A DNA stretch of 64,000 nt from Bacteroidota bacterium (GCA_018267155.1 JAFDZE010000072.1:1800-65799); one strand, 5' to 3'; shown: positions 1-64,000, numbered from the stretch's first letter. A program made the numbers and translations. The notes: generated by a model not told the origin, from the letters alone.

Positions 1-52
1 GCGGAGCCGAAGGGTGGTGGTGGAATAGCACTGTTGCAGATGGCCCAAGACC

Positions 53-129
53 TGTCACGCTGAGCTTGCCGAAGCGCTACCATGATCATGTGCATGTGTG
101 TATAGCGCTTCGGCAAGCTCAGCGTGACA
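53..129. repeat. Perfect 27-bp inverted repeat (hairpin repeat copy 1)
   Basis: The arms 53-79 and 103-129 are exact reverse complements, beginning TGTCACGCTGAGC and ending GCGCTA, with a 23-nt loop. The same element recurs at 221-332, 424-448, 9451-9475 and 9526-9590, always outside genes. It behaves like a REP/BIME-type intergenic palindromic repeat. Confidence 0.85.
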
Positions 130-220
130 GTTCAGGAAGATCCTCAAGGCAGTGTCCAAGCGATAGCGTAGCATTGCTTCAACACTCCCATGCATTGTCA
201 GGGTGAGAACTCCCATGCAC

Positions 221-332
221 TGTCACGCTGAGCCCGCCGAAGCGCTACCAAATTCCGGTACACTGTGTTGCAGCTTGGATCGTATCGGGTTCGTGTTGCA
301 GTGTATAGCGCTTCGGCAGGCTCAGCGTGACA
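221..332. repeat. Hairpin repeat copy 2
   Basis: The arms 221-247 and 306-332 match copy 1 with one mismatch between them, but the loop is longer (58 nt). The tail at 336-423 is a close copy of the tail at 133-220 after copy 1, so hairpin plus tail was duplicated in tandem. Confidence 0.8.
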
Positions 333-423
333 GTTCAGGAGGATCCTCAAGACAGTGTCCAGGCGATAGCGTAGCATTGATCCAACACTCCCTTGTATTG
401 TCAGGGTGGGAACTCCCATGCAT

Positions 424-448
424 TGTCACGCTGAGCCCGCCGAAGCGC
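424..448 (+). repeat. Half copy of the hairpin repeat
   Basis: This is a forward arm only (TGTCACGCTGAGC...GAAGCGC). It starts directly after the second duplicated tail and has no matching reverse arm downstream, so it marks the broken end of the tandem array. Confidence 0.7.
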
Positions 449-690
449 CTCTCCAATACCAGTCCGTATCACGATTTGACCGCTCGTTGTTTTCCTGAAC
501 CGTGGTTGTACATTTCCACGAGTTTTGATACTCCGGGTCCTGAGCAACATGAACGCACAGTGCGGAGCAGGGACGCTGAGGGAGTACAGAGCGCGTTGGC
601 GCGAACGTGAGGAGTGGATATGGGCCGATGTCGCACGCGCTCGGTCCAGCGTGCATATCTGCTATCTTGCACCACGGCAACGCATGCGTC

Positions 691-1278
691 ATGTCCTCCG
701 ATCCACTCGACCTGGACCCCGATAACGCCCTGGCCCCGGCCCGTGGACGATTGCTGGTGAGCGGTCCGTACCTCACCGATCCATACTTCCACCGCACGGT
801 GGTCCTGTTGTGCGAGCACGACAAGGAGGGTTCATTCGGTTTCGTGCTGAACCGGTCCCTGGACGTGGATGTGGCGAACATCATGGAGAACATGCCCTCG
901 TTGGAAGGCCGCGTAAGCATCGGGGGGCCTGTGCAGAGCGGCAACCTCTATTACCTGCACACGCTGGGCAAGCGCGTACAGGGCAGCATCCGTGTGGTTG
1001 ATGGCGTTCACATGGGTGGTGACTTCGAGCAGTTGCGCAGTTTGCTGGCCACCGATCCGAAGCTCGCCGATCACGTGCGCTTCTTCGTAGGATACAGTGG
1101 CTGGGGTGCCGATCAACTGGTGAAGGAATTGGATGAGCGTGCCTGGTTGATCGCTCCAGGGCACAAGCGATCGATCATGTCCCCACGCGCCACCGACCTC
1201 TGGGGTGACACCTTGCGGAATATGGGCAAGCAGTTCGCACCGCTGGCCAATTTTCCGGACGACCCTTCGTTGAATTAG
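691..1278 (+). CDS. yqgE: YqgE/AlgH family protein
   Basis: A 195-residue protein of the UPF0301 (YqgE/AlgH) family, about the usual length. The family signature is visible: an N-terminal GRLLVSGPYLTDPYFHRTVV stretch, a middle GFVLNR, the IGGPV segment and the late GYSGWGADQL motif. Its biochemical role is not settled; AlgH was named from alginate regulation in Pseudomonas. I chose the ATG at 691 because family members start a few residues before the GxLLxxxP segment and the longer in-frame extension has no counterpart. Its stop codon interlocks with that of the convergent aminotransferase gene (4-nt overlap), so the two genes have no terminator between them. Confidence 0.93.
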   Translation: MSSDPLDLDPDNALAPARGRLLVSGPYLTDPYFHRTVVLLCEHDKEGSFGFVLNRSLDVDVANIMENMPSLEGRVSIGGPVQSGNLYYLHTLGKRVQGSIRVVDGVHMGGDFEQLRSLLATDPKLADHVRFFVGYSGWGADQLVKELDERAWLIAPGHKRSIMSPRATDLWGDTLRNMGKQFAPLANFPDDPSLN

Positions 1279-2117
1279 GCGATGCTCTTCACAAGCAGAT
1301 CCACCAGATGCAGGGCCATGCGGTGCGTATAACGCTTGGTGCGGTATGCTGCTGCCCATTGCGGCCCGCGCACTGCATTGGTCATGATCAATTCATCGGC
1401 CGCCAGCAGGTTCTGTGGATTCAATGAGGTCTCGTACACCTTGATCCCGTTGGTCACCGCCAGATTGATCACCTGCATGCGCATCACCCCACCGATGCAA
1501 CCATCGCTGAGCGGGGGCGTGTAGAGCACACCATTGCTCACGATGAACACGTTGCCCGAGCCGCTCTCGATGATGTTCCCCTTGTCGTTCTGCAGCAGGC
1601 AGTCGTCCAGACCGCGATCCATGCACCACAGACCGGCCATCACGTACAACTGGCCATTCAGCGTCTTCAACGAACTGAGCCGATTCACCTGCTTGCGCAT
1701 CTCGGGCCAGATATCCGTGACCAGTCCCTCGTGATTCAGGATATAATTGGCCGAAGACAACGGCGTGAGCGCGATCGTATAACCACTGTTATTGCCTTCG
1801 GGGCGGTAGTGTCCCGGCGCATCCCTGTACACCGTGAGCCGTATGCGCGCACTGGCATGCCCGCATTCCACCACGAGGCGTTCGATGTGCGCCTTCAGCG
1901 TTCGCTCGTTCAGCCCGTCCGGACAGTTGATGCGCAACACCTTCAACGCTTCGGTGAGGCGCGCCCAGTGCGCTCCGATGAAACACGGTTGGCCATTCAC
2001 CACGCGGATGCTCTCGAAAAGCCCATCACCGTACCGATAGGCGCGGTTGTCCACCGCGATCACCGGTCGGCCCGCAGGGACCAGTTCACCGTTCACCACC
2101 AACGCCCCTCCTTCCAT
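1275..2117 (-). CDS. Class IV (PLP fold-type IV) aminotransferase / aminodeoxychorismate lyase-like
   Basis: A 280-residue PLP enzyme of the BCAT/DAAT/PabC superfamily. The PLP lysine is K151 in SSLKTLNGQLY, and the cofactor-binding glutamate is E184 in GNIIESGSGNVF. The early RYGDGLFESIR motif (from residue 28) is typical of the PabC/D-amino-acid transaminase branch. Likely reactions are 4-amino-4-deoxychorismate lysis for folate synthesis or a transamination; sequence alone does not decide, so no symbol is given. It is the last gene of a five-gene minus-strand operon. Its ATG overlaps the stop of the upstream HAD phosphatase by 1 nt (TGATG), which suggests translational coupling. Confidence 0.9.
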   Translation of the reverse strand: MEGGALVVNGELVPAGRPVIAVDNRAYRYGDGLFESIRVVNGQPCFIGAHWARLTEALKVLRINCPDGLNERTLKAHIERLVVECGHASARIRLTVYRDAPGHYRPEGNNSGYTIALTPLSSANYILNHEGLVTDIWPEMRKQVNRLSSLKTLNGQLYVMAGLWCMDRGLDDCLLQNDKGNIIESGSGNVFIVSNGVLYTPPLSDGCIGGVMRMQVINLAVTNGIKVYETSLNPQNLLAADELIMTNAVRGPQWAAAYRTKRYTHRMALHLVDLLVKSIA

Positions 2118-2614
2118 CAGATCAGGGATGTCCGGGTCCGCAGTACATCGAGAAGTGGCGAATTGGCTTCCACCAGCACACCACGAACACCCACCGCCGT
2201 GGCGGCCTCCACGTCGCGATCACGATCGCCTATCATCACCGAAGCACCGGGATCGATCCCGTACCGCGCCATGGCCCGCTCCAACATCAGCGAGCCCGGC
2301 TTACGGCAGAGGCAACGACCTTGCGAGGGATGATGCGGGCAGTAGTACACGGCATCCAGTTGTGTCCCCTCTTCCGCCAGGCATGCACCGATCCATGCGT
2401 GCGCCCGCTCCACATCGGCGTGCGTGTACAAACCGAGTGCGATACCGCTCTGGTTCGTGATGATCACGGCCAGGTTCCCTTGGGCCCGTACAGCTTTCAC
2501 CGCCTCAGCCACGGTGGGCAGCATCTCCAGGTCATCCACGCGCCAGGTGTGCTCGCCACGCTCGCGCACCACCACGCCATCGCGATCCAGAAAAACCGCA
2601 CGCCTCGTCCTCAT
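2117..2614 (-). CDS. HAD-IIIA phosphatase, GmhB-like
   Basis: A 165-residue HAD-superfamily phosphatase. The nucleophile and acid/base aspartates are D10 and D12 in FLDRDGVVV, motif II is TNQSG (53-57), the lysine is K105, and motif IV is GDRDRD (129-134). The C92-P-H94 ... C101-L-C103 cluster matches the zinc site of D-glycero-D-manno-heptose-1,7-bisphosphate 7-phosphatase (GmhB) and related histidinol-phosphatases. A role in LPS heptose precursor synthesis is therefore likely but not proven, since no other heptose genes are in the window. The ATG at 2614 was chosen because the catalytic motif must lie near the N-terminus. It overlaps the rhomboid stop by 4 nt (ATGA). Confidence 0.9.
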   Translation of the reverse strand: MRTRRAVFLDRDGVVVRERGEHTWRVDDLEMLPTVAEAVKAVRAQGNLAVIITNQSGIALGLYTHADVERAHAWIGACLAEEGTQLDAVYYCPHHPSQGRCLCRKPGSLMLERAMARYGIDPGASVMIGDRDRDVEAATAVGVRGVLVEANSPLLDVLRTRTSLI

Positions 2615-3225
2615 GCGAAAGGTCCTGTTACGGCCTGCAGGAATCCTCCAAGCACAGGCGGGTGCATCATCACCGTGAACACGATGCCTACAAGCGCCCC
2701 CGCGAAATGCGCGTCGTGCGCGATCCCGTCCCCTCCACGGCGCCCCATGAACCATTCATACCCAAGATAAAGGATACCAAAGATCCAGGCCGGGGCCGGT
2801 ACGGGCAGGATGAGCAGCATGAGCTTGTCCAACGGGAACATGAGGATCGAGGCGAAGAGGACGGCACTGGTGGCCCCGGAGGCACCTACCGCCCGGTACG
2901 AGGGATCCCAGCGGTGCTTATAGTAGCCCGGCAACGAACTGAGCGTGATGCCCGCGAGGTAGAGCACGAGGAACGGGATGGTGCCGCTGTGCCCCGTGAG
3001 TTTGGCGTAGCCCTCCTCCACCCTGGGTCCGAACATGAACAGCACGAACATGTTCACGAAGAGGTGCTGCCCATTGCCATGGATGAAGCCGTGGGTGACC
3101 AGGCGGGACCAGTCCTGGCGGGTATTGATGACGAAGGGTTCGAAGACCATGCGGTCGAACATCCGGCGATCATTGAACGCACGCATCGAGATGAGCACGG
3201 TGATGGCGATGACGACCCAGGTCAT
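2611..3225 (-). CDS. Rhomboid family intramembrane serine protease
   Basis: A 204-residue integral membrane protease with about six hydrophobic segments. The catalytic serine is S116 in VGASGATSA and the catalytic histidine is H173 in HDAHFAGALVG; N58 in HLFVNMF is the oxyanion-hole asparagine. It should cleave single-span substrates within the inner membrane. The ATG at 3225 begins directly at the first membrane segment. A TATCTTTC box (3231-3238) ends only 5 nt upstream, so a leaderless or very short-leader transcript is possible in addition to read-through from the DUF4440 gene 23 nt upstream. Confidence 0.93.
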   Translation of the reverse strand: MTWVVIAITVLISMRAFNDRRMFDRMVFEPFVINTRQDWSRLVTHGFIHGNGQHLFVNMFVLFMFGPRVEEGYAKLTGHSGTIPFLVLYLAGITLSSLPGYYKHRWDPSYRAVGASGATSAVLFASILMFPLDKLMLLILPVPAPAWIFGILYLGYEWFMGRRGGDGIAHDAHFAGALVGIVFTVMMHPPVLGGFLQAVTGPFA

Positions 3226-3230
3226 GGCGG

Positions 3231-3238
3231 GAAAGATA
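3231..3238 (-). promoter_or_regulatory. Possible -7 box abutting the rhomboid gene
   Basis: TATCTTTC on the minus strand differs from the Bacteroidota TAnnTTTG box at one position and ends 5 nt before the ATG. No clear TTTG lies at the -33 distance, so this is a weak inference. Confidence 0.3.
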
Positions 3239-3248
3239 ACCGCGCGCC

Positions 3249-3695
3249 TCAGTAGGTATGGTCGCGTACGATCCTCCAGCCGCTCGGGCCATCCGCCCAT
3301 AAAAGGCTGAAACCACCGCCCAAGGTGTCGGCCGAAGACCGCGCACCTGCCACACCACGGACGAGTTGCCACTTTCCCGTACACCAGGCATGCTCGGGCC
3401 CCGCACCGACCACTTCCAGATCACTGAACGTCAGATCGCCCATGGCCGCCTTGTCCGGATAGTGCTTGCGGTAGTTGGCGGTGACCGCGGCCTTGCCACA
3501 AGTGGTCCCGCGCGCATTCACGAAGCACACACTGTCGGCGTATCCTTCCATGAAGCCGCCCACATCGCCCCGGTCCCATGCGACTTCCTGATCCGCCATC
3601 ACCGCCCGGATCGCCGCCTCGTCCTCCGGCCCGAAGACCGGGGTGCCGCAGGAAGTTGCGATGCATACTACGAGAAATGGGAGCCCGTGGCGCAT
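3249..3695 (-). CDS. DUF4440/SnoaL-like (NTF2-fold) lipoprotein
   Basis: A 148-residue protein with an N-terminal hydrophobic segment ending in a possible lipobox (IATSC, Cys16), followed by an NTF2-like domain. The DEAAIRAVMADQEVAWDRGD start and the GWRIVRDHTY end are typical of DUF4440/SgcJ-type proteins (WKIVxDH..Y). Family members bind small ligands or act as accessory domains; the substrate here cannot be told. It lies 3 nt downstream of the lipase gene in the same operon, so it may work with it in the periplasm or outer membrane. Confidence 0.8.
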   Translation of the reverse strand: MRHGLPFLVVCIATSCGTPVFGPEDEAAIRAVMADQEVAWDRGDVGGFMEGYADSVCFVNARGTTCGKAAVTANYRKHYPDKAAMGDLTFSDLEVVGAGPEHAWCTGKWQLVRGVAGARSSADTLGGGFSLLWADGPSGWRIVRDHTY

Positions 3696-3698
3696 GGT

Positions 3699-4904
3699 TC
3701 AGAGGTTCTCAGGCAGGATCTTCACGCGCAGTTCCGCGTACCGCTGGGGAAACCAGCGCCGAAGGATGGCCACGTGGTAATTGTACGGCTTGTGCTGGTA
3801 GAAGCCCGGGGCCTTGCGGTACAGCTCCTTGTTCAGGAAGACGCCCTGCGCATCGCGCGGATTGGCTTTCATGATGGAGTCGTTGGCCAGGATCGTGCTG
3901 TCGCGCAGGATCAGCGGGTACGGGAACGGTTCCAGTTCGATCCGCTCCGGCATCACGGCGTAGTTCACCTCTTTGCGGTACGGTGGCATCACCACGTCGC
4001 CCACCGACCCGCTGATGCGTTTGTCCACCGAGTTCGACGCGTAACGTGCCAGCCCCGAAAGCTTCCCACGCATCATGCGCAGCACCGCACTGCGGGCCAG
4101 GCTCCGCGTATCGTAGCCTTCCTGACCACCGATGATGCCATCGAGTGTGGCCGCGGAAAAGATGGGGTGGTCCAGAAAGGACATCGGCATGCCCGGCACG
4201 GGGTCGGCCGGATTGATGATGCTGAAGCTCGTACCCGTTTCGCAGTATGCATTCCTGTACGTTCCCGCGAAGGCCGCGTTGCCCACCATGGGGTTGGCGA
4301 AGGCGTACGTGGTGAACCGTGTCTTCCCCGGAAGCCGGCCCGATGGCAGGTTCTCCAGATAGGCGCGCAGCAAGAGGGCCAGTGCCCCGCCCTGACTGTG
4401 GCCGGTGATCGTCACATCATCCACGCCCTGTTCGTGCAACGCTCGCACCTGATCCAGCACGTCCGCAGCGATGAAGGAGATACCCAGGGCATATCCGGCA
4501 TGCACCGCCGCAGCGGTATCATCGGCGAAACGGTAAACGAACGGCTCGCCATCCACCGTGATCGTGCCCTCGGCCGGGATCATGGCGGCGTGCATGTTCT
4601 CCATCCAGCTGAGCGGATCGGCCGTGGACCCACGGATCTCGATGACGCCCATGCTCCCGTGGCGGAACACCTGGAACAGATTGTCCATTCCGCGCGGTTC
4701 CGATACGTACACGCGCTCATACCCGGCGGGCAGGATCGCCGCATCGGAACCGTACAGGTCCTGGAAGGTGTGCGTGGCGCACAGGGCGCTCAGATCGGCG
4801 GCCAGGGCGGGATCGAAGCCGGGAGCACCGGGCGTGGCCAGGGCCGGGGATCCGGACAGGGCGAGGGCACAGGCCGTGCTCAAGGACAGGATGGTGGTGC
4901 GCAT
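3699..4904 (-). CDS. Secreted class 3 lipase family protein
   Basis: A 401-residue alpha/beta-hydrolase of the fungal-type lipase (class 3) family. A signal peptide covers about residues 1-23, ending in PALA. The nucleophile elbow is GHSQGG (168-173, Ser170), preceded by VDDVTIT as usual. NPADPVPG about 85 residues later probably holds the catalytic aspartate. The ATG at 4904 was chosen because it begins the signal peptide. It is the first gene of the five-gene operon running to 1275. The long C-terminal part after about residue 270 has no feature I recognise. Confidence 0.85.
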   Translation of the reverse strand: MRTTILSLSTACALALSGSPALATPGAPGFDPALAADLSALCATHTFQDLYGSDAAILPAGYERVYVSEPRGMDNLFQVFRHGSMGVIEIRGSTADPLSWMENMHAAMIPAEGTITVDGEPFVYRFADDTAAAVHAGYALGISFIAADVLDQVRALHEQGVDDVTITGHSQGGALALLLRAYLENLPSGRLPGKTRFTTYAFANPMVGNAAFAGTYRNAYCETGTSFSIINPADPVPGMPMSFLDHPIFSAATLDGIIGGQEGYDTRSLARSAVLRMMRGKLSGLARYASNSVDKRISGSVGDVVMPPYRKEVNYAVMPERIELEPFPYPLILRDSTILANDSIMKANPRDAQGVFLNKELYRKAPGFYQHKPYNYHVAILRRWFPQRYAELRVKILPENL

Positions 4905-5049
4905 GCGGTCCGTTGGATGATGGAACAACGCGCCAAGAAAAGCAAACCGTGTGCTGGAACGCATCGGGCGTGCGCATGATCATGAACGACCGGACGTGTC
5001 CACCCTGCGGCCATGCGGTCCGGGAACCCGATCCGCAACCCTGTGGAAC

Positions 5050-5089
5050 CAAAAAAAGAAGGGGCCGCCCCGATCAGGACGGCCCCTTC
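5050..5089 (-). terminator. Rho-independent terminator of rpsA
   Basis: On the minus strand a GC-rich stem (AAGGGGCCG paired with CGGCCCCTT, 5080-5088 with 5059-5067) is followed by a run of seven T (complement of 5051-5057). It lies about 25 nt after the rpsA stop. Confidence 0.85.
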
Positions 5090-5111
5090 GCACAGGTCAC
5101 TTGATGCTGGA

Positions 5112-6995
5112 TCAGGCCTCTTCGCTCTGGTCGTCGGCCTCCTCTTTCTTGGCCTTGGACTTGGCTTTGCCACCTTCGCCGGCCTGCATCTGGTTCTTCA
5201 GGTCGCTCAGCACGCTGAGGTCGCCCAAGGTGGATTTCTCCACCTTGTCGTTCACGCTCTTCACGCTGGCGCTGTGGTCGCCGCCCTCATCGCCGGAGCC
5301 TTTGCGGCCACGCTTGGCGGATGCGGGTGCGCTCTCGATCACGTCATCGCCCTCTTCGAAGGTGCGCGTATGGCTGAGGGCGATCCGGCGATGCTCGGAG
5401 CTGAACTCGAGCACGACGAACGGCAGCTTCTCTTCGAGACCGGCCTTGCTGCCGTCGGCTTTCTTCAGGTGCTTCAACGTCACGGTGCCTTCAACACCGT
5501 ACGGCAGGGCCACGGTGAAGCTGCTGCCGTTGCGTCCCACGATGGTGCCCTCGTGCGTGCTGCCGGGCGTGAACACGCTGGCGAATACTTCCCAGGGGTT
5601 CTCTTCCACTTGCTTGTGACCGAGGCTGAGGCGGCGGTTGTCCTTGTCCACCTCCAACACCTGCACCTCCACCTCGTCGCCGATCTTGCAGAAATCGCTC
5701 GGGTGCTTGATGCGCTTGGTCCAGCTCAGGTCGCTGATGTGGATAAGCCCGTCCACGCCTTCCTCCAGCTCGGCGAAGATGCCGAAGTGGGTGAAGTTGC
5801 GCACCTTGGCCGTGTGGCGGCTGCCCACCGGGTACTTGAACTCGATGTCGGCCCAGGGATCAGGCTGCAGCTGCTTCATGCCGAGGCTCATCTTGCGCTC
5901 CTCGCGATCGATGTTGAGGATCTGCACATCGATCTCCTGGCCTTCCTTGAGGAAGTCCTTCGGGCTGCGCAGATGCTGGCTCCAGCTCATTTCGCTCACG
6001 TGCAGCAGGCCCTCCACGCCGGCGGCCACTTCCACGAACGCGCCGTAATCGGTGATCACCATCACCTTGCCCTTCACCTTGTCGCCCACGTTCATATCGG
6101 CGCTCAGGGCGTCCCACGGATGCGCGCTCAGTTGCTTCAGGCCCAAGGCGATGCGGCGCTTCTCGTCGTCGAAGTCGAGGATGACGACGTTGATCTTCTC
6201 GTCGAGCTTCACGATCTCTTCCGGGTGGCTTACGCGGCCCCAACTCAGGTCGGTGATGTGGATCAGGCCGTCCACACCGCCCAGGTCGACGAATACGCCG
6301 TAACTGGTAATGTTCTTGACGGTACCCTCCAGCACCTGGCCTTTCTCCAGGCCACCGATGATCTGCTTCTTCTGGGCCTCGAGTTCGGCTTCGATCAGGG
6401 CCTTGTGCGAGACCACCACGTTCTTGAACTCCTGGTTGATCTTCACCACCTTGAACTCCATGTTCTTGCCCACGAACTGGTCGTAGTCGCGGATCGGCTT
6501 CACATCGATCTGGCTGCCGGGCAGGAAGGCCTCGATCCCGAACACGTCCACGATCAGGCCGCCTTTCGTACGGCACTTCACGAAGCCGGTGATGATCTCG
6601 TTGGTCTCGAGCGCATGGTTCACCTTGCCCCAGGCATTGTGTACCCGGGCCGTCTTGTGGCTGATCACCATCTGACCGCCCTTGTCCTCCTGCTTCTCGA
6701 TGTACACCTCCACCTGATCGCCCAGCTTCAGGTCCGGCTTGTAGCGGAATTCGCTCAGGGGAACGACGCCCTCGGACTTGTAGTTGATGTTGATGACGAC
6801 CTCTTTCTTGTTCATGCCGACAACGGTGCCCATGAGCACCTCTTTCTCGGCAATGCTGGTGAGGCTCTCCTCGTACGCCTTCTCCATCCGCTCGCGATCG
6901 CTGGCGGAAATGGACTTCTTGTCATCCTCCAGTGTGGCCCAATCGAAATCGGCGGGCGGTTCGGCGAAGGTGACCTTGGTTTGTTCTGCTGACAT
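5112..6995 (-). CDS. rpsA: 30S ribosomal protein S1
   Basis: A 627-residue protein with six S1 (OB-fold) repeats. The repeats are marked by G-x-V-xx-I/F-x-x-[YF]-G-x-F-V/A-x-L blocks and end in DxxxRRxxLGxKQ signatures, for example ITSYGVFVDLGGVDGLIHIT and FTHFGIFAELEEGVDGLIHI. It binds mRNA and the 30S subunit and promotes initiation on mRNAs with weak ribosome sites, which fits a genome with few Shine-Dalgarno sequences. The C-terminus (about residue 530 on) is a charged, low-complexity tail rich in Lys, Glu, Asp and Ser. The gene stands alone with its own terminator. Confidence 0.98.
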   Translation of the reverse strand: MSAEQTKVTFAEPPADFDWATLEDDKKSISASDRERMEKAYEESLTSIAEKEVLMGTVVGMNKKEVVININYKSEGVVPLSEFRYKPDLKLGDQVEVYIEKQEDKGGQMVISHKTARVHNAWGKVNHALETNEIITGFVKCRTKGGLIVDVFGIEAFLPGSQIDVKPIRDYDQFVGKNMEFKVVKINQEFKNVVVSHKALIEAELEAQKKQIIGGLEKGQVLEGTVKNITSYGVFVDLGGVDGLIHITDLSWGRVSHPEEIVKLDEKINVVILDFDDEKRRIALGLKQLSAHPWDALSADMNVGDKVKGKVMVITDYGAFVEVAAGVEGLLHVSEMSWSQHLRSPKDFLKEGQEIDVQILNIDREERKMSLGMKQLQPDPWADIEFKYPVGSRHTAKVRNFTHFGIFAELEEGVDGLIHISDLSWTKRIKHPSDFCKIGDEVEVQVLEVDKDNRRLSLGHKQVEENPWEVFASVFTPGSTHEGTIVGRNGSSFTVALPYGVEGTVTLKHLKKADGSKAGLEEKLPFVVLEFSSEHRRIALSHTRTFEEGDDVIESAPASAKRGRKGSGDEGGDHSASVKSVNDKVEKSTLGDLSVLSDLKNQMQAGEGGKAKSKAKKEEADDQSEEA

Positions 6996-7289
6996 TCAGC
7001 TTTCGACTTGTATCCCGGTTCCCGATGTTTCGGGGCAGCGCTGACCGGAAGGGGTTGTTGTTGGCCCGCTGTGCTGCCCAGCGGACGTTCCCGAAAAATT
7101 CGGGGGCGCGAATGTACGTGTTCCTGTTCGATCCACAAGCGCTTCGGCGCTGAAGATCAGGCCGATCGGCATCCGTACTCCTCGCCCTCCCCATGGGTCA
7201 ATGGATCAAGGTTCCCGCCGCCTTCGTACCGCGAACGGCCTGGTGACCGCACATGGCCGCATCGGCCACCTCTACTTTCGCCCCGCCCC
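6996..7289. other. Divergent intergenic region, rpsA / ABC exporter
   Basis: It contains two short perfect dyads, CCCGA-TGTT-TCGGG at 7021-7034 and CCCGAA-AAA-TTCGGG at 7090-7104. Their loops sit in the rpsA leader side, so they could form hairpins in the S1 leader RNA. The TACTTTCG box at 7273-7280 serves the ABC gene. No gene is apparent. Confidence 0.5.
7273..7280 (+). promoter_or_regulatory. Possible -7 box of the ABC exporter
   Basis: TACTTTCG differs from TAnnTTTG at one position and ends 9 nt before the ATG at 7290. Confidence 0.35.
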
Positions 7290-9176
7290 ATGCGTGCCCT
7301 GCTCGCCCTCAACCCCTATTTCCGCCGCTATTGGGGACGCATGGCGCTGGGCATCTTGTTCACCGCGCTCAGCAGCTTGTTCCAGATCTTCCAGCCGCAG
7401 GTGGTGCGCGAGGCCTTCGACCTCATCGGTACAAGCCTCGCTCTACGCGATCAACCGCTGGACCACGGGCACTTGGACGTTCCTGCCGAGATCAACAGTT
7501 GGGTCGGTTGGACCGGTATCGACCTGGACGCCCGGCTCAACGGAGCTGCCACTGATGAGGACAGGCGTACCAATGTGCGCTGGTTCGTCGCGTTCTATGC
7601 CCTGCTGTTCGTGGCTTTCACGCTGCTTCAAGGCTTCTTCATGTTCCTCATGCGCCAGACGATCATCGTGGTGAGCCGCCTGATCGAATACGACCTGAAG
7701 AACGACATTTTCGCCCACTATCAGCGGCTGGACCGCGGCTTCTACAAGGGCCACAGCACGGGGGACCTGATGAACCGCATCAGCGAGGACGTGGGCAAGG
7801 TGCGCATGTACATCGGTCCGGCCATCATGTACATCCTGGGCATGGTGGTGCTGAGCGTGATGATCGTGTGGGTGATGGTCGGGGTGAATGTGAAGCTCAC
7901 CCTGTGGGTGCTGGCACCACTCCCCCTGATGAGCATCGCCATTTATTACGTGAGCGACCTCATGAACAAGCGCGGCCTGGCGGTGCAGGCCCAGCAGAGC
8001 GTACTCAGCAGCCTAGCGCAGGAGAGCTTCAGCGGGATCCGGGTGATCAAGTCCTTCGCCCGGGAGAAGTTGGTCTTCGGGCGCTTCCGCGATGCGGCGC
8101 ACACTTATCGGGAACGAAGCCTGGACCAGGCCCGGGTGGACGCCATCTTCATGCCGGTGATCATGTTGCTGATCGGCCTGAGCACCGTACTGACCATTTT
8201 CGTGGGGGGGCTCATGGTGATCGATGGCAACAGTTCGGTCACGGTGGGCAACATCGCCGAGTTCACCATTTACGTGAACAAGCTGACCTGGCCCTTCGCC
8301 AGCCTGGGTTGGATCACCTCGCAGGTGCAGCAGGCCGCAGCCAGCATGCAACGCATCAACGAGTTCCTCGGTACGGCCCCCGTCATCAACCCCGGCCCGG
8401 TGAAGTCCAGCACCATCCGGGGAGAGATCACCTTCGAGCAGGTCTCCCTCACCTACCCTGAGACCGGGATCGAGGCACTGAAGGACGTGAGCTTCACCGT
8501 TCCCGTGGGCGGCACGCTGGCCATCACAGGCCGTACCGGGTGCGGCAAGACCACCATCGCGGGACTCATCGGGCGTTTGCACGACCCTACCACCGGCCGT
8601 GTGCTCATCGATGGTATTCCGATCCGGGAATACGACCTCGGCACGCTGCGTCGCCAGGTAGGTCAGGTGCCGCAGGATGTCTTCCTGTTCAGCGATACGA
8701 TCGACCGGAACATCGCTTTCGGGCTTCACGAGGAACTGTCGGCAACCGAACGCGAGACACGGATCCGCGCGGCCGCCGCCACCGCACATGTCCACCAGAA
8801 CATCATGGACTTTCCCAACGGGTACGGGACCATCTTGGGTGAACGGGGCGTCACCCTGAGCGGTGGCCAAAAGCAACGAGTGAGCATTGCCAGGGCCGTG
8901 GTGGGCGAGCCGCGCATCCTGGTATTCGACGACCCGCTCAGTGCGGTGGACACGGCCACGGAGGCGGCCATATTGAACTCCCTGGAAACGGTGATGGAAG
9001 GCCGCACTACCGTGATCATCAGCCATCGGATCAGCGCTGTGCAACGGGCCGACCGGGTGCTCGTGCTGGAGGATGGACGCATCGCCGAGCAGGGTACCCA
9101 TGCCGAACTTCTTGCGATGAGGGGCTTGTACGCCACCCTGCACGAGGAGCAGTTGTTGGAGGAGCAGCGGATCTGA
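7290..9176 (+). CDS. ABC transporter, fused membrane-ATPase exporter (MdlA/YheI-like)
   Basis: A 628-residue type IV ABC half-exporter. Six transmembrane helices fill about residues 15-330, then an ATPase domain with Walker A GRTGCGKTT (from 414), signature LSGGQKQR (from 523), Walker B ILVFDDPLSAVD and the H-loop ISHR. The residue after the Walker B aspartate is D548 instead of the catalytic glutamate, as in MdlA/YheI-type subunits that work in heterodimers with one weakened ATP site. No partner gene is adjacent. The substrate cannot be predicted. The ATG at 7290 places the first helix correctly; the longer open frame upstream is not protein-like. Confidence 0.93.
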   Translation: MRALLALNPYFRRYWGRMALGILFTALSSLFQIFQPQVVREAFDLIGTSLALRDQPLDHGHLDVPAEINSWVGWTGIDLDARLNGAATDEDRRTNVRWFVAFYALLFVAFTLLQGFFMFLMRQTIIVVSRLIEYDLKNDIFAHYQRLDRGFYKGHSTGDLMNRISEDVGKVRMYIGPAIMYILGMVVLSVMIVWVMVGVNVKLTLWVLAPLPLMSIAIYYVSDLMNKRGLAVQAQQSVLSSLAQESFSGIRVIKSFAREKLVFGRFRDAAHTYRERSLDQARVDAIFMPVIMLLIGLSTVLTIFVGGLMVIDGNSSVTVGNIAEFTIYVNKLTWPFASLGWITSQVQQAAASMQRINEFLGTAPVINPGPVKSSTIRGEITFEQVSLTYPETGIEALKDVSFTVPVGGTLAITGRTGCGKTTIAGLIGRLHDPTTGRVLIDGIPIREYDLGTLRRQVGQVPQDVFLFSDTIDRNIAFGLHEELSATERETRIRAAAATAHVHQNIMDFPNGYGTILGERGVTLSGGQKQRVSIARAVVGEPRILVFDDPLSAVDTATEAAILNSLETVMEGRTTVIISHRISAVQRADRVLVLEDGRIAEQGTHAELLAMRGLYATLHEEQLLEEQRI

Positions 9177-9403
9177 GGCTCTCTGGCCCCCTTGGTACCG
9201 GGCGCACATTGGGGGATGGCGCGGACCTATCGAAAGACCTGGCACCCGTCCATTGGTCCCCCGTTCGGATCGCCCAATGGCCTCCGATGCATGGTCTCCC
9301 GATGAGCCACTCGACCCGGTCTGACAGGCCCAGCCCGATCTCCGGACGATCACGACGGGGCTGCCGATCCTGACCGGAGTGCTCATCCATCAAGCCTTGT
9401 ACC

Positions 9404-9438
9404 GTGGGATCGCACCACGTTCCGGAGCGAGCGCTGAG
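9404..9438 (+). repeat. 35-nt direct repeat, copy 1
   Basis: It begins GTGGGATCGCACCACGTTCC and ends GCGCTGAG. It matches 9651-9685 with one mismatch. The pair brackets the hairpin repeat copies, as if they form a composite unit. Confidence 0.75.
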
Positions 9439-9450
9439 CACAGGAGTATG

Positions 9451-9475
9451 GCGCTTCGGCGGGTTCAGCGTGACA
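9451..9475 (-). repeat. Hairpin repeat, reverse arm
   Basis: GCGCTTCGGCGGGTTCAGCG followed by TGACA is the reverse arm of the element seen at 53-129, with two changes. Confidence 0.7.
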
Positions 9476-9525
9476 GTGGGGACAAGCGTGTCCAGGACCA
9501 CTGCTCTTGAAATCTCTCCATGAAC

Positions 9526-9590
9526 TGTCACGCTGAGCCCGCCGACTGCGCCTATGCGTAGCCGCTCCGGCGATGCGAGGAGCGCTACCA
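9526..9590 (+). repeat. Hairpin repeat, forward arm interrupted by 35 nt
   Basis: TGTCACGCTGAGCCCGCCGA (9526-9545) is the start of the forward arm, and AGCGCTACCA (9581-9590) is its continuation in other copies. The 35 nt between (9546-9580) are an insertion absent from the copies at 53 and 221. Confidence 0.7.
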
Positions 9591-9650
9591 CAAACCGATA
9601 TCGTTTACGAATACCCGATCCTCAGCTCGTTCAGTCCGCTGGCCTGCAGC

Positions 9651-9685
9651 GTGGGATCTCACCACGTTCCGGAGCGAGCGCTGAG
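9651..9685 (+). repeat. 35-nt direct repeat, copy 2
   Basis: One mismatch from copy 1 at 9404-9438. It ends just before the T-run (minus strand) of the terminator. Confidence 0.75.
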
Positions 9686-9688
9686 ATC

Positions 9689-9725
9689 AAAAAAAAGGAA
9701 CGCCCGGTGTTCGTCCGGGCGTTCC
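9689..9725 (-). terminator. Rho-independent terminator of the CUB-like T9SS gene
   Basis: A perfect 11-bp stem (9697-9707 with 9715-9725, GGAACGCCCGG) and 7-nt loop are followed on the minus strand by eight T. It lies 18 nt beyond the stop at 9744. Confidence 0.92.
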
Positions 9726-9743
9726 TGAAGGATCGTGCTCTAC

Positions 9744-12700
9744 TCAGTGCGCCACCTGCAACTGTTCGGTCTTCGACCAGTCGTCGGTGTACAGGCGTAC
9801 GGCATAGGTCCCGTTCGCCAGAACGCCCAGGTCAAAGCGCTCGGTCCGGGCCGCATTGGCGCTGAAGCGCTCGCTCATCACCAGGCGACCGGTCATGTCC
9901 AGCACATCCATGCTCACCAGACCTGTGAGCCCATCGGCGGTGCGCACGTACAACTCCCCGGTCGTGGGATTGGGGAACATGGCGAAGTGGTCCACCGTGA
10001 ACTCGTTCTCTCCCACCAATCCGCAACTCACGCTCCAGTATAGCGCCGGGGTGGCCTGTCCGGTGGCGCATGAGCCAGCTTGGCTGCTGATCACCAGCAC
10101 GGTAAGGGCGTTGGCCGGATTGCTGCTCGAAATGGACAGACCTCCGATCTGCCCACCCTGGTTGCCCATGTACACGATCTGCGCCGTGGTATCCAACCCG
10201 TTGTACACTTGGATGTAGTCGTTGACCAGAAGCTGCCCGTACTCGAAGGTGACCGTGATGGGGTCCGAGGTACCACTGGCGTACACGAACCATGCGGTAT
10301 CCGCATTGGAGTAGCAATACTCCTGGCCCACGGCATCGCATGCGAGGGTGACACAGCTATCGGGCGCCAAGAAATACGCAGGGCTCACCTGTTTGCACAA
10401 GGGGGTGTTCACGCTCTGCACGACCACATTCCCCGTTGCGCCCAAGGGGAAGGGTCCAACCGTGTACGTCCCGGTATGAACACCTGTAAGGGTGTCGCCA
10501 TTGAAGGTATTGCGGATGAGGAGATCCGTGGTGTTCTGGCCGAGGTCGGTCACATTCACATCAACCGAGAATCCATTGTGGATGCAATCGGGCACCATTT
10601 CGAAGGTGGCCGTGGGCGGGGTGCAGTCCAGGCAGTACACGTTCCAGATCCACTCGGTCATGCTACCGCTGGAACAAGAGATGCTCGGGTCAGAACTCAT
10701 TTCCATGTAGATCGAGTCGCCAATGCTGACCACGGTGGTATCCGTGAGGTTGGTCGTTAAGAAACCGTTCGTCCAGAGCAGGGTTCCCGTGTTGTCCGAT
10801 CCATCGTAGATGGACAGATGATCCCACGAGGCACTCTCGATGGTTCCTTGCAGGAACTGGATCACCAGTGGCGCGCCGCTCGTGCTGGTGTACAGCCAGT
10901 GGTGGAAATCGCTGAGTTGATAGCAGTAGCTGTCCTCGTAGATCACGGAGTCCGCGCAATCGATGATGATCGGGCAGAATGCATTCTCCAGGACACCGAG
11001 GTTCACGTTGCACAGGGAGTTGGAGTCGTTCACCAAGGTGAGCGTGACCGGTGTGCCAACGGGGAAGGGACCGGCGGTGTACGTGCCCGGCGCGGTGATC
11101 ACCGTGGGAGGCAGGCCGACGTCGTTCGTCAGGTCCACCGAGGGGTCGTTGCCCATCGCGGTCACATCCACCGACACGGACCAGATCTGCGCATCGCAAT
11201 CGGTGGTGATCTCCCCGACCGTGGCCGTAACGGGAGAACAGTCCAGGCAATCCACCGTCCACTGCCACATGGTCTGGTTCCCGGTCGCACAGGACACGCT
11301 GCCGTCGGAACTCATCACCATATAAATGGAACCACTCGGCGCGATCAGTGGCGGCAGGGTGGACAGGTCTGTACCACCGAACGTGTTCGTGAAGAGCAGG
11401 TTCCCCGTATTGTCCGTGCCGTCGTAGATGTCCAGATGGTCGAAACTCACGCTTTCGATGGTGCCCGCGCTGAAATCCAGCGCCAGGGGCAGGCCCTCGT
11501 TGTCCTGGTACAGCCATTGGTGCGAATCGCTGTTCAAATAGCAGTAACTCTGATCCAGGGCCGGGTTGGCACAAGGGATGATCAACGGGCAGAAGGCGTT
11601 CTCGAACACCCCCAGATCCACGTTGCAGAGCGCGTTGGCATCGTTCACCACGGTGAGGGTGATCGGAACCCCCACCGGGAAAGGACCTGCGGTGTACGAA
11701 CCCGGCGCACTCACCACGGTAGGCGGATAGCCCTGATCGTTCGCGATCTCCACTTGTGGATCGGTCCCGAGGTCGGAGATCTCCACGGAGATCGAGAAGA
11801 TCTGTCCGTCGCAATCGGTGGTCACCTGGCCGGCCGTGGCCGTGGGCGGCACACAATCGAGGCAGCCCACCACGTAATCCCACGGCAGCGCGCTGCCATC
11901 GGAACAACTGGTGAACTGGGTGGAGGTCAGTTTGAGCGTGAGTGCGAAGTCGGGGTTGGAGGAGGTGAAGAACATCCCGCTGAGGTCACCATTGGTGCCC
12001 GTTCCCTGATAGATGATCGGGGCTTGATCATTCAAGCCATCGTAAATGGTGAGCAGGTCCCCATCGAACTGGTAGATGCCACCGCTGTTGAACTGGAGGC
12101 GCACCGGGAACCCGTTGTTCCCCTGGAAGATCTGGATGAAGGTCTCGGAATTTCCGTAGCAGTATGAATACTGATCCGGACCACAACTGATGATCGGACA
12201 GGGGTAGTTGGTCAGCGGGCCCGAGCTCACGTTGCACAGGGAGTTGAGTTCATTCTCCAGAACCACCGTTACCGTGGTTCCTTGTGCGAAGGGACCCACG
12301 GTGTAGGAGCCCGTTGCGGTGGCCGTTACCACCGGCGCACCGCCCGTGTTGGTGATGTCGATCGACGGATCGGATCCCATGGCGGTAACATCCACCACCA
12401 CATTGAAGATCCCAAGTGCGCAGTCCAGATCGACAGCGAACGTGGCCTGTGGCTGTACGCAGTCCAGACAGCCCACCTGCCATGCCCAGGAAGTGAAACT
12501 GCCCGTGGAGCACGATACGCTGGCATCCGAACTCATCTGCATGAAGATGTTCGGGCCGGTGCTGATGGCCAGCACACCTGTGAGGTCCTGCGTGCTGAAG
12601 ACACCCGCGTGTGTGAACAGGATCGGGTATGAGTTGTCGGGACCATCGTAGATCGTGAGGTGGTCCCAGTTGTCGCTTTCGATCTGGCCTGCACTGAAAA

Positions 12701-12929
12701 TAAGCGCCAGTGAGGTGGTCCCATCAGAACTCGTGTACAGCCAGCTCTGCGAATCGCTGGGGCCATAGCAATAGGTCTCATCCAGCGGTGGCGCACCACA
12801 GGTGATGATGTTCTCCCCCGGGGGCGCTGCCGGTGGTGCCAGCGGAACGGGCAAGGGCACCAGGGCCATGGCCTTGAGGGTGAGCAGGGTGGAGCCTATC
12901 GCGGCCAAGCGTAACGTACGGACGTTCAT
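9744..12929 (-). CDS. Giant secreted protein: five CUB-like modules plus T9SS sorting domain
   Basis: A 1061-residue secreted protein with an N-terminal hydrophobic signal. Five cysteine-bounded CUB-like modules follow, each starting near a YCY motif (such as LDETYCYGPSDSQSWLY) and containing a D-x-L-x-IYDG core. Four linking Ig-like modules with the pattern DVTAMGSDPSIDITN ... YTVGPF and the CLDC linker separate them. The last 80 or so residues are a type A T9SS sorting domain (MFPNPTTGELYV, DMTGRLV, GTYAVRLY). It should be exported through the outer membrane and anchored or released. CUB-type folds bind glycans or proteins, so an adhesin role is an inference. It is a paralogue of the next gene upstream. 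Confidence 0.88.
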   Translation of the reverse strand: MNVRTLRLAAIGSTLLTLKAMALVPLPVPLAPPAAPPGENIITCGAPPLDETYCYGPSDSQSWLYTSSDGTTSLALIFSAGQIESDNWDHLTIYDGPDNSYPILFTHAGVFSTQDLTGVLAISTGPNIFMQMSSDASVSCSTGSFTSWAWQVGCLDCVQPQATFAVDLDCALGIFNVVVDVTAMGSDPSIDITNTGGAPVVTATATGSYTVGPFAQGTTVTVVLENELNSLCNVSSGPLTNYPCPIISCGPDQYSYCYGNSETFIQIFQGNNGFPVRLQFNSGGIYQFDGDLLTIYDGLNDQAPIIYQGTGTNGDLSGMFFTSSNPDFALTLKLTSTQFTSCSDGSALPWDYVVGCLDCVPPTATAGQVTTDCDGQIFSISVEISDLGTDPQVEIANDQGYPPTVVSAPGSYTAGPFPVGVPITLTVVNDANALCNVDLGVFENAFCPLIIPCANPALDQSYCYLNSDSHQWLYQDNEGLPLALDFSAGTIESVSFDHLDIYDGTDNTGNLLFTNTFGGTDLSTLPPLIAPSGSIYMVMSSDGSVSCATGNQTMWQWTVDCLDCSPVTATVGEITTDCDAQIWSVSVDVTAMGNDPSVDLTNDVGLPPTVITAPGTYTAGPFPVGTPVTLTLVNDSNSLCNVNLGVLENAFCPIIIDCADSVIYEDSYCYQLSDFHHWLYTSTSGAPLVIQFLQGTIESASWDHLSIYDGSDNTGTLLWTNGFLTTNLTDTTVVSIGDSIYMEMSSDPSISCSSGSMTEWIWNVYCLDCTPPTATFEMVPDCIHNGFSVDVNVTDLGQNTTDLLIRNTFNGDTLTGVHTGTYTVGPFPLGATGNVVVQSVNTPLCKQVSPAYFLAPDSCVTLACDAVGQEYCYSNADTAWFVYASGTSDPITVTFEYGQLLVNDYIQVYNGLDTTAQIVYMGNQGGQIGGLSISSSNPANALTVLVISSQAGSCATGQATPALYWSVSCGLVGENEFTVDHFAMFPNPTTGELYVRTADGLTGLVSMDVLDMTGRLVMSERFSANAARTERFDLGVLANGTYAVRLYTDDWSKTEQLQVAH

Positions 12930-12975
12930 GCGGTGATCGGTTTTCGGTGCGAGCCGTGTACTGGGCTAGACCGGG

Positions 12976-12983
12976 CGAATGTA
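12976..12983 (-). promoter_or_regulatory. Possible -7 box of the CUB-like gene
   Basis: TACATTCG on the minus strand matches TAnnTTTG at all but one position, 46 nt before the ATG at 12929. The same octamer precedes the M1 peptidase gene (28783-28790). Confidence 0.35.
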
Positions 12984-13048
12984 GTCAGCCGCACCGATCG
13001 CCCACTGGCCTTGATCGGGTCCAGTTATGAAGGCTGAGCCGGTACGTT

Positions 13049-16000
13049 TCAGTGCCGCAATTCCACCGCTGTCACCACGGACCGCGTGGTGGTGGATAAT
13101 CGCAGCGCGTACCGTCCATCGGCCAGCCCGCCCAGGTCCAGCAGCATCGCTCCGCCTGCATGGGGCAACGATCGTGTTTCCTGCACCTTTCGACCGGCCG
13201 GGTCGAACACCTCGGCCCGCACCACCTCGATGCCCGGCCATGGCACCATGACCTGGACCATACCGGTGCTGGGATTCGGGAAGAGCCCAACGGCCGTTCC
13301 ACCCGCCAGGTCCAGCCCGGTGAATCCACAGCCGACCGACCAGTGCAGTGCGGGGGTCGCCTCCCCCGTGGCGCAAGAACCCGTTCCGTCGCTCACGACC
13401 TGAACCAGCAACGCATTGTCCGGGTTGTTGCTCGTGAGGGAATACCCCGAAATGTCGCCACCGAAATTCCCCGCGTACACCAGTTGGGCGTCGGTGGTCA
13501 GTCCGTTGAAGACGCGGATCTGGTCCCCGGGCAGCAGTTGCCCACTGTTGAAGAAGATGGTCACCGGGACGCTCTCGCCACTCGTGTAGATGAACCAGAC
13601 CGTGTCCGCATCGGCGTAACAATGCTCCACCTGCAGCAGGTCGCAAGCCGTGATCACACAGGCCGCAGCGGGCAATGCGAGCTGCTCACTCACCGTACTG
13701 CAGAACGGATTGGATCCATTGATCACCGACACCTGCACCCCGACGCCCATGGGAATGGGACCGATGACCGTGTTGCCCAAGCCGATGCCGCTGAGCGTGT
13801 CCCCGCTCCATGAGTCGGTGATGAGCACGTCGTCCCCTGAACCCAGGCCGGTCACGTTCACATCAACGTTGTACCGGTTGTGCGGACAATCGGCGACCGT
13901 TCCGAACGTGGCCTGCGGATCCGTGCAACTGATGCAGCCCACCGTCCACACCCAGGGCGTCATGGCCCCACTGGCGCAGGACACACTGTAGTCCGAGGTC
14001 ATCCGCATGTAGAGCACGTTGCCCGTGCCTGCCACGGTGAGCCCGGCCAGTTGTTCGGTGCTGTTGAGCACGTGATCGTACAACACCGGGGCGGCCTGAT
14101 CGGGGCCGTCGTAGATGGTCAGATGGTCGTACGCCGCGTTCTCGATGGTGCCCGCGGAGAACACGATTCCCAGCGGTGATGCGCCCGAACTCTGGTAGAG
14201 CCATTGTTCGGTATCGTATTCCCCGTAGCAGTATGTATGTTCCTGCAGCGGGGCCTCACAATCCACGGGCGTGGCGCACACGGTGCCCAGGAAGGTACCC
14301 AGCGGCGCGGCACAAAGGACGTTCTCGGCGTTCATTACCCCAAGGGCAACGGGGACGCCCGCGAGGAACGGACCTGCCATGTACGAGCCCGCAGCCGTCA
14401 CCTCCACTGGTGGAAGACCCGCATCGTTGGTGATCAGCACCGTGTCCGCGGAACCCATATCCATGAGGTTGACCGGGACCGTGAAGCTCTGCGCGTCGCA
14501 ATCGATCGCCACATCCCCGGCCGTGGCCGTGGCCGTTTCGCAATCCAGGCAGTCCACCGTCCACACCCAGGATGTCATACTACCACTGGCACACGATACG
14601 CTGAGGTCGGAGGTCATGCGCATGAACAAGGACGTGCCTGTGCCCATCACCGTGAGGCCTGCCAATTGTTCGGTACCACCAAGCACGTGGTCGTACAATA
14701 TCGGCGCCGCCTGATCGGTACCGTCGTGGATCGTCAAATGGTCGTACGCGGCGTTCTCGATGGTACCTGCCGAGAATACGATACCCAGCGGGGCCGGGCC
14801 CGAACTCTGGTAAAGCCACTCTTCGGTATCGTACTCGCCGTAACAATAGGTCTGTTCCAATGGCGGCTCCTCGCAATCCACGATCGTGGCGCACATGGTG
14901 TTGATGAAGGATCCCAGGGATACGGAACAAAGGGTATTCTCCCCGTTCTCAAGCACGAGTGCCACAGGCGTTCCTATGGGGAAAGGTCCGGCCGTGTACA
15001 CACCCGTTCCGTTCACGTCCGTGGGTGGCAAACCCGCATCATTCGTGATCTGCAGCGCTTCGGCGGAACCCATGTCGGTCACGTTCACAAGCACCGAGAA
15101 TCCCTGCGCTCCACAATCGGTCTCCACCTCCCCCACTGTTGCGGAGGCCGGTTCACAGTCCAGGCAGCCCACGGTATAGTTCCATTCCGGGGTCAACCCG
15201 CCATCGGTGCAACTGAAACTGCTGTTCGACGTGAAACGGATGGTGAGCGCGTGGTCGGGATTGGTGGACGTTACGGTGATCCCGGTGAGGTCCCCGTTGT
15301 TGCCGATGCCCGAGAAGAGCACTGGATCCTGCGGTGTGAAGCCGTCGTGGATGGTGAGCGGATCATTGCCCGTGTTGGTCACCATGCCGCTGGTGAAGGT
15401 GATCCGCAACGGATAGCCCTGATCGCCTTGGAAGGTCTGTATGAGATACGCGTTGTTCGGGTAGCAGTAGGTGTAGGTCTCGGGGCCGCAGCCCACGATC
15501 GCGCATCCACCATTGGTCAGGTCGTTCATCGCCACGTTGCAGCCCGGATTCCCCGCGTGCATCACCACCAGATCAACGATCGCGCCGAACGGGAAAGGCC
15601 CGATGCTGTACGTGCCGGTCTGCAAGCCCCCGAGGTTGCTGGGGGCGCCATTGTTCACCGTCCAGTTCAATCCGACGGAAGGCGCATCGCCCAGGCTCTG
15701 CACCTCCACCTCCACACTGAACTGCTGGGCCCCGCAATCGTTGATGATGCTGGTGGAGGCCACAGGGGGATCGCAACCCGGGTTCGACATCAGGACCGTT
15801 GAAGCATGGCATACCTGCGCGGTGTTGCACAGGCTGTCGGTGTTCCAATGGGCGAAAAGATCCTGTGCGGTGGTCGCCTCCACGGTCAGGGGCGAGTCCC
15901 CCTGCCCCACCACCGGTCCATCGTACGCGCCTTCGCGCACGGTCACCCAACCACCACCTCCGTAAATAAAGGTGTACGAGGCACTCGGGATGATCCCGGT

Positions 16001-16168
16001 CACCACCGCGAACTCCGTTTGCCAGCAACAGGTATGGATGGTGGTTGTTTGTCCTCCGGTGAGCGGCGTGATGGCGTTGGCGGGGTATTGTGATGTGTTG
16101 AGGCATTGTGCGTTCAACTGTGCGGAGAGCAGGATGAGCGCGATCGTCGCCAGCATGTGCTTTGGCAT
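13049..16168 (-). CDS. Giant secreted protein: four CUB-like modules plus T9SS sorting domain
   Basis: About 1039 residues from the chosen ATG; an ATG three codons upstream (16177) is equally possible. A signal peptide (MLATIALILLSAQLNAQ) is followed by an N-terminal beta-rich module (YTFIYGGGGWVTVREGAYDG). Four CUB-like modules with YCY starts and D-x-L-x-I-HDG/YDG cores follow, separated by Ig-like linkers. Modules 2 and 3 are almost identical (both contain FSAGTIENAAYDHLTI and EQLAGLTV), pointing to a recent internal duplication of about 613 bp. A T9SS sorting domain ends the protein (GLFPNPSTGMVQVMV, GRYALRLS). It is a paralogue of the neighbouring 9744-12929 gene and probably shares its surface or adhesion role. 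Confidence 0.87.
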   Translation of the reverse strand: MPKHMLATIALILLSAQLNAQCLNTSQYPANAITPLTGGQTTTIHTCCWQTEFAVVTGIIPSASYTFIYGGGGWVTVREGAYDGPVVGQGDSPLTVEATTAQDLFAHWNTDSLCNTAQVCHASTVLMSNPGCDPPVASTSIINDCGAQQFSVEVEVQSLGDAPSVGLNWTVNNGAPSNLGGLQTGTYSIGPFPFGAIVDLVVMHAGNPGCNVAMNDLTNGGCAIVGCGPETYTYCYPNNAYLIQTFQGDQGYPLRITFTSGMVTNTGNDPLTIHDGFTPQDPVLFSGIGNNGDLTGITVTSTNPDHALTIRFTSNSSFSCTDGGLTPEWNYTVGCLDCEPASATVGEVETDCGAQGFSVLVNVTDMGSAEALQITNDAGLPPTDVNGTGVYTAGPFPIGTPVALVLENGENTLCSVSLGSFINTMCATIVDCEEPPLEQTYCYGEYDTEEWLYQSSGPAPLGIVFSAGTIENAAYDHLTIHDGTDQAAPILYDHVLGGTEQLAGLTVMGTGTSLFMRMTSDLSVSCASGSMTSWVWTVDCLDCETATATAGDVAIDCDAQSFTVPVNLMDMGSADTVLITNDAGLPPVEVTAAGSYMAGPFLAGVPVALGVMNAENVLCAAPLGTFLGTVCATPVDCEAPLQEHTYCYGEYDTEQWLYQSSGASPLGIVFSAGTIENAAYDHLTIYDGPDQAAPVLYDHVLNSTEQLAGLTVAGTGNVLYMRMTSDYSVSCASGAMTPWVWTVGCISCTDPQATFGTVADCPHNRYNVDVNVTGLGSGDDVLITDSWSGDTLSGIGLGNTVIGPIPMGVGVQVSVINGSNPFCSTVSEQLALPAAACVITACDLLQVEHCYADADTVWFIYTSGESVPVTIFFNSGQLLPGDQIRVFNGLTTDAQLVYAGNFGGDISGYSLTSNNPDNALLVQVVSDGTGSCATGEATPALHWSVGCGFTGLDLAGGTAVGLFPNPSTGMVQVMVPWPGIEVVRAEVFDPAGRKVQETRSLPHAGGAMLLDLGGLADGRYALRLSTTTRSVVTAVELRH

Positions 16169-16266
16169 GTGTTGCATGGGCTTGTAGATGGTCGTGGGGG
16201 TCGGTGAATGGACTCCGGGAGGAAGGGCCAAGGTGCCCGAATATCGGTGGATAAGCGATCGGTGGC

Positions 16267-18261
16267 TCAGTGTTCCTGCTGATACGCCCGCTGGACCGCG
16301 TACATCCCGGGTTTCCAATGGCCTTCGTAGTCGATGAGGCTCCAGCTCGGACCGGGCCAGCAATCGTTCAACTGCCAGAAGAGCGTACCCATGCAACGCG
16401 GTCGCGCACCCAGGTGCGCCTCAATGGCCATGCGGTACGCCCGGGCCTGCACTTCCTGGCTGGCCCGGATGAACGCACCCAGGGTCCTCGGCTCCACGCC
16501 CAACTCCCGCTTGATCGCGTCAATGATCGGCTTGTCGGTCTTGTAACTGCGCTGCAGACGCTTCATCGTTGGCGATCCCAGGTATAATTCTGATGGGGGG
16601 TTGTACCGGGCGAGCAAAGCGCTGTCCGGGTAGCTCTGGAATCCGTACTCACTCACGAAGCGCCCCACGTTGTTCGCGAACGAGGAGAAGGCACTGTCGC
16701 CGTGCCACACGCCCCAATAGTGCAGGTCGCCCCGGGTGAGGCCCTCGGCATTGCCCCAATTGCTCAGCGGTGAGGTGGGTGTGTACAAGGGGGATCGGAA
16801 GAACGGCGACAGGTATCCGTTCCGGGCATTGAACAGTTCCGTGGATGCGTTCGCCACGCTGATCGAATCGGCCCCATGCAGATGGTAGCGCTCCTGCCAC
16901 CCCCAGTTCTTCCACGCCACGTCGAGTTCGTTGTTGCCACACCAGATGGCGAGCGACGGGTGCCTCAGCAGGCGATGCTGCTGTTGGAACGCTTCCTGTT
17001 CAGCATTCTCCATGAAGGACTTCGAACCTGGCGGAAGTTGGGCGTACATATGGTCCTGCCATACCAGGATCCCCGCCGTGTCGCACGCATCGAAGAACGC
17101 ATCCGGTGGATAGATGCCACCGGCCCATACGCGCACCATGTTCATCCCGGCCTCACACATGTGCTTGACCAGTTCCACCCACTTCCTGTCCGCGTCCAGC
17201 GAAGGCACCATGTGCGGTGGAACGATGTTGCAACCCTTCATGAACACGTTCTTGCCATTCACCTTGAACGCGAAGGCCTGACCATCGGCGTCCCGCGTGG
17301 TGTCGAACTCCACGGTACGGATACCGATGCGCATTTCATGTACGCTGCGGACCGTATCGTCGCACGTCAAACGGGTGCGCACCCGGTACAGGGGTTGTTC
17401 GCCAGAACCACGCGGATCCCATCGCTTGGGCCGCTTGATCCTGAAGGTGACCCCATCCAGGTGGCCGGAACAATTGAGCACCGCAGGCCGCTCGCTGTCC
17501 GGTTCCCACAGTTGCACCGTGGTTCCGCACTTGGAGTCCAACTCACCGACCGCTCCATCGCTATCAACCACCACCTTCAGGTGTACCGTATTCCCATGAT
17601 CGAACTGGGTGGGAACCACCTGCCTGATCCTCCCGACACTCCACCCCCGCAACTCCACCCCCTGCCAGATCCCGCTCGTGACCAGCCTCGGGCAGAAATC
17701 CCAGCCGAATTGATACGCCGCCTTCCGGATGTACGGGCTCACCCCGCTGGGATCGTTGTCGTGGGGCAACTGGATCCCGTACGCATCGCGCAGCTTCGCT
17801 CCTTCTCTGATCGGGCTGCGGAAGATCACCCTCAACTCGTTGGGGCCCTCACGCAGCAGATCCTTCACCTCCCATTCCCACGTACGGAACATGTTGTTCG
17901 CCCGGCCCACCAGGGAGTCGTTCAGGTAGACCTCGGCGAAGGTGTCGAGCCCTTTGAACACCAGATCGAGGTGCCCGTGACGCAGCAGGGTGTCCGCAAC
18001 GAGGATCGTCCGCCGATACTCCCAATCCTCGTTCTCGATCCACTGCACACTGTCGATGTTGCTCCCCCGGTAGAAGTCGGGGATCAGTCCATGGCGCAGC
18101 AGGTCGGTCTGCACCACACCGGGCACCTCCGCATCATACCACCGGTCCTTCCCCACCTGCTGGAATCTCCACCCGTTGTTCAACGGGACCAGGACCTCCT
18201 GGGCGTGGAGGACGCAGGCCATGCAACATACGACCGTGATCAGCAGGATCGCTCGTTGCAT
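16267..18261 (-). CDS. Glycoside hydrolase family 2, beta-mannosidase-like, short form
   Basis: A 664-residue secreted GH2 enzyme with a signal peptide ending in VLHAQ. The N-terminal jelly-roll starts at PLNNGWRFQQVG. The barrel shows WCGNNELD with the acid/base glutamate at about residue 445, and VSEYGFQSYP with the nucleophile at about 537. The NMVRVWAGGIYPPDAFFDAC segment is typical of beta-mannosidases. It should release terminal beta-mannose from glycans in the periplasm or outside. It stops soon after the barrel (WKPGMYAVQRAYQ), so the C-terminal beta-sandwiches of full-length beta-mannosidases (about 850 residues) are missing. The minus-strand frame continues upstream of 18261, but that part is antisense-frame CutC sequence. 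Confidence 0.88.
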   Translation of the reverse strand: MQRAILLITVVCCMACVLHAQEVLVPLNNGWRFQQVGKDRWYDAEVPGVVQTDLLRHGLIPDFYRGSNIDSVQWIENEDWEYRRTILVADTLLRHGHLDLVFKGLDTFAEVYLNDSLVGRANNMFRTWEWEVKDLLREGPNELRVIFRSPIREGAKLRDAYGIQLPHDNDPSGVSPYIRKAAYQFGWDFCPRLVTSGIWQGVELRGWSVGRIRQVVPTQFDHGNTVHLKVVVDSDGAVGELDSKCGTTVQLWEPDSERPAVLNCSGHLDGVTFRIKRPKRWDPRGSGEQPLYRVRTRLTCDDTVRSVHEMRIGIRTVEFDTTRDADGQAFAFKVNGKNVFMKGCNIVPPHMVPSLDADRKWVELVKHMCEAGMNMVRVWAGGIYPPDAFFDACDTAGILVWQDHMYAQLPPGSKSFMENAEQEAFQQQHRLLRHPSLAIWCGNNELDVAWKNWGWQERYHLHGADSISVANASTELFNARNGYLSPFFRSPLYTPTSPLSNWGNAEGLTRGDLHYWGVWHGDSAFSSFANNVGRFVSEYGFQSYPDSALLARYNPPSELYLGSPTMKRLQRSYKTDKPIIDAIKRELGVEPRTLGAFIRASQEVQARAYRMAIEAHLGARPRCMGTLFWQLNDCWPGPSWSLIDYEGHWKPGMYAVQRAYQQEH

Positions 18262-18332
18262 GCGTGCCGAAAGGGGCCAGGATGCACGGTGCCCGCGCAC
18301 CGGCTGATCCGTACACCGGAGCCTCGTGGTAC

Positions 18333-19085
18333 TCATCGCAGACCCGCTTTCACCAACGCATTCATCACCCCTTCGATCTTCGCCGTATCGGGCTCCACCG
18401 CGAAGTTCACACCGGCATGTTCGGCACTCATGGCCACACCGGCATGCTCCAGCAGTGCAGGCCGTTGGGCGGAAAAATGTACCTCCCGCACACCGGTGCG
18501 TTCCACCAGTTCCACCACGTTGCCCGGGTTGATGCCCGCGCCCGCGGCAATGGTGATCCGCTCCCCCGCCCCTTCCACCAGGCGCTTCAGCATCGCCGCT
18601 CCGTCCAGCGCACGCGTTGCGCCACCCGAGGTGAGCACACGTGCCGCACCGAAGCCGATGCATTGCTCCAAGGCGGCGGGCATGTCCGCGGCATGATCGA
18701 TCGCGCGGTGAAAGGTGAGTTCGCGTCCGTTGAGCGTAGCGCGTACGAGGTCCATCAATTCCGCATCGGCCTGGCCATCGGCACGCAAGGCCCCTGCAAC
18801 AATGCCCGCGGTATCGTCGGCTACCGCGAGCAGCAAGGCATCCCGAAGGATGATCTGCCGCTCGTCGGTGGTATACCGGAAGCCGCCGGGGGAAGGCCGC
18901 ACCAGCACTCGGCTCCACGTACCGGTACCCTTCGATCGCTCACGGACCAAACTCACGAGTCCGGGTCCGGGCGTGAGCCCGCCAGCAGCCAGCCAGGTGC
19001 AGACCTCAACACTATCGGCACCGGCGTTCATGGCCGCCATTGCTTCATCCACCGAGGTGATACAAACCTCCACCCGTACGCGCAT
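18333..19085 (-). CDS. cutC: CutC family protein
   Basis: A 250-residue TIM-barrel protein of the CutC family. Recognisable blocks are VEVCITSVDEAMAAMNAGAD at the start, RVLVRPSPGGFRYT, the FHRAIDHAADM motif, VLTSGGA and ITIAAGAGIN. CutC was linked to copper homeostasis in E. coli; its enzymatic role is uncertain. The length matches the family. The start codon is 4 nt from a TACCTTGC box. It lies 71 nt upstream of the GH2 gene on the same strand, and the two may be co-transcribed. Confidence 0.95.
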   Translation of the reverse strand: MRVRVEVCITSVDEAMAAMNAGADSVEVCTWLAAGGLTPGPGLVSLVRERSKGTGTWSRVLVRPSPGGFRYTTDERQIILRDALLLAVADDTAGIVAGALRADGQADAELMDLVRATLNGRELTFHRAIDHAADMPAALEQCIGFGAARVLTSGGATRALDGAAMLKRLVEGAGERITIAAGAGINPGNVVELVERTGVREVHFSAQRPALLEHAGVAMSAEHAGVNFAVEPDTAKIEGVMNALVKAGLR

Positions 19086-19089
19086 GGGG

Positions 19090-19097
19090 GCAAGGTA
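19090..19097 (-). promoter_or_regulatory. Possible -7 box abutting cutC
   Basis: TACCTTGC on the minus strand lies 4 nt before the cutC ATG; the spacing implies an almost leaderless transcript. Confidence 0.35.
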
Positions 19098-19216
19098 GCT
19101 GTCGCGATCGCGAACCCCTCGGACAGGGTATGGCTATCCGTTCTTGAAGCCGGGGCTCCGGAACCGGCCGATCGCCCTTACCAAAAAGGTCCGTCCAACG
19201 GTTCGGCCGCGTGCGC

Positions 19217-19224
19217 CATATTTG
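19217..19224 (+). promoter_or_regulatory. Possible -7 box of tRNA-Ala
   Basis: CATATTTG matches TAnnTTTG at all but the first base and lies 29 nt upstream of the mature tRNA. Confidence 0.4.
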
Positions 19225-19253
19225 CACCCCGTTCGCGGGCATGTTGACATCCT

Positions 19254-19327
19254 GGGGCGATAGCTCAGCTGGCCAGAGCGCCGCGTTCGCAATGCGGAGG
19301 TCGAGGGTTCGACTCCCTTTCGCTCCA
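19254..19327 (+). tRNA. tRNA-Ala (anticodon CGC)
   Basis: A full cloverleaf can be drawn. The acceptor stem GGGGCGA/TCGCTCC contains the G3:U70 wobble pair that identifies alanine tRNAs. The D-arm has AGCTCAGCTGG. The anticodon stem CCGCG/TGCGG carries the loop TTCGCAA with anticodon CGC (reads GCG). The T-arm is GAGGGTTCGACTCCC and the discriminator is A. The terminal CCA is not fully encoded (ACC then CC). Confidence 0.95.
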
Positions 19328-19335
19328 CCCCGAAG

Positions 19336-19365
19336 AAGCCCCGGCGAACCGGGGCTTTCTTTCTT
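19336..19365 (+). terminator. Terminator after tRNA-Ala
   Basis: A 9-bp stem (AAGCCCCGG paired with CCGGGGCTT, loop CGAA) is followed by a T-rich run, 9 nt past the tRNA and before the GH92 gene. Confidence 0.85.
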
Positions 19366-19397
19366 CAGTCCCTGATCAGCGCACCGATCCCTTCGCC

Positions 19398-22316
19398 ATG
19401 ACCGTCCTCCTCCTCTGCGCCGCCCTCGGGTGCGATCAAACGCCGCCCATCGCCGTGGATACGACCTCTCCGGCGGTCGAGCTCGTCAACCCGTTCATCG
19501 GCACCGGCGGACATGGCCACACGTTTCCGGGAGCTTGCGTGCCGAACGGCCTGGTGCAGCTGAGCCCGGACACCCGGCCCGAAGGATACCTCGACTGGGA
19601 CGGCTGCAGTGGATACCACAATAGTGATAGCCTTATTTACGGGTTCAGCCATACGCACCTGAGCGGCACCGGTGTGGCCGACCTGTGCGACGTGCTGCTG
19701 ATGCCCATGGTGGACAAGCTCGACCTCGACCCCGCCAAGTACCGATCCCCGTTCCGGAAGAGCACCGAACACGCCCATGCCGGGTACTACACCGTGCAAC
19801 TGGACGGACCCGAGGTACGCGCCGAACTGACCGCGACCCAACGCACCGGCGTACACCGCTACACCTTCCCGCCCGAGGTTTCCGCACGCCTGGTGCTGGA
19901 CCTCGTGCATCGCGACAAGCTCATCGCGGGCTACGCCGAACCGATCAACGCCCGGGAGATCGTGGGCGAGCGCCGAAGTTCCTCGTGGGCACGCGACCAA
20001 CACCTGTTCTTCTGCATCCGCTTCAGTCACCCCATGCGCAGCGGTGAGCACGGCTTCTTCTGGAACAGCCTCTCCAACGACACCGTGGCCCCGTTGCGCC
20101 GTGCGCAGAAAGCCGTGGTGAACTTCGGGAAGCTGGACGCACCGCTCGTGGTGACGGTGGGTATCAGCGCCGTGAGCATCGAAGGGGCCAGGAAGAACCT
20201 GGAGGCCGAAGTCCCCGACCAGGATTTTGATGCGGTACGCAAGCGGGCCGAAGCAGCCTGGAACACGAAACTGAACAAGATCCAGGTATCCGGTGGCACG
20301 GCAGCTCAGCGGCGTACTTTTTACTCCGCACTGTACCACAGCTACGTGGCACCGTACATCTTCAACGATGTGGACGGGCAATACCGGGGCATGGACGGCC
20401 AGGTACACCATGCGGACCACAACGTGTACACCGTGTTCAGCCTGTGGGACACCTTCCGCGCGCTGCATCCGCTGATGGCCGTGCTCGAACCGGACATGAC
20501 GCGGGACATGGTCAGGACCTTTCTCCTGCACTACCAACAAGGAGGGAGACTTCCGGTGTGGGAACTGTGGGGTAACGAGACCGACTGCATGATCGGCTAC
20601 CACAGCGTGAGCGTGATCGCCGATGCCTATTTGAAGGGCATCCGTGGCTTCGACGAGAAGCTGGCGTTGGAGGCCATGCTGGCCAGTGCCGACGCGGATC
20701 ATTTCGGTCTGGACGCCTACCGGAAGCGAGGCTACATCAGCAGCGAGGACGCGCCGGAGAGCGTGAGCCGCACGCTGGAATACGCCTACGACGACTGGTG
20801 CATCGCCCGTTTCGCCGAGGCCACGGGGCATGCTGACGTGGCCGAGCGGTTCCTGGTGCGCAGCCGCAACTGGCAGAACCTCCTCGACCCGGACACGAAG
20901 TTCTTCCGCGCGCGGCGCAACGGCGGCTTGGTGGAGCCCTTCGACCCCTACGAGGTGAACTTCCACTACACCGAGGCCAATGCCTGGCAATACAGCCTGT
21001 TCGTACCGCACGACATGGATCGTTTCATCCAGCTACTGGGCGGCACCACCGGGTTCACGCGCCGACTCGATGCCTTGTTCGAGGCCAGGACCACCACCAC
21101 GGGACGCGACCAGGTGGACATCGCCGGGCTGATCGGGCAGTACGCTCATGGCAACGAGCCCAGCCATTCGTTCGCCTACCTGTACACCCGGTCGAGCACA
21201 CCCGACCTCACCGCACCCTACGTATCGCGCATCATGAACGACCTCTACCACGATGCGCCCGATGGCCTCAGCGGCAACGAGGACTGCGGACAGATGAGCG
21301 CATGGTACGTCTGGAGCGCGCTGGGCCTCTACCCCGCCCTGCCCGGCTCCCCCGAGCTGGTCTTCGGCATCCCCCTCTTCGACTCGGTCGCTGTGGCGCT
21401 GCCCAACGGCAAGTCCTTGCGCATAAACTCCTTTGCCTCCGGTAACAGCCGTACGCACGTGGAACGCCTCACCTGGAACGGGCGGGAGCGCCCGATCACG
21501 GCCACTTTGGGCCATGCCGAATTGAGCAACGGCGGCACCCTGCGCTTTGAACTGGGCCCACGCGCCGTGGACCAGCCCATAGCTGTTCCGAGCGACGAGG
21601 TGCGTATGCTGCCGCCACCGGTGCCCATCATACAGGCTCCGCGTGCGGCGTTCACGGACAGCATGACCGTTGCCATCTCAGCGATACCGGGGCCATGGGA
21701 GGTGCATTGCGCCGCGGGTGACGCCCTCTTGGGACCTTGTCCGCCACGGATGACGCTGCATGAGGCTGGCCGCATCACCGCAGTGGCGAAGGCCTTGGCG
21801 GGCGGTACCGGCCCGGACGTGACCGCCACCTTCACCCGTGTGGAGAGCGGGCGTACGATCGCGCTGGAGAGCGCCTACGCCCCGCAATACGCCGCCGGTG
21901 GCCAAGGCGCACTGGTGGACGGCCTGCGCGGTGGCAACGACTACCGCACCGGCGAATGGCAGGGCTACCACGGTGTTGACCTGCTGGCCACCGTGGACCT
22001 CGGCACCGTGAAGCGCCTGAAGCGTGCCGGCCTGTCCGTGCTACAGGATCAACGCTCCTGGATCTGGTACCCGAAGGAAGTGACCTTCGCGTGGAGCACC
22101 AACGGCCGCACCTGGAGCAGCACCACCGTACTGAATGCCGTTGATCCCCGGACCGAAGGTGTGCTGACCACCGAGATGTGGTCGGAGGCCATCGGCAAGA
22201 AAGCGCGTTATGTGAAGGTGATCGCCAAGAGCGTCGGCCCCTGCCCGGACTGGCATCAGGGCAAGGGTGGCGAAACGTGGATCTTCGCCGACGAAGTGCT
22301 GCTGGAAACGGAGTAG
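19398..22316 (+). CDS. Glycoside hydrolase family 92 alpha-mannosidase lipoprotein with F5/8C-like domain
   Basis: A 972-residue GH92 exo-alpha-mannosidase. A lipobox (AALGC, Cys12) indicates a lipoprotein. The family starts at VELVNPFIGTGGHGHTFPGA and shows PNGLVQLSPDT, IYGFSHTHLSGTG, LWDTFRALHPL, NEPSHSFAYLYT and the catalytic-region motif GNEDCGQMSAWYVWSALGLY. GH92 enzymes are calcium-dependent and remove alpha-mannose from N-glycan or mannan chains. The last 140 or so residues (from about GRTIALESAYAPQYAAGGQG) resemble a discoidin/F5-8 type C carbohydrate-binding domain. With the beta-mannosidase on the other strand it suggests use of mannose-containing glycans. It is convergent with the radical SAM gene, 5 nt apart. 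Confidence 0.95.
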   Translation: MTVLLLCAALGCDQTPPIAVDTTSPAVELVNPFIGTGGHGHTFPGACVPNGLVQLSPDTRPEGYLDWDGCSGYHNSDSLIYGFSHTHLSGTGVADLCDVLLMPMVDKLDLDPAKYRSPFRKSTEHAHAGYYTVQLDGPEVRAELTATQRTGVHRYTFPPEVSARLVLDLVHRDKLIAGYAEPINAREIVGERRSSSWARDQHLFFCIRFSHPMRSGEHGFFWNSLSNDTVAPLRRAQKAVVNFGKLDAPLVVTVGISAVSIEGARKNLEAEVPDQDFDAVRKRAEAAWNTKLNKIQVSGGTAAQRRTFYSALYHSYVAPYIFNDVDGQYRGMDGQVHHADHNVYTVFSLWDTFRALHPLMAVLEPDMTRDMVRTFLLHYQQGGRLPVWELWGNETDCMIGYHSVSVIADAYLKGIRGFDEKLALEAMLASADADHFGLDAYRKRGYISSEDAPESVSRTLEYAYDDWCIARFAEATGHADVAERFLVRSRNWQNLLDPDTKFFRARRNGGLVEPFDPYEVNFHYTEANAWQYSLFVPHDMDRFIQLLGGTTGFTRRLDALFEARTTTTGRDQVDIAGLIGQYAHGNEPSHSFAYLYTRSSTPDLTAPYVSRIMNDLYHDAPDGLSGNEDCGQMSAWYVWSALGLYPALPGSPELVFGIPLFDSVAVALPNGKSLRINSFASGNSRTHVERLTWNGRERPITATLGHAELSNGGTLRFELGPRAVDQPIAVPSDEVRMLPPPVPIIQAPRAAFTDSMTVAISAIPGPWEVHCAAGDALLGPCPPRMTLHEAGRITAVAKALAGGTGPDVTATFTRVESGRTIALESAYAPQYAAGGQGALVDGLRGGNDYRTGEWQGYHGVDLLATVDLGTVKRLKRAGLSVLQDQRSWIWYPKEVTFAWSTNGRTWSSTTVLNAVDPRTEGVLTTEMWSEAIGKKARYVKVIAKSVGPCPDWHQGKGGETWIFADEVLLETE

Positions 22317-22321
22317 TGCGG

Positions 22322-23395
22322 CTACGCGAACAGGTCCAGCTGCCCTTCCGCTGGTCGCCGGAACAGATCGGTGCGCAACGGAGGAATGCTCCTTTCGGCG
22401 AAGGATCGCTTATGGGACAGGCGGAACAATTGCCGCACCGTGTTGGCGAATTCCCCTTCGCCCCGCATCCGCCTACCGAACACGCTATCGCTCATGGATC
22501 CTCCATGCATGGCGCTCACCTGCGCGATCACCTTGGCGGCCCGATCGGGGAAGTGCTCGTACACCCAGTTGTCGAAGATCGGCTTTACCGCGCCGTTCAT
22601 GCGCACAACCGTGTAGTTGGCCCCCAGCGCACCGGCTTCGGCCGCCGCTTGTAGCAGGGCGGGTACCTCGTGCTCGTTCAATGCCGGAATGATCGGTGCC
22701 ACCATCACTTCCGTGGGAACACCTGCCTTCGTCAATTCTCCGATCACACGCACACGGTTCGCTCCGGTGCTGGTACGCGGCTCCAATACCCTCCGCAGCT
22801 CCTCGTTCAGCGTGGTTAGGCTGATGGCCACGGTGACCAGTCCCAGGCCCGCCATTTCCTTCAAAATATCCAGATCACGCAGGATCAATGCATTCTTGGT
22901 GATCATGCCCACGGGCTGGCGGAACTCCAGGCATACGGCGAGCATGGCCCGCGTGATGCCCTCCTTGCGCTCCACGGGCTGGTAGCAATCGGTGTTGCCG
23001 CTGAACATGATGGGTGCAGGGGTCCACTTGCGGTCCTGAAGGGTGCGCCGCAACACCTCGGGCGCGCTGCGCTTGACGATGATCACCCGTTCGAAATCGA
23101 GGCCCGCACCGTAGCCCCAGTACTCGTGCGTGGGCCGGGCGTAACAGTAGGCACAGCCATGCTCACATCCTTGGTATGGATTCATACTCAAGGTGAATGG
23201 CAGATCCGGGGAGTCCACCTTGTTGACGATCGTCCTCGGATGCTCAACCACGTACCGCGTGCGCCGATCCTCCTCCTCCACTTCGTCGATCCCTTCCCAA
23301 TGAACCACGCCGTAGCTGTGCTTCAGGAAGCGGTTGGCCACCTGCACGGCCGCACCACGCCCCTTGATGGGTTTCCCGTCGATCGGCATGCGCAT
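22322..23395 (-). CDS. PA0069-type radical SAM protein (SplB-like)
   Basis: A 357-residue radical SAM protein. The iron-sulfur motif CEHGCAYCYA (Cys77, Cys81, Cys84) is preceded by NPYQG, as in the PA0069/SplB-like group. GNTDCYQPVERK and TKNALILRDLDIL are also typical of that group. Its substrate is unknown; no DNA repair partner is nearby. An alternative ATG two codons in (23389) is possible. It probably heads its own minus-strand unit, downstream of the acyltransferase pair. Confidence 0.92.
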   Translation of the reverse strand: MRMPIDGKPIKGRGAAVQVANRFLKHSYGVVHWEGIDEVEEEDRRTRYVVEHPRTIVNKVDSPDLPFTLSMNPYQGCEHGCAYCYARPTHEYWGYGAGLDFERVIIVKRSAPEVLRRTLQDRKWTPAPIMFSGNTDCYQPVERKEGITRAMLAVCLEFRQPVGMITKNALILRDLDILKEMAGLGLVTVAISLTTLNEELRRVLEPRTSTGANRVRVIGELTKAGVPTEVMVAPIIPALNEHEVPALLQAAAEAGALGANYTVVRMNGAVKPIFDNWVYEHFPDRAAKVIAQVSAMHGGSMSDSVFGRRMRGEGEFANTVRQLFRLSHKRSFAERSIPPLRTDLFRRPAEGQLDLFA

Positions 23396-23434
23396 AATGT
23401 AGCGCAGGACAGTGGAATGCCGAGCTTGGCGGCT

Positions 23435-24385
23435 TCAGCGCGACGCCATGCTCGGCTTCAGGCGCGCGAGGGCGTGCGCGGTGAACAGCCTTGCTCCAGG
23501 ACCGTTCAAATGGCTGCTGTCCGCGTACAGGTCATCCGGCCAGGAACGGTCGTACCCGTCGCAATAGTACTGGCCACGTGCGGTGATCAGTCCACGCACT
23601 TTGGCGATGTGCCGATTGATCGCGTCAATGGCCTCGGGCGTGCGGATGCCATCGCGGTAAGGCGGTGTCACATAGATCAGGTCGATCCCCATGGCGCGCA
23701 GCCCGGAGGCCAGGCGGTCGAGCGCGTCGTAGTGTTTCTGTGCAAGGTCGTCGGTCGCCGGAACAGGCCGCACCCAACGCTCCGCAAGGATCCGCTCCTT
23801 GGGCACATCAAGAGCGACACCTCCGTGCGCATCCATGAGCAAGCACTCGTAGTTGGCACGGTCGGTGAACCGCAAGCGGTTGCTCTCCATCTGCCGCAGG
23901 TAGTACACGAACTCCGGATGTGTCAGGTACGAGACCAGCCCGGGTCCCTTCTCAACCAGTTCCAGCACGGGGCCAAGGCGCATTTTCGAACGCTCCAGCG
24001 AGAGGGAGAAATCGCGCAGGTTGCCCGCGATCACGATGGTGCGGGGATGGTACCGTTCGGCGAAGGCGTGCGCCAACGTGCAGGTCTGGGACATATCAAG
24101 CCCCCAGGCGCCGAGGTTGAAATACCGCTTTGCGCCCAGCCGTGCGACCACCTCGTCGGAAGACAGGTTGTTCAAGGCCATCGAGGAGCCGAAAGCCAGC
24201 ACGTCGGGATGGTTCGTGGCCGACCAGTCCTGGCGAGCGAACGCGGCGAACTTCTCATTCACGGCAACGTTGTTCGTTACGCGTGGTGCCGGGAAATACC
24301 GCGCATAGAAGCCGCAATACACCGCAAGCATCACCACCACGGGCAGGCTGTATTTCAAGCATCGAAGGGCGAAACGGAAGGGCAT
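23435..24385 (-). CDS. SGNH-like membrane-anchored protein partnered with MBOAT
   Basis: About 316 residues from the ATG at 24385 (a GTG one codon upstream is also in frame). One N-terminal membrane segment (SLPVVVMLAVYCGFYARYF) is followed by an extracytoplasmic domain. The AFGSSMALNN block (Ser67/68) and the late ADSSHLNGPGA block (D-x-x-H) resemble the catalytic Ser and Asp-His of SGNH/DHHW esterase-fold proteins such as AlgX/AlgJ partners. It directly follows the MBOAT gene (6 nt), so it probably performs or assists the final O-acyl transfer to an exported glycan. The acceptor is unknown. Confidence 0.75.
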   Translation of the reverse strand: MPFRFALRCLKYSLPVVVMLAVYCGFYARYFPAPRVTNNVAVNEKFAAFARQDWSATNHPDVLAFGSSMALNNLSSDEVVARLGAKRYFNLGAWGLDMSQTCTLAHAFAERYHPRTIVIAGNLRDFSLSLERSKMRLGPVLELVEKGPGLVSYLTHPEFVYYLRQMESNRLRFTDRANYECLLMDAHGGVALDVPKERILAERWVRPVPATDDLAQKHYDALDRLASGLRAMGIDLIYVTPPYRDGIRTPEAIDAINRHIAKVRGLITARGQYYCDGYDRSWPDDLYADSSHLNGPGARLFTAHALARLKPSMASR

Positions 24386-24391
24386 CACGGG

Positions 24392-25840
24392 TCAGAACTG
24401 GAAATATATGAACTCACCTCCCCCCAGCGGGGCCATCAGGATCATCAATGCGATCAGGCCGTAGTACAGCGTGTACCGCACCGGGCGTGTGGCCCGCCCG
24501 TCCAACTGCAGACCGTGCTGGCGATCCCGGTTGATCCATTCGATGACGAGCATGATCAGGATACCCGACACGCTGAATACCAGATCGCGAACATGGGTAA
24601 ATTGGGGCGGGGAGAACAACGAGGCGGAGAAGACCTTTTTGAAGACCTCCATGGCATCGGTCATGTTCTCGGCACGGAAGAACACCCGGGTGAAGGTGGC
24701 CAGTGCGAAGGTGACGAGCATACGGAGCAGTTCATCGCGGGTGGGCAGGATTCGGCCCTCGGCGATCGGCCCGGTGAACCGCCGGTTGGCCCCTGTGAGG
24801 ATGAGCGGGATGAAGAACGCCGCGTTGATGGCGCCCCACGCGATGAAGGTCCAGTTGGCACCATGCCAGAATCCGCTCACCAGGAAGATGATGATCGTAT
24901 TGCGCAACACCATCCACTTGCCGCCGCGGCTGCCGCCCAACGGGATGTAGAGGTAATCCCTGAACCAGGTGTTGAGGCTCATGTGCCAGCGCCGCCAGTA
25001 CTCGCCCATGTCGCGGCTGAAATACGGATAGGCGAAGTTGCGCATGAGGGTGAATCCGAAGAGCCGGGCGCAGCCGAGGGCCATGTCCGAATACCCCGAG
25101 AAGTCGCAGTAGATCTGGAAGGAGAAGAAAATGGTGGCCAGCACCAGTGTGGCGCCGTTGTGGCCCGTGGGGTCATCGTACGCGGGATCCACCAGGAAAC
25201 CACAGTTGTCGGCCACGACCACCTTTTTGAACAGGCCCCAAAGGATCTGCCGCAGGCCATCCTGCGCATGGGCCAGGTCGAAGGTCCTCGGGTTCTCGAA
25301 CTGCTTGACCATGTTGCGGGCCCGTTCGATCGGCCCGGCGAGCAACTGGGGGAAAAAGCTGACGAACGCGAAAAATACCAGCGGATCGCGCGTGGCCGGA
25401 AGCTGCCTGCGGTACACATCGATGGTGTAACTCAAGCTTTGAAAGGTATAAAAACTGATGCCCACCGGGAGGATGATGCCCAGGGTACGCAGACCAAGCG
25501 GCCTCCCCAGCAAGGTGAATCCATCGTTGAACGCGGTGATGAAGAAGTCGCAGTACTTGAAGAAGCCGAGCAACCCGAGGTTGGCCGCCAGGCTGATGCC
25601 GAGCAGCAGCTTGCGCCGTGCCGTGGCCTGCTCGCGCTGCAGTCCCAATGCGACCAGGAAATCCACCCCTGATGTGAAGAGCAGCAGACCGAGGTAACGC
25701 CAGTCCCACCAACCATAGAACACACAGCCTGCCAGGATCAGGAAGGCGTTCTGACCCCGGATACGACCCGGCCCGATCAGCCAGTACCCGAGAAAGACCA
25801 GCGGCAGGAAGACCGCGAAATCGATCGAATTGAACAGCAT
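24392..25840 (-). CDS. MBOAT family O-acyltransferase (AlgI/DltB-like)
   Basis: A 482-residue polytopic membrane protein of the MBOAT family. Typical blocks are FYGWWDWRYLGLL, GFFKYCDFF, LPVGISFYTFQSLSYTIDVY, QLLAGPIERA, IYCDFSGYSDMALG, WRRWHMSLNTWFRDYLYIPL and SGFWHGANWTF, which carries the invariant histidine at about residue 323. It would move acyl groups across the inner membrane for O-acetylation of an exported polysaccharide or wall polymer. The downstream SGNH-like gene is the usual partner. No alginate or cellulose synthesis genes are in the window. Confidence 0.95.
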   Translation of the reverse strand: MLFNSIDFAVFLPLVFLGYWLIGPGRIRGQNAFLILAGCVFYGWWDWRYLGLLLFTSGVDFLVALGLQREQATARRKLLLGISLAANLGLLGFFKYCDFFITAFNDGFTLLGRPLGLRTLGIILPVGISFYTFQSLSYTIDVYRRQLPATRDPLVFFAFVSFFPQLLAGPIERARNMVKQFENPRTFDLAHAQDGLRQILWGLFKKVVVADNCGFLVDPAYDDPTGHNGATLVLATIFFSFQIYCDFSGYSDMALGCARLFGFTLMRNFAYPYFSRDMGEYWRRWHMSLNTWFRDYLYIPLGGSRGGKWMVLRNTIIIFLVSGFWHGANWTFIAWGAINAAFFIPLILTGANRRFTGPIAEGRILPTRDELLRMLVTFALATFTRVFFRAENMTDAMEVFKKVFSASLFSPPQFTHVRDLVFSVSGILIMLVIEWINRDRQHGLQLDGRATRPVRYTLYYGLIALMILMAPLGGGEFIYFQF

Positions 25841-26204
25841 GCGGAACTACAAGGATCCGGCGCTACGGAATGGGCCGTTGATACCGTGGAAGCGGAATAT
25901 CCACGCTCCGGTGTTCACTCGACCGTGCGGGCCGTGGCCTGTGCACCAGCGGGTATGGTCCTGCATTCGCGTACATCATAGGTGCTGTTCAGGGCAAAAC
26001 GGGCCTTGCCCACCCCATTCTTCGGGGAGGTGGCCCACTCCAACGGTCCTGGACGCTCCGTTGTTACTCCACGGATCCGTGCATGAACCACTGTGGAGGT
26101 CGTCATCCGGGATCATCGATCCATGCGCACCTTTGTGTCGGCCCAGTGTATCGTCCTGACCCGTTCCGCGTACAAGCGTCCTCTTCTCACCACACACCAT
26201 CTGC
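25841..26204. other. Intergenic region between MBOAT gene and ppsA
   Basis: These 364 bp separate the divergent MBOAT and ppsA genes. A minus-strand open frame at 25915-26106 has coding-like codon use but no recognisable family. A CACCTTTG box (26128-26135) could be the ppsA -7 element, which would leave a leader of about 65 nt. Nothing else stands out. Confidence 0.5.
25915..26106 (-). CDS. Possible small hypothetical protein or gene remnant
   Basis: A 63-residue open frame. Its second half (LEWATSPKNGVGKARFAL, then STYDVRECRTIPAGAQATAR) uses codons typical of this genome, while the first part is less convincing. I recognise no family. It may be the 3' end of a decayed gene rather than a functional one. 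Confidence 0.2.
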   Translation of the reverse strand: MTTSTVVHARIRGVTTERPGPLEWATSPKNGVGKARFALNSTYDVRECRTIPAGAQATARTVE

Positions 26205-28682
26205 ATGAGCACCCCGACCTTCCTCAAGTGGCTTCACGAAGTTGAACTGAAGGACATCCCGACCGTGGGCGGCAAAAACGCCAGCCTCGGCGAGATGATC
26301 CAGCACCTGGGCAAGCTCGGCGTTCAGGTGCCGGGAGGCTTCGTGGTCACCGTGGCCAGTTACGAGGCCTTCATCGCGCACAATGAACTGGACCAGAAGA
26401 TCCACGATATCGTGGCCGGGTTGGATACCGATGATGTGGAGAACATCCGACGCACCGGCCTGGCCGTGCGCACACTTATCAAGAACGGGAAGTTCCCCGA
26501 GGAGATCTGGAAGGGCATCATGGCCCGGTACGACGAGCTGAGCCAGAAATACGGCCAGGATGCCACCGATGTGGCCGTGCGCAGCAGTGCCACCGCCGAG
26601 GACCTCCCCGACGCCAGCTTCGCTGGGCAGCAGGAGACCTTCCTGAACATCCGGGGCCACCAGGACCTGATCAGTGCCGTGCGCAACTGTTTCGCCTCGC
26701 TGTGGACCGATCGCGCCATCGTGTACCGCCAGAGCCTGGGTTACGACCACTTCAATGTGGGGATCAGCGTGGGTGTGCAGAAGATGGTACGCTCCGATCT
26801 GGGCGCCAGCGGCGTGGCCTTCAGCCTGGATACCGAAAGCGGTTTCCGGGACGTGGTACTCATCAACGGCAGCTACGGCCTGGGCGAAATGGTCGTGCAG
26901 GGCGCCGTGAGTCCCGATGAGTTCCTGGTCTTCAAGCCCACCCTGGCCGAGGGCTACAGCGCCATCATCGAGAAGAAGATCGGCAACAAGGACCGCAAGA
27001 TGATCTACGGTGTGGAGCCCGGCAAGCCCACGCTCACCATCCCCACCGAGCGCGCCATGCGCAACCGCTTCTGCATCTCCGACGACCAGGCCCTGGAGAT
27101 CGCACGCGGCGTGACGGCCATTGAAAAATACTACTCCGCCAAAAAGGGCCACTGGTGCCCCATGGACGTGGAGTGGGCGGTGGACGGCCTGAGCAAGCAG
27201 CTCTTCATCGTGCAGGCCCGGCCCGAGACGATCCACAGCCGCAAAGCCACCGATCGCGTGGTGGAGTACCGGCTGGACGCCGCATCCATGTCCGGAGGCG
27301 CATCGCCCGAGGTGATCGCCAAGGGTGTGGCCATCGGCGACAAGGTGGGTGCTGGCAAGGTGCGCATCCTCTTCAGCCTGGACGGGCGGGGTGGCGGTAC
27401 CGACGGCAAGGACTTCCAACAGGGTGACGTGCTGGTGACCGACATGACCGATCCCGATTGGGAGCCGATCATGAAGAAGGCCAGCGCAATCATCACCAAC
27501 AAGGGCGGCCGCACCTGCCATGCCGCCATCGTGGCCCGCGAAATGGGCGTGCCGGCCATCGTGGGGTGCGGCAACGCAACCGACCTGCTCGATACCGGGA
27601 TGGAGGTAACGGCCAGCTGCTGCGAGGGCGATACCGGCGTGATCTACAAGGGGATCGTCCCCTTCACGCGCGAGGAGACCATGCTGAACGACCTGCCCGA
27701 GGTGCGCACGCCGATCATGCTCAACGTGGCCAGCCCCGACCTGGCCTTCAAGTTCGCCGCCCTGCCGAATGCCGGTGTGGGCCTGGCCCGCGAGGAATTC
27801 CTCATCAACAACTACATCCAGGCCCACCCCCTGGCCCTCCTGCAGCACAAGGAACTGGGCGATGTGGCCCTCAGCGGCAAGATCAGCTACCTGATCAACG
27901 GGTACGAGGACGAGGAGACCTTCTTCGTCAAGCGCCTCAGCTACGGCATCGCCAAGATCGCCGCCGCCTTCCACCCCAACAAGGTGATCGTGCGCTTCAG
28001 CGATTTCAAGAGCAACGAGTACAAGAACCTCCTGGGCGGCGAGCATTTCGAACCCGATGAGGAGAACCCCATGATCGGCTGGCGCGGCGCATCGCGCTAC
28101 TACAGCGATGCGTACAAGGAGGCCTTCGGGCTGGAGTGCAAGGCCCTGCGCCGCGTGCGCGAGAAGATGGGGCTGAAGAACGTGGTGGTGATGGTGCCCT
28201 TCTGCCGAACGGTGGAGGAACTCAAAAAGGTAATGGCGGTGATGAAGGAATACGGTCTGGAGCGCGGCAAGGAAGGCCTCGAACTCTACCTGATGGCCGA
28301 GATCCCCAGCAACATCATCCTGGCCGAGGAGTTCGCCCAGTACATCGACGGCTTCTCCATCGGCAGCAACGACCTTACCCAGCTCACCCTCGGGCTCGAT
28401 CGCGACAGCGCGCTCGTGAGCCACATCTACGACGAGCGCAACGAGGCCGTGAAGGGCATGATCCGTTCGCTCATCAGCTCGGCCAAACGCACCGGCACCA
28501 AGGTGGGCATCTGCGGCCAGGGCCCCAGCGACTTCCCCGATTTCGCGCAATTCCTCGTGGAACTCGGGATCGATACCATCAGTGTCACACCCGACAGCCT
28601 GCTGAAAACGCGCCGGGCCATCGCTGAAGTGGAGAAGACCATCACAGCGAAGGGCAGCAAGGCCAGGATCCAGGCGAACTGA
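26205..28682 (+). CDS. ppsA: Phosphoenolpyruvate synthase
   Basis: An 825-residue three-domain enzyme that makes PEP from pyruvate and ATP, releasing AMP and phosphate; it feeds gluconeogenesis. The N-terminal ATP-grasp-like domain shows VGGKNASLGEM and VRSSATAEDLPDASFAGQQE. The central swivel domain carries the phospho-histidine His439 in GGRTCHAAIVARE. The C-terminal PEP/pyruvate barrel shows FSDFKSNEY, NPMIGWRGASRY, SIGSNDLTQLTLGLDRDS and GICGQGPSD. The length is normal. It is a single gene with a 65-70 nt leader if the CACCTTTG box is the promoter. Confidence 0.97.
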   Translation: MSTPTFLKWLHEVELKDIPTVGGKNASLGEMIQHLGKLGVQVPGGFVVTVASYEAFIAHNELDQKIHDIVAGLDTDDVENIRRTGLAVRTLIKNGKFPEEIWKGIMARYDELSQKYGQDATDVAVRSSATAEDLPDASFAGQQETFLNIRGHQDLISAVRNCFASLWTDRAIVYRQSLGYDHFNVGISVGVQKMVRSDLGASGVAFSLDTESGFRDVVLINGSYGLGEMVVQGAVSPDEFLVFKPTLAEGYSAIIEKKIGNKDRKMIYGVEPGKPTLTIPTERAMRNRFCISDDQALEIARGVTAIEKYYSAKKGHWCPMDVEWAVDGLSKQLFIVQARPETIHSRKATDRVVEYRLDAASMSGGASPEVIAKGVAIGDKVGAGKVRILFSLDGRGGGTDGKDFQQGDVLVTDMTDPDWEPIMKKASAIITNKGGRTCHAAIVAREMGVPAIVGCGNATDLLDTGMEVTASCCEGDTGVIYKGIVPFTREETMLNDLPEVRTPIMLNVASPDLAFKFAALPNAGVGLAREEFLINNYIQAHPLALLQHKELGDVALSGKISYLINGYEDEETFFVKRLSYGIAKIAAAFHPNKVIVRFSDFKSNEYKNLLGGEHFEPDEENPMIGWRGASRYYSDAYKEAFGLECKALRRVREKMGLKNVVVMVPFCRTVEELKKVMAVMKEYGLERGKEGLELYLMAEIPSNIILAEEFAQYIDGFSIGSNDLTQLTLGLDRDSALVSHIYDERNEAVKGMIRSLISSAKRTGTKVGICGQGPSDFPDFAQFLVELGIDTISVTPDSLLKTRRAIAEVEKTITAKGSKARIQAN

Positions 28683-28782
28683 GCGGGGACCGGGCGGAGG
28701 CCCGTACCAAGTGGCCGATCCCGCGGATCACGGTGATCGGGGTCCGGCGAAGCGCCCCGGGGCCGTGGGTGTGCGGCTTCGT

Positions 28783-28790
28783 TACATTCG
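28783..28790 (+). promoter_or_regulatory. Possible -7 box of the M1 peptidase
   Basis: TACATTCG lies 21 nt before the ATG at 28812. It is the same octamer found upstream of the CUB-like gene. Confidence 0.35.
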
Positions 28791-28811
28791 GCGCCCACGC
28801 AGCTTCGACAC

Positions 28812-31250
28812 ATGCGATCATTCCTCGTGACCACGGTAGCGGCCCTCGCACTGGCCGCCACCGCCAGCGCCCAGCCCTACCGCTTCGGTTGCCACTACTT
28901 CCGCAACGCATCGTACCATCCGCATCGGCCACAACTGATCGGCGTCCGCGAAGGCATCCTCGACGTGATCGCGCGCAGCGACACCTTCGATATCCTGCAC
29001 TACGACATCGCACTGGACATCACCGATGTGGGCGGACACACGATCAAGGCGGCGACCGGCGTGACATATACCGCACTGGTGGCCGATGCGCCCCTCCGAC
29101 TGGACCTGATCGATGCGCTCACCGTGGATTCGGTCACCTCATCCGGCGGTCCACTGCCCTTTACCCATGCGGACAGCCTGCTCACGATCGTCCTGGGCCC
29201 CACGGCCATCGGGGATACGGGCACCATAACGGTACACTATCACGGCATACCCGGATATGATACCGATTGGGGCGGCTTCCGATACCAGAACGGGTACATT
29301 TACAACCTCGGCATCGGTCTAAGCACCATCCCGCCCAACTTCGGCAAGGTCTGGTACCCGTGCTTCGACAGCTTTGTTGAACGTGCCACCTATGCATACC
29401 ACGTGAAAAGCGCAGGCACCTACCGGGCGCACTGTCAGGGCCAGTTCCTGGGTGAGACCCAACTCGGCGGCGATACGGTGGTGCGTTCCTTCGCCCTGGA
29501 CCACGCGATCCCCACGCACATCTCGGCCATAGCGGCGGCCAACTACGCGGACAGTAACTGGACGCACACCGGCGCGTACGGCGACATTCCCGTGCGCCTC
29601 ACGGCGAAGCCCGCGGCCCTCGCCGGCATGGTGAGCAAGTTCGCCAGCCTGGGCGATGCCATCGACTGCTACGAATTCTGGTACGGCCCGTACCCGTACG
29701 ACCGTGTGGGCTACGCGCTCACCACCGACGGTGCGTTGGAGATCGCCGAGAACATCGCCTATCCGGACTTCATGCCCGAGCAATCGCTGTTCGACAACCG
29801 CGGTCTGTTCGGCCACGAACTGGGCCACCATTGGTGGGGCGACAACGTGACCCCGCGCATCCACAATCACATGTGGCTGAAGGAAGGGCCGGCCGAGTAC
29901 AGCGGGCATCTGCTGGAGGAATGGGCCTTCGGGCACGATGCCTTCGTGGATGTGGTGAAGGACAACATGAAGTACGTCCTGGAAGAGGCGCATCTGCAGG
30001 ACGGCGGCTTCCAGGCACTGAGCCCCATGCCCGACGAGCACATCTATGGGCTGCATACCTATTACAAGGGAGCGGCTGTCATGCACAACCTGCGCGGCTA
30101 CCTCGGCGATACGCTTTTCCGCCAGGGCATGAGCGCCGTGCAACTGGATCTCGCACTGAGCGCGATGGACCCGGCGGGTTTCCAGGCAGCGCTCGAAGCC
30201 TCCACCGGAGCGGACCTGAGCGACTTCTTCACCGACCAGGTCTTCACTCCAGGATTCTCGGTATTTACCGTCCAGGCCATGCAGAGCCAGCCACAGGGCA
30301 ACGACCATCAGGTGGACCTGACCCTGCGCCAACGCCTGCGCGGCACCACCGGTATGCACCATAACGTCCCGCTCGACATCACACTGATCTCCGCCACCGG
30401 CGAGAGACAGGAGTACAACGCCACGGCGACCGGGGAGTACACCACCGTCCAACTCACCAGCCCCTTCGAACCCGCGATGGCGGTGCTGAACGGACACAAC
30501 CGGTTGAACCAGGCCCGCATGGATCACGAATTCACGGCCGTGCCCGGCGTGAACTTCGCCAGTGCGCTGCCGTACGTGGACTTCCGTGTGGACGATATCG
30601 ATCTGGTGGACAGCACGCTCATCCGGGTGGAGCACATCTGGGCCGGCGCCGGGAACGACCCCAAGGAGTGGGGCATCTTCGAAGTGAGCGATGCGCACTA
30701 CTGGATCGTGGACGGCCTGTGGCCCGCTGGCACCGCGCTGAACGGCCGCGTGTACTACCACGCCCATACCGATGAGCTGGACGAGGACCTTTATGGGGCC
30801 TCCGAAGCCGATGCCATACTGGTTTACCGGGAGAACGCCGAGACTCCCTGGCGCCTGTGTCCGGATGTCACCCTCGTCCTCGGCAACCTTACGGACGGGA
30901 GCGGCAACATGAAGATCGATACCCTGCGGAAAGGCCAGTACGCGTTCGCGAAAGGCAACGTCATCATCGGTATGGAGGAAACCGACAGCAGACCCCTGGA
31001 TCTCGGGATCGTTCCAGATCCGGCCGATGATCACATCCGTGTTCGTGGCCGGTACGAGGGGGCGGCAACGCTCTTCTTCGATGTCCTCGACATGGATGGC
31101 GGCCTGGTGCAACGCACCACCGTGGCGGTGGCGAACACGTTCGACCGCAACGTTCCCGTGGCCACACTTCCGGCGGGCAGCTACCTGTTGCGCGCTCATG
31201 ATGGCAAGGGTGGCCTGATCGGTACCGGCCGCTTCAGCGTGATGCACTGA
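28812..31250 (+). CDS. Secreted M1 family metallopeptidase with T9SS sorting domain
   Basis: An 812-residue secreted zinc aminopeptidase. A signal peptide (to about TASAQ) leads into the M1 N-terminal domain. The zinc site is HELGH at 335-339 with the third ligand E358, in the classic HExxH-x18-E spacing. GALEIAENIAY stands in the position of the GAMEN motif; its form GALE-x-x-EN is unusual. The C-terminal 80 or so residues are a T9SS sorting domain (LGIVPDPADDHIRV, GSYLLRAHD). It would digest peptides outside the cell or at the surface. Confidence 0.9.
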   Translation: MRSFLVTTVAALALAATASAQPYRFGCHYFRNASYHPHRPQLIGVREGILDVIARSDTFDILHYDIALDITDVGGHTIKAATGVTYTALVADAPLRLDLIDALTVDSVTSSGGPLPFTHADSLLTIVLGPTAIGDTGTITVHYHGIPGYDTDWGGFRYQNGYIYNLGIGLSTIPPNFGKVWYPCFDSFVERATYAYHVKSAGTYRAHCQGQFLGETQLGGDTVVRSFALDHAIPTHISAIAAANYADSNWTHTGAYGDIPVRLTAKPAALAGMVSKFASLGDAIDCYEFWYGPYPYDRVGYALTTDGALEIAENIAYPDFMPEQSLFDNRGLFGHELGHHWWGDNVTPRIHNHMWLKEGPAEYSGHLLEEWAFGHDAFVDVVKDNMKYVLEEAHLQDGGFQALSPMPDEHIYGLHTYYKGAAVMHNLRGYLGDTLFRQGMSAVQLDLALSAMDPAGFQAALEASTGADLSDFFTDQVFTPGFSVFTVQAMQSQPQGNDHQVDLTLRQRLRGTTGMHHNVPLDITLISATGERQEYNATATGEYTTVQLTSPFEPAMAVLNGHNRLNQARMDHEFTAVPGVNFASALPYVDFRVDDIDLVDSTLIRVEHIWAGAGNDPKEWGIFEVSDAHYWIVDGLWPAGTALNGRVYYHAHTDELDEDLYGASEADAILVYRENAETPWRLCPDVTLVLGNLTDGSGNMKIDTLRKGQYAFAKGNVIIGMEETDSRPLDLGIVPDPADDHIRVRGRYEGAATLFFDVLDMDGGLVQRTTVAVANTFDRNVPVATLPAGSYLLRAHDGKGGLIGTGRFSVMH

Positions 31251-31529
31251 GATCCCGGGCGATCGACAGGTATCCGATCACCCAGTATGGGTATGACCAT
31301 ACGGGTCGACCGGTGATGAGGCGACAGGGAAGAACGGTCGATCAACCGGGCATGGCCAGGTACAGGAGCGGACGGATGTGAAGGTGTCCAAAGATCCCTG
31401 CATCTCTCTGGCCTCGTTGAACTCCCCTGCCCGGGTGCGGCTATCGCTCGCCGACCGGGCAAGGGACGTCCTGCCCTTCCTGTCTTGGAGGGTAACCTTG
31501 GTTGCCCGCGATCCGTAGGAGCCGAAGAC

Positions 31530-32180
31530 ATGAAGAAAACGCATACCCCCATCTACCGGCGTTGGAGCACCGTGATCAGCGCGGCCGCTCTCTCCACCAT
31601 CGCGTTCGGCGATCCCGCTGAACTCCCTGCACACTCCATGTACGATATGGCGCCGCCGGTCCAGTTGATCAGCTTCACCGTCACCCAGGATCAACAGTTC
31701 GTCCGCTTGGATTGGGTGACCGCCTCCGAATGGAACAACGTCAAATTCGTACTGGAGCGCTCCACCGATGGTGAGGCCTTCGGAACGATCGGCATCGTGC
31801 TGGGTGCGGGGAACAGCAGCCAGATGATCACCTACAAGTGGCTCGATCGCACACCTCCCGATGGCGTAGTGCAATACCGCCTCCAACAGATCGATGGCGA
31901 TGGCCAGTCCACCTACTCGCCCGTGGCCACGATCGACATGGGCACGGGGCCGGATCCCGTGGTCTCCCCCAATCCCATCGCCGCTGACCAGTTCACCTTG
32001 AACAACGTGGCCATTGGCAGCCAACTGGAGATCCGCACCATGAACGGCGCGCTCGTGCGCTTCCTCACCGCCACTTCCAGCACGGTAAAGTACGGCGATC
32101 TGGAACCGGGCACGTATCTTCTGCGCATCACGGATCCTGAGACCGGTGCGGTGAAGCTGACACGCTTCGTGCGGCAGTAG
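31530..32180 (+). CDS. Small T9SS-sorted secreted protein
   Basis: A 216-residue protein with an N-terminal export signal. A fibronectin-like module of the kind common in Bacteroidota follows (VRLDWVTASEWNNVKFVLER ... VQYRLQQIDGDGQSTYS). A type A T9SS sorting domain ends it (VSPNPIAADQFTL, PGTYLLRITD). The function is unknown; such minimal proteins are often surface or cargo-type proteins. The ATG at 31530 was chosen because the signal peptide begins there. Confidence 0.8.
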   Translation: MKKTHTPIYRRWSTVISAAALSTIAFGDPAELPAHSMYDMAPPVQLISFTVTQDQQFVRLDWVTASEWNNVKFVLERSTDGEAFGTIGIVLGAGNSSQMITYKWLDRTPPDGVVQYRLQQIDGDGQSTYSPVATIDMGTGPDPVVSPNPIAADQFTLNNVAIGSQLEIRTMNGALVRFLTATSSTVKYGDLEPGTYLLRITDPETGAVKLTRFVRQ

Positions 32181-32202
32181 ATCATCACACTTGAGCTTCC
32201 GG

Positions 32203-32237
32203 AAGGGGTCGTCTCGAAAGAGGCGACCTCTTTCTTG
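32203..32237 (+). terminator. Terminator after the small T9SS gene
   Basis: A 9-bp stem with one G-T pair (GGTCGTCTC with GAGGCGACC, GAAA tetraloop) is followed by TCTTTCTT. Confidence 0.85.
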
Positions 32238-32240
32238 TTC

Positions 32241-32634
32241 GTGCCCTCCGCTTCGTTCATACAGATCCCAGGAGCCGCCTACCTGCAACACTCACAAAGC
32301 TGTGCTATAGAGTCGGCACGATCTCGTTCTGGGACACCCTTAGGCCAGTTGATCCGAGAACAGTAAGAGATCCGTCAGCTGCGATCAAAACCAAATAATG
32401 CCGCCCCTTTAAGAGGCGACAGCCCTGGCACCCCGGTCCGGCGCACCGCATGGTGCATGTTGATCTGGAAGCCCGGACCGGCGGCGTTAACGCGCTGTCT
32501 TTGCGCTGGCCATTGATCACTGTAATAGAGGTACAGTTCCCGGTTGAGGCGGGTGCTCACGGCCGGAGCCACCGAACACGGTGGATCCGGGATCCGCTGG
32601 TGGAAGCGAAGGGGCCTGAGAGTCAAAGGGCGGG
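32241..32634. other. Intergenic region with a possible gene remnant
   Basis: Nearly 400 bp between the terminator and the response-regulator stop. On the minus strand two overlapping frames look like pieces of one frameshifted gene (see 32305-32634). No other signal is visible. Confidence 0.4.
32305..32634 (-). pseudogene. Possible frameshifted remnant of a small protein gene
   Basis: Read from high to low coordinates, one frame gives RELYLYYSDQWPAQ and GFQINMHHAVRR. At about LKG (near 32405) a shift to the next frame gives HYLVLIAADGSLTVLGSTGL. Joined, this resembles the small phage- or element-type proteins that contain a (F/Y)-V-V-L-xxxG-x-x-R/T-x-LG strand pattern, but I cannot name the family. 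It has no proper start. It could be chance. Confidence 0.25.
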
Positions 32635-33279
32635 TCACCCTTTTCCCGGGTACACCTTTTTCACCGCTTCGTGACGGCTGCTCACCTGCAGCTTGTCATA
32701 CACGTTCCGGATGTGGACCTTGATGGTACCTGTGGCGCATCCCATGCGCTCGGCGATCTCCTTGTACATGAGTCCTTGGGCCAGGCCGTCGATGAGTTCC
32801 TTTTCTCGCGGAGTGAGGTCGTGGTCGGCGATCCTTTCGCGGGTCCTGCTCTGAAAGGAGTCCACGACCAGCCGTGCTATGGCGGGGCTCATGGGTGAGC
32901 CACCTTCCACAAGCTGGTGGATCGCTTCCACCAGCTGCCTCGCACCGGTGTTCTTCAGCAGGTAGCCGCTCGCCCCTGCGCACAAGGCCTGGAAGATGTA
33001 CGCCGGGTTCTCGAAGACAGTGGTGATAAGGAAGAGCGAGGAAGCCCGCATCGGTTTGGCCTCTGCCACGCACTCGATACCGTTGCGGCCCGGCATCCCA
33101 ATGTCCATGAGCACCACGTCCGCTTCGATCGTGGGCCAGGCCTTCAGGAAATCTTCGCCATTGGCGAAGCTTCCGGCCACGAACAGACCCGGTTCCTTCT
33201 GCAGGATCAGTCGGGTGAGGTCACGGATCTCCGCATCGTCCTCCACGATGATGATGCGGGTCCGTCTCGCTTCGGCCAT
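32635..33279 (-). CDS. NarL/LuxR-type response regulator
   Basis: A 214-residue two-component regulator. The receiver domain has the acidic pair EDD (13-15), the phospho-acceptor D59 in VVLMDIGMPG and the conserved lysine in GYLLKNTG. The C-terminal LuxR-type helix-turn-helix is LTPREKELIDGLAQGLMYKE followed by IAERMG and TIKVHIRNVY. The ATG at 33279 is preferred over a TTG three codons upstream. It is 10 nt downstream of the second kinase gene and is the last gene of the operon that starts with the two Asn-ending peptides, so it is the obvious partner of both kinases and a candidate regulator of the 38522-38688 promoters. Confidence 0.94.
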   Translation of the reverse strand: MAEARRTRIIIVEDDAEIRDLTRLILQKEPGLFVAGSFANGEDFLKAWPTIEADVVLMDIGMPGRNGIECVAEAKPMRASSLFLITTVFENPAYIFQALCAGASGYLLKNTGARQLVEAIHQLVEGGSPMSPAIARLVVDSFQSRTRERIADHDLTPREKELIDGLAQGLMYKEIAERMGCATGTIKVHIRNVYDKLQVSSRHEAVKKVYPGKG

Positions 33280-33289
33280 CGCTCGCAAG

Positions 33290-35179
33290 TTATCGCGGAC
33301 CCGGTCCCGGGCGTCCCCTGGCGGAGATCACGGTGCCCTTCCCCATTGCGCTCTCCAGCCGCCAGTCTCCACCATGCCGTTCGATCCGTGCGCGCATGTT
33401 GTGCAACCCGTTCCCACCGCCTTGGGCCGTGCCCGGGATGAAACCGGCACCATCATCGGCGATGACCAGTTCGAAGTACGGGCCATCGAGCATCAGTCGC
33501 ACACGAACGTTCGTCGCATGGGCGTACTTCAGTATGTTGTTGAATGCCTCGTTCACCACCAGGTGCATATCGCGACGCAGGTCCGGTTCCATCAAATCAT
33601 CCGGTCTGGCGCACGAAAGGTCCAGGTCGAAAGCAATGCCATTGTCACCCAGCAAGCGGTGGCCGAGTTCCCGAACATGGTCCAGCATTCCCTGGTTCGT
33701 GTCGCGGGCGGGATCCACGGCCCACACGATGTCGCTCATATTCTGGCTGACGAATCTGGCGTGTTGGCCGATCCGTGAAATGGCGTGCCGTGTCTCGGAG
33801 AGCTGGTCCGCATCGTTGGCAAGGGCCACATCACTTAAAAGGCGGATCTTGGTGAGGGTGGCCCCGATCTCGTCGTGGATGTCACGAGCGATCCGCGTGC
33901 GCACCTGCTCGGCCTCGCGTTGCTTCTCGCTGGCCACCAGTTGTGCCTGCGCGAGTTGGATCTGCTCGTTCTTCCTGTGCAGTTCATCGGCGTATCGGCT
34001 CTTGGAGCGGAACGAACGGTACAACACGAAGGCCAGTGCGAAGGCCAATGAACCGATCGCAACGGCTGCCCGTTTCTGGGAGCGCTCACGTATCGATGCG
34101 GCCCGTGCCAGGGCGATGGTCTTTTCGTGCTGGAAGTCACTGTGCGCCTTCTCCGTGGCCCGGACCTTCTCGATATCCATGTCCTTATCGTGCGCCGCTA
34201 TGGCCGCTTGTTGATCCGCGTACGCTTGGTGCATGTGGCCGACCTGCACATGTGCGAGCGATCGCAGGAGCAGCAGATGGAGCTGCACGTTATGGTCCTC
34301 GATCTCCTCGGCCAATACAAGCGCACTGTCCATCAAATGCGTGGCTTCAAGGGATCTGCCCGCGCCGAGCAGCAGCCGCGACTCACCGGCCACCCATCTG
34401 GTGTACGCCATCGGGTCCTTGAGCGCCGGGAGGAAACGGCGCGTGGACCTTTGCATCGAGTCCGCTTCCGCCCACCTCCCGGCCTTGTGCAGGGCTTCCC
34501 CCATGTTGATGTACGTGTTGACCAGATGGTGGTCGTTGTCCTGTCCGATGTACAGTTGAGCGGCCCGTCCATACCAGTACAATGCACTGTCGGTGGAACC
34601 GATGTTGCCGTGGATCACACCCAACTCGTGGTATGCATTGGCGATGTCAGGTCCGGGGGGAAGTGTATCGAGTACGGTTATCGCGCGCCGTACCATGGCC
34701 AGTGCGCCCTGCTGATCGTCGATCTCCCGCAACGCGAAACCCTGGTAGGACAAGGCAGCGCCCATATCCTTGGCTATGTGCAGCTTCTCCGCGTAACGGA
34801 ACATCTGCTGGAAGGCCACGATGGCCGAATCGAAACGGGAAGCCGAGTACCAACTCATGCCGCGGACGCGGCAGAGCTGCACAAGCCAGAACTCCTTGCG
34901 CGGATCGGGGTGACCGACCCGCAAGCACTGAGCCGAGCCGCGATCCCCGTACGCCCGCGCACTGTCCAGATCCCCCTCGAAATAGAAGCTCCTGGCCAGA
35001 TAGTAGCATGCCTTCGCGTAGCTGGTGTCATCCGCCGCGTGGCCCAAGATGGTACGCAGGCTGTCGATGTCCGACCGTTGCGCCCTGACGAACGGGGCCA
35101 GAAGGATCATGCACGCCGCGATGAGTGAACGCGCGATGGCGAGGGCGCACGAACCGCATGTCTCGCTGTTGCCTTTCAT
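33290..35179 (-). CDS. TPR sensor histidine kinase 2 (HisKA_3 type)
   Basis: A 629-residue kinase. An N-terminal signal-like segment is followed by a tetratricopeptide-type helical region (about 40-340), one membrane segment (AAVAIGSLAFALAFVLYRSF), a coiled linker and a HisKA_3 domain. The phospho-histidine lies in RIARDIHDEIGATLTK (about residue 435). The HATPase has NEAFNNILKYAHA, IADDGAGF and GGNGLHNMRAR. This layout places the TPR sensor outside the cytoplasm. It is a close paralogue of the kinase just upstream (15-nt gap); the kinase cores share MSDIVWAVDPARDT and RLLGDNGI. Its partner should be the NarL-type regulator 10 nt downstream. Confidence 0.93.
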   Translation of the reverse strand: MKGNSETCGSCALAIARSLIAACMILLAPFVRAQRSDIDSLRTILGHAADDTSYAKACYYLARSFYFEGDLDSARAYGDRGSAQCLRVGHPDPRKEFWLVQLCRVRGMSWYSASRFDSAIVAFQQMFRYAEKLHIAKDMGAALSYQGFALREIDDQQGALAMVRRAITVLDTLPPGPDIANAYHELGVIHGNIGSTDSALYWYGRAAQLYIGQDNDHHLVNTYINMGEALHKAGRWAEADSMQRSTRRFLPALKDPMAYTRWVAGESRLLLGAGRSLEATHLMDSALVLAEEIEDHNVQLHLLLLRSLAHVQVGHMHQAYADQQAAIAAHDKDMDIEKVRATEKAHSDFQHEKTIALARAASIRERSQKRAAVAIGSLAFALAFVLYRSFRSKSRYADELHRKNEQIQLAQAQLVASEKQREAEQVRTRIARDIHDEIGATLTKIRLLSDVALANDADQLSETRHAISRIGQHARFVSQNMSDIVWAVDPARDTNQGMLDHVRELGHRLLGDNGIAFDLDLSCARPDDLMEPDLRRDMHLVVNEAFNNILKYAHATNVRVRLMLDGPYFELVIADDGAGFIPGTAQGGGNGLHNMRARIERHGGDWRLESAMGKGTVISARGRPGPGPR

Positions 35180-35194
35180 TCCTTTTCGACGTGA

Positions 35195-37042
35195 TCAATG
35201 TATCGCACCATGTGCATCCACGCATGTGCCCTTCCCGGGGGTGGAGCTGATCCGGAAGCTGCCGCCATGGCGTTGCGCGCGATCGCGCATGTTGCGCAGG
35301 CCATTGCCCCCACCGGCTGTCCGGGAAGGATCGAATCCGGCACCGTCGTCCTGTATTCTCAAGGTAAAATGATGTGTGTTTAGCAGTATGGACAGCTTCA
35401 CGTTCCCTGCTCGGGCGTACTTGAGGATGTTGTTCAGCGCTTCATTGATGAGCAGGTGGATGTCGCGACGCAGTTCGGGCTCCAGTACCGCCGAGCCCAA
35501 AGTGCAGGTCAGGTCGAGGTCGTACGTGATGCCGTTGTCCCCCAGCAGGCGGTGCGCGAGTTCGCGCACATGGTCCAGCATGCCCTGGTGCGTGTCGCGC
35601 GCGGGATCCACCGCCCAAACGATGTCGCTCATGGATGTGCTGACCAACTTGGCGTGCTCCCCGATCCGTTGAAGTGACCGTTGCATTTCGGCGTGCTGTT
35701 CGAACGGGATGGACGCGGCCACATCGCTCAGCAGGCGGATCTTGGTGAGCGTGGCACCGATCTCGTCGTGAATGTCGCGAGCGATGCGTGTGCGCACCTT
35801 CTCCGCCTCGTGCTGCTTCTCGCTTTCCACAAGCTGATCCTGCGCGCGGCGGATCTCCATGTTCTTCTCTCGCAGGGCGACGGCCGTTCGCGCCCGAAGC
35901 CGGTATAGGTGCCAGAGCACGACGGCAATGACGGCCCCGAGGAGGGCCAGTCCGGTGGCGAGCCCGGTGCGCGTGCGTTGCCGTGCGAGGTCCGCCGTGG
36001 CCAACGCCCGTTCCTTGTCCCGTTCGAAGCCCATGCGCACCTCCGTGAGCTTGCGCTGCTCCTGCAGGCCCATGTCGCGCAACATGATCGCTTGCACACT
36101 GTCGCTGGCCATGAAGGCCTCGTTCACCCGGTGAAGGGCGGCGAGGGCGATGGAACGCACACGGTAGGCCTCGGAACGATCGAAAGGAAGGCCCAGTCGC
36201 GAGCTCAAGGCGATGGACGAATCGATGCTGGCGATCGCTTCGGTGTATTGACCACGGAACAGCTCGATCCGTGCGCGGTGGCCTTGGAGGATCACAAGTG
36301 AGGGTGGATAGTCCACCTGGGCTGCGATGCGTTCGGCGGTGCCCAAATGTGCTTCGGCCGAGTCGGATTGGCGTGTGCGATGGTAGATCTGCAACAGCAT
36401 GGTCTCTTCGGCCATCTGTCTGGAGGCGTCGTGCTCTTGCACATGGAAGGTCAGGGCCAACTTGGCGTAATGTTCCGCGCTGTCCCAATGCTCCTCATGC
36501 ACATGGTACGCGGCCATGGTGTAACGCGCGAGAGCGAGATCATCGCTCGGGCCCATGGGCTCCAGGATGTCCAGTGCTCGCTGCGAGTAGGTGCGCACGC
36601 TGGTGTTGTCGTGCATGGCGCCGAACACCTGCGACATGTACATGTAGAAGCCCGCGACCTCCACAGGTAGATCCTTCTCTTCGGCCATGCGTGCTCCGGC
36701 CTGGAAGCGGAGCAGCGCCTCGTCCAGGTGGCCGGTCTGATGCAAGGCGAAACCCGCATATTCATACAGTTTGAGCCGGTCCCTCGTCAGGGTATTCTGC
36801 CGTTCCGGCGGCAACCGATCATACACCTTCACTGCTCGACCCACCACTGCGATCGTACTGTCCATCTGCCCGTGCGCATAAAGCCAGTTGCCTGCCAGAC
36901 CGCGCAGGGCATGGATGCGCACGGAGTCGTCCTTGGCCGTGCGTGCCACAGTGGCGAGGCTGTCGCCCAGATGATCCTGCCCGTACAAGGGCACCGCCAC
37001 GAGGACGCGGAGAAAGATCAGCAGGTGGTTGAGCGGACGCAT
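35195..37042 (-). CDS. TPR sensor histidine kinase 1 (HisKA_3 type)
   Basis: A 615-residue kinase with the same layout as its neighbour: signal segment, TPR-type helices, one membrane segment (GLATGLALLGAVIAVVLWHL), a coiled linker, HisKA_3 with RIARDIHDEIGATLTK (phospho-His at about 422), and HATPase with NEALNNILKYARA, IQDDGAGF and GGNGLRNMRDR. The sensor halves of the two kinases differ far more than the kinase halves, so they probably detect different signals and share the output regulator. Its ATG is one base after the stop of the MccB-like gene (TGAgATG), a strong sign of translational coupling to that enzyme. Confidence 0.93.
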   Translation of the reverse strand: MRPLNHLLIFLRVLVAVPLYGQDHLGDSLATVARTAKDDSVRIHALRGLAGNWLYAHGQMDSTIAVVGRAVKVYDRLPPERQNTLTRDRLKLYEYAGFALHQTGHLDEALLRFQAGARMAEEKDLPVEVAGFYMYMSQVFGAMHDNTSVRTYSQRALDILEPMGPSDDLALARYTMAAYHVHEEHWDSAEHYAKLALTFHVQEHDASRQMAEETMLLQIYHRTRQSDSAEAHLGTAERIAAQVDYPPSLVILQGHRARIELFRGQYTEAIASIDSSIALSSRLGLPFDRSEAYRVRSIALAALHRVNEAFMASDSVQAIMLRDMGLQEQRKLTEVRMGFERDKERALATADLARQRTRTGLATGLALLGAVIAVVLWHLYRLRARTAVALREKNMEIRRAQDQLVESEKQHEAEKVRTRIARDIHDEIGATLTKIRLLSDVAASIPFEQHAEMQRSLQRIGEHAKLVSTSMSDIVWAVDPARDTHQGMLDHVRELAHRLLGDNGITYDLDLTCTLGSAVLEPELRRDIHLLINEALNNILKYARAGNVKLSILLNTHHFTLRIQDDGAGFDPSRTAGGGNGLRNMRDRAQRHGGSFRISSTPGKGTCVDAHGAIH

Positions 37043-37043
37043 C

Positions 37044-38075
37044 TCAGCCGAAGCAGGTGGAGTAATCGCGAAGATCGAGCAGTAAACGGCATCCCATCAA
37101 GCGTAGACCGCCCACCCCGGTAATGTGCTTGATCAGCTCCAGTGCTGCAATGTTCGCCATGATGGCATTGCTCGCGGCCATCGTGGGGGCGACAGCCATT
37201 TCGTTGATGCGCTTCACCGCAGAGGTCTGTGCATCCACCAGTGGCCCCCAGGATTCGAAGAGTTCATCGTAGCCGGATGTATCGGGCCCGACCATCGGCC
37301 CGATGATGCCCTGCACCCCCATGTAGCCGCATTTGATGGCGTGGTAGTGGAACTCAGCGCGTGCTGTGCTGATCCAACTGACGAGTTGGACGGGCCTGTC
37401 CGCGCTGATCATCACGTACCGCGTTCCAGGAAAGGTCGCGATGATCGAGCGCCACTGCTCCTGGCTACCGACCATGGCCCTGCACACTTGCACATGGCAC
37501 GCAGGGGCTATCCGCAACAATCCTTCGCGTGCGGCATCCACTTTGGGCCTGCGCACGTCGGCATGGGTGAAAAGTACCTGACGATGCAGGTTGCTCTCCT
37601 CCACCACATCATCATCCACCAACACCAGGGAGCCGACCCCGGACGCGGCCAGCGAGAGGGCCACCTGGTGGCCGACCCCGCCCAGGCCCAGCACCAGCAC
37701 CTGCGCCCTGTTGAGGCGATCCTGGCGCTCGATGTTCTCCTGATGGTCCTTCACCGGAGAAAGCACATCGAAAAGGTGCAATTGCCGGTCGAAACGCGAA
37801 TGCTCCTTCCGCTCGTCATCGAAATACTCGATGAGACCGGTCTCGAACAAGCGTGCCGAAAGCAGCTTGGCCATGTCCTGCGTTACGCCCATTGCGCGCG
37901 AGAGAACAGCGATGAAGTGTTCCTTGGGCGGCATCGGTGTGATGGCGTCGATCATACGGGCGAACGGCTCACCTCCGGGGAGGTCCACCCCTTCATTGAT
38001 CGTGGACAGCGAACGCACTTTACCCTCGGCCTCAAGGAAACGGATGTGGCGTTTGAAGCGGACACGTTGTGCCAT
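37044..38075 (-). CDS. MccB-like ThiF/E1-type adenylating enzyme (microcin C-like synthetase)
   Basis: A 343-residue enzyme. Residues 1-95 form a small N-terminal domain like the peptide-clamp of MccB. The E1/ThiF Rossmann domain follows: LGLGGVGHQ (GxGGxG at 130-135), VDDD (153-156), SNLHRQVLF (arginine finger R165), K178, and SADRP (224-228), the form seen in MccB (SADHP). RFDRQLHLFD (95-104) and GYMGVQGIIGPMVGPDTSGY also line up with MccB. The paired zinc cysteines of MccB (CxxC twice) are absent. MccB couples a nucleotide to the C-terminal Asn of a small peptide; two Asn-ending peptides lie directly upstream. Alternative: another E1-like RiPP enzyme. Confidence 0.85.
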   Translation of the reverse strand: MAQRVRFKRHIRFLEAEGKVRSLSTINEGVDLPGGEPFARMIDAITPMPPKEHFIAVLSRAMGVTQDMAKLLSARLFETGLIEYFDDERKEHSRFDRQLHLFDVLSPVKDHQENIERQDRLNRAQVLVLGLGGVGHQVALSLAASGVGSLVLVDDDVVEESNLHRQVLFTHADVRRPKVDAAREGLLRIAPACHVQVCRAMVGSQEQWRSIIATFPGTRYVMISADRPVQLVSWISTARAEFHYHAIKCGYMGVQGIIGPMVGPDTSGYDELFESWGPLVDAQTSAVKRINEMAVAPTMAASNAIMANIAALELIKHITGVGGLRLMGCRLLLDLRDYSTCFG

Positions 38076-38097
38076 GGGCGTGGAGCGGAAGAGCGAA

Positions 38098-38105
38098 CGA
38101 ACCTA
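38098..38105 (-). promoter_or_regulatory. Possible internal -7 box before the MccB-like gene
   Basis: TAGGTTCG on the minus strand fits TAnnTTTG with one change and lies 22 nt before the ATG, in the 77-nt gap after the second peptide gene. It could give separate expression of enzyme and kinases. Confidence 0.3.
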
Positions 38106-38152
38106 ACTCTTATCACGACCAACCACCTGATGTGATCGCGTGGTGAAGCGGA

Positions 38153-38320
38153 TCAATTCCCGTCCCAGCCGCCACGTTTGAGCTTGGGAGTGCCAGGAGG
38201 TGGTGCGGGGCGTCCATGGTCCGCACCCACCGTGGGAACCGGATGCGCCATGGGTGGCTTGGGCTCGGACGGGGTACTGCCGATGGCCATGATGAAGGTG
38301 AGGATGGCGATGGGGTTCAT
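38153..38320 (-). CDS. Putative RiPP precursor peptide 2 (Asn-ending)
   Basis: A 55-residue peptide, too short for routine gene finding. It begins MNPIAILTFIMAIGS, continues with a Pro-rich variable stretch (residues 16-45) and ends KLKRGGWDGN. The N-terminus and last ten residues are shared with the peptide encoded 36 nt upstream, while the middle is not: the pattern of a leader/core precursor family. The terminal Asn55 is the residue modified in microcin C (MRTGNAN), and the last seven residues (RGGWDGN) equal the microcin C peptide in length. The next gene is the MccB-like enzyme, 77 nt away. The alternative is an exported signal peptide. Confidence 0.75.
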   Translation of the reverse strand: MNPIAILTFIMAIGSTPSEPKPPMAHPVPTVGADHGRPAPPPGTPKLKRGGWDGN

Positions 38321-38356
38321 GATGTGCTGTGGAGGATGATCGATGGAGGTTCGGGA

Positions 38357-38521
38357 TCAATTACGGTCCCAGCCGCCGCGCTTCAGCCCCCCGGGCACGG
38401 GGTCGTTGTTCGTGGTAACGGTCTCCTTGATGGTGTTCGCGGTCTTCTTCTTCGGCACATGCGGTTGCGGTGCGGAGGTACCGATGCCTGCGATGAAAGC
38501 GAGGATGGCTATGGGGTTCAT
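38357..38521 (-). CDS. Putative RiPP precursor peptide 1 (Asn-ending)
   Basis: A 54-residue peptide beginning MNPIAILAFIAGIGT and ending GGLKRGGWDRN. The middle (residues 16-43) is Lys/Thr/Pro-rich and unlike that of its sister. It is the first gene of the minus-strand operon. An AGGAG sits 7 nt before the ATG, unusual in this genome and fitting strong translation of a precursor. A CACTTTTG promoter box and a dyad lie upstream. I chose the ATG at 38521 because the sister peptide starts with the same six residues and its frame has no longer homologous part. Confidence 0.78.
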   Translation of the reverse strand: MNPIAILAFIAGIGTSAPQPHVPKKKTANTIKETVTTNNDPVPGGLKRGGWDRN

Positions 38522-38551
38522 GGTCGTTCTCCTGGTTGTTGTTTGACAGCC

Positions 38552-38559
38552 CAAAAGTG
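38552..38559 (-). promoter_or_regulatory. -7 box of the peptide/MccB-like operon
   Basis: CACTTTTG on the minus strand matches TAnnTTTG at seven of eight positions (first base differs), 30 nt before the first peptide ATG. ATTG lies near the -33 distance, next to the dyad at 38584-38599. Confidence 0.5.
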
Positions 38560-38583
38560 GCGGTAAGGCACGGGTCTGTTCAA

Positions 38584-38599
38584 TACCACCTTGGTGGTG
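38584..38599. promoter_or_regulatory. Dyad operator 1 (peptide operon side)
   Basis: TACCAC-CTTG-GTGGTG: 6-bp arms with one end mismatch and a 4-bp spacer. Its near edge lies exactly 24 bp from the CACTTTTG box of the minus-strand operon, so a bound protein would touch the -33 region. It matches the dyad at 38622-38637. Confidence 0.6.
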
Positions 38600-38621
38600 G
38601 ATGCCGCGCGTCGCTCTTGTG

Positions 38622-38637
38622 TACCACATTGGTGGTA
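38622..38637. promoter_or_regulatory. Dyad operator 2 (beta-helix operon side)
   Basis: TACCAC-ATTG-GTGGTA: perfect 6-bp arms and a 4-bp spacer. Its near edge lies exactly 24 bp from the CAGGTTTG box of the plus-strand operon. The two dyad centres are 38 bp apart. Confidence 0.6.
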
Positions 38638-38661
38638 TGGCGCTCCGGTACGGTCCATGCG

Positions 38662-38669
38662 CAGGTTTG
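38662..38669 (+). promoter_or_regulatory. -7 box of the beta-helix operon
   Basis: CAGGTTTG matches TAnnTTTG at all but the first base, as does the opposing CACTTTTG box. It lies 19 nt before the ATG at 38689. Confidence 0.5.
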
Positions 38670-38688
38670 CACCACTGGAACCAAGGAT

Positions 38689-39840
38689 ATGCGCAACGCC
38701 CTCGCCCCCGTGCTGCTGCTGGCCACATGCACTCAAGCCGCCGATCTGTTGGTGGCTCCCGGTGGTGGTGGCAACATGTATCCCACTATTTCCGCCGCGA
38801 TCGCCGCAGCCGCTCCGAACGACCGGATATTGATCGCGCCGCAGGTGTTCAACGAGGATGTCACGATCAACAAGGCGCTCGAGCTGGTGAGCAACTCCAG
38901 CACCGGTCGTTACACGGTGAACCGCACGGTGAACCTCGCGGCCACAGCCCCCGATGCGCGGATCACCATCTCGGGACTGTCGGCCATTGGAGATCTCACG
39001 GAGACCGCGCCGATGGGGGTTGGCGCAATGGTCACGATGGTCGGATGTCGACTCTCCCGGGTGGAGATGCTGATGGGGCAGGGCCGCATGGCGTTGTACC
39101 GCGACAGCATCTTCGGCGAGGTGGTGATCCTGCGGGGCGACGTGATCGGTTGCTACGTGAGCGGTACTCCGGACTCCGGCGGGATCCTGATCACGGGCGG
39201 CTCAATGTCCACCGAAACCAATCGAGTCATCGGGAATGACATCGGCGCTGCGATGACCAATACCTCCTTCTGGCCGATCATGATCCAGCCGTGCGCGCCG
39301 TTCATCTGTGAGAACAATCTGCTGCGGATCAACATGACCAACAGTTCTTCTTTTCCGCTATTCGTACCGAACGCGCCCACACCCAGCACCATGCCGTGCA
39401 CCATCAGGAACAACACCTTCCGATATCCGGATCATCCGAACGCTTACTTCATCAAGATCGAACAATCCGCCCCTTCGTTCACATTGGACATTCGCAACAA
39501 CCTTTTCGTGGGCCCCGTCCCTATCGACCCCATTGATGTGGTACCTGGTTCATCCACTACCGAAGCATACAATGTGCTGTCCTTCGACCTGGGCAGTATC
39601 GATCCCGTTTCGGGCGTGCCCACTTCCGGATCGCCTGCCATCAACGCGGGCGACCCGGATGCACAGTACACGGACCTCGACCTCACGCGCAACGACGCCG
39701 GCTGCCATGGCGGAAGCTCGAGCCGTGACAATTTCGATGATCCATTGCCGACCACGGCGGTGATCTGCTTCGTGAACGCACCGCGCCGCACCCAGACCGC
39801 GCTCTCCATTCCGATCTCCGCCGAAGGTACCGATCGCTGA
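38689..39840 (+). CDS. Secreted right-handed beta-helix protein, paralogue 1
   Basis: A 383-residue protein with a signal peptide (MRNALAPVLLLATCTQA). A beta-helix start typical of DUF1565/pectate-lyase-like proteins follows: YPTISAAIAAAAPNDRILIA then VTINKALELVS. Repeated N-x-hydrophobic strands continue to about residue 330. Near the C-terminus is the motif GDPDAQYTDLDLTRNDAGC, followed by HGG. It has no T9SS sorting domain. Beta-helix proteins bind or cleave polysaccharides, but no catalytic set is recognisable. It is the first gene of a five-gene plus-strand operon divergent from the peptide/MccB-like operon. Confidence 0.75.
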   Translation: MRNALAPVLLLATCTQAADLLVAPGGGGNMYPTISAAIAAAAPNDRILIAPQVFNEDVTINKALELVSNSSTGRYTVNRTVNLAATAPDARITISGLSAIGDLTETAPMGVGAMVTMVGCRLSRVEMLMGQGRMALYRDSIFGEVVILRGDVIGCYVSGTPDSGGILITGGSMSTETNRVIGNDIGAAMTNTSFWPIMIQPCAPFICENNLLRINMTNSSSFPLFVPNAPTPSTMPCTIRNNTFRYPDHPNAYFIKIEQSAPSFTLDIRNNLFVGPVPIDPIDVVPGSSTTEAYNVLSFDLGSIDPVSGVPTSGSPAINAGDPDAQYTDLDLTRNDAGCHGGSSSRDNFDDPLPTTAVICFVNAPRRTQTALSIPISAEGTDR

Positions 39841-39849
39841 AGCCTCCCC

Positions 39850-41043
39850 ATGAAACCGTTGCCCGCTCCTTTGCTCTCTGCGCTCGTCCTGTTCATCTTG
39901 ACCCGTATCTCGGCACAGGCCACCGACCGCGTGGTCGTTCCCGGTGGTATGCCCCCGGTGTACCCGACCATTGCCGCCGCATTGAACGCCGCATCGGACA
40001 ATGACCGCATCCTGGTGACCCCCGCCACGTACACCGGCACCATCACCATTGCGAAAAGCGTCGAGTTGACGAGCACTGTGAGCGGACAGCGGTATACCGT
40101 GACCGGCGACCTGGTGATCGCGCCCGGGCCTGGTCACAAGAGGATCGCCGTGCATGGTCTGGTGCTCAGCGGTATGATCGGTGGAGCCACCGATCCTAAT
40201 CCGCACTCCTTCACCTTGACCGGTAGCACCACCGGTCGGATCGATGTCCAGGGCCTGTACCGGACGCGCTGCACGCTGCTACGTGATACAGTGAACGGCT
40301 CGGTGCGCATGCGGGGCGGCGACCTGATCGGTTGCCGTATCACCGGCGGCGATGACCACCCGGGTGCTGACCACTTCGGCGTGCTGCTCATGTGGGGTGA
40401 AGAAGGCAACACCGCCACCTGCAACGTGATCGGCAACCATATGGGATCGATCGCGGAGCTGGCCGATGCGAACGGAAGCTTACCGGTGTCCATCACGGCG
40501 GCCAGTCCCGTGTACTTCGCGAACAACTACGTGGAACTCTTCGGCGCGGCCTATCTGAACCGGCCCATCGCCTGTTACACACCAGACTTCGATCAGATCG
40601 AGCGCTTCCGATTCGTGAACAATACGGTCCGATGGGTCAATGTCGGCAGCGAGCTCCAGGACCTGATCTGGGCCGATGGACAGACCGTGTACGCACCGAT
40701 CGATGCGCGGAACAACCTGTTGATCGGACCACTTCGCATCGCCGTGAGCGGGAACACCAGTTCGCAGGGGTTCAACCTGCAGACCATGGACAGTGGGCAG
40801 ATCAACATCTCGACCGGACGGCCGATACCCGCGTCCATCGCATGGGATAGCGGAGACCCGGACGCTTCATTCACCGACCTGGACCTGAGCCGGAACGACG
40901 TCGGTTGCTATGGAGGGTCCATGAGCCGCGACCAGTTCGACGATCCCGTGATGAACTTGGCCCAGGCAACTTGGACGGATGCTCAACACCGCGTGATCAC
41001 CCTCACCCCGACCGCCGTCGTCACCCAGGCCGTTGACCGCTGA
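39850..41043 (+). CDS. Secreted right-handed beta-helix protein, paralogue 2
   Basis: A 397-residue paralogue of the preceding gene, 9 nt downstream. A signal peptide ends in RISAQA, and the mature part begins with ATDRVVVPG. YPTIAAALNAASDNDRILVT opens the beta-helix, which runs to about residue 335. The shared C-terminal motif is GDPDASFTDLDLSRNDVGCY. The protein ends QAVDR, close to the ends of its sisters (GTDR, CTDQ, GSDR). The function is unknown; the shared layout suggests divergent ligand surfaces on a common scaffold. Confidence 0.75.
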   Translation: MKPLPAPLLSALVLFILTRISAQATDRVVVPGGMPPVYPTIAAALNAASDNDRILVTPATYTGTITIAKSVELTSTVSGQRYTVTGDLVIAPGPGHKRIAVHGLVLSGMIGGATDPNPHSFTLTGSTTGRIDVQGLYRTRCTLLRDTVNGSVRMRGGDLIGCRITGGDDHPGADHFGVLLMWGEEGNTATCNVIGNHMGSIAELADANGSLPVSITAASPVYFANNYVELFGAAYLNRPIACYTPDFDQIERFRFVNNTVRWVNVGSELQDLIWADGQTVYAPIDARNNLLIGPLRIAVSGNTSSQGFNLQTMDSGQINISTGRPIPASIAWDSGDPDASFTDLDLSRNDVGCYGGSMSRDQFDDPVMNLAQATWTDAQHRVITLTPTAVVTQAVDR

Positions 41044-41055
41044 TCGCACATCACC

Positions 41056-42213
41056 ATGCGGAACCACCACCTCACCCTTCTCTTCCTGCTGACCATGACC
41101 GCGAATGCGACGGACCGGATCGTCGCGCCCGGAGCAACCCTGCCACGCTACGCCTCGATATCGGCGGCCCTTTCCGCTGCGGCGGACAACGACCGGATCC
41201 TCGTGGTGCCGTCGATCTACACGGAGAACCTGACCATCGACAAGAGCGTGGAGATCCTGAGCATGGTACCTGGGCGACGGTATACCGCCACGGGCAACTT
41301 GTTGATCGCGCCACCCGTGCAAACGGTTAAGCGTATCGTGGTACACGACTTGGAACTGCTCGGTAACATCAGCACGGGTGGCCAAGTGAACCATCCGAAC
41401 ATCATCGTGCTCACCGGCTGTCGAACGGGTCGCATCGACTTCGGGCTGAATTTCAGCTGGCGGATCGCGCTGGCGAACGACAGCATCCTCGGGCGGTTGT
41501 TCCTACCGGGTGGCACGCTGGTCGGTTCCTACGTGCGCGGAGACACCCTCGGTGGGGGCGGTTTCAAGGTACTCACCTCCACTGGAAGCAACCGACCGCT
41601 CGTGCTCATCGGTAACATCCTGGGCGATCCTTACGAAGCGGACAAACCGATCGGATCCTGTGCGATCGACCTGTTCAGTGCAGACACGATCCGGTTCGAG
41701 AACAACCATGTTCGGCTCTATCGGGAGCACTACGTGTCCGAGCCCATCTGCCTGAACAGCGCCTACAATACCTCCGCCTCCGCCGTGCGTCTATTGAACA
41801 ACACATTCATCAGATCCGCTACGGCCGGTTCCGTCGGGCCGATCATTGCCGACCAGACCATCGGGTACGTGGAGTCCCGGAACAACTTCTTTCTCGGTCC
41901 GATCACGGCGCCCATATTCTCCCATCCCTACACGGATGAATGGAACCTTTTCAGTACGGACCAAGAACAGGTGGATCCGGCCACTGGCCGTCCGATCGCA
42001 GGATCCATCTGCACGGACGTCGGGGATCCGGACGGCCGCTACAACGACTTGGATCTGAGCCGTAACGACGCCGGGTGTTATGGCGGCTCGTTCAGTCGGG
42101 ACCTGTTCGATGATCCTCCGACGGGCACAGCGGAAATCCTGTGGAGTCATGTTGTTCGCCGCGTCTTCAGTAGTGTGCCGGTCGGGATCGACGCTTCTTG
42201 TACGGATCAATGA
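41056..42213 (+). CDS. Secreted right-handed beta-helix protein, paralogue 3
   Basis: A 385-residue paralogue, 12 nt after its neighbour. A signal peptide (LTLLFLLTMTANA) is followed by TDRIVAPGATLPRYASISAA, which opens the beta-helix, and NDRILVVPSIYTENLTIDKS. The C-terminal motif is GDPDGRYNDLDLSRNDAGCY. No enzymatic residues or sorting domain were recognised. The conserved start and end and the variable middle match the other three. Confidence 0.75.
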   Translation: MRNHHLTLLFLLTMTANATDRIVAPGATLPRYASISAALSAAADNDRILVVPSIYTENLTIDKSVEILSMVPGRRYTATGNLLIAPPVQTVKRIVVHDLELLGNISTGGQVNHPNIIVLTGCRTGRIDFGLNFSWRIALANDSILGRLFLPGGTLVGSYVRGDTLGGGGFKVLTSTGSNRPLVLIGNILGDPYEADKPIGSCAIDLFSADTIRFENNHVRLYREHYVSEPICLNSAYNTSASAVRLLNNTFIRSATAGSVGPIIADQTIGYVESRNNFFLGPITAPIFSHPYTDEWNLFSTDQEQVDPATGRPIAGSICTDVGDPDGRYNDLDLSRNDAGCYGGSFSRDLFDDPPTGTAEILWSHVVRRVFSSVPVGIDASCTDQ

Positions 42214-42222
42214 TCGCTCACC

Positions 42223-43407
42223 ATGCGCATTCACCTTCACCTCCTCCTGGCATCCATCCTGCTCCATCAGGCCGCGATCGCCACGGACCGCCTGGTCTGC
42301 TCTGACTGCAGCGGCACCGCGTACCCCACCATCTCGGCTGCACTGAACGCCGCTGTCAACGGCGATCGCCTCCTGATCACGCCGGACATCTATGAAGAGT
42401 CGGGAATCCTCATCTCGAAACAGGTCGAGCTCGTCAGTGCGGTACGCGGTGTGAGGTACACGATAACAAGGCCTGTCACTGTTCAGGCCGCATACGGGCG
42501 AACAGTGAGCATCCAGGGCGCGGACGTGCATGCCACGCTCAACAGTTCGCCAATTGGAACGGGAAGCACAGGATGCGCGATCAACCTGATCGACTGTGCT
42601 TTTGATCATATCGACCTGGCCTATTCGGGCATTTTCCTCACAGCATTCCGATGCACCGTGCGTGGTCAACTCGGCTTCTCACAAGGCGACATCGCAGGAT
42701 GTGCCATCCTGGGCCATCCGGACCTGGTGCAGCCGCAGCACAGCCCCTTCCTGTACATGGGCCAGACCACCGCCGAGGCGAGCCGCGCGATCGGCAACAT
42801 CATCGGGAGCACGACCTGGGAAGGCAGTCAGTGCATGGTTCTGCTGGACGCCCATGCCCCGCTGCTTTTCGCCAATAACCTGGTGCATTGGACACGGAAC
42901 CTGCCTTCGGCTTCCGCGGTCACCTTGGTGGGCAACACCGTGGATGGTATCACGACGGCAGGCATGGAGCTGCGGAACAACACCATCATGCGCACCAACG
43001 GCACTACGCAACCCTGGCTGGTGGAGGGGGTGCCGGATTCCTTCCCATTCACCGCCATGCTCACCAACAACCTGGTGGTTGGAGGTGCCGCATTCACGGT
43101 ACCAACTGGCACAGCCAACCTGTTCTCCGACACGTTCAACACGCTGACCATGGACTTCGCCTCGTATAATGCAAACACCGGCCAGCCACTGCCGGGTTCA
43201 CTGGCGATGGATGCGGGCGACCCCGATGTCGCACACCTGGATCTGGACCTCTCGCGCAACGATGCGGGTTGCTGGGGCGGTAGTTTCAGCCATGCCAATT
43301 TCCAGCCGGCACCTGATAGTGGTGCGCTCGTCGGCCTGGTCACGGCGCCCCGCCGCTTCGGCCAATTGACGCCCATGTCCTTCACCGCCACCGGATCCGA
43401 TCGCTGA
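42223..43407 (+). CDS. Secreted right-handed beta-helix protein, paralogue 4
   Basis: A 394-residue paralogue, 9 nt after its neighbour. A signal peptide (LLLASILLHQAAIA) is followed by TDRLVCSDCSGTAYPTISAA. The CSDC pair just inside the mature N-terminus is absent from the other three. The motif GDPDVAHLDLDLSRNDAGCW precedes the C-terminal tail, which ends TGSDR. Its function is unknown. Confidence 0.75.
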   Translation: MRIHLHLLLASILLHQAAIATDRLVCSDCSGTAYPTISAALNAAVNGDRLLITPDIYEESGILISKQVELVSAVRGVRYTITRPVTVQAAYGRTVSIQGADVHATLNSSPIGTGSTGCAINLIDCAFDHIDLAYSGIFLTAFRCTVRGQLGFSQGDIAGCAILGHPDLVQPQHSPFLYMGQTTAEASRAIGNIIGSTTWEGSQCMVLLDAHAPLLFANNLVHWTRNLPSASAVTLVGNTVDGITTAGMELRNNTIMRTNGTTQPWLVEGVPDSFPFTAMLTNNLVVGGAAFTVPTGTANLFSDTFNTLTMDFASYNANTGQPLPGSLAMDAGDPDVAHLDLDLSRNDAGCWGGSFSHANFQPAPDSGALVGLVTAPRRFGQLTPMSFTATGSDR

Positions 43408-43412
43408 ACAAC

Positions 43413-44912
43413 ATGAGAACCCTGCATGCCCTACTTGCCGTCGTACTGTTCGTTGCGCTCCGGGCCCAAGTACCCGTACTACAGCAGGCCGAGTACTTCT
43501 GGGACTCAGACCCCGGCCCGGGCAATGGGATCGCCATGAGCGCCATGGACGGCACCTTTGACCGTGCGTTCGAACAGGTGTTGGCCTACGCGATCCCCCC
43601 CTCACCAGGGTTGCACAAACTGTGTGTCCGAGTGAAGGGTTCGGACAATAGCTGGGGGCCTGTGTTCAGCACGATCATGGACGTGGTCGCAATGCGCGAC
43701 GCTCGAGTCATTACTGCAGAGTGCTTTTGGGATGCGGATCCAGGGCCGGGGAGCGGTACACCGATGCTTGCGTTCGACGGCAACTTCAATAGCGCTTTTG
43801 AACAGTTGAGCGGGAACCTGACCGCACCCTCCGCTGGGCTGCACCGCCTGAGTATCCGCGTGCGCGGAGTGGACAATACCTGGGGGCCGGTCTTCAGCAC
43901 GATAGTGGATGTGGTGAACGCCCGGCAAGTGAGGATCACCAGTGCCGAGTATTTCTGGGACACCGATCCCGGAGCCGGTAACGGACAGCCGATGATCGCC
44001 TTCGATGGTGCGTTCAACAGTGTGTTGGAACAGATGTCCGCCACGGTGAGCTTGACCGCCTTGTCGGTGGGACCGCACGTGCTCCACCTGCGCGCAAAGG
44101 GTGCGGACAATAGCTGGGGGCCGGTCCACCGGTCCGTTGTCCATGTGGATCCACAACCCGAGGTCACGGTATCGTTCGATCTGAAAGTAGCGCTGCAAGG
44201 ATGCATGGGAACCGCAGCGCTGATGAACAACGGCCTGCGGAACGCGGGACTGGTGCCACTCGCTGAACCGTACAGCGCACTGGGACACGACCTGGGCCTG
44301 AGCGCCGGTGCCACCACGACGTCCGCGGTCCTGAGCGTGATGTTCCCGCCAGGAGCTTCGGTAGTGGATTGGATCCTGGTCGAGTTCCATCCGGCACTGG
44401 CCCCCTCGCAGATCACAGCGGCCATGCCTTTGCTGCTTAGGCGCGGGGGCACCGTGGCGCAGACCGATGGTGGATACCCCTTCCTCATCACATTGCCGGC
44501 GGCATCCTACTACGTGGTGGTACGCCACCGCAACCACCTGCCTGTGGCCACCGAGAGTCCCGTGGCCATCTCCACGAACGGCGCCACGGTGGCCATTGAT
44601 TTCACCGCCGCGGCCGTTCAGGCCTTTGGTACGGATGCCCAGGTGCTGGCCGGGTCGCTCTATTGCATGTGGAGCGGTGATGCGACACACGACGGCATGA
44701 TCAAGTACACTGGAAGCGGTAACGACCGCGATCCGATCCTTACCGCCGTTGGCGGGTCCATGCCACACAATACCGTGAGCGGTTATTCGCTCCGCGACGT
44801 GAACATGAACGGGATCGTGAAATACACGGGGACGGCGAATGACCGTGACCCCATCATATTGAACGTGGGAAGCACGACACCGAACGGCGCGCGCGCCGGT
44901 CAACTGCCCTGA
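43413..44912 (+). CDS. Secreted repeat protein with dockerin-like C-terminal motifs
   Basis: A 499-residue secreted protein (signal MRTLHALLAVVLFVALRAQ). Three tandem repeats of about 80 residues each start AE(Y/C)FWD-x-DPG-x-G and end SWGPVF or NTWGPVF, a unit seen in Bacteroidota surface proteins. After a beta-rich region (190-400), two calcium-loop-like motifs follow: GDATHDGMIKYTGSGNDRDP and DVNMNGIVKYTGTANDRDP. These resemble the dockerin-like ends of haemagglutinin-type Bacteroidota proteins. It lies 5 nt after the last beta-helix gene and closes that operon, so it may bind or anchor those proteins. Confidence 0.75.
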   Translation: MRTLHALLAVVLFVALRAQVPVLQQAEYFWDSDPGPGNGIAMSAMDGTFDRAFEQVLAYAIPPSPGLHKLCVRVKGSDNSWGPVFSTIMDVVAMRDARVITAECFWDADPGPGSGTPMLAFDGNFNSAFEQLSGNLTAPSAGLHRLSIRVRGVDNTWGPVFSTIVDVVNARQVRITSAEYFWDTDPGAGNGQPMIAFDGAFNSVLEQMSATVSLTALSVGPHVLHLRAKGADNSWGPVHRSVVHVDPQPEVTVSFDLKVALQGCMGTAALMNNGLRNAGLVPLAEPYSALGHDLGLSAGATTTSAVLSVMFPPGASVVDWILVEFHPALAPSQITAAMPLLLRRGGTVAQTDGGYPFLITLPAASYYVVVRHRNHLPVATESPVAISTNGATVAIDFTAAAVQAFGTDAQVLAGSLYCMWSGDATHDGMIKYTGSGNDRDPILTAVGGSMPHNTVSGYSLRDVNMNGIVKYTGTANDRDPIILNVGSTTPNGARAGQLP

Positions 44913-44968
44913 TCCGCGAACACGGGCCGCAGGGCAAGGGCAAGGCCTGTTCCGGCCCGTGGAAGCGA

Positions 44969-45181
44969 TCAGCGGTCCAGTTGCGCATTCAATTGCGGGC
45001 CGGGCGGATCTTCCATGCTATAGCAGCGGCGGAACTCCGGAATGCAGTGATAGCGCTCGAACGCATCACGAGCAATATCTCCCGGATCCGGTCCTGGGAG
45101 AGCATTTAGCGCTTCCATTTCCAGATCCCGTTCGGTGCGTGCATCACGCAAACCACGATCACTTATCCTGACGATTTCCAC
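44969..45181 (-). CDS. Possible small hypothetical protein
   Basis: A 70-residue frame (starts MEIVRISDRGLRDARTERDL, includes FERYHCIPEFRRCYSMED). The amino-acid composition looks protein-like and there is no overlapping gene, but I recognise no family and see no clear promoter. It would be divergent from the arsR-type gene. Confidence 0.35.
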   Translation of the reverse strand: MEIVRISDRGLRDARTERDLEMEALNALPGPDPGDIARDAFERYHCIPEFRRCYSMEDPPGPQLNAQLDR

Positions 45182-45230
45182 TCATGGCCGGCCATGTAAC
45201 TGGTGTACGGACAAGAAGGTCGATTTGAAA

Positions 45231-45262
45231 TTTGTATTCAACCAAACGGTTAAATACATTTG
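45231..45262 (+). promoter_or_regulatory. Consensus promoter with internal operator dyad for the ArsR array
   Basis: TTTG (45231-45234), a 20-nt spacer and TACATTTG (45255-45262) give an exact fit to the Bacteroidota promoter elements. The spacer holds the dyad TATTCAACC-AAAC-GGTTAAATA (45235-45256), 9-bp arms with one mismatch. A repressor bound there would block both elements, as expected for ArsR autoregulation. Confidence 0.75.
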
Positions 45263-45308
45263 TCCCATCATCCTCTCCTCCCCTTCACCGGGCTACTTCG
45301 ACCAACGC

Positions 45309-45686
45309 ATGGACCGCCTCTCGCTCACCTTCTCCGCCCTGGCCGACCCCACGCGCCGGGCCATATTGGCGCGGCTTTCCAGCGGTCCGGCCTCGGTGAA
45401 CGACCTGGCCGCGCCCTTCAACATGAGCCTACCGGCGGTGAGCAAGCACCTAAAAGTGCTGGAGCGCGCGCAGCTCATTTCCCGGGGGAAGGAGGCCCAA
45501 TGGCGGCCGTGCGCCATCAAGGCCGCGCCGCTGAAGGAAGCCACCGACTGGATGGAGCAATACCGCCAGTTCTGGGAGGCCCGCTTCGATCGGCTGGATG
45601 AATACCTGAAGGAGTTGCAGGCACAGGAGAAACCGGCGCAGGCCAAGTCTGCGTCTTCAAGCAAGAAACATGGAAAACGCAAGTAA
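45309..45686 (+). CDS. ArsR/SmtB family transcriptional repressor
   Basis: A 125-residue winged-helix regulator. LTFSALADPTRRAILARL opens the domain and VNDLAAPFNMSLPAVSKHLK is the recognition helix region. No metal-binding Cys pair is visible, so it belongs to the metal-free ArsR type that commonly precedes SRPBCC/AHSA1 genes. The C-terminus is a Lys/Ser/Ala-rich tail. It overlaps the next gene by 17 nt. It probably represses itself and the downstream array through the dyad at 45235-45256. Confidence 0.93.
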   Translation: MDRLSLTFSALADPTRRAILARLSSGPASVNDLAAPFNMSLPAVSKHLKVLERAQLISRGKEAQWRPCAIKAAPLKEATDWMEQYRQFWEARFDRLDEYLKELQAQEKPAQAKSASSSKKHGKRK

Positions 45687-46143
45687 GATCCAGGAAGGTG
45701 CGGTGGGCGATCGCGAGATCATTGTCACCCGCATAGTACACGCCCCGCGCGAGCGGGTGTGGAAAGCCTTTGCCACGGCCGAAGCCCTGGCCCATTGGTG
45801 GGGGCCGAACGGCTTCACCATCACCACCTCGGCGTTCGAGTTCCGCGAGGGCGGTGAGTGGGTCTTTGTGATGCACGGCCCGGACGGACGCGACTATCCG
45901 AACCGGATCCGCTTCATGCGCCTCGTGAAGCCCTCGCGCATGGAGCACGAGCACGGCGGCGATGGCGACCGCGTGGTCTTCGATGCGGTGATCACCCTCG
46001 ACGACTTGGGCGACACGACCCGCGTAACGCTGCACTCCACCTTCCGCATCGCCTCAGAACGTGATCTGGTGGTGAAGGAATACGGCGCCATCGAAGGCGG
46101 CAAGCAAACCCTCGCACGCCTGGACGAATACCTCAAGCAGTAA
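45670..46143 (+). CDS. SRPBCC/AHSA1 domain protein 1
   Basis: A 157-residue START-like (Bet v 1 fold) protein. The AHSA1 signature is clear: VTRIVHAPRERVWKAFATAE, HWWGPNGF, FEFREGGEWVFVMHGPDG and a C-terminal helix after FRIASER. These proteins enclose a hydrophobic pocket; their ligands are generally unknown. Overlap with the ArsR gene makes them one unit, the usual ArsR-AHSA1 pair. Confidence 0.92.
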   Translation: MENASKIQEGAVGDREIIVTRIVHAPRERVWKAFATAEALAHWWGPNGFTITTSAFEFREGGEWVFVMHGPDGRDYPNRIRFMRLVKPSRMEHEHGGDGDRVVFDAVITLDDLGDTTRVTLHSTFRIASERDLVVKEYGAIEGGKQTLARLDEYLKQ

Positions 46144-46184
46144 CATCCGGAAACTTCCCTTCCCAACAAACAAAGCAAGCAATC

Positions 46185-46685
46185 ATGACAACCCCGGCCA
46201 TCTTCAACTTCATCGTCAAGAAGGAGGAAAAGTCCATCACGGTGGAACGCTCCTTCAACGCACCCTTGGCAGCGGTATGGTCCGCATGGACAGAAGCCGA
46301 TATCCTGTGCAAGTGGTGGGCACCGAAGCCGTACGCATGCGTGATCCAGTCGCTTGACTTCCGTGTGGGCGGAAGCTGGCGCTACTACATGCAGGGCCCG
46401 GAAGGCGATTGCCACTATTGCAGCTTCGACTACACGGCCGTGAAACCCTTGACCTCCTTCACCGGGATCGATGGCTTCTGCGATGAGCACGGTACGCCCA
46501 TCGACGCGATGCCTCGGATGAACTGGGAGAACAACTTCAACGCACAAGATGGCAGCACGGTGGTGCGCGTGCAGATCCGCTTCAACAGCGAGGATGATCT
46601 GGAGAAGATCACGGCCATGGGCTTCAAGGAAGGTTTCACGCAGGGGCTGGACCAACTGGATGAGCTGCTCGCGATCAGGAAATAA
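46185..46685 (+). CDS. SRPBCC/AHSA1 domain protein 2
   Basis: A 166-residue START-like protein: VERSFNAPLAAVWSAWTEAD, KWWAPKPY, LDFRVGGSWRYYMQGPEG, and a C-terminal helix with GFTQGLDQLDELLA. It is the second of eight such domains in the array and clearly diverged from the first. The 41-nt gap upstream and the palindrome-bearing spacer downstream (46686-46765) allow separate regulation. Confidence 0.9.
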   Translation: MTTPAIFNFIVKKEEKSITVERSFNAPLAAVWSAWTEADILCKWWAPKPYACVIQSLDFRVGGSWRYYMQGPEGDCHYCSFDYTAVKPLTSFTGIDGFCDEHGTPIDAMPRMNWENNFNAQDGSTVVRVQIRFNSEDDLEKITAMGFKEGFTQGLDQLDELLAIRK

Positions 46686-46725
46686 GGGCGCGAGATCACG
46701 CGCTCCAAAAACTAAAAACAAGTAA

Positions 46726-46745
46726 GGGCGGGAAATTTCCCGCCC
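46726..46745. repeat. Perfect 20-bp palindrome in array spacer
   Basis: GGGCGGGAAATTTCCCGCCC is fully self-complementary. It sits in the spacer after SRPBCC 2, next to an imperfect GGGCGCG/CGCG hairpin at 46686. A similar two-hairpin spacer occurs at 48266-48333. A terminator, processing site or repeat element is possible. Confidence 0.75.
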
Positions 46746-46765
46746 CGACAAACAACCCCGACCCC

Positions 46766-47188
46766 ATGTCAACCGCAACCCGCATCACCATCTCCGCCCT
46801 TGTGAACAAACCGGTGGCCCACGTCTGGAAAGTCTGGACGGAGCCCGAACACATCACGCAATGGAACGCCGCCAGTGACGACTGGCACTGCCCCAAGGCC
46901 AGCAACGACCTGCGCACAGGCGGCACCTTCAGCAGCACCATGGCCGCACGCGACGACAGCTTTAGCTTCGACTTCGGCGGCGTGTTCGACGATGTGCAAC
47001 CGCACAAGCGCATCGCCTTCACCATGGGCGATGGCCGCTCCTGCGAGATCCTCTTCACGGAGGAGAATGGCAGTACCCGCGTAGTGGAATCCTTCGACGC
47101 CGAGGCGCAGAACCCGGTGGAGATGCAACGCAGCGGCTGGCAAGCGATCCTGGACCGGTTCAAACGGCATGCGGAGGCGCAAGCCTGA
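46766..47188 (+). CDS. SRPBCC/AHSA1 domain protein 3
   Basis: A 140-residue START-like protein: ITISALVNKPVAHVWKVWTE, HITQWNAASDDWHCP, FDFGGVFDDVQPHKRIAFTM and the closing helix QRSGWQAILDRFKRH. The QWN...DWHCP variant marks a subgroup distinct from the HWWGP type. The ligand is unknown. Confidence 0.92.
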   Translation: MSTATRITISALVNKPVAHVWKVWTEPEHITQWNAASDDWHCPKASNDLRTGGTFSSTMAARDDSFSFDFGGVFDDVQPHKRIAFTMGDGRSCEILFTEENGSTRVVESFDAEAQNPVEMQRSGWQAILDRFKRHAEAQA

Positions 47189-47199
47189 AATACTGGTTC

Positions 47200-47282
47200 A
47201 CCACAGAGGCACAGAGGACACGGAGAATTCGAACAGGACTTAGCGAAGGCATCCTCCTTTGTGCTCTCTGTGCCTCTGTGGT
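47200..47282. repeat. Inverted repeat, ACCACAGAGGCACAGAG type, locus 1
   Basis: The arms 47200-47216 and 47266-47282 are exact 17-bp reverse complements (ACCACAGAGGCACAGAG). The repeat lies between SRPBCC genes 3 and 4. It recurs at 49731-49747 and 51654-51764, all within this array. Confidence 0.85.
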
Positions 47283-47308
47283 GATATCCGATACAACCTG
47301 AAGGGACC

Positions 47309-48265
47309 ATGACTTCCACAGCAACCCCGAACAAGGTGAAGGTTGCCCCCCATGGCGACCGCGCCATCCTGATCACCCGCAGTTTCAACGCGCCGCGCGA
47401 ACTGGTCTTCGATGCGTTGAGCAAACCGCCCATGGTGAAGAAGTGGCTGAACGGGCCACCGGGCTGGTCCATGACCACCTGCATGATCGACCTCCGCGTT
47501 GGCGGCAAGTTCCGCTACGCATGGCGAAACCAGGCCGGCCATGGCATGGGCTTGAGCGGTGTGTACAAAGAGGTGGTGCGCCCGGAGCGCATCGTGAACA
47601 CGGAGGTCTTCGAGCCTGCGTGGTATCCGGGCGAGGCGTTGTCGACCACGGTGCTCACCGAGAAGAAAGGCACCACCTTGATGACGATCACGGCGCGGTA
47701 CGACTCGTGGAAGACCCGCGACGAGGTGCTCGCATCGCCGATGGAAGGCGGACTGGAGTTCAGTTACCAGGAGTTGGATGCGCTCCTGGCCAAGAAGATC
47801 GCGTCAGGCTCCAAGACGTCTTCGTCCCGCACCGGCAGGAAGGCCAAGCCAGGGAACGCTTTGTTCTCCGGCGTCTCCGAGCCGGAGCTGGTGGATGCGT
47901 ACATGAAGACATTGAAGCATCCGCTCAAACCCGTTGCGGAACAGTTGCGCAAGGTGATCCTGGCCGCGGACAAGTCGATCGGCGAGGGCATCTACTGGAA
48001 TGCGCCGTGCTTCTACTTCACCGGAAAGATGGAGCCCTTCGACCCGAAGACCTACAAGCGCTACATCGTCGGCTTCAACTTCTTCAAGCAGGACACGCTA
48101 CGCCTCATCTTCCTGCGCGGCGCAGATGTGGAGAAGCAGGGCGGCCTGCTCACCGGCGACTATAAGGATGGTCGTCGGCTCGCGCTCTTCAGCAGCATGG
48201 CCGACGTGAAGAAGCATGAGAAGGAACTGAAGCGGATCGTGAAGCAACTCATCAAGACCATGTAA
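47309..48265 (+). CDS. SRPBCC-DUF1801 fusion protein
   Basis: A 318-residue two-domain protein. Residues 20-165 are an AHSA1 domain (ITRSFNAPRELVFDALSKPP, KKWLNGPPGWSM, GLSGVYKEVVRPERIVNTE). A Ser/Lys linker (about 170-185) joins it to a DUF1801 domain (VDAYMKTLKHPLKPVAEQLR, GEGIYWNAPCFYF, LIFLRGADVEKQGGLL). Both families also occur as separate genes in the array, so the fusion supports a functional link between them. The ligand is unknown. Confidence 0.9.
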   Translation: MTSTATPNKVKVAPHGDRAILITRSFNAPRELVFDALSKPPMVKKWLNGPPGWSMTTCMIDLRVGGKFRYAWRNQAGHGMGLSGVYKEVVRPERIVNTEVFEPAWYPGEALSTTVLTEKKGTTLMTITARYDSWKTRDEVLASPMEGGLEFSYQELDALLAKKIASGSKTSSSRTGRKAKPGNALFSGVSEPELVDAYMKTLKHPLKPVAEQLRKVILAADKSIGEGIYWNAPCFYFTGKMEPFDPKTYKRYIVGFNFFKQDTLRLIFLRGADVEKQGGLLTGDYKDGRRLALFSSMADVKKHEKELKRIVKQLIKTM

Positions 48266-48333
48266 GGGCGCGAGATCTCGCGCCCCAAACTCAGTAAGGG
48301 CGGGTGCTTCGACTTCGCTCAGCATTCCCGCCC
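48266..48333. repeat. Paired palindromes in array spacer
   Basis: GGGCGCGAGATCTCGCGCCC (48266-48285) is a perfect 20-bp palindrome. GGGCGGG (48298-48304) and CCCGCCC (48327-48333) form a second hairpin whose loop contains a TTCGACTTCGCTCAGC sequence. The order matches the spacer at 46686-46745. Confidence 0.75.
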
Positions 48334-48353
48334 CGACGACAACCATCGAACCC

Positions 48354-48815
48354 ATGATCACCACACCCGAAGTCATTACCACCCATGAGACCACAACTGC
48401 CGTGATCCCGCTTTTGATCCCCTGCCAGGACATGGGCAAATACATGGACCCCGCGATCCAGGAAGTGATCAAGGCCATCACCGGCCAGGGCATCGCCATC
48501 ACTGGGCCGATGTTCTCCTTCCATAAGCGACGCCCGAGCGACAGCTTCGACTTCGAGATCGGATTTCCGGTATCGAAGGCGATCAAGGCGGAAGGGCGGG
48601 TGATCAACGGCAAGCTGCCGGCTGTGAAAGTCGTGCGCAGCGTGTACCAAGGGCCGTACGACAACCTGGGGCAGGCTTGGGGCGCGTTGCAGAAGTGGGT
48701 GCGTGAGCAAGGCTATGGCGAAACCGGCCGCTTCTGGGAGAGCTACCTGAACAATCCCGATGAGGTGAAGGACCCGAAGGATTACTTGACGGAGTTGAAC
48801 TGGATCATCGGCTGA
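48354..48815 (+). CDS. GyrI-like/AraC effector-binding domain protein
   Basis: A 153-residue stand-alone GyrI-like (SHS2-type) small-molecule binding domain. VITTHETTTAVIPLLIPCQD opens it; FDFEIGFPVSKAIKAEGRV and VYQGPYDNLGQAWGALQKWV are typical family blocks. These proteins bind hydrophobic compounds. It shares TGATG with the next gene, so the two are translationally coupled. Confidence 0.88.
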   Translation: MITTPEVITTHETTTAVIPLLIPCQDMGKYMDPAIQEVIKAITGQGIAITGPMFSFHKRRPSDSFDFEIGFPVSKAIKAEGRVINGKLPAVKVVRSVYQGPYDNLGQAWGALQKWVREQGYGETGRFWESYLNNPDEVKDPKDYLTELNWIIG

Positions 48816-49294
48816 TGGAAACGACCGCGGACATCTCGAAGCGTACCCTGGTGCTCACCCGCAGGCTCAACGCCCCGCGCGAGCTGGTCTTTGCCGCATG
48901 GACCGATCCCAAGCATTTGGTACGCTGGTGGGGCCCGAAGGATTTCACCCTGCCGCATTGCGAACAGGACTTCCGCGTGGGCGGTGCATACCGCTTCTGC
49001 ATGCGCGCACCGGATTGCAGCGACCATTGGGTGCGCGGCGAGTACACGCACATCGACCCGCCGCGTCGGCTGGTCTTCACTTGGCTGCGCGAGGACAACG
49101 AGGGCGACATCTGGTGCGATACCGTGGTGTGCATCACGCTGAAGGAACAAGGCGGGGCCACCTTGCTCACCTTGGAGCAGACCACCTTCGCCACCGTGGC
49201 GCATTGCGAGGAACATGCCGTCGGTTGGGGCGAATGCCTGGACCGCCTCGTGCGTTTCACTGAGCAACACGGATCATCCACATCACCGCTATGA
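48815..49294 (+). CDS. SRPBCC/AHSA1 domain protein 5
   Basis: A 159-residue START-like protein: LTRRLNAPRELVFAAWTDPK, RWWGPKDF, QDFRVGGAYRFCMRAPDC, and the closing helix HAVGWGECLDRLVRF. Several cysteines (C54, C71, C78 region) are more than its sisters have. It overlaps the DUF1801 gene downstream by 4 nt. Confidence 0.92.
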   Translation: METTADISKRTLVLTRRLNAPRELVFAAWTDPKHLVRWWGPKDFTLPHCEQDFRVGGAYRFCMRAPDCSDHWVRGEYTHIDPPRRLVFTWLREDNEGDIWCDTVVCITLKEQGGATLLTLEQTTFATVAHCEEHAVGWGECLDRLVRFTEQHGSSTSPL

Positions 49295-49716
49295 CGATCC
49301 AGGACCAGATCGATCGGTACATCGGTGACCAAACCGGGCCGAAGCAAAGCGACCTGCGCACACTTCACCAACTCACCATGAAGGTGATGCCAAAGTGCAA
49401 GCTGTGGTTCCTCGATGGCAAGGACGCCAAGGGCAAGGTGGTGTCCAATCCGAACATCGGTTATGGCACGCAGACCATGACCTACGCCGACGGAACAACC
49501 AAGGAATTCTACCGCATCGGGTTGAGCGCCAACACCATGGGGATCAGCGTGTACATCATGGGCCTTGCAGACAAGGAACATCTCGCCAACACCTACGGCA
49601 AACGACTTGGCAAGGCCAGCATCACCGGCTACTGCATCAAGTTCAAGAACCTGAAGGACATCAACGTGGGCGTGCTGGAAGAAGCGATCCGAGACAGGGC
49701 GCAACGACCGAAATAG
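49291..49716 (+). CDS. DUF1801 family protein
   Basis: A 141-residue protein: IDRYIGDQTGPKQSDLRTLH, MKVMPKCKLWFLDGKDAKG, NPNIGYGTQTMTYADGTTKE and ITGYCIKFKNLKDINVGVLE. These blocks fit the DUF1801 (YdhG/YjbR-like fold) family. Its function is unknown. Four-base overlap with the preceding SRPBCC gene repeats the SRPBCC-DUF1801 link seen in the fusion gene. Confidence 0.85.
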   Translation: MTIQDQIDRYIGDQTGPKQSDLRTLHQLTMKVMPKCKLWFLDGKDAKGKVVSNPNIGYGTQTMTYADGTTKEFYRIGLSANTMGISVYIMGLADKEHLANTYGKRLGKASITGYCIKFKNLKDINVGVLEEAIRDRAQRPK

Positions 49717-49730
49717 GTCGTGGGTGAATC

Positions 49731-49747
49731 ACCACAGAGGCACAGAG
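49731..49747 (+). repeat. ACCACAGAGGCACAGAG repeat, single arm, locus 2
   Basis: One 17-bp arm identical to the repeats at 47200 and 51654, followed by a degenerate AACACAGAGG. No opposite arm follows before the VOC gene. Confidence 0.8.
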
Positions 49748-49807
49748 AACACAGAGGAAAAGAAACTTCAGATCCGTACCGTCGACCCGCAACACCCCCC
49801 TTCCCAA

Positions 49808-50302
49808 ATGAGCAAGCTCCAACGCACCCAAGCCTGCCTGTGGTTCCCTGGCAACGCTGAAGAGGCCGTGGCCTTCTACATGGGCATCTTCCCGAATTCC
49901 AGGATCATCAGCAAGCCGGTCGTATCCGAGGAAGTATCCACGGCGAGCGGACTGCCCGTGGGTTCGGTGCTCTGCATCGAGTTCGAGCTGGACGGCGAGC
50001 TGTTCCTGGCGCTTAACGGCGGTCCGCAGTTCAAGTTCACCGAAGCTGTTTCGCTCATGGTGCGCTGCAAGGACCAACAGGAGATCGACCACTACTGGAA
50101 AAAGCTCAGCGCGGGCGGGCCACCCGAAGCGCAGATCTGCGGCTGGCTCAAGGACAAGTACGGATTGAGCTGGCAGGTGGTCCCCGCCATGCTTACCGAC
50201 ATGATGCGCGACGCCAAGGGCTATGACCGCATGATGGTGGCGCTGATGGGCATGAAGAAGCTGGTGATCGCGGAGCTGGAGAAGGCGTTCAAAGGCAAGT
50301 AG
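49808..50302 (+). CDS. VOC family protein (PhnB-like)
   Basis: A 164-residue glyoxalase-fold protein of the PhnB/3-demethylubiquinone-methyltransferase-like type: ACLWFPGNAEEAVAFYMGIF, GSVLCIEFELDGELFLALNG, YWKKLSAGG and CGWLKDKYGLSWQVVPAMLT. Such proteins are often annotated as bleomycin-resistance-like, but the substrate is unknown. The ATG at 49808 was chosen because the upstream frame is repeat sequence. Confidence 0.93.
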   Translation: MSKLQRTQACLWFPGNAEEAVAFYMGIFPNSRIISKPVVSEEVSTASGLPVGSVLCIEFELDGELFLALNGGPQFKFTEAVSLMVRCKDQQEIDHYWKKLSAGGPPEAQICGWLKDKYGLSWQVVPAMLTDMMRDAKGYDRMMVALMGMKKLVIAELEKAFKGK

Positions 50303-50328
50303 AACAGCAGGCAACCAACGCTCAACCC

Positions 50329-50775
50329 ATGAAAGCCGCAAACACAACGGACTACCTGGCCGCGCTGCCGATCGACCAGCGCAAGGCCTTGGAAATCCTG
50401 CGCAAGCATATCCTTGCCGCAGCCCCCGGCGCGGAAGAATACTTCGGCTACGGCCTGCCCGCCTTCAAGTACAATGGACATCCGTTGGTGTACATCGGCG
50501 CGGCCAAGAACCACTGCGCGCTGTACGGCGCGGTGCCGCCCGGGTTCAAAGAGAAGCTGAAAGGCTTTATCGTGAGCAAAGGCACGATCCAGTTCATGCC
50601 GGAAAAACCCTTGCCCGCCGGGCTGGCAAAGGAGATCGTGAAGGCGAAATGCGCGGAGATCGAGGTGCGGTGGCCGGTGAGGGAGGTGAAGAAGGTGAAG
50701 GAAGTTAAGAAGGGGAAGAATGTGAAGGTGGTGAGGATGGTGCAGAAAGCGACGAAGAACCCGGTGAAGGAGTGA
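50329..50775 (+). CDS. DUF1801 family protein (YdhG-like)
   Basis: A 148-residue protein: DYLAALPIDQRKALEILRKH, EEYFGYGLPAFKYNGHPLVY, IGAAKNHCALYGAVPPGF and KGTIQFMPEKPLPAGLAKEI, which are clear DUF1801 blocks. The C-terminus is a highly basic Lys/Val repeat tail (about residues 117-148, EVKKVKEVKK). Its stop overlaps the next ATG by 1 nt. Confidence 0.92.
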   Translation: MKAANTTDYLAALPIDQRKALEILRKHILAAAPGAEEYFGYGLPAFKYNGHPLVYIGAAKNHCALYGAVPPGFKEKLKGFIVSKGTIQFMPEKPLPAGLAKEIVKAKCAEIEVRWPVREVKKVKEVKKGKNVKVVRMVQKATKNPVKE

Positions 50776-51287
50776 TGAGGTCCGGACCGCCGATATGGAA
50801 ACATGTGCGTGACGTGCTCATACTTCCCGTTACCGTTACCTGCGTGATCCCGTGGTTGATCCATGCAGGGTCGCCAGCATGGATGCCGACAGGTACCGTT
50901 GTGTCATGGTTGGCCGTGGTGCTCTTCTGTTCTGGCTTGCTGCTGTTCGCAACCACGCTGGCAGCTTTCGTGAAGCGGGGCAACGGAACCCTGGCGCCCT
51001 GGACCCCCACACAACGACTGATCGTTTCCGGCCCCTACCGCTATTGCCGCAACCCGATGATCACCGGGGTGCTGCTCATCCTGTGCGCCGAGGCACTTTG
51101 GCTGAGGTCAGGTTGGATCGCCGTGGAAGCCGTGATCTTCTTCGCCGTGAACACCGTGTACTTTATCCTGGCTGAGGAACCAAGCATGGAACATAGATTC
51201 GGGCAGGACTACCGCGCGTACAAAGCAGATGTGCCGCGTTGGATCCCGCGCCTGAAGCCTTACTTCGCAAGTCCAGACATTCCATGA
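50775..51287 (+). CDS. Isoprenylcysteine carboxyl methyltransferase-like membrane protein
   Basis: A 170-residue integral membrane protein with four or five hydrophobic helices. The ICMT/PEMT signature is visible: LIVSGPYRYCRNPMITGVLL, then EEPSMEHRFGQDYRAYKADV and PRWIPRL. In this family the (S/G)GPY-x-x-(S/C)RNP and EE-x-x-L/M-x-x-x-FG-x-x-Y motifs bind S-adenosylmethionine. The substrate is probably a lipid or small molecule. The ATG at 50775 overlaps the upstream stop (TGATG). Confidence 0.88.
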   Translation: MRSGPPIWKHVRDVLILPVTVTCVIPWLIHAGSPAWMPTGTVVSWLAVVLFCSGLLLFATTLAAFVKRGNGTLAPWTPTQRLIVSGPYRYCRNPMITGVLLILCAEALWLRSGWIAVEAVIFFAVNTVYFILAEEPSMEHRFGQDYRAYKADVPRWIPRLKPYFASPDIP

Positions 51288-51643
51288 AAACCCAGGACTA
51301 CGCCCGCGTCTTCGCCTACTCCTTCGCCTCCATCTACCCCATGTACGTGCAGAAAGTGGAGAAGAAGGGCCGCACCAAGGCTGAACTGGACCAAGTACTC
51401 TGCTGGCTCACCGGCTACGATACCAAGGGCCTGCAAAAGCAAATTGCCAGCAAGTGCGACCTGAAGACCTTCTTCGCCGCCGCGCCACGCATGCACCCGA
51501 ATGCCACCCAGGTCACCGGCATGATCTGCGGGGTGTGCATCGAGGAGATCGAAAACCCGCTGATGCGCGACATCCGCCGCATGGACAAGCTGGTGGATGA
51601 ACTGGCCAAGGGAAGGGCGATGGAAAAGATCCTGCGCGCTTGA
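51284..51643 (+). CDS. DUF2200 family protein
   Basis: A 119-residue cytosolic protein of unknown function. ARVFAYSFASIYPMYVQKVE, KKGRTKAELDQVLCWLTGYD, MHPNATQVTGMICGVCIEEI and the basic end are characteristic of DUF2200. It overlaps the ICMT-like gene by 4 nt (ATGA). Confidence 0.92.
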   Translation: MKTQDYARVFAYSFASIYPMYVQKVEKKGRTKAELDQVLCWLTGYDTKGLQKQIASKCDLKTFFAAAPRMHPNATQVTGMICGVCIEEIENPLMRDIRRMDKLVDELAKGRAMEKILRA

Positions 51644-51653
51644 AGAAATGCAC

Positions 51654-51764
51654 ACCACAGAGGCACAGAGCACACAGAGAACCGAGCAGCGCAGGACGGA
51701 TCTTGCGTTGCTATATTGGTGTTGAAATCATAGTATTCCTCTGTGTGCTCTGTGCCTCTGTGGT
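51654..51764. repeat. 26-bp inverted repeat, ACCACAGAGGCACAGAG type, locus 3
   Basis: The arms 51654-51679 and 51739-51764 are exact 26-bp reverse complements around a 59-nt AT-richer loop. The first 17 bp equal the repeats at 47200 and 49731. Confidence 0.88.
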
Positions 51765-51777
51765 GAACCGGAACTGA

Positions 51778-52362
51778 ATGAACCCCAACGACCCCTCCCA
51801 GCAACTCGTCCTTGCCTTCGAGACCGCCAAGGAATGGGACACCTGGCTGGCGAAGCACCACGCGACCTCCACGGGCGTGTACATCCGCGTGGGCAAGAAG
51901 GGCAGCGGCATCCGCTCCATCACCTGCCCCGAAGCCCTGGAAGTGGCCCTGTGCTACGGCTGGATCGATGCCATCCGGAAAAGCCATGATGCCAACACCT
52001 TTCTACAGCGCTATTGCCCGCGCGGCCCGCGCAGCATCTGGAGCGAGATCAATAAGAAGAAGGTGCAGCAGCTCATCAAAGCCAGGCTGATGCTACCAGC
52101 GGGTCTCGCCGCCGTGAAGCGCGCAAAGGAAAATGGGCAATGGGACAAGGCTTATGCGCCGGCCAGCAGCATCACCGTGCCGCCGGACCTGGAAGCCGCG
52201 CTGAAGAAGAACAACAAGGCCCGCGACTTCTTCGCCACACTGAAAGGCAGCAACCGCTATGCATTTCTCCATCGCCTGCACACGGCCAAGAAGGCCGAAA
52301 CGCGCGCGCGGAGGTTGGAGCAGTTCATCGGCATGTTGGAACGCGGCGAAACGTTCTACTGA
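51778..52362 (+). CDS. YdeI/OmpD-associated family protein
   Basis: A 194-residue protein: WDTWLAKHHATSTGVYIRVG, ITCPEALEVALCYGWIDAIR, FLQRYCPRGPRSIWSEINKK and the later DLEAALKKNNKARDFFATLK. These are YdeI-type blocks (PF13376 at the C-terminus). The role is unclear, though such genes often sit with SRPBCC and DUF1801 genes. The start is just downstream of the 26-bp inverted repeat. Confidence 0.92.
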   Translation: MNPNDPSQQLVLAFETAKEWDTWLAKHHATSTGVYIRVGKKGSGIRSITCPEALEVALCYGWIDAIRKSHDANTFLQRYCPRGPRSIWSEINKKKVQQLIKARLMLPAGLAAVKRAKENGQWDKAYAPASSITVPPDLEAALKKNNKARDFFATLKGSNRYAFLHRLHTAKKAETRARRLEQFIGMLERGETFY

Positions 52363-52373
52363 ACAACAATGCC

Positions 52374-52808
52374 ATGAACGACCGTGAAGTACGCACCACC
52401 CGGATCATTGCCGCCCCATGCGAGCGGGTCTTTGCGGCATGGACCGATCCCGCACAGCTCGCGAGCTGGTGGGGACCGCAAGGCTTCACCAACACCTTCC
52501 ACCGTTTCGAGCTGAAGCCGGAGGGTATGTGGGAGTTCACCATGCACGGCCCGAACGGCATGGACTTCCACAACACCTGCGTATTCAAGCGTATCGAACC
52601 GCCCGGCTACCTGGAGTTCGACCACTTGAAGGAAATGCACTTCTACAAGGCGATCGTGAACTTCACCGGAGTGGAAGGCGGCACGCGCGTCGATTGGATC
52701 ATGCGCTTCAACACCATTGAGGAACTGGCGCCGATCCGCGGGTTCATTGAAAAGGCGAATGAAGAGAACCTCGATCGGATGGAACGGCAATTGACCAAGA
52801 AACCCTGA
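52374..52808 (+). CDS. SRPBCC/AHSA1 domain protein 6
   Basis: A 144-residue START-like protein: TTRIIAAPCERVFAAWTDPA, SWWGPQGF, FELKPEGMWEFTMHGPNG and the closing helix GFIEKANEENLDRMERQL. Of the array members it is closest in style to protein 1. The ATG at 52374 directly precedes the domain. Confidence 0.92.
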   Translation: MNDREVRTTRIIAAPCERVFAAWTDPAQLASWWGPQGFTNTFHRFELKPEGMWEFTMHGPNGMDFHNTCVFKRIEPPGYLEFDHLKEMHFYKAIVNFTGVEGGTRVDWIMRFNTIEELAPIRGFIEKANEENLDRMERQLTKKP

Positions 52809-52814
52809 AACCCC

Positions 52815-53339
52815 ATGCCTTACGTACTCCTGATCCTTGCCGTCCTCATCGTCGGCATCCTCATCGTGGCTTCCACGAAACCCAACACCGTCCACTACGA
52901 ACGCAGTACAGTGATCAATGCTCCGCCGGAGAAGATCGTTCCGCACCTCGTCGATTTCCACAAATGGGAAGCCTGGAGCCCGTGGGAGAAGTTGGAGCCG
53001 GGCATGAAGCGGAGCTATTCTGGCGCGGCCAGCGGCGTGGGGGCTACCTACGCCTGGGAAGGGAAAAAGAAGGCCGGTGCGGGCACCATGGAGATCTTGG
53101 AGACGGGCATCAGCGGCGTGAAGATCGACCTGCGCTTCATCAAGCCGTGGAAGGCTGAATGCATCGCGCAGTTCCATTTCACACCGCAGCCCAACGGCAC
53201 AGACGTGCGCTGGTCGATGGACGGTCCCAACACCTTTATGGGCAAGATCTTCGGCTTGTTCATGAACATGGACAAGCTGGTGGGCAAGGATTTCGAGATC
53301 GGGCTGGCGGGGTTGAAGACGGTGGTGGAGAAGGATTGA
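52815..53339 (+). CDS. Membrane-anchored SRPBCC protein 7
   Basis: A 174-residue polyketide-cyclase/START-like protein with one N-terminal membrane helix (YVLLILAVLIVGILIVA). The pocket domain shows RSTVINAPPEKIVPHLVDFH, WEAWSPWEKLEPGMKRSYSG and WSMDGPNTFMGKIFGLFMNM. This anchored subgroup differs from the soluble AHSA1 members. The spacing to its upstream neighbour is 6 nt. Confidence 0.92.
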   Translation: MPYVLLILAVLIVGILIVASTKPNTVHYERSTVINAPPEKIVPHLVDFHKWEAWSPWEKLEPGMKRSYSGAASGVGATYAWEGKKKAGAGTMEILETGISGVKIDLRFIKPWKAECIAQFHFTPQPNGTDVRWSMDGPNTFMGKIFGLFMNMDKLVGKDFEIGLAGLKTVVEKD

Positions 53340-53350
53340 TCGGCCTCCGG

Positions 53351-53358
53351 TACCTTCG
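53351..53358 (+). promoter_or_regulatory. Possible -7 box abutting SRPBCC 8
   Basis: TACCTTCG matches TAnnTTTG at all but one position and ends 5 nt before the ATG at 53364. Confidence 0.35.
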
Positions 53359-53363
53359 CGTTC

Positions 53364-53855
53364 ATGGAAACTCACAGCGCCCAACGCACACGCAACAACG
53401 TTTCCACCCCCGCCCTTGATGAACTCCGCATCACCCGCGTGTTCAACGCGCCGCGCAAGCTTGTGTGGCAGGCATGGACCACCCCGGCCATGCTCGTGCA
53501 TTGGTTCGGCTGCGCGGCCTTCAGCACCATCGATGCCGAGGCCGATGTGTGCGAGGGCGGCCAATGGCGCGTGGTGATGCGCGCCCCGGACGGCACGGAC
53601 TACCCGGCTTACGGCACCTACACCGCCGTGCGCCCCATCGATCACCTGGCCTTTACGCACCAGTGGGAGAAGCAGGTGGTAGAGGTGAATCCCGCGAACC
53701 ACCGCACGCAGGTGACCGTGGACCTGTACGAAGAAGGTGCGAAGACGCGCATGGAATTCCGGCAGACGGGGCTTGCTTCAGAAGACTCCCGCGACAGCCA
53801 TATCGGCGGGTGGTGCGACAGTATGGACAAGCTGGCGGAGCAGTTCGCGGATTGA
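53364..53855 (+). CDS. SRPBCC/AHSA1 domain protein 8
   Basis: A 163-residue START-like protein: ITRVFNAPRKLVWQAWTTPA, HWFGCAAF, DVCEGGQWRVVMRAPDGTDY, and the end SRDSHIGGWCDSMDKLAEQF. Decayed copies of its 3' end occur at 55690-55798 and 57356-57526, so a near relative of this gene was duplicated downstream and lost. It is the last gene of the array. Confidence 0.93.
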   Translation: METHSAQRTRNNVSTPALDELRITRVFNAPRKLVWQAWTTPAMLVHWFGCAAFSTIDAEADVCEGGQWRVVMRAPDGTDYPAYGTYTAVRPIDHLAFTHQWEKQVVEVNPANHRTQVTVDLYEEGAKTRMEFRQTGLASEDSRDSHIGGWCDSMDKLAEQFAD

Positions 53856-53889
53856 TCCTTGCAGATCCCGCCGGTGTTTCCCTGCACCT

Positions 53890-53940
53890 GGAATGCAAAA
53901 TGCCTGCCCGGGCGGAAGCGCGGACAGGCATTGTTGCTTT
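53890..53940. terminator. Bidirectional terminator between SRPBCC 8 and the T9SS gene
   Basis: The stem AATGCCTG/CAGGCATT (53899-53906 with 53925-53932) extends with one mismatch. T-rich sequence follows on both strands (TTGTTGCTTT to the right, TTTTGC on the minus strand). The genes on both sides converge here. Confidence 0.75.
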
Positions 53941-53948
53941 CGGTCCGT

Positions 53949-55265
53949 TCAGCTCTTCACCACGCGCTGCACGCCCACGGGCTTGCCTCCTTTCAGCAGT
54001 GAAATATGGTACACGCCGGGTTCGAGACCGCCCAAGTGGATCGTTCGGTCCATCGGCAGGCGGCCTTGGCCTACCGTAGCGCCCAAAGCATTGACCACGC
54101 GGTATTCGGTCCCGGCCGGATCAATGTTGAGCAGGCGGACCTGGTCACTGGCCGGATTCGGAGCAACGCTGAATTGGGCCAGGGATGAAAGGTCCTGGAT
54201 CGAAGTGGTGCCCAGCTGCTTCCGGTAAACATCGGTGCCACTGAACTGGGCAAAGACATAGCCGTTGAGTTCCACGAAATTGTACACAGCGAAGGTGGCG
54301 TACGGATCCTCAGGCAACCCCACGGTGTCCTTGGCGAAGGTTTGCCCGCCATCCATGCTCAGGAACAGATCAGGGCGCGTGCCCATGTGCTGGTTCTGGC
54401 AGGACAACCAGATCGTGTTGCCACGCGTGAACATCGCCCCCACGGCGTGGGAGAAGCCCCAGATCCCCGGCTCTTGGACGAGGTAGGGCGCGGTGTTGAT
54501 CGAGGTCCAGCTGGTTCCTTGGTCGGTGGAGTACTTCACGAAGCGTTCCTGGGTGGTCACATCCGTCCCGCTCAAGTACCAAAGCCCGTTGGTGGGGTCG
54601 CGATCCAGCAGACCGATGGCATGCCATTGCGGAATGCCGTTGCAGTCCGGTGTCGTCCAGGTATTGCCCAGGTCGGTGGTATAAGCGAAGCCGTGCGATT
54701 CCGTTCCGCCCCCGGCGGTGAACAACGTATCGCCGTGGCTGCTGAACGCACCCGGATCATTTGCGGCCAGCCAGGGCACGTGCGTCCAAGAAGCGTCCGT
54801 CTCGTTCTTCACGTAGTAGGCATCGGCATTGTCCGCATCCAGGGCGAGCTTTCCATTGAACCCATGGAGCTGGTTCACGCCGGCCTTGTTCGTTTGCGGC
54901 CAAAGGACGTGCGGCGGCATGCCCACCGTGTCGGAATGCCAGGCACCACCGTCATTGTCGGTCCAATAGATGTCGCCGGTGCCACCGGACATGGTGCTGG
55001 CCACATACAGCCGACTGCCCGTGCTGGTGATCAGGTGGATGTTGCCCACCACCCCTGTGGTGGGAATGGTCGTCCAATTATCCCCATTGTCCGTGCTCTT
55101 TACCAAGCCCAGTGTGGAATTGTGCGCATACAGCGCACCTTGGTGGAGCCCGAGCGCGGTCCACGGTTCATTGTAGGCGGTGGTGAGCCCGACCGGTTCC
55201 CAAGCCTGGCCTTTGGCAACACCCAGAGCCGCCAAAAACAACAATGGAGTAATGAACTTTTTCAT
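53949..55265 (-). CDS. Secreted beta-propeller (BNR/YCF48-like) protein with T9SS sorting domain
   Basis: A 438-residue secreted protein with a signal peptide ending in GVAKGQ. Repeated propeller strands contain Asp-box-like motifs (STDNGDNWTTI, TTDLGNTWTT, STDQGTSWTSI, SMDGGQTF). The T9SS type A sorting domain closes the protein (FSVAPNPASDQVRLLNI, PGVYHISLLKGGKPV). No catalytic residues of sialidases were recognised, so it is more likely a structural or binding protein. Confidence 0.9.
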   Translation of the reverse strand: MKKFITPLLFLAALGVAKGQAWEPVGLTTAYNEPWTALGLHQGALYAHNSTLGLVKSTDNGDNWTTIPTTGVVGNIHLITSTGSRLYVASTMSGGTGDIYWTDNDGGAWHSDTVGMPPHVLWPQTNKAGVNQLHGFNGKLALDADNADAYYVKNETDASWTHVPWLAANDPGAFSSHGDTLFTAGGGTESHGFAYTTDLGNTWTTPDCNGIPQWHAIGLLDRDPTNGLWYLSGTDVTTQERFVKYSTDQGTSWTSINTAPYLVQEPGIWGFSHAVGAMFTRGNTIWLSCQNQHMGTRPDLFLSMDGGQTFAKDTVGLPEDPYATFAVYNFVELNGYVFAQFSGTDVYRKQLGTTSIQDLSSLAQFSVAPNPASDQVRLLNIDPAGTEYRVVNALGATVGQGRLPMDRTIHLGGLEPGVYHISLLKGGKPVGVQRVVKS

Positions 55266-55899
55266 GCTGTTCGGTTAATGCGGCGATTATACGCGGGCCA
55301 GAGGCCCGGAGTTATACGGTATGCACCGAAATTATCCGGGAAGGGGTCTGCGACCTGAACGGATCATGTCCGTGCATTCTGTCCCATCCATCGCCGCAGG
55401 TCCGCACAAAAGTGTGCTTCCGGGAAGGGACGTGCCCGCGTGATGGAACTGTTGCGTCTGCGCCAAGGGATGGCGACCGGTCATGGTATTTACTGATGCG
55501 GTGACGAAGATCCAGTTCCTCCGCTCGCGGATGCTGGTTGGTGAAGAAGAATGGAAGCGAGGAGGAGCGCGGCATCCTCACGTCCTCTCTTCTTCACCCG
55601 TGACCTGGATCGACCGCTTCTTGGCCACCGTCTCAGTTGCGGATTTCCTTAGATGCCGGCGCTGGCGTACGCCTCCGTTCTTCGGTTCAGCAGAATGGAG
55701 TTCGACTGACGGGCATGGCCGACGAGGTCTCGCGCGACAGCCACATCGGCGGCTGGTGCGACAGAATGGACAAGCTGGTGGGGCAATTCACGGGTTGATC
55801 CGCTCCGGTTCGCCGGGAAAGTAGCGGCCCGGGGACCTCTTTGCGTTTCAGGCGACATCGCCGTTGCCATGGATATGGTTGGACGATTACATTCGTTGG
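55266..55899. other. Intergenic region with an SRPBCC remnant
   Basis: Over 600 bp between the propeller gene and the AraC gene. It holds a GGGCC/GGCCC hairpin near 55296 and the SRPBCC 3' remnant at 55690-55798. The open frames here have no family resemblance. Confidence 0.6.
55690..55798 (+). pseudogene. SRPBCC gene 3' remnant 1
   Basis: After RMEF, a 1-nt deletion shifts the frame; then TGMADEVSRDSHIGGWCDRM and DKLVGQFTG end at TGA 55796-55798. This matches the last 35 or so residues of the gene at 53364-53855. No upstream part survives, so it is a non-functional fragment. Confidence 0.8.
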
Positions 55900-56724
55900 A
55901 TGCCTGCCCAGGCGAACACCTCCGAGGTGTGCTTTGTGATCCCGCCCGCACTGCGGGATGCGGTGAAGATGTTCTGGCAGATGGACCGGACAGGGCTGAT
56001 GCATGGGCATGAGACCATCGTTCCAAAGGGCGTCGTGGAGATCATCTTCAATTTATCGGCAGAAACAATTGTGCGCTACCGGAACGGGGCCGGACCACTG
56101 ACGGTGCCGCGCGTTTTCCTGAATGGCTTCAACACCGCGCCTTTCCGGATCGCGCTTCCCGCGCATCAGCGCTTCCTGGGCATCGTGCTCCATCCCACCG
56201 CCGTGAAACGGATCTTCGGATTTCCGGCCAGGGAGTGTGCCGACTGGATCATCGACCTGTCCCTGGTGGACCGCACCATGAACACCTTGTGGCATGAGGT
56301 GATCGAGCGGCCCACATTCACGGAACGCCGGGCTTTGCTGGTGGAATGGATGGTGGCGCGCCATGCGCAGCCCACCGCGCGCGAGTGTGCCATGGACCGC
56401 TTCCTCGGCGACCATGCCAGCCAAGTGCCCACCGTGGTCCAGTTGGCCGATCGGCTTTGCTGGTCAACGCGCCAATTGACCCGGCGCATGGAAGAGCTGA
56501 CCGCCATGAACACCGAGCGGACCCTGCACTACATGAAGCACGTGGGTGCTTTGCACTTGATCCACCTTTCCCCGATGCCGCTCACGGCGATCGCCTACGC
56601 GAGCGGTTTCGCGGACCAGGCGCATTTCAACCGCTCGTTCAAAGCCTTCACGGGCTATACGCCCATGGCATACCGGCAAGCCATGATCCCCATGGTGGGG
56701 CACCTCATGGAGAATGTCCGATAG
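55900..56724 (+). CDS. AraC family transcriptional regulator
   Basis: About 274 residues from the first ATG (an in-frame TTG at 55864 would add 12). The N-terminal domain resembles DUF6597-type ligand domains (VPKGVVEIIFNLS, GIVLHPTAVKRIFGFPA). The C-terminal AraC double helix-turn-helix is PTVVQLADRLCWSTRQLTRR and PLTAIAYASGFADQAHFNRS, then FKAFTGYTPMAYR. It lies between two SRPBCC remnants and ahead of a DUF1772-like membrane gene, which it may control. Confidence 0.9.
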   Translation: MPAQANTSEVCFVIPPALRDAVKMFWQMDRTGLMHGHETIVPKGVVEIIFNLSAETIVRYRNGAGPLTVPRVFLNGFNTAPFRIALPAHQRFLGIVLHPTAVKRIFGFPARECADWIIDLSLVDRTMNTLWHEVIERPTFTERRALLVEWMVARHAQPTARECAMDRFLGDHASQVPTVVQLADRLCWSTRQLTRRMEELTAMNTERTLHYMKHVGALHLIHLSPMPLTAIAYASGFADQAHFNRSFKAFTGYTPMAYRQAMIPMVGHLMENVR

Positions 56725-56779
56725 GTTCAATTTTCCGGTTTGGGGTCCGCAGGAGATTTGCCGCCAAACCACTGGAACC

Positions 56780-57304
56780 ATGTCCAACGCAAAAAATACG
56801 CGCTCCACGGTCGGCTACTACCTGCTGATCTTATCGATGTTCGCGTTCTTCTCCGTTGCTGGCGCCAACGTCTATGAGTTGATCACCGAGGTCCCGAACT
56901 GGTCCTCCAACGTGCCGGAGTCCCTCATTGCCAGGCGCGCGAATATCACCGTGACCAACCCTGGACACTTTTTTCAGACCTTTTCCCCGCTTGCCATCCT
57001 CTGTCTGATCGCCTCAACCATCCTGCTGCGCAACCGGCCCAAGGAGGCCAATAAGTGGTTGCTGATCTCCCTTGGCGGAATTGTCATTGCCGAAGCCTTC
57101 ACGGGCATCTACTTCATGCCGCGCAACTTCACCCTCTTCCTGGACCCCATGGATGGCGTGCCCGTGGAGGCATTGCGTGCTGCAGCCTCAGAATGGGTGG
57201 CTGCGAACAAGGTGCGCCTCGCGCTGGTGTTGATCACCTGGTTCGTGCTGTTGAAAGCGTACGCCGTTGTCGCCATTGCCCGGCACCGGGAGGTGGGGCA
57301 ATAG
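56780..57304 (+). CDS. DUF1772-like four-helix membrane protein
   Basis: A 174-residue membrane protein with four hydrophobic segments (YLLILSMFAFFSVAGANVYE, FSPLAILCLIASTILL, WLLISLGGIVIAEAFTGIYF, LALVLITWFVLLKAYAVV). It resembles the DUF1772/anthrone-oxygenase-like group. The function is unknown. It begins 55 nt after the AraC gene on the same strand. Confidence 0.7.
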   Translation: MSNAKNTRSTVGYYLLILSMFAFFSVAGANVYELITEVPNWSSNVPESLIARRANITVTNPGHFFQTFSPLAILCLIASTILLRNRPKEANKWLLISLGGIVIAEAFTGIYFMPRNFTLFLDPMDGVPVEALRAAASEWVAANKVRLALVLITWFVLLKAYAVVAIARHREVGQ

Positions 57305-57656
57305 CTTGGTGGGTGAAGGCCCGCATCTCGCGCAAGGCTCCAAGCTCGTGCATTTTGCAACCTCGATCACCGGCCCCAGGTGACCGTGGACCTGTACAAG
57401 AATGACAAGCGCACTCGACTGGAATTCAGGCAACCTGGTCCGGACAGCGAAGACCCGCGCGAAAGCCACATCGGCGGGTGGTGCGGCAGCATGGATAAGC
57501 TGGCAGATGCACTTGACAGGTGCTGATGGTCCTCATCGTCTGACAGGTTGATCCGTTCATCCGCCGGACCAAGAATGAGGATATGGCAGATAACCGCATA
57601 CCATACATCAAGGATCAGTGCGGCACCGGCCCCGGTTGCAGGAGCCGCGCCCTCCC
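57305..57656. other. Intergenic region with second SRPBCC remnant
   Basis: It contains the SRPBCC 3' remnant at 57356-57526. The remaining 130 bp before the RDD gene stop show no signal. Confidence 0.6.
57356..57526 (+). pseudogene. SRPBCC gene 3' remnant 2
   Basis: An in-frame stretch reads NLDHRPQVTVDLYKNDKRTR, then LEFRQPGPDSEDPRESHIGG and WCGSMDKLADALDRC before TGA. It matches the last 50 or so residues of the gene at 53364-53855 (QVTVDLYEEGAKTRMEFRQ). No start or N-terminal two-thirds is present. It is longer and better preserved than the remnant at 55690. Confidence 0.85.
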
Positions 57657-58364
57657 CTACCTCCCAGTGAGGTACACGTAGTCCATCAACACGCTGCGAA
57701 GTAGCTCCTCGGCGTGCAGTTCAGTGGTGATCCCGAGCTCGCTCTTCACCCGATCGGTCATCGCCTGGATCGTCTTCGCCCTGCGTTGGCTGGTGCTCCG
57801 CAGGACCCGCTGGATCAGGCGTGCGTGCGCATCGCCCATGCGGAGCACCTCCGGATGGACCGGGACGTAGCCCTCGGGGATGTCGGCCAACAATGTGTCG
57901 CTCAATTGATACCGACGCTTCATCGAGACCACGCAGGTGCCCGCAGCGATATCGCCCAAGCGCTGCCCCTTGCCGTTGAACAGGATCACCACCGCCCCAA
58001 CGAAGGCCAACGCATCGATGGGCCGGAGCATCCAGCGCATGAGGTAGTGGCCCAGTCCGGGTTGGCCGCCATCGAGCCGCGCCACCTTCAGGTCCAGCGC
58101 GCGCTTGCCGATGCTCTTGCCATCCATGAACAGCTCGAACAGCAGGTTGTAGAAGGTCCACGGGATCCCGAAGATCAGGATCCAGAACCACTGCGGAAAG
58201 GATCCGAAGGAGATGTCCAGCCCATCGATGATCTGGTACACCAGGATCGTCCATCCGGCCAGCACGGTCCAATCCAGCATGGAGGCCAGTCCGCGGCCCA
58301 CGATGGTGGCCACGTGATGCTCGATCACCACGTTCTGCGGTGTGTCGATCCGGATCGTTTCCAT
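57657..58364 (-). CDS. RDD family membrane protein
   Basis: A 235-residue membrane protein of the RDD family. VATIVGRGLASMLDWTVLAG contains the R...D signature, GKSIGKRALDLKVARLDGGQ the second block, and FNGKGQRLGDIAAGTCVVSM the third. About four membrane segments; the C-terminal 80 residues are cytosolic and helical. RDD proteins are often found beside SpoIIM and MoxR-DUF58 operons, as here, where it is divergent from spoIIM. Confidence 0.92.
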   Translation of the reverse strand: METIRIDTPQNVVIEHHVATIVGRGLASMLDWTVLAGWTILVYQIIDGLDISFGSFPQWFWILIFGIPWTFYNLLFELFMDGKSIGKRALDLKVARLDGGQPGLGHYLMRWMLRPIDALAFVGAVVILFNGKGQRLGDIAAGTCVVSMKRRYQLSDTLLADIPEGYVPVHPEVLRMGDAHARLIQRVLRSTSQRRAKTIQAMTDRVKSELGITTELHAEELLRSVLMDYVYLTGR

Positions 58365-58371
58365 GCTGGGG

Positions 58372-58379
58372 CCAATGTA
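58372..58379 (-). promoter_or_regulatory. Possible -7 box of the RDD gene
   Basis: TACATTGG on the minus strand lies 7 nt before the ATG at 58364. Confidence 0.35.
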
Positions 58380-58469
58380 CGGGACAGTGGTCCGGAGTCG
58401 CGACAAGTTCGCCCGGATCCCGGCCATCCTCTGCCCTACCACTGTCCCTGTGCACGGTGCTTCCTGCTC

Positions 58470-58477
58470 TATGTTTG
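58470..58477 (+). promoter_or_regulatory. -7 box of the SpoIIM-MoxR operon
   Basis: TATGTTTG is an exact TAnnTTTG match, 14 nt before the ATG at 58492. No TTTG is present at -33. Confidence 0.5.
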
Positions 58478-58491
58478 CCGGAAGTCACCAG

Positions 58492-59460
58492 ATGCGGGAA
58501 GCGGCCTTCGTACAGCGGAACAAGGAGAAGTGGCAGCGCCTGGAGCAGGTGCTGGCGCACGGGAACAAGGGCCTGAGCGCCGATGAGACCACCTCGCTGT
58601 ACATCGAACTCACGGACGACCTGAGCTACGCGCGCACCTTCTTCCCCGGCACGCCGGTGGCCGGTTACCTGAACGAGTTGGCCGTGGGACTGCACCAGCA
58701 TGTGCACCGCAGCCAGAAGACCGGTGGTGGCCGCATGATCACCTTCTGGACCAAGGAACTACCGCTCGTTCTGGCAGCCACCCGCAAGCAGTTGCTCATC
58801 TCGGCGGCCGTCTTCTTCACCGCCTGCCTCATCGGCGCGGTGAGTGCGCACCACGACGACACCTTCACCCGGCTGATCATGGGCGACGGCTATGTGAACA
58901 TGACCCTGGAGAACATCAAGAACGGGAAGCCCATGAACGTGTACGGCACCACACCCGAGATGGACATGTTCTTCGCCATCACACTGAACAACATCATGGT
59001 GTCGTTCTTCGCTTTCGCGCTGGGTGTGGTGTTCAGCTACGGCACCTGGCTCATGCTCATGTACAATGGTGTGATGCTGGGCTGCTTCCAATACTTCATG
59101 TATCAGCAGGGCGTGCTGCGCGAAAGCGTGCTGAGCATCTGGATCCACGGCACCATCGAGATCAGCAGCATCGTGATCGCCGGTGCGGCCGGCATCGTGA
59201 TGGGCAACGGACTGCTCTTCCCCGGCACCTTCACGCGGCTCACCAGCTTCATGCGCAGTGCGCAGCGCGGCCTGAAAATCGTGATCGGCCTGGTGCCCTG
59301 CTTCATCCTGGCCGGTTTCCTCGAGTCGTTCGTCACGCGCCACAGCCCGGAGATGTATCCTTGGGCCAGCGCAGCGATCATCCTGGGGAGTCTGGCCTTC
59401 ATCATCCTGTATTTCATCGTGTATCCTTTCCATGTCGAGCGCAGCCTCCGAAACGCGTAG
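58492..59460 (+). CDS. Stage II sporulation protein M-like membrane protein
   Basis: A 322-residue protein. Residues 1-90 are a cytosolic helical domain (REAAFVQRNKEKWQRLEQVL). Five or six membrane segments follow with SpoIIM features (FFAITLNNIMVSFFAFALGV, LSIWIHGTIEISSIVIAGAA). In non-sporulating Bacteroidota this protein is part of RDD/SpoIIM/DUF4129/MoxR/DUF58 clusters, with an unknown envelope role. The ATG at 58492 follows an exact -7 box. Confidence 0.93.
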   Translation: MREAAFVQRNKEKWQRLEQVLAHGNKGLSADETTSLYIELTDDLSYARTFFPGTPVAGYLNELAVGLHQHVHRSQKTGGGRMITFWTKELPLVLAATRKQLLISAAVFFTACLIGAVSAHHDDTFTRLIMGDGYVNMTLENIKNGKPMNVYGTTPEMDMFFAITLNNIMVSFFAFALGVVFSYGTWLMLMYNGVMLGCFQYFMYQQGVLRESVLSIWIHGTIEISSIVIAGAAGIVMGNGLLFPGTFTRLTSFMRSAQRGLKIVIGLVPCFILAGFLESFVTRHSPEMYPWASAAIILGSLAFIILYFIVYPFHVERSLRNA

Positions 59461-60337
59461 TACCGGCGCTGCGGTATCGTCCGACACGGGCTTCCGCCAG
59501 GTGCGCGACCTGAGCGACACGATCAGCACGGGGTTCCGCTTCATCCGCGCGCACGCGAGCACCTTGTACCGCCCGCTCTTCTTCATCTGCATGCCCATCC
59601 GCATAGTTGCCAGCCTGCTGCTGGGCTCCTTTTTCCAGACCATCCAAGGTGCGGGCGGCCCGGGCACCGGCGGTTTCATCAGCATGTTCGCCGGGTACGT
59701 GCTCGCAGGCCTCTCCTTCCTGCTGGCCAGCGCCGTGATCTGCGAGTACATGCGCCTGGTGATGCTCTCTCCGGGAACGCGCCCAACGCTGGGTGCGGTT
59801 TGGCGCGAAACACGGCGCAACATCATTTTCTACCTCGTTCTCAGCTTCGTCACCGGGGCGATGATGACCATGGGCTTCTTCCTCCTGGTCATCCCGGGTA
59901 TCTTCCTGCTCGTGGTCTTCCAGTTCAGCTACCCGCTGCACGCCTTCGAGCGGGCGGACTTCGGTGCGTGCATCGGTCGTGCCTTCTCCCTGGCCTGGGG
60001 GCGCTGGTGGATGACCTTCGCGCTGCTCATCGGCCTATTCGGCATGGCCGTGCTGCTGCACGCCGCCATCGACATCCCCGGATGGTTGATCACGGGCTTC
60101 GGCTCACTCAGCGGGATGGACTGGACCGAGGATCCCGAAGGTGCGGGCCGTCGCATGCAGTGGTTCTTCACCTTCTTCGCGCTGATCGCCAGTGTGACCG
60201 AATTGATCGTGACACCCTTCGTGCAAGTGCCCATGTGCTACCACATGCTGAGTACCCTGGAACGCAACGAGGCGCCCGGCCTGCTGGAAGAGGTGCATCG
60301 CTTCAGCCTGGAACCCAGCCCTACCGCCAAGGGATGA
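59432..60337 (+). CDS. Hypothetical polytopic membrane protein
   Basis: A 301-residue membrane protein with about six helices (LYRPLFFICMPIRIVASLLL, FAGYVLAGLSFLLASAVICE, NIIFYLVLSFVTGAMMTMGF, LVIPGIFLLVVFQFSYPL, MTFALLIGLFGMAVLLHAAI and FFTFFALIASVTELIVTPFV). It looks like the membrane parts of DUF4013/GDPD-associated proteins, without a catalytic domain. It overlaps spoIIM by 29 nt, so it belongs to the same unit. Confidence 0.85.
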   Translation: MSSAASETRSTGAAVSSDTGFRQVRDLSDTISTGFRFIRAHASTLYRPLFFICMPIRIVASLLLGSFFQTIQGAGGPGTGGFISMFAGYVLAGLSFLLASAVICEYMRLVMLSPGTRPTLGAVWRETRRNIIFYLVLSFVTGAMMTMGFFLLVIPGIFLLVVFQFSYPLHAFERADFGACIGRAFSLAWGRWWMTFALLIGLFGMAVLLHAAIDIPGWLITGFGSLSGMDWTEDPEGAGRRMQWFFTFFALIASVTELIVTPFVQVPMCYHMLSTLERNEAPGLLEEVHRFSLEPSPTAKG

Positions 60338-61278
60338 CGGTCCGCTGCCGCATGCTGTTCGTGGTGTTGGCCGCACTGGTGACAGGCTGCGACCCGGACC
60401 GCGTGGCGGAGCGCGAAGCGCGTGAAGCCCAAGAACAGGCCACGCTGGATTCCCTGAACACCGCGGCCGAAGCGGAGGCCGCGGCCATGGTGGACTCCGT
60501 GGCCGAAGCTCTGGCGGCGGACAGTTCCCCGGAACTCGATTCCACTGGCGCGTGGAACTTCAACGAGGACGAGGTCGCCGTTACCGAAGAAGAGGTGGAG
60601 GAACTCAGCCCCGAGGACTGGTCCAGGCTGGCGCAGGACACCGTCCAGGTACGTAACGTGCACTTCGACCAGGCCGCACTCGATGCCTACCTGAGCGATC
60701 CGGACCTGGACTACGACCGCGAGCGGCACGAGGAACGACTCTGGTGGACGCGTTTCATGCGCTGGCTGAACGACCGATTGAACGACCTCTTCGGATCCAA
60801 GGGCGGGCGACTGGTCTTCGACAACATCGAGTGGATCATCCTGGCCATCGCGGTGCTCACCGTGCTCTGGTTCTTGCGCAAGCGACTCTTCGGTGGCGTG
60901 TTCGGCATGGACGCACAGCGGGCACGACAGGTAACGGAGATGGAGGAGGACATCGCCGAGCTGGACCTGGACAAGCTGCTGCGCGAGGCCGAACAACGCG
61001 AGGACTGGCGGCTCGCGCTGCGCTACCACTGGCTGAAGGTCCTGCGCAAGCTGTTGGACGAGGGGCGCATCCGCTGGCAACCGCGCTCCACCGATGCCGA
61101 TTACCTCGCCCAATTGAAGGATCCCGCCCTGCGCGCCACCTTCAGCGAGCTCAGCTTCATCTTCAAATGGGTGTGGTACGGTGACGCCCCCATGGACCGC
61201 ACGCGATACCAGCGGCTGCGTCCCGTGTTCGAGGCCGCTCATTCATCCGCCCCGGCGGCACCGGCCCAACGCGCATGA
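60334..61278 (+). CDS. DUF4129 domain lipoprotein-like membrane protein
   Basis: About 314 residues. A lipobox-like sequence (LVTGC, Cys19) is followed by an acidic Ala/Glu-rich stretch (25-95), one membrane segment (IEWIILAIAVLTVLWFL) and a cytosolic DUF4129 domain (LREAEQREDWRLALRYHWLK, SFIFKWVWYGDAPMDRTRYQ). It overlaps its neighbours by 4 nt on both sides. A start at the second Met (60352) is possible. Confidence 0.88.
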   Translation: MTVRCRMLFVVLAALVTGCDPDRVAEREAREAQEQATLDSLNTAAEAEAAAMVDSVAEALAADSSPELDSTGAWNFNEDEVAVTEEEVEELSPEDWSRLAQDTVQVRNVHFDQAALDAYLSDPDLDYDRERHEERLWWTRFMRWLNDRLNDLFGSKGGRLVFDNIEWIILAIAVLTVLWFLRKRLFGGVFGMDAQRARQVTEMEEDIAELDLDKLLREAEQREDWRLALRYHWLKVLRKLLDEGRIRWQPRSTDADYLAQLKDPALRATFSELSFIFKWVWYGDAPMDRTRYQRLRPVFEAAHSSAPAAPAQRA

Positions 61279-62525
61279 GCAAGGGGGAACGCACCATCGT
61301 GATCGGTACCGTTGTGGTGGTACTGCTCATCCTGCTGCTGCAGACCATCGCCCCGCGCGAGACCAACTGGACCGAAACCTTCAGCGCGCACAAACGCTCG
61401 CCCTGGGGCTGCGAACTGGTGGTGGAGCGCGCCCGGGATCTTTTTCCCCAAGGAGTGACCCTCTCCCATGATCCGCTCTACCTGACGGCGCAAGCGCGAC
61501 CCGACACCATCATCAGCAGCGGGCCGGTGAACCACATCCTCATCGACGAGCAGGCCAGTTGGGACTCCCTGGACCTGACCCACCTGTTGAAGATGGTGGA
61601 ACAGGGGGACAACGCCTTTGTTGCCGCCAGACAATGGTGGGGCACAGGCAACCTGCTGGACACACTGAACATCAGTTCCGACTACCGTTGGACCCCGAGT
61701 GAATGGAGCGAGGAGATCAACACGTTCGTGCACGCCGACACCACCGTGATCCGCTTCGCCACCCAGCCGCTCCGCTGGGACAGCGCCTCCCGCTTCGTGC
61801 GTGGCGACCATGACTACATGTTCGAACGGTTCCCGATAGACAGCACCGAGGTGCTCGCCGTGAAGGAGAAGACCGACAGCACGGGCACGCACCGCTATCC
61901 GGTGCTGCTCCGCATGCGCTGGGGCAAGGGGCAATTCTACCTGTGCACCACACCGAACGCCTTCACCAACTACGCGCTCCTGCGTCCCGAGGCGCGCCAT
62001 TTCATGGAGGCCACCTTCGCCCTGCTCCCCGACCGGCCCGTGATCTGGGACGAATTCTACAAGACCGGTCGCATGGAGAGTTCAACACCGCTGCGCTTCG
62101 TCCTCGACCGAACACCGTTGAAGCGTGCCTACTGGACCATGATCGTCCTGCTGGCCCTCACCATCCTGGTGCATGCCCGCCGCCGCCAACGCGCCATTCC
62201 GGTGCTTGAGCCCGTGCGCAACACCAGCCGCGATTTCGCCGAGACCATCGGCCGCATGTATTATTTCACGGGCGACCATGCCGACCTGGCCCGGAAGATG
62301 TGCCTGTACTTCAAGGATGAATTGCGCCAGCGCCTCTACCTGCGCCGCACGGTGTGGGACGAGGAGGACATCGCCACCATCGCCGCACGCACCGGCATCC
62401 CGATCACCGAATGGCAGAGCGCCTTCCGACTGATCGCTCACTACGAGACCGCTCCGCACGTGAGCGAGGAACAACTCATGCAACTCAACAGGTCCCTCTC
62501 GCGCCTGCGCGAACGGATCGCCTGA
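61275..62525 (+). CDS. DUF4350 domain-containing protein
   Basis: A 416-residue protein with an N-terminal membrane helix (IVIGTVVVVLLILLLQTIAP), an extracytoplasmic DUF4350 domain (SPWGCELVVERARDLFPQGV, HILIDEQASWD), a second helix near residue 285 (YWTMIVLLALTILVHA) and a cytosolic tail. It is typical of the MoxR-DUF58 envelope operons in Bacteroidota. The molecular function is unknown. Confidence 0.88.
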   Translation: MSKGERTIVIGTVVVVLLILLLQTIAPRETNWTETFSAHKRSPWGCELVVERARDLFPQGVTLSHDPLYLTAQARPDTIISSGPVNHILIDEQASWDSLDLTHLLKMVEQGDNAFVAARQWWGTGNLLDTLNISSDYRWTPSEWSEEINTFVHADTTVIRFATQPLRWDSASRFVRGDHDYMFERFPIDSTEVLAVKEKTDSTGTHRYPVLLRMRWGKGQFYLCTTPNAFTNYALLRPEARHFMEATFALLPDRPVIWDEFYKTGRMESSTPLRFVLDRTPLKRAYWTMIVLLALTILVHARRRQRAIPVLEPVRNTSRDFAETIGRMYYFTGDHADLARKMCLYFKDELRQRLYLRRTVWDEEDIATIAARTGIPITEWQSAFRLIAHYETAPHVSEEQLMQLNRSLSRLRERIA

Positions 62526-62565
62526 TCACCGATCATCCATACCGCGCGCTGTGCGCCAACAGACC

Positions 62566-63585
62566 ATGACAGACCCCACCGGCACGAACCTCGACGCCAC
62601 CACCCCACCTCAGGATCCCGGCTACATCCCTTCCCTCCCACTGGCCGAATTGCGCAACACGGCGGACCGGCTCCGCGCCGAGGTACAGAAGGTGATCGTG
62701 GGCCAGGAAAAGGTACTGGACCTCCTGCTCATCGCCCTGCTGAGCGATGGACACGTGCTTATCGAAGGCATGCCAGGCCTGGCAAAAACACTCACGGCCA
62801 AACTGCTCGCGCGCACCGTGGACACCGGTTTCAGCCGTATCCAGTTCACACCTGACCTGATGCCGAGCGATGTGATCGGCACCAGCGTCTTCGACCCGCG
62901 CACCAGCACCTTCGAGTTCAAGTCCGGTCCCATCTTCAGCAACATCATCCTCATCGACGAGATCAACCGCGCACCGGCCAAGACCCAGGCGGCGCTCTTC
63001 GAGGCTATGGAGGAGCGACAGGTCACCGTGGACGGCCGTTCTTATCCGCTCGGAGCACCCTTCCTGGTGGTGGCCACGCAGAACCCCATCGAACACGAAG
63101 GCACCTATCGCCTCCCCGAAGCGCAGCTCGACCGCTTCCTCTTCAAGGTGGAGATCGGCTATCCCGGTGTGGACGACGAGGTGGCCCTGTTGCAACGCAG
63201 CCAGGAAGGCGCGGACCGCATGAGCACCGCACACATCCGACCGACGATCTCACCCGCTGAGCTGCGCCATGCCCGCACACTGGCCGCTGGCGTGCGTTGC
63301 GACGAGAAGCTCGTTCGATACATCGCGGAGATCATCCACGCCACACGCAACGACCGCACCTTGATGCTCGGCGCTTCGCCACGTGCCAGCCTGGCCACCT
63401 TGCGCGCTTCCAAGAGCGCGGCGGCCATCCAAGGGCGCGACTTCGTGGTGCCCGAGGACATCCAACTCGTCCTGCCGCCCGTGCTGCGCCACCGGATCCT
63501 GCTGACCCCCGAACGCGAAATGGAAGGCCTTCGGCCCGACGAGGTGGTGGCGCAGTTCATCGCCAAAGTGCCCGTGCCCCGGTGA
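62566..63585 (+). CDS. MoxR family AAA+ ATPase
   Basis: A 339-residue AAA+ ATPase. Walker A is GMPGLAKT, Walker B IILIDEINRAPAKTQAALFE, sensor 1 VATQNPIEHEGTYRLPEAQL, and the lid includes GASPRASLATLRASKSAAAI. MoxR proteins act as chaperones that load cofactors or complexes. The ATG at 62566 is preferred over an in-frame GTG at 62551. The next gene starts within its stop (GTGA). Confidence 0.96.
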   Translation: MTDPTGTNLDATTPPQDPGYIPSLPLAELRNTADRLRAEVQKVIVGQEKVLDLLLIALLSDGHVLIEGMPGLAKTLTAKLLARTVDTGFSRIQFTPDLMPSDVIGTSVFDPRTSTFEFKSGPIFSNIILIDEINRAPAKTQAALFEAMEERQVTVDGRSYPLGAPFLVVATQNPIEHEGTYRLPEAQLDRFLFKVEIGYPGVDDEVALLQRSQEGADRMSTAHIRPTISPAELRHARTLAAGVRCDEKLVRYIAEIIHATRNDRTLMLGASPRASLATLRASKSAAAIQGRDFVVPEDIQLVLPPVLRHRILLTPEREMEGLRPDEVVAQFIAKVPVPR

Positions 63586-64000
63586 GCAACGCCCTGCGAT
63601 CGTTCTTCCTCACCTCCCGATTCTTCGGGATCGGATGGGGCATCGTGGCGCTCTTCTGCGCCGCGTTCCCCTTTCCGTTCCTGCTGCCCGTGGCCACCGG
63701 GCTCCTGGTCGCGCTCGCTGCGGTCACACTCGTGGACACCCTCCTGCTCCATCGCGTGAGGTCCGGCATCAACGCATCGCGCAACACGCTGGACAAATGG
63801 AGCAACGGCGATGAGAACCCCGTGACCATCACCGTGACGAGCCGCTACGGCATACCCGTGGATGTCCGCGTGCTGGATGAACTCCCCTTCCAATTCCAGG
63901 AACGTAGCCTGGACCTGCATGCGCGGATACCGCCCGGGGGAACACGGGAACTGAACTACATGGTGCGGCCCGTGGAACGCGGTGTGTACACCTACGGCGC
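63582..64000 (+). CDS. DUF58 domain-containing protein, 5' part
   Basis: The gene starts at GTG 63582, overlapping the moxR stop, and runs off the window; 139 codons are visible. It begins VSNALRSFFLTSRFFGIGWG, with two membrane segments (WGIVALFCAAFPFPFLL and VATGLLVALAAVTLVDTLLL) followed by the extracytoplasmic strand region (NPVTITVTSRYGIPVDVRVL, then DELPFQFQE). This is the usual N-terminus of DUF58 proteins, whose vWA-like DUF58 domain would lie beyond the end. MoxR-DUF58 pairs are standard partners. Confidence 0.85.
   Translation, partial: MSNALRSFFLTSRFFGIGWGIVALFCAAFPFPFLLPVATGLLVALAAVTLVDTLLLHRVRSGINASRNTLDKWSNGDENPVTITVTSRYGIPVDVRVLDELPFQFQERSLDLHARIPPGGTRELNYMVRPVERGVYTYG

Follow-up and report, generated by a model that had tools for sequence, protein, structure and literature searches.

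MccB, the adenylating enzyme of the microcin C pathway, requires a C-terminal Asn on its peptide; with the use of two ATP the Asn is converted to a succinimide and an N-P bond is then formed (PMC12250964). In a large survey every precursor of MccB-like enzymes ends in Asn, and one MccB clade is known with precursors of 17–56 aa (PMC6495379). IndF, EnfB, GrcB and PaaA belong to the same enzyme superfamily and also carry an RRE domain. IndF cyclises W6 onto I9 in a core ending ...NWYFI, and EnfA ends in WWIVI; the Trp is at position -4 in both the Ind and Enf cores (PMC12150305, PMC12250964). The Grc locus adjoins quorum-sensing regulators, the hosts of this group are Gram-positive or Pantoea, and these papers describe no two-component system within the operon (PMC12250964, PMC12150305). 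The core ends are Ile in Ind and Enf and Cys in Grc, in contrast to the Asn found at the locus described here.

A different type of operon is represented by Agr and by nisin NisRK. Here a single operon encodes a modified peptide, its modifying enzyme, a histidine kinase and a regulator, and is preceded by a regulator site.

The window analysed is a 64-kb stretch (64,000 nt) from a Bacteroidota bacterium. It contains a tight minus-strand operon of six genes, and the coordinates in the initial annotation were verified for all six. The operon and the adjoining sequence features are as follows.

32635–33288, minus strand: NarL-type response regulator (Pfam Response_reg and GerE; TTG start, alternative ATG at 33279).
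33290–35179, minus strand: TPR histidine kinase 2, the conserved orthologue (signal peptide, TPR superhelix, one TM helix, HisKA_3 and HATPase_c).
35195–37042, minus strand: TPR histidine kinase 1, an extra copy found in the window only (kinase half 63%, sensor half 21% identical to kinase 2).
37044–38075, minus strand: MccB/PaaA-type ThiF-like adenylyltransferase with an N-terminal RRE/clamp domain (PDB profile, Foldseek, ATP-site residues).
38153–38320, minus strand: precursor peptide 2, 55 aa, MNPIAILTFIMAIG...KRGGWDGN (tail alignment).
38357–38521, minus strand: precursor peptide 1, 54 aa, MNPIAILAFIAGIG...KRGGWDRN (hydrophobic N-terminus, variable linker, W-D-x-N tail).
38552–38559, minus strand: putative Bacteroidota -7 promoter box CACTTTTG, 24 bp downstream of the proximal operator.
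38584–38599, no strand assigned: candidate proximal NarL-type 7-2-7 operator, CACCACC-AA-GGTGGTA (equivalent place in 7/7 loci with upstream sequence).
38622–38637, no strand assigned: candidate distal 7-2-7 operator, TACCACC-AA-TGTGGTA, within the divergent intergenic region.
38689–39840, plus strand: divergent secreted repeat protein adjoining the operator region (an orthologue is likewise placed in locus L032).

The longest frame of the regulator begins with the TTG at 33288, a small correction to the first reading, and the ATG at 33279 is possible instead. Pfam assigns ThiF to the enzyme, HisKA_3, HATPase_c and TPR to both kinases, and Response_reg and GerE to the regulator. The stop codon of the enzyme and the start codon of kinase 1 are separated by a single base (TGAgATG), as had been observed earlier, and this one-base spacing is kept in 5/5 members of the genus; in a second family the gaps are at least 12 nt.

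The enzyme was compared with known structures by both sequence profile and fold. The profile search of the PDB gives MccB (6e-40), then PaaA (1e-34), followed by E1/MoeB/ThiF. An AF2 model (pLDDT 79) displays an N-terminal domain with beta-strands and a winged-helix-like part, followed by the ThiF domain. With this model, the first 24 chains found by Foldseek are all MccB, with a TM of ~0.7 over ~350 columns, so the N-terminal domain is included in the match; PaaA comes next, and then ThiF and MoeB, which match the catalytic part only. The proposed MccB-type assignment is therefore upheld by both methods, with the clamp/RRE domain included. Structures of IndF, EnfB and GrcB are not among the PDB matches, and thus MccB as nearest match leaves room for their chemistry.

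The E. coli and H. pylori MccB loci, with their adjacent peptides MRTGNAN and MKLSYRN, served as controls. The ATP/Mg-site residues D154, D156, N162, R165, Q166, K178 and D226 are identical in the eight members of the enzyme family and in both of these MccBs. The four MccB cysteines that form the zinc-binding CxxC pairs are found in none of the eight family members. The family also has an invariant K-C-G-Y where MccB reads N-A/I-G-Y, such that an invariant Lys (K248) occupies the position of the MccB Asn. Two lactic-acid-bacteria ThiF-like enzymes likewise do not have the zinc cysteines. The argument that loss of these cysteines is harmless, with the two enzymes as precedent, was dropped because no Asn-ending peptide was found beside either of them, and they may be Ind/Enf-like.

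In a phylogenetic tree the family falls outside ThiF/MoeB, next to MccB and PaaA (86/72 for the MccB/PaaA side), with weak support and long branches. A joint clade with MccB is not rejected (p 0.33), and a joint clade with ThiF/MoeB is nearly rejected (p 0.06). The tree held the two lactic-acid-bacteria rows, which have no Asn-ending peptide and may not be MccB. The possibility that the enzyme groups with an unrelated ThiF branch is thus not borne out, and a plain ThiF/MoeB housekeeping enzyme is ruled out by the N-terminal domain, the fold search and the tree. Judged by sequence relationships, the family is a branch of its own among RiPP ThiF-like enzymes; a place inside the validated MccBs is not supported by the tree.

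Fifteen precursors of 52–58 residues, from seven loci, were compared. All tails read W-D-x-N. The C-terminal Asn is present in 15/15, so that the last residue does not vary freely, as the initial annotation had required. Also invariant are Asp -3, Trp -4 and Gly -6, and Gly -5 is present in 14/15. Position -2 is occupied by a small set of residues common to both families: R (7), G (2), H (3) and Y (3). Loci L154 and L156 have three tandem peptide copies with R, H and Y at -2 in identical order. Over the first 16 residues the precursors are hydrophobic, with the character of the sequence conserved and F at position 9 in 14/15; the middle region varies and has many Pro, Lys and Glu. This arrangement of putative leader, linker and core is that of a RiPP precursor. 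Pfam and NCBIfam assign no family to either peptide of the window.

A DNA pattern for GGWDxN followed by a stop codon yields 14 matches in 69 genomes, every one of them inside these operons; the reversed control pattern yields 0 matches in the same 69 genomes. Codon use in the tail differs at synonymous positions (Asn AAT 7/AAC 8, Asp GAC 8/GAT 7, and all four Gly codons), which shows that selection acts on the protein.

R-G-G is present in most tails, and the ThiF domain is a member of the E1 superfamily. A ubiquitin-like use is therefore conceivable, where cleavage would expose RGG and the enzyme as an E1 would activate the tail for attachment to proteins, e.g. neighbouring surface proteins. 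This is very improbable. One peptide has the tail PGIWDRN, which does not have GG, and the invariant residues come after the GG. The operon has no peptidase, E2 or catalytic-Cys partner, and the PADLOC E1-E2 models reach only the ThiF core of the enzyme. In addition, a beta-grasp domain is not recognisable in the peptides, which are short and whose middle is charged and proline-rich.

The Asn end in all precursors, together with the MccB precedent, favours an MccB-like chemistry. An invariant Trp at -4 fits IndF-type macrocyclisation equally well. With the remainder of the circuit unchanged, the enzyme could join the indole nitrogen of Trp -4 to the adenylated C-terminus as IndF does, forming a four-residue W-D-x-N macrocycle with no nucleotide. 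This alternative is serious, but on the unlikely side. The Trp is exactly at -4 in 15/15 peptides, as in the IndF and EnfA cores; K248 is at the MccB Asn position, and IndF needs a Lys near the core (the two Lys are candidate equivalents); and the enzyme family does not have the MccB zinc cysteines. Against this, the known IndF/EnfB cores end in Ile, whereas the end here is always the Asn that MccB chemistry needs (PMC6495379), and conservation extends to the R, G and D near the Trp, so that invariance of the Trp may reflect recognition. On balance, modification of the Asn is the most likely chemistry and was given about twice the weight of the macrocycle; the nucleotide-peptide product proposed in the initial annotation goes further than these data.

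The operon was next sought in related genomes. A search of 45 genomes labelled as one genus shows full-length enzyme orthologues in four besides the window, with 54–58% identity (genus total 5/45). A class-wide sample of 395 genomes gave two further enzyme loci, both from another family, and a search of that second family gave a third locus there (3/24 genomes). In these eight genomes of two families the gene order is identical: Asn-ending peptide gene(s), enzyme, TPR kinase and NarL-type regulator. Enzyme, kinase and regulator are linked in 8/8 loci. The peptides are visible in seven, as the contig of L035 ends inside the enzyme. The regulator is 60–85% identical among the genus relatives, which in a pattern scan of public genomes are Flavobacteriales or Bacteroidetes metagenome-assembled genomes. 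The conserved linkage suggested earlier is thus present, and since the operon recurs in seven further genomes the arrangement in the window is not due to chance.

The distribution of the operon is patchy (5/45 genus genomes, 3/24 second-family genomes). Among 42 genomes from the order to which the second family belongs, none had the operon beyond the three already known, and a phylum sample of Bacteroidota genomes yielded the window only. A pattern scan of 84,980 genomes gave nothing outside the genus; its patterns were fitted to the genus, and second-family loci would escape them.

The operon shares with microcin C systems (mccABC...; E. coli, H. pylori and relatives with long precursors) an RRE plus ThiF enzyme, a full ATP site and Asn-ending precursors. 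It differs in having no exporter, immunity genes or zinc cysteines, in having its own histidine kinase and regulator, and in having up to three precursor variants that differ at -2 while the W and D of the tail are invariant. In the window's operon the initial annotation saw neither an exporter nor an immunity gene; none is present in any of the eight operons, nor is a peptidase, acetyltransferase or hydrolase. The only further genes common to these neighbourhoods encode secreted surface proteins, and no other conserved biosynthetic gene was seen beside the operons in the neighbourhoods read. This is in contrast to the mcc and other ThiF-like clusters compared, where an MFS or ABC transporter gene lies a short way downstream, and to the IndF/EnfB/GrcB/PaaA clusters, which have transporters and often peptidases. 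The mcc loci compared have both linked exporter and immunity genes. The presence of a transport gene was screened for in the large MccB survey (PMC6495379), and that of transporters and proteases in the IndF survey (PMC12150305); operons with no exporter could therefore have escaped both. No account of this operon arrangement was found in the literature searched.

These absences bear on a reading of the locus as a source of a microcin C-like peptide toxin or antibiotic, in which the two-component system responds to an external condition (competitor, nutrient or envelope state) and just switches production on. NarL-type systems usually sense environmental signals, which agrees with such a role. 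MccB-type enzymes with Asn-ending precursors are also established in antibiotic synthesis (PMC6495379). We consider this reading unlikely, as the eight operons have none of the export or self-protection genes named above, and in two families kinase and regulator always accompany the peptides.

Two precursors and two kinases in the window had been taken to suggest matched peptide-sensor pairs. This proposal fails on the numbers: the ratio of peptides to kinases is 2:2 in the window, 2:1 in L032, 1:1 in L033 and L034, and 3:1 in L153, L154 and L156. Two kinases are present in the window only, and the other loci have a single kinase. Kinase 2 is orthologous to that sole kinase of the relatives. 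Kinase 1 shows 63% identity to kinase 2 in the kinase half and 80% around the H-box, but 21% in the sensor, and the identity changes sharply near residue 405. It is best read as a duplicate whose output was kept and whose input was changed, or as a domain swap. Two inputs to a single regulator are thereby favoured over one peptide per kinase.

The conserved kinase (kinase 2) displays a signal peptide, a TPR superhelix (AF2 pLDDT 85), a TM helix and a kinase core. With this layout, the sensor should be periplasmic. The nearest folds of the TPR model include peptide-bound TPRs, i.e. LGN, kinesin light chain with tryptophan-acidic peptides, and Rap-Phr*; TPR matches are unspecific, so the model is no more than consistent with peptide binding. 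The orthologous TPR sensor (513–632 bits) is confined, within the genus, to the five genomes that carry the enzyme, and the next TPR proteins reach at most 203 bits. Upstream of the other TPR proteins and kinases of the genus no comparable peptide gene was found. It is plausible that the kinases sense the peptide of their own operon. To our knowledge, the ligands of TPR histidine kinases are mostly unknown.

A 7-2-7 inverted repeat, TACCAY-N-NN-N-RTGGTA, is present upstream of the first peptide in 7/7 loci, with 9 or 10 of 10 scored bases, and begins 67–78 bp before the first ATG. Shuffled sequence reaches the same scores in 0–3 of 2000 trials for five loci and in 21–23 of 2000 for two. Allowing one mismatch or less, there are four matches in the 64-kb window, where 0.17 are expected, and two of these are at this locus. 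Genome-wide, the motif shows no excess over a control pattern, and a 7-2-7 regulon elsewhere in the genome is ruled out by these control-level counts. The fixed place of the operator in all seven loci and the lack of excess elsewhere point to a local, self-regulating circuit. Three genus members have TACCAT as the half-site, against TACCAC in the second family and the window; in most of them the two arms have changed together. A second site towards the divergent surface-protein gene is present in the window and is degenerate in L032, L033 and L034. The divergent secreted repeat protein (38689–39840) is a possible second target of the operator region.

A box resembling TAnnTTTG, the Bacteroidota -7 consensus (PMC9723704), stands 23–24 bp after the operator. 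If the box spans -12 to -5, the operator is centred at -43.5/-44.5 from the inferred start (PMC9723704). E. coli NarL/NarP operators likewise have inverted 7-base half-sites 2 bp apart with TACC, and one of them, NarL II at ogt, has its centre at -44.5 (PMC7419079). In contrast to these, the sites here precede a Bacteroidota -7 box, and the regulator is a NarL-family member that, from the sequence pattern, would bind the 7-2-7 site.

The operon resembles Agr and NisRK in that peptide, enzyme, kinase and regulator are together in one operon (eight genomes, peptides visible in seven) with a candidate regulator site in front. It differs from them in its Bacteroidota host, in a TPR sensor in place of the AgrC/NisK membrane sensor, in an MccB-type enzyme and in having no linked exporter.

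The following mechanism is proposed. The two ~55-residue peptides would be RiPP precursors with a conserved core R-G-G-W-D-x-N. The RRE domain would bind the precursor and the ThiF domain would adenylate the C-terminal carboxylate. The enzyme would then modify the terminal Asn in the MccB manner, most likely by succinimide formation and nucleotide attachment. Export of the modified tail, perhaps with trimming, could be provided by unlinked housekeeping functions. The periplasmic TPR domain of the kinase would bind the modified tail, and the kinase would phosphorylate the NarL-type regulator. The regulator may then bind the operator ~44 bp upstream of the inferred start and activate the operon, forming an autoinducing loop. 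In the window, the second kinase with its different sensor would feed a second input to the common regulator, and one output may be the divergent surface-protein gene. The genes and their conservation, the class of the enzyme, the invariant tail and the placement of the operator are observed; chemistry, export, ligand binding and the sign of regulation are steps that we infer.

We put at about even the chance that the locus is a self-contained, self-regulating signalling operon, in which a C-terminally modified peptide is read by its own two-component system. Several points were counted against it. No exporter is linked, although the enzyme is in the cytosol and the sensor in the periplasm; the TPR fold match is generic; the zinc cysteines are absent and K-C replaces N-A/I; the tree does not put the family among the validated MccBs; and the peptide and kinase numbers are unequal. 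A narrower version is rather doubtful: a peptide pheromone with an MccB-type nucleotide on the Asn would act as an extracellular signal, not a Trojan-horse antibiotic, and be read by the TPR kinase, with the -2 residue (R, G, H, Y) as a specificity code.

The operon is best read as a new variant within ThiF-like RiPP systems. An MccB-type enzyme tied to a two-component system and operator, with no exporter or immunity genes, points to ThiF-like RiPP enzymes as makers of signals. With one each of enzyme, peptide, kinase, regulator and operator, it would be a very small system that could be reconstituted. If the signalling reading is true, it would provide a ligand for a TPR histidine kinase, and a dedicated modified-peptide sensing circuit for the Bacteroidota, where such circuits are hardly known.

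The two TPR histidine kinases of the operon, kinase 1 (positions 35195–37042) and kinase 2 (positions 33290–35179), display an identity of about 20% that rises to about 80% near residue 405–410. From the sequences, this jump may represent a swap of the sensor, or else conversion of the kinase halves.

The contig of the genus relative L034 also carries another TPR kinase and NarL-type regulator pair at positions 10619–13376, at a distance of about 7 kb. The regulator of this pair is 52% identical, and no match to the MccB-type enzyme adjoins the pair.

The only plasmid match of the window enzyme (30%) is in Pantoea ananatis (L190), where an MFS transporter, an AAA ATPase and a ThiF-like gene are consecutive at positions 890–3795. 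A Microcystis plasmid (L191) carries a ThiF family gene at positions 2386–3783 within a type III CRISPR locus, with unknown genes on one side and CRISPR-associated genes on the other.

In the second family (locus L153), the first peptide (positions 8872–9030) has the core PGIWDRN in place of RGGWDxN. W-D-x-N is retained, and this indicates which tail positions matter most.

Genes encoding secreted proteins lie divergent from the operon:

38689–43407, plus strand, window: four tandem paralogous secreted proteins, ~385–397 aa each
43413–44912, plus strand, window: one additional secreted protein, alongside the four paralogues
11090–12574, L033: secreted protein of another family than those of the window
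3739–5316, L034: secreted protein of another family than those of the window

A Pfam scan of two of the repeat proteins matched no family. The relative L032 has, in the equivalent place, a single ortholog of each of the two kinds found in the window (40% and 51%). The L033 protein contains YadA-head-like repeats. As the divergent gene in L033 and L034 belongs to a different secreted family, the surface protein across the operator from the operon changes in kind.
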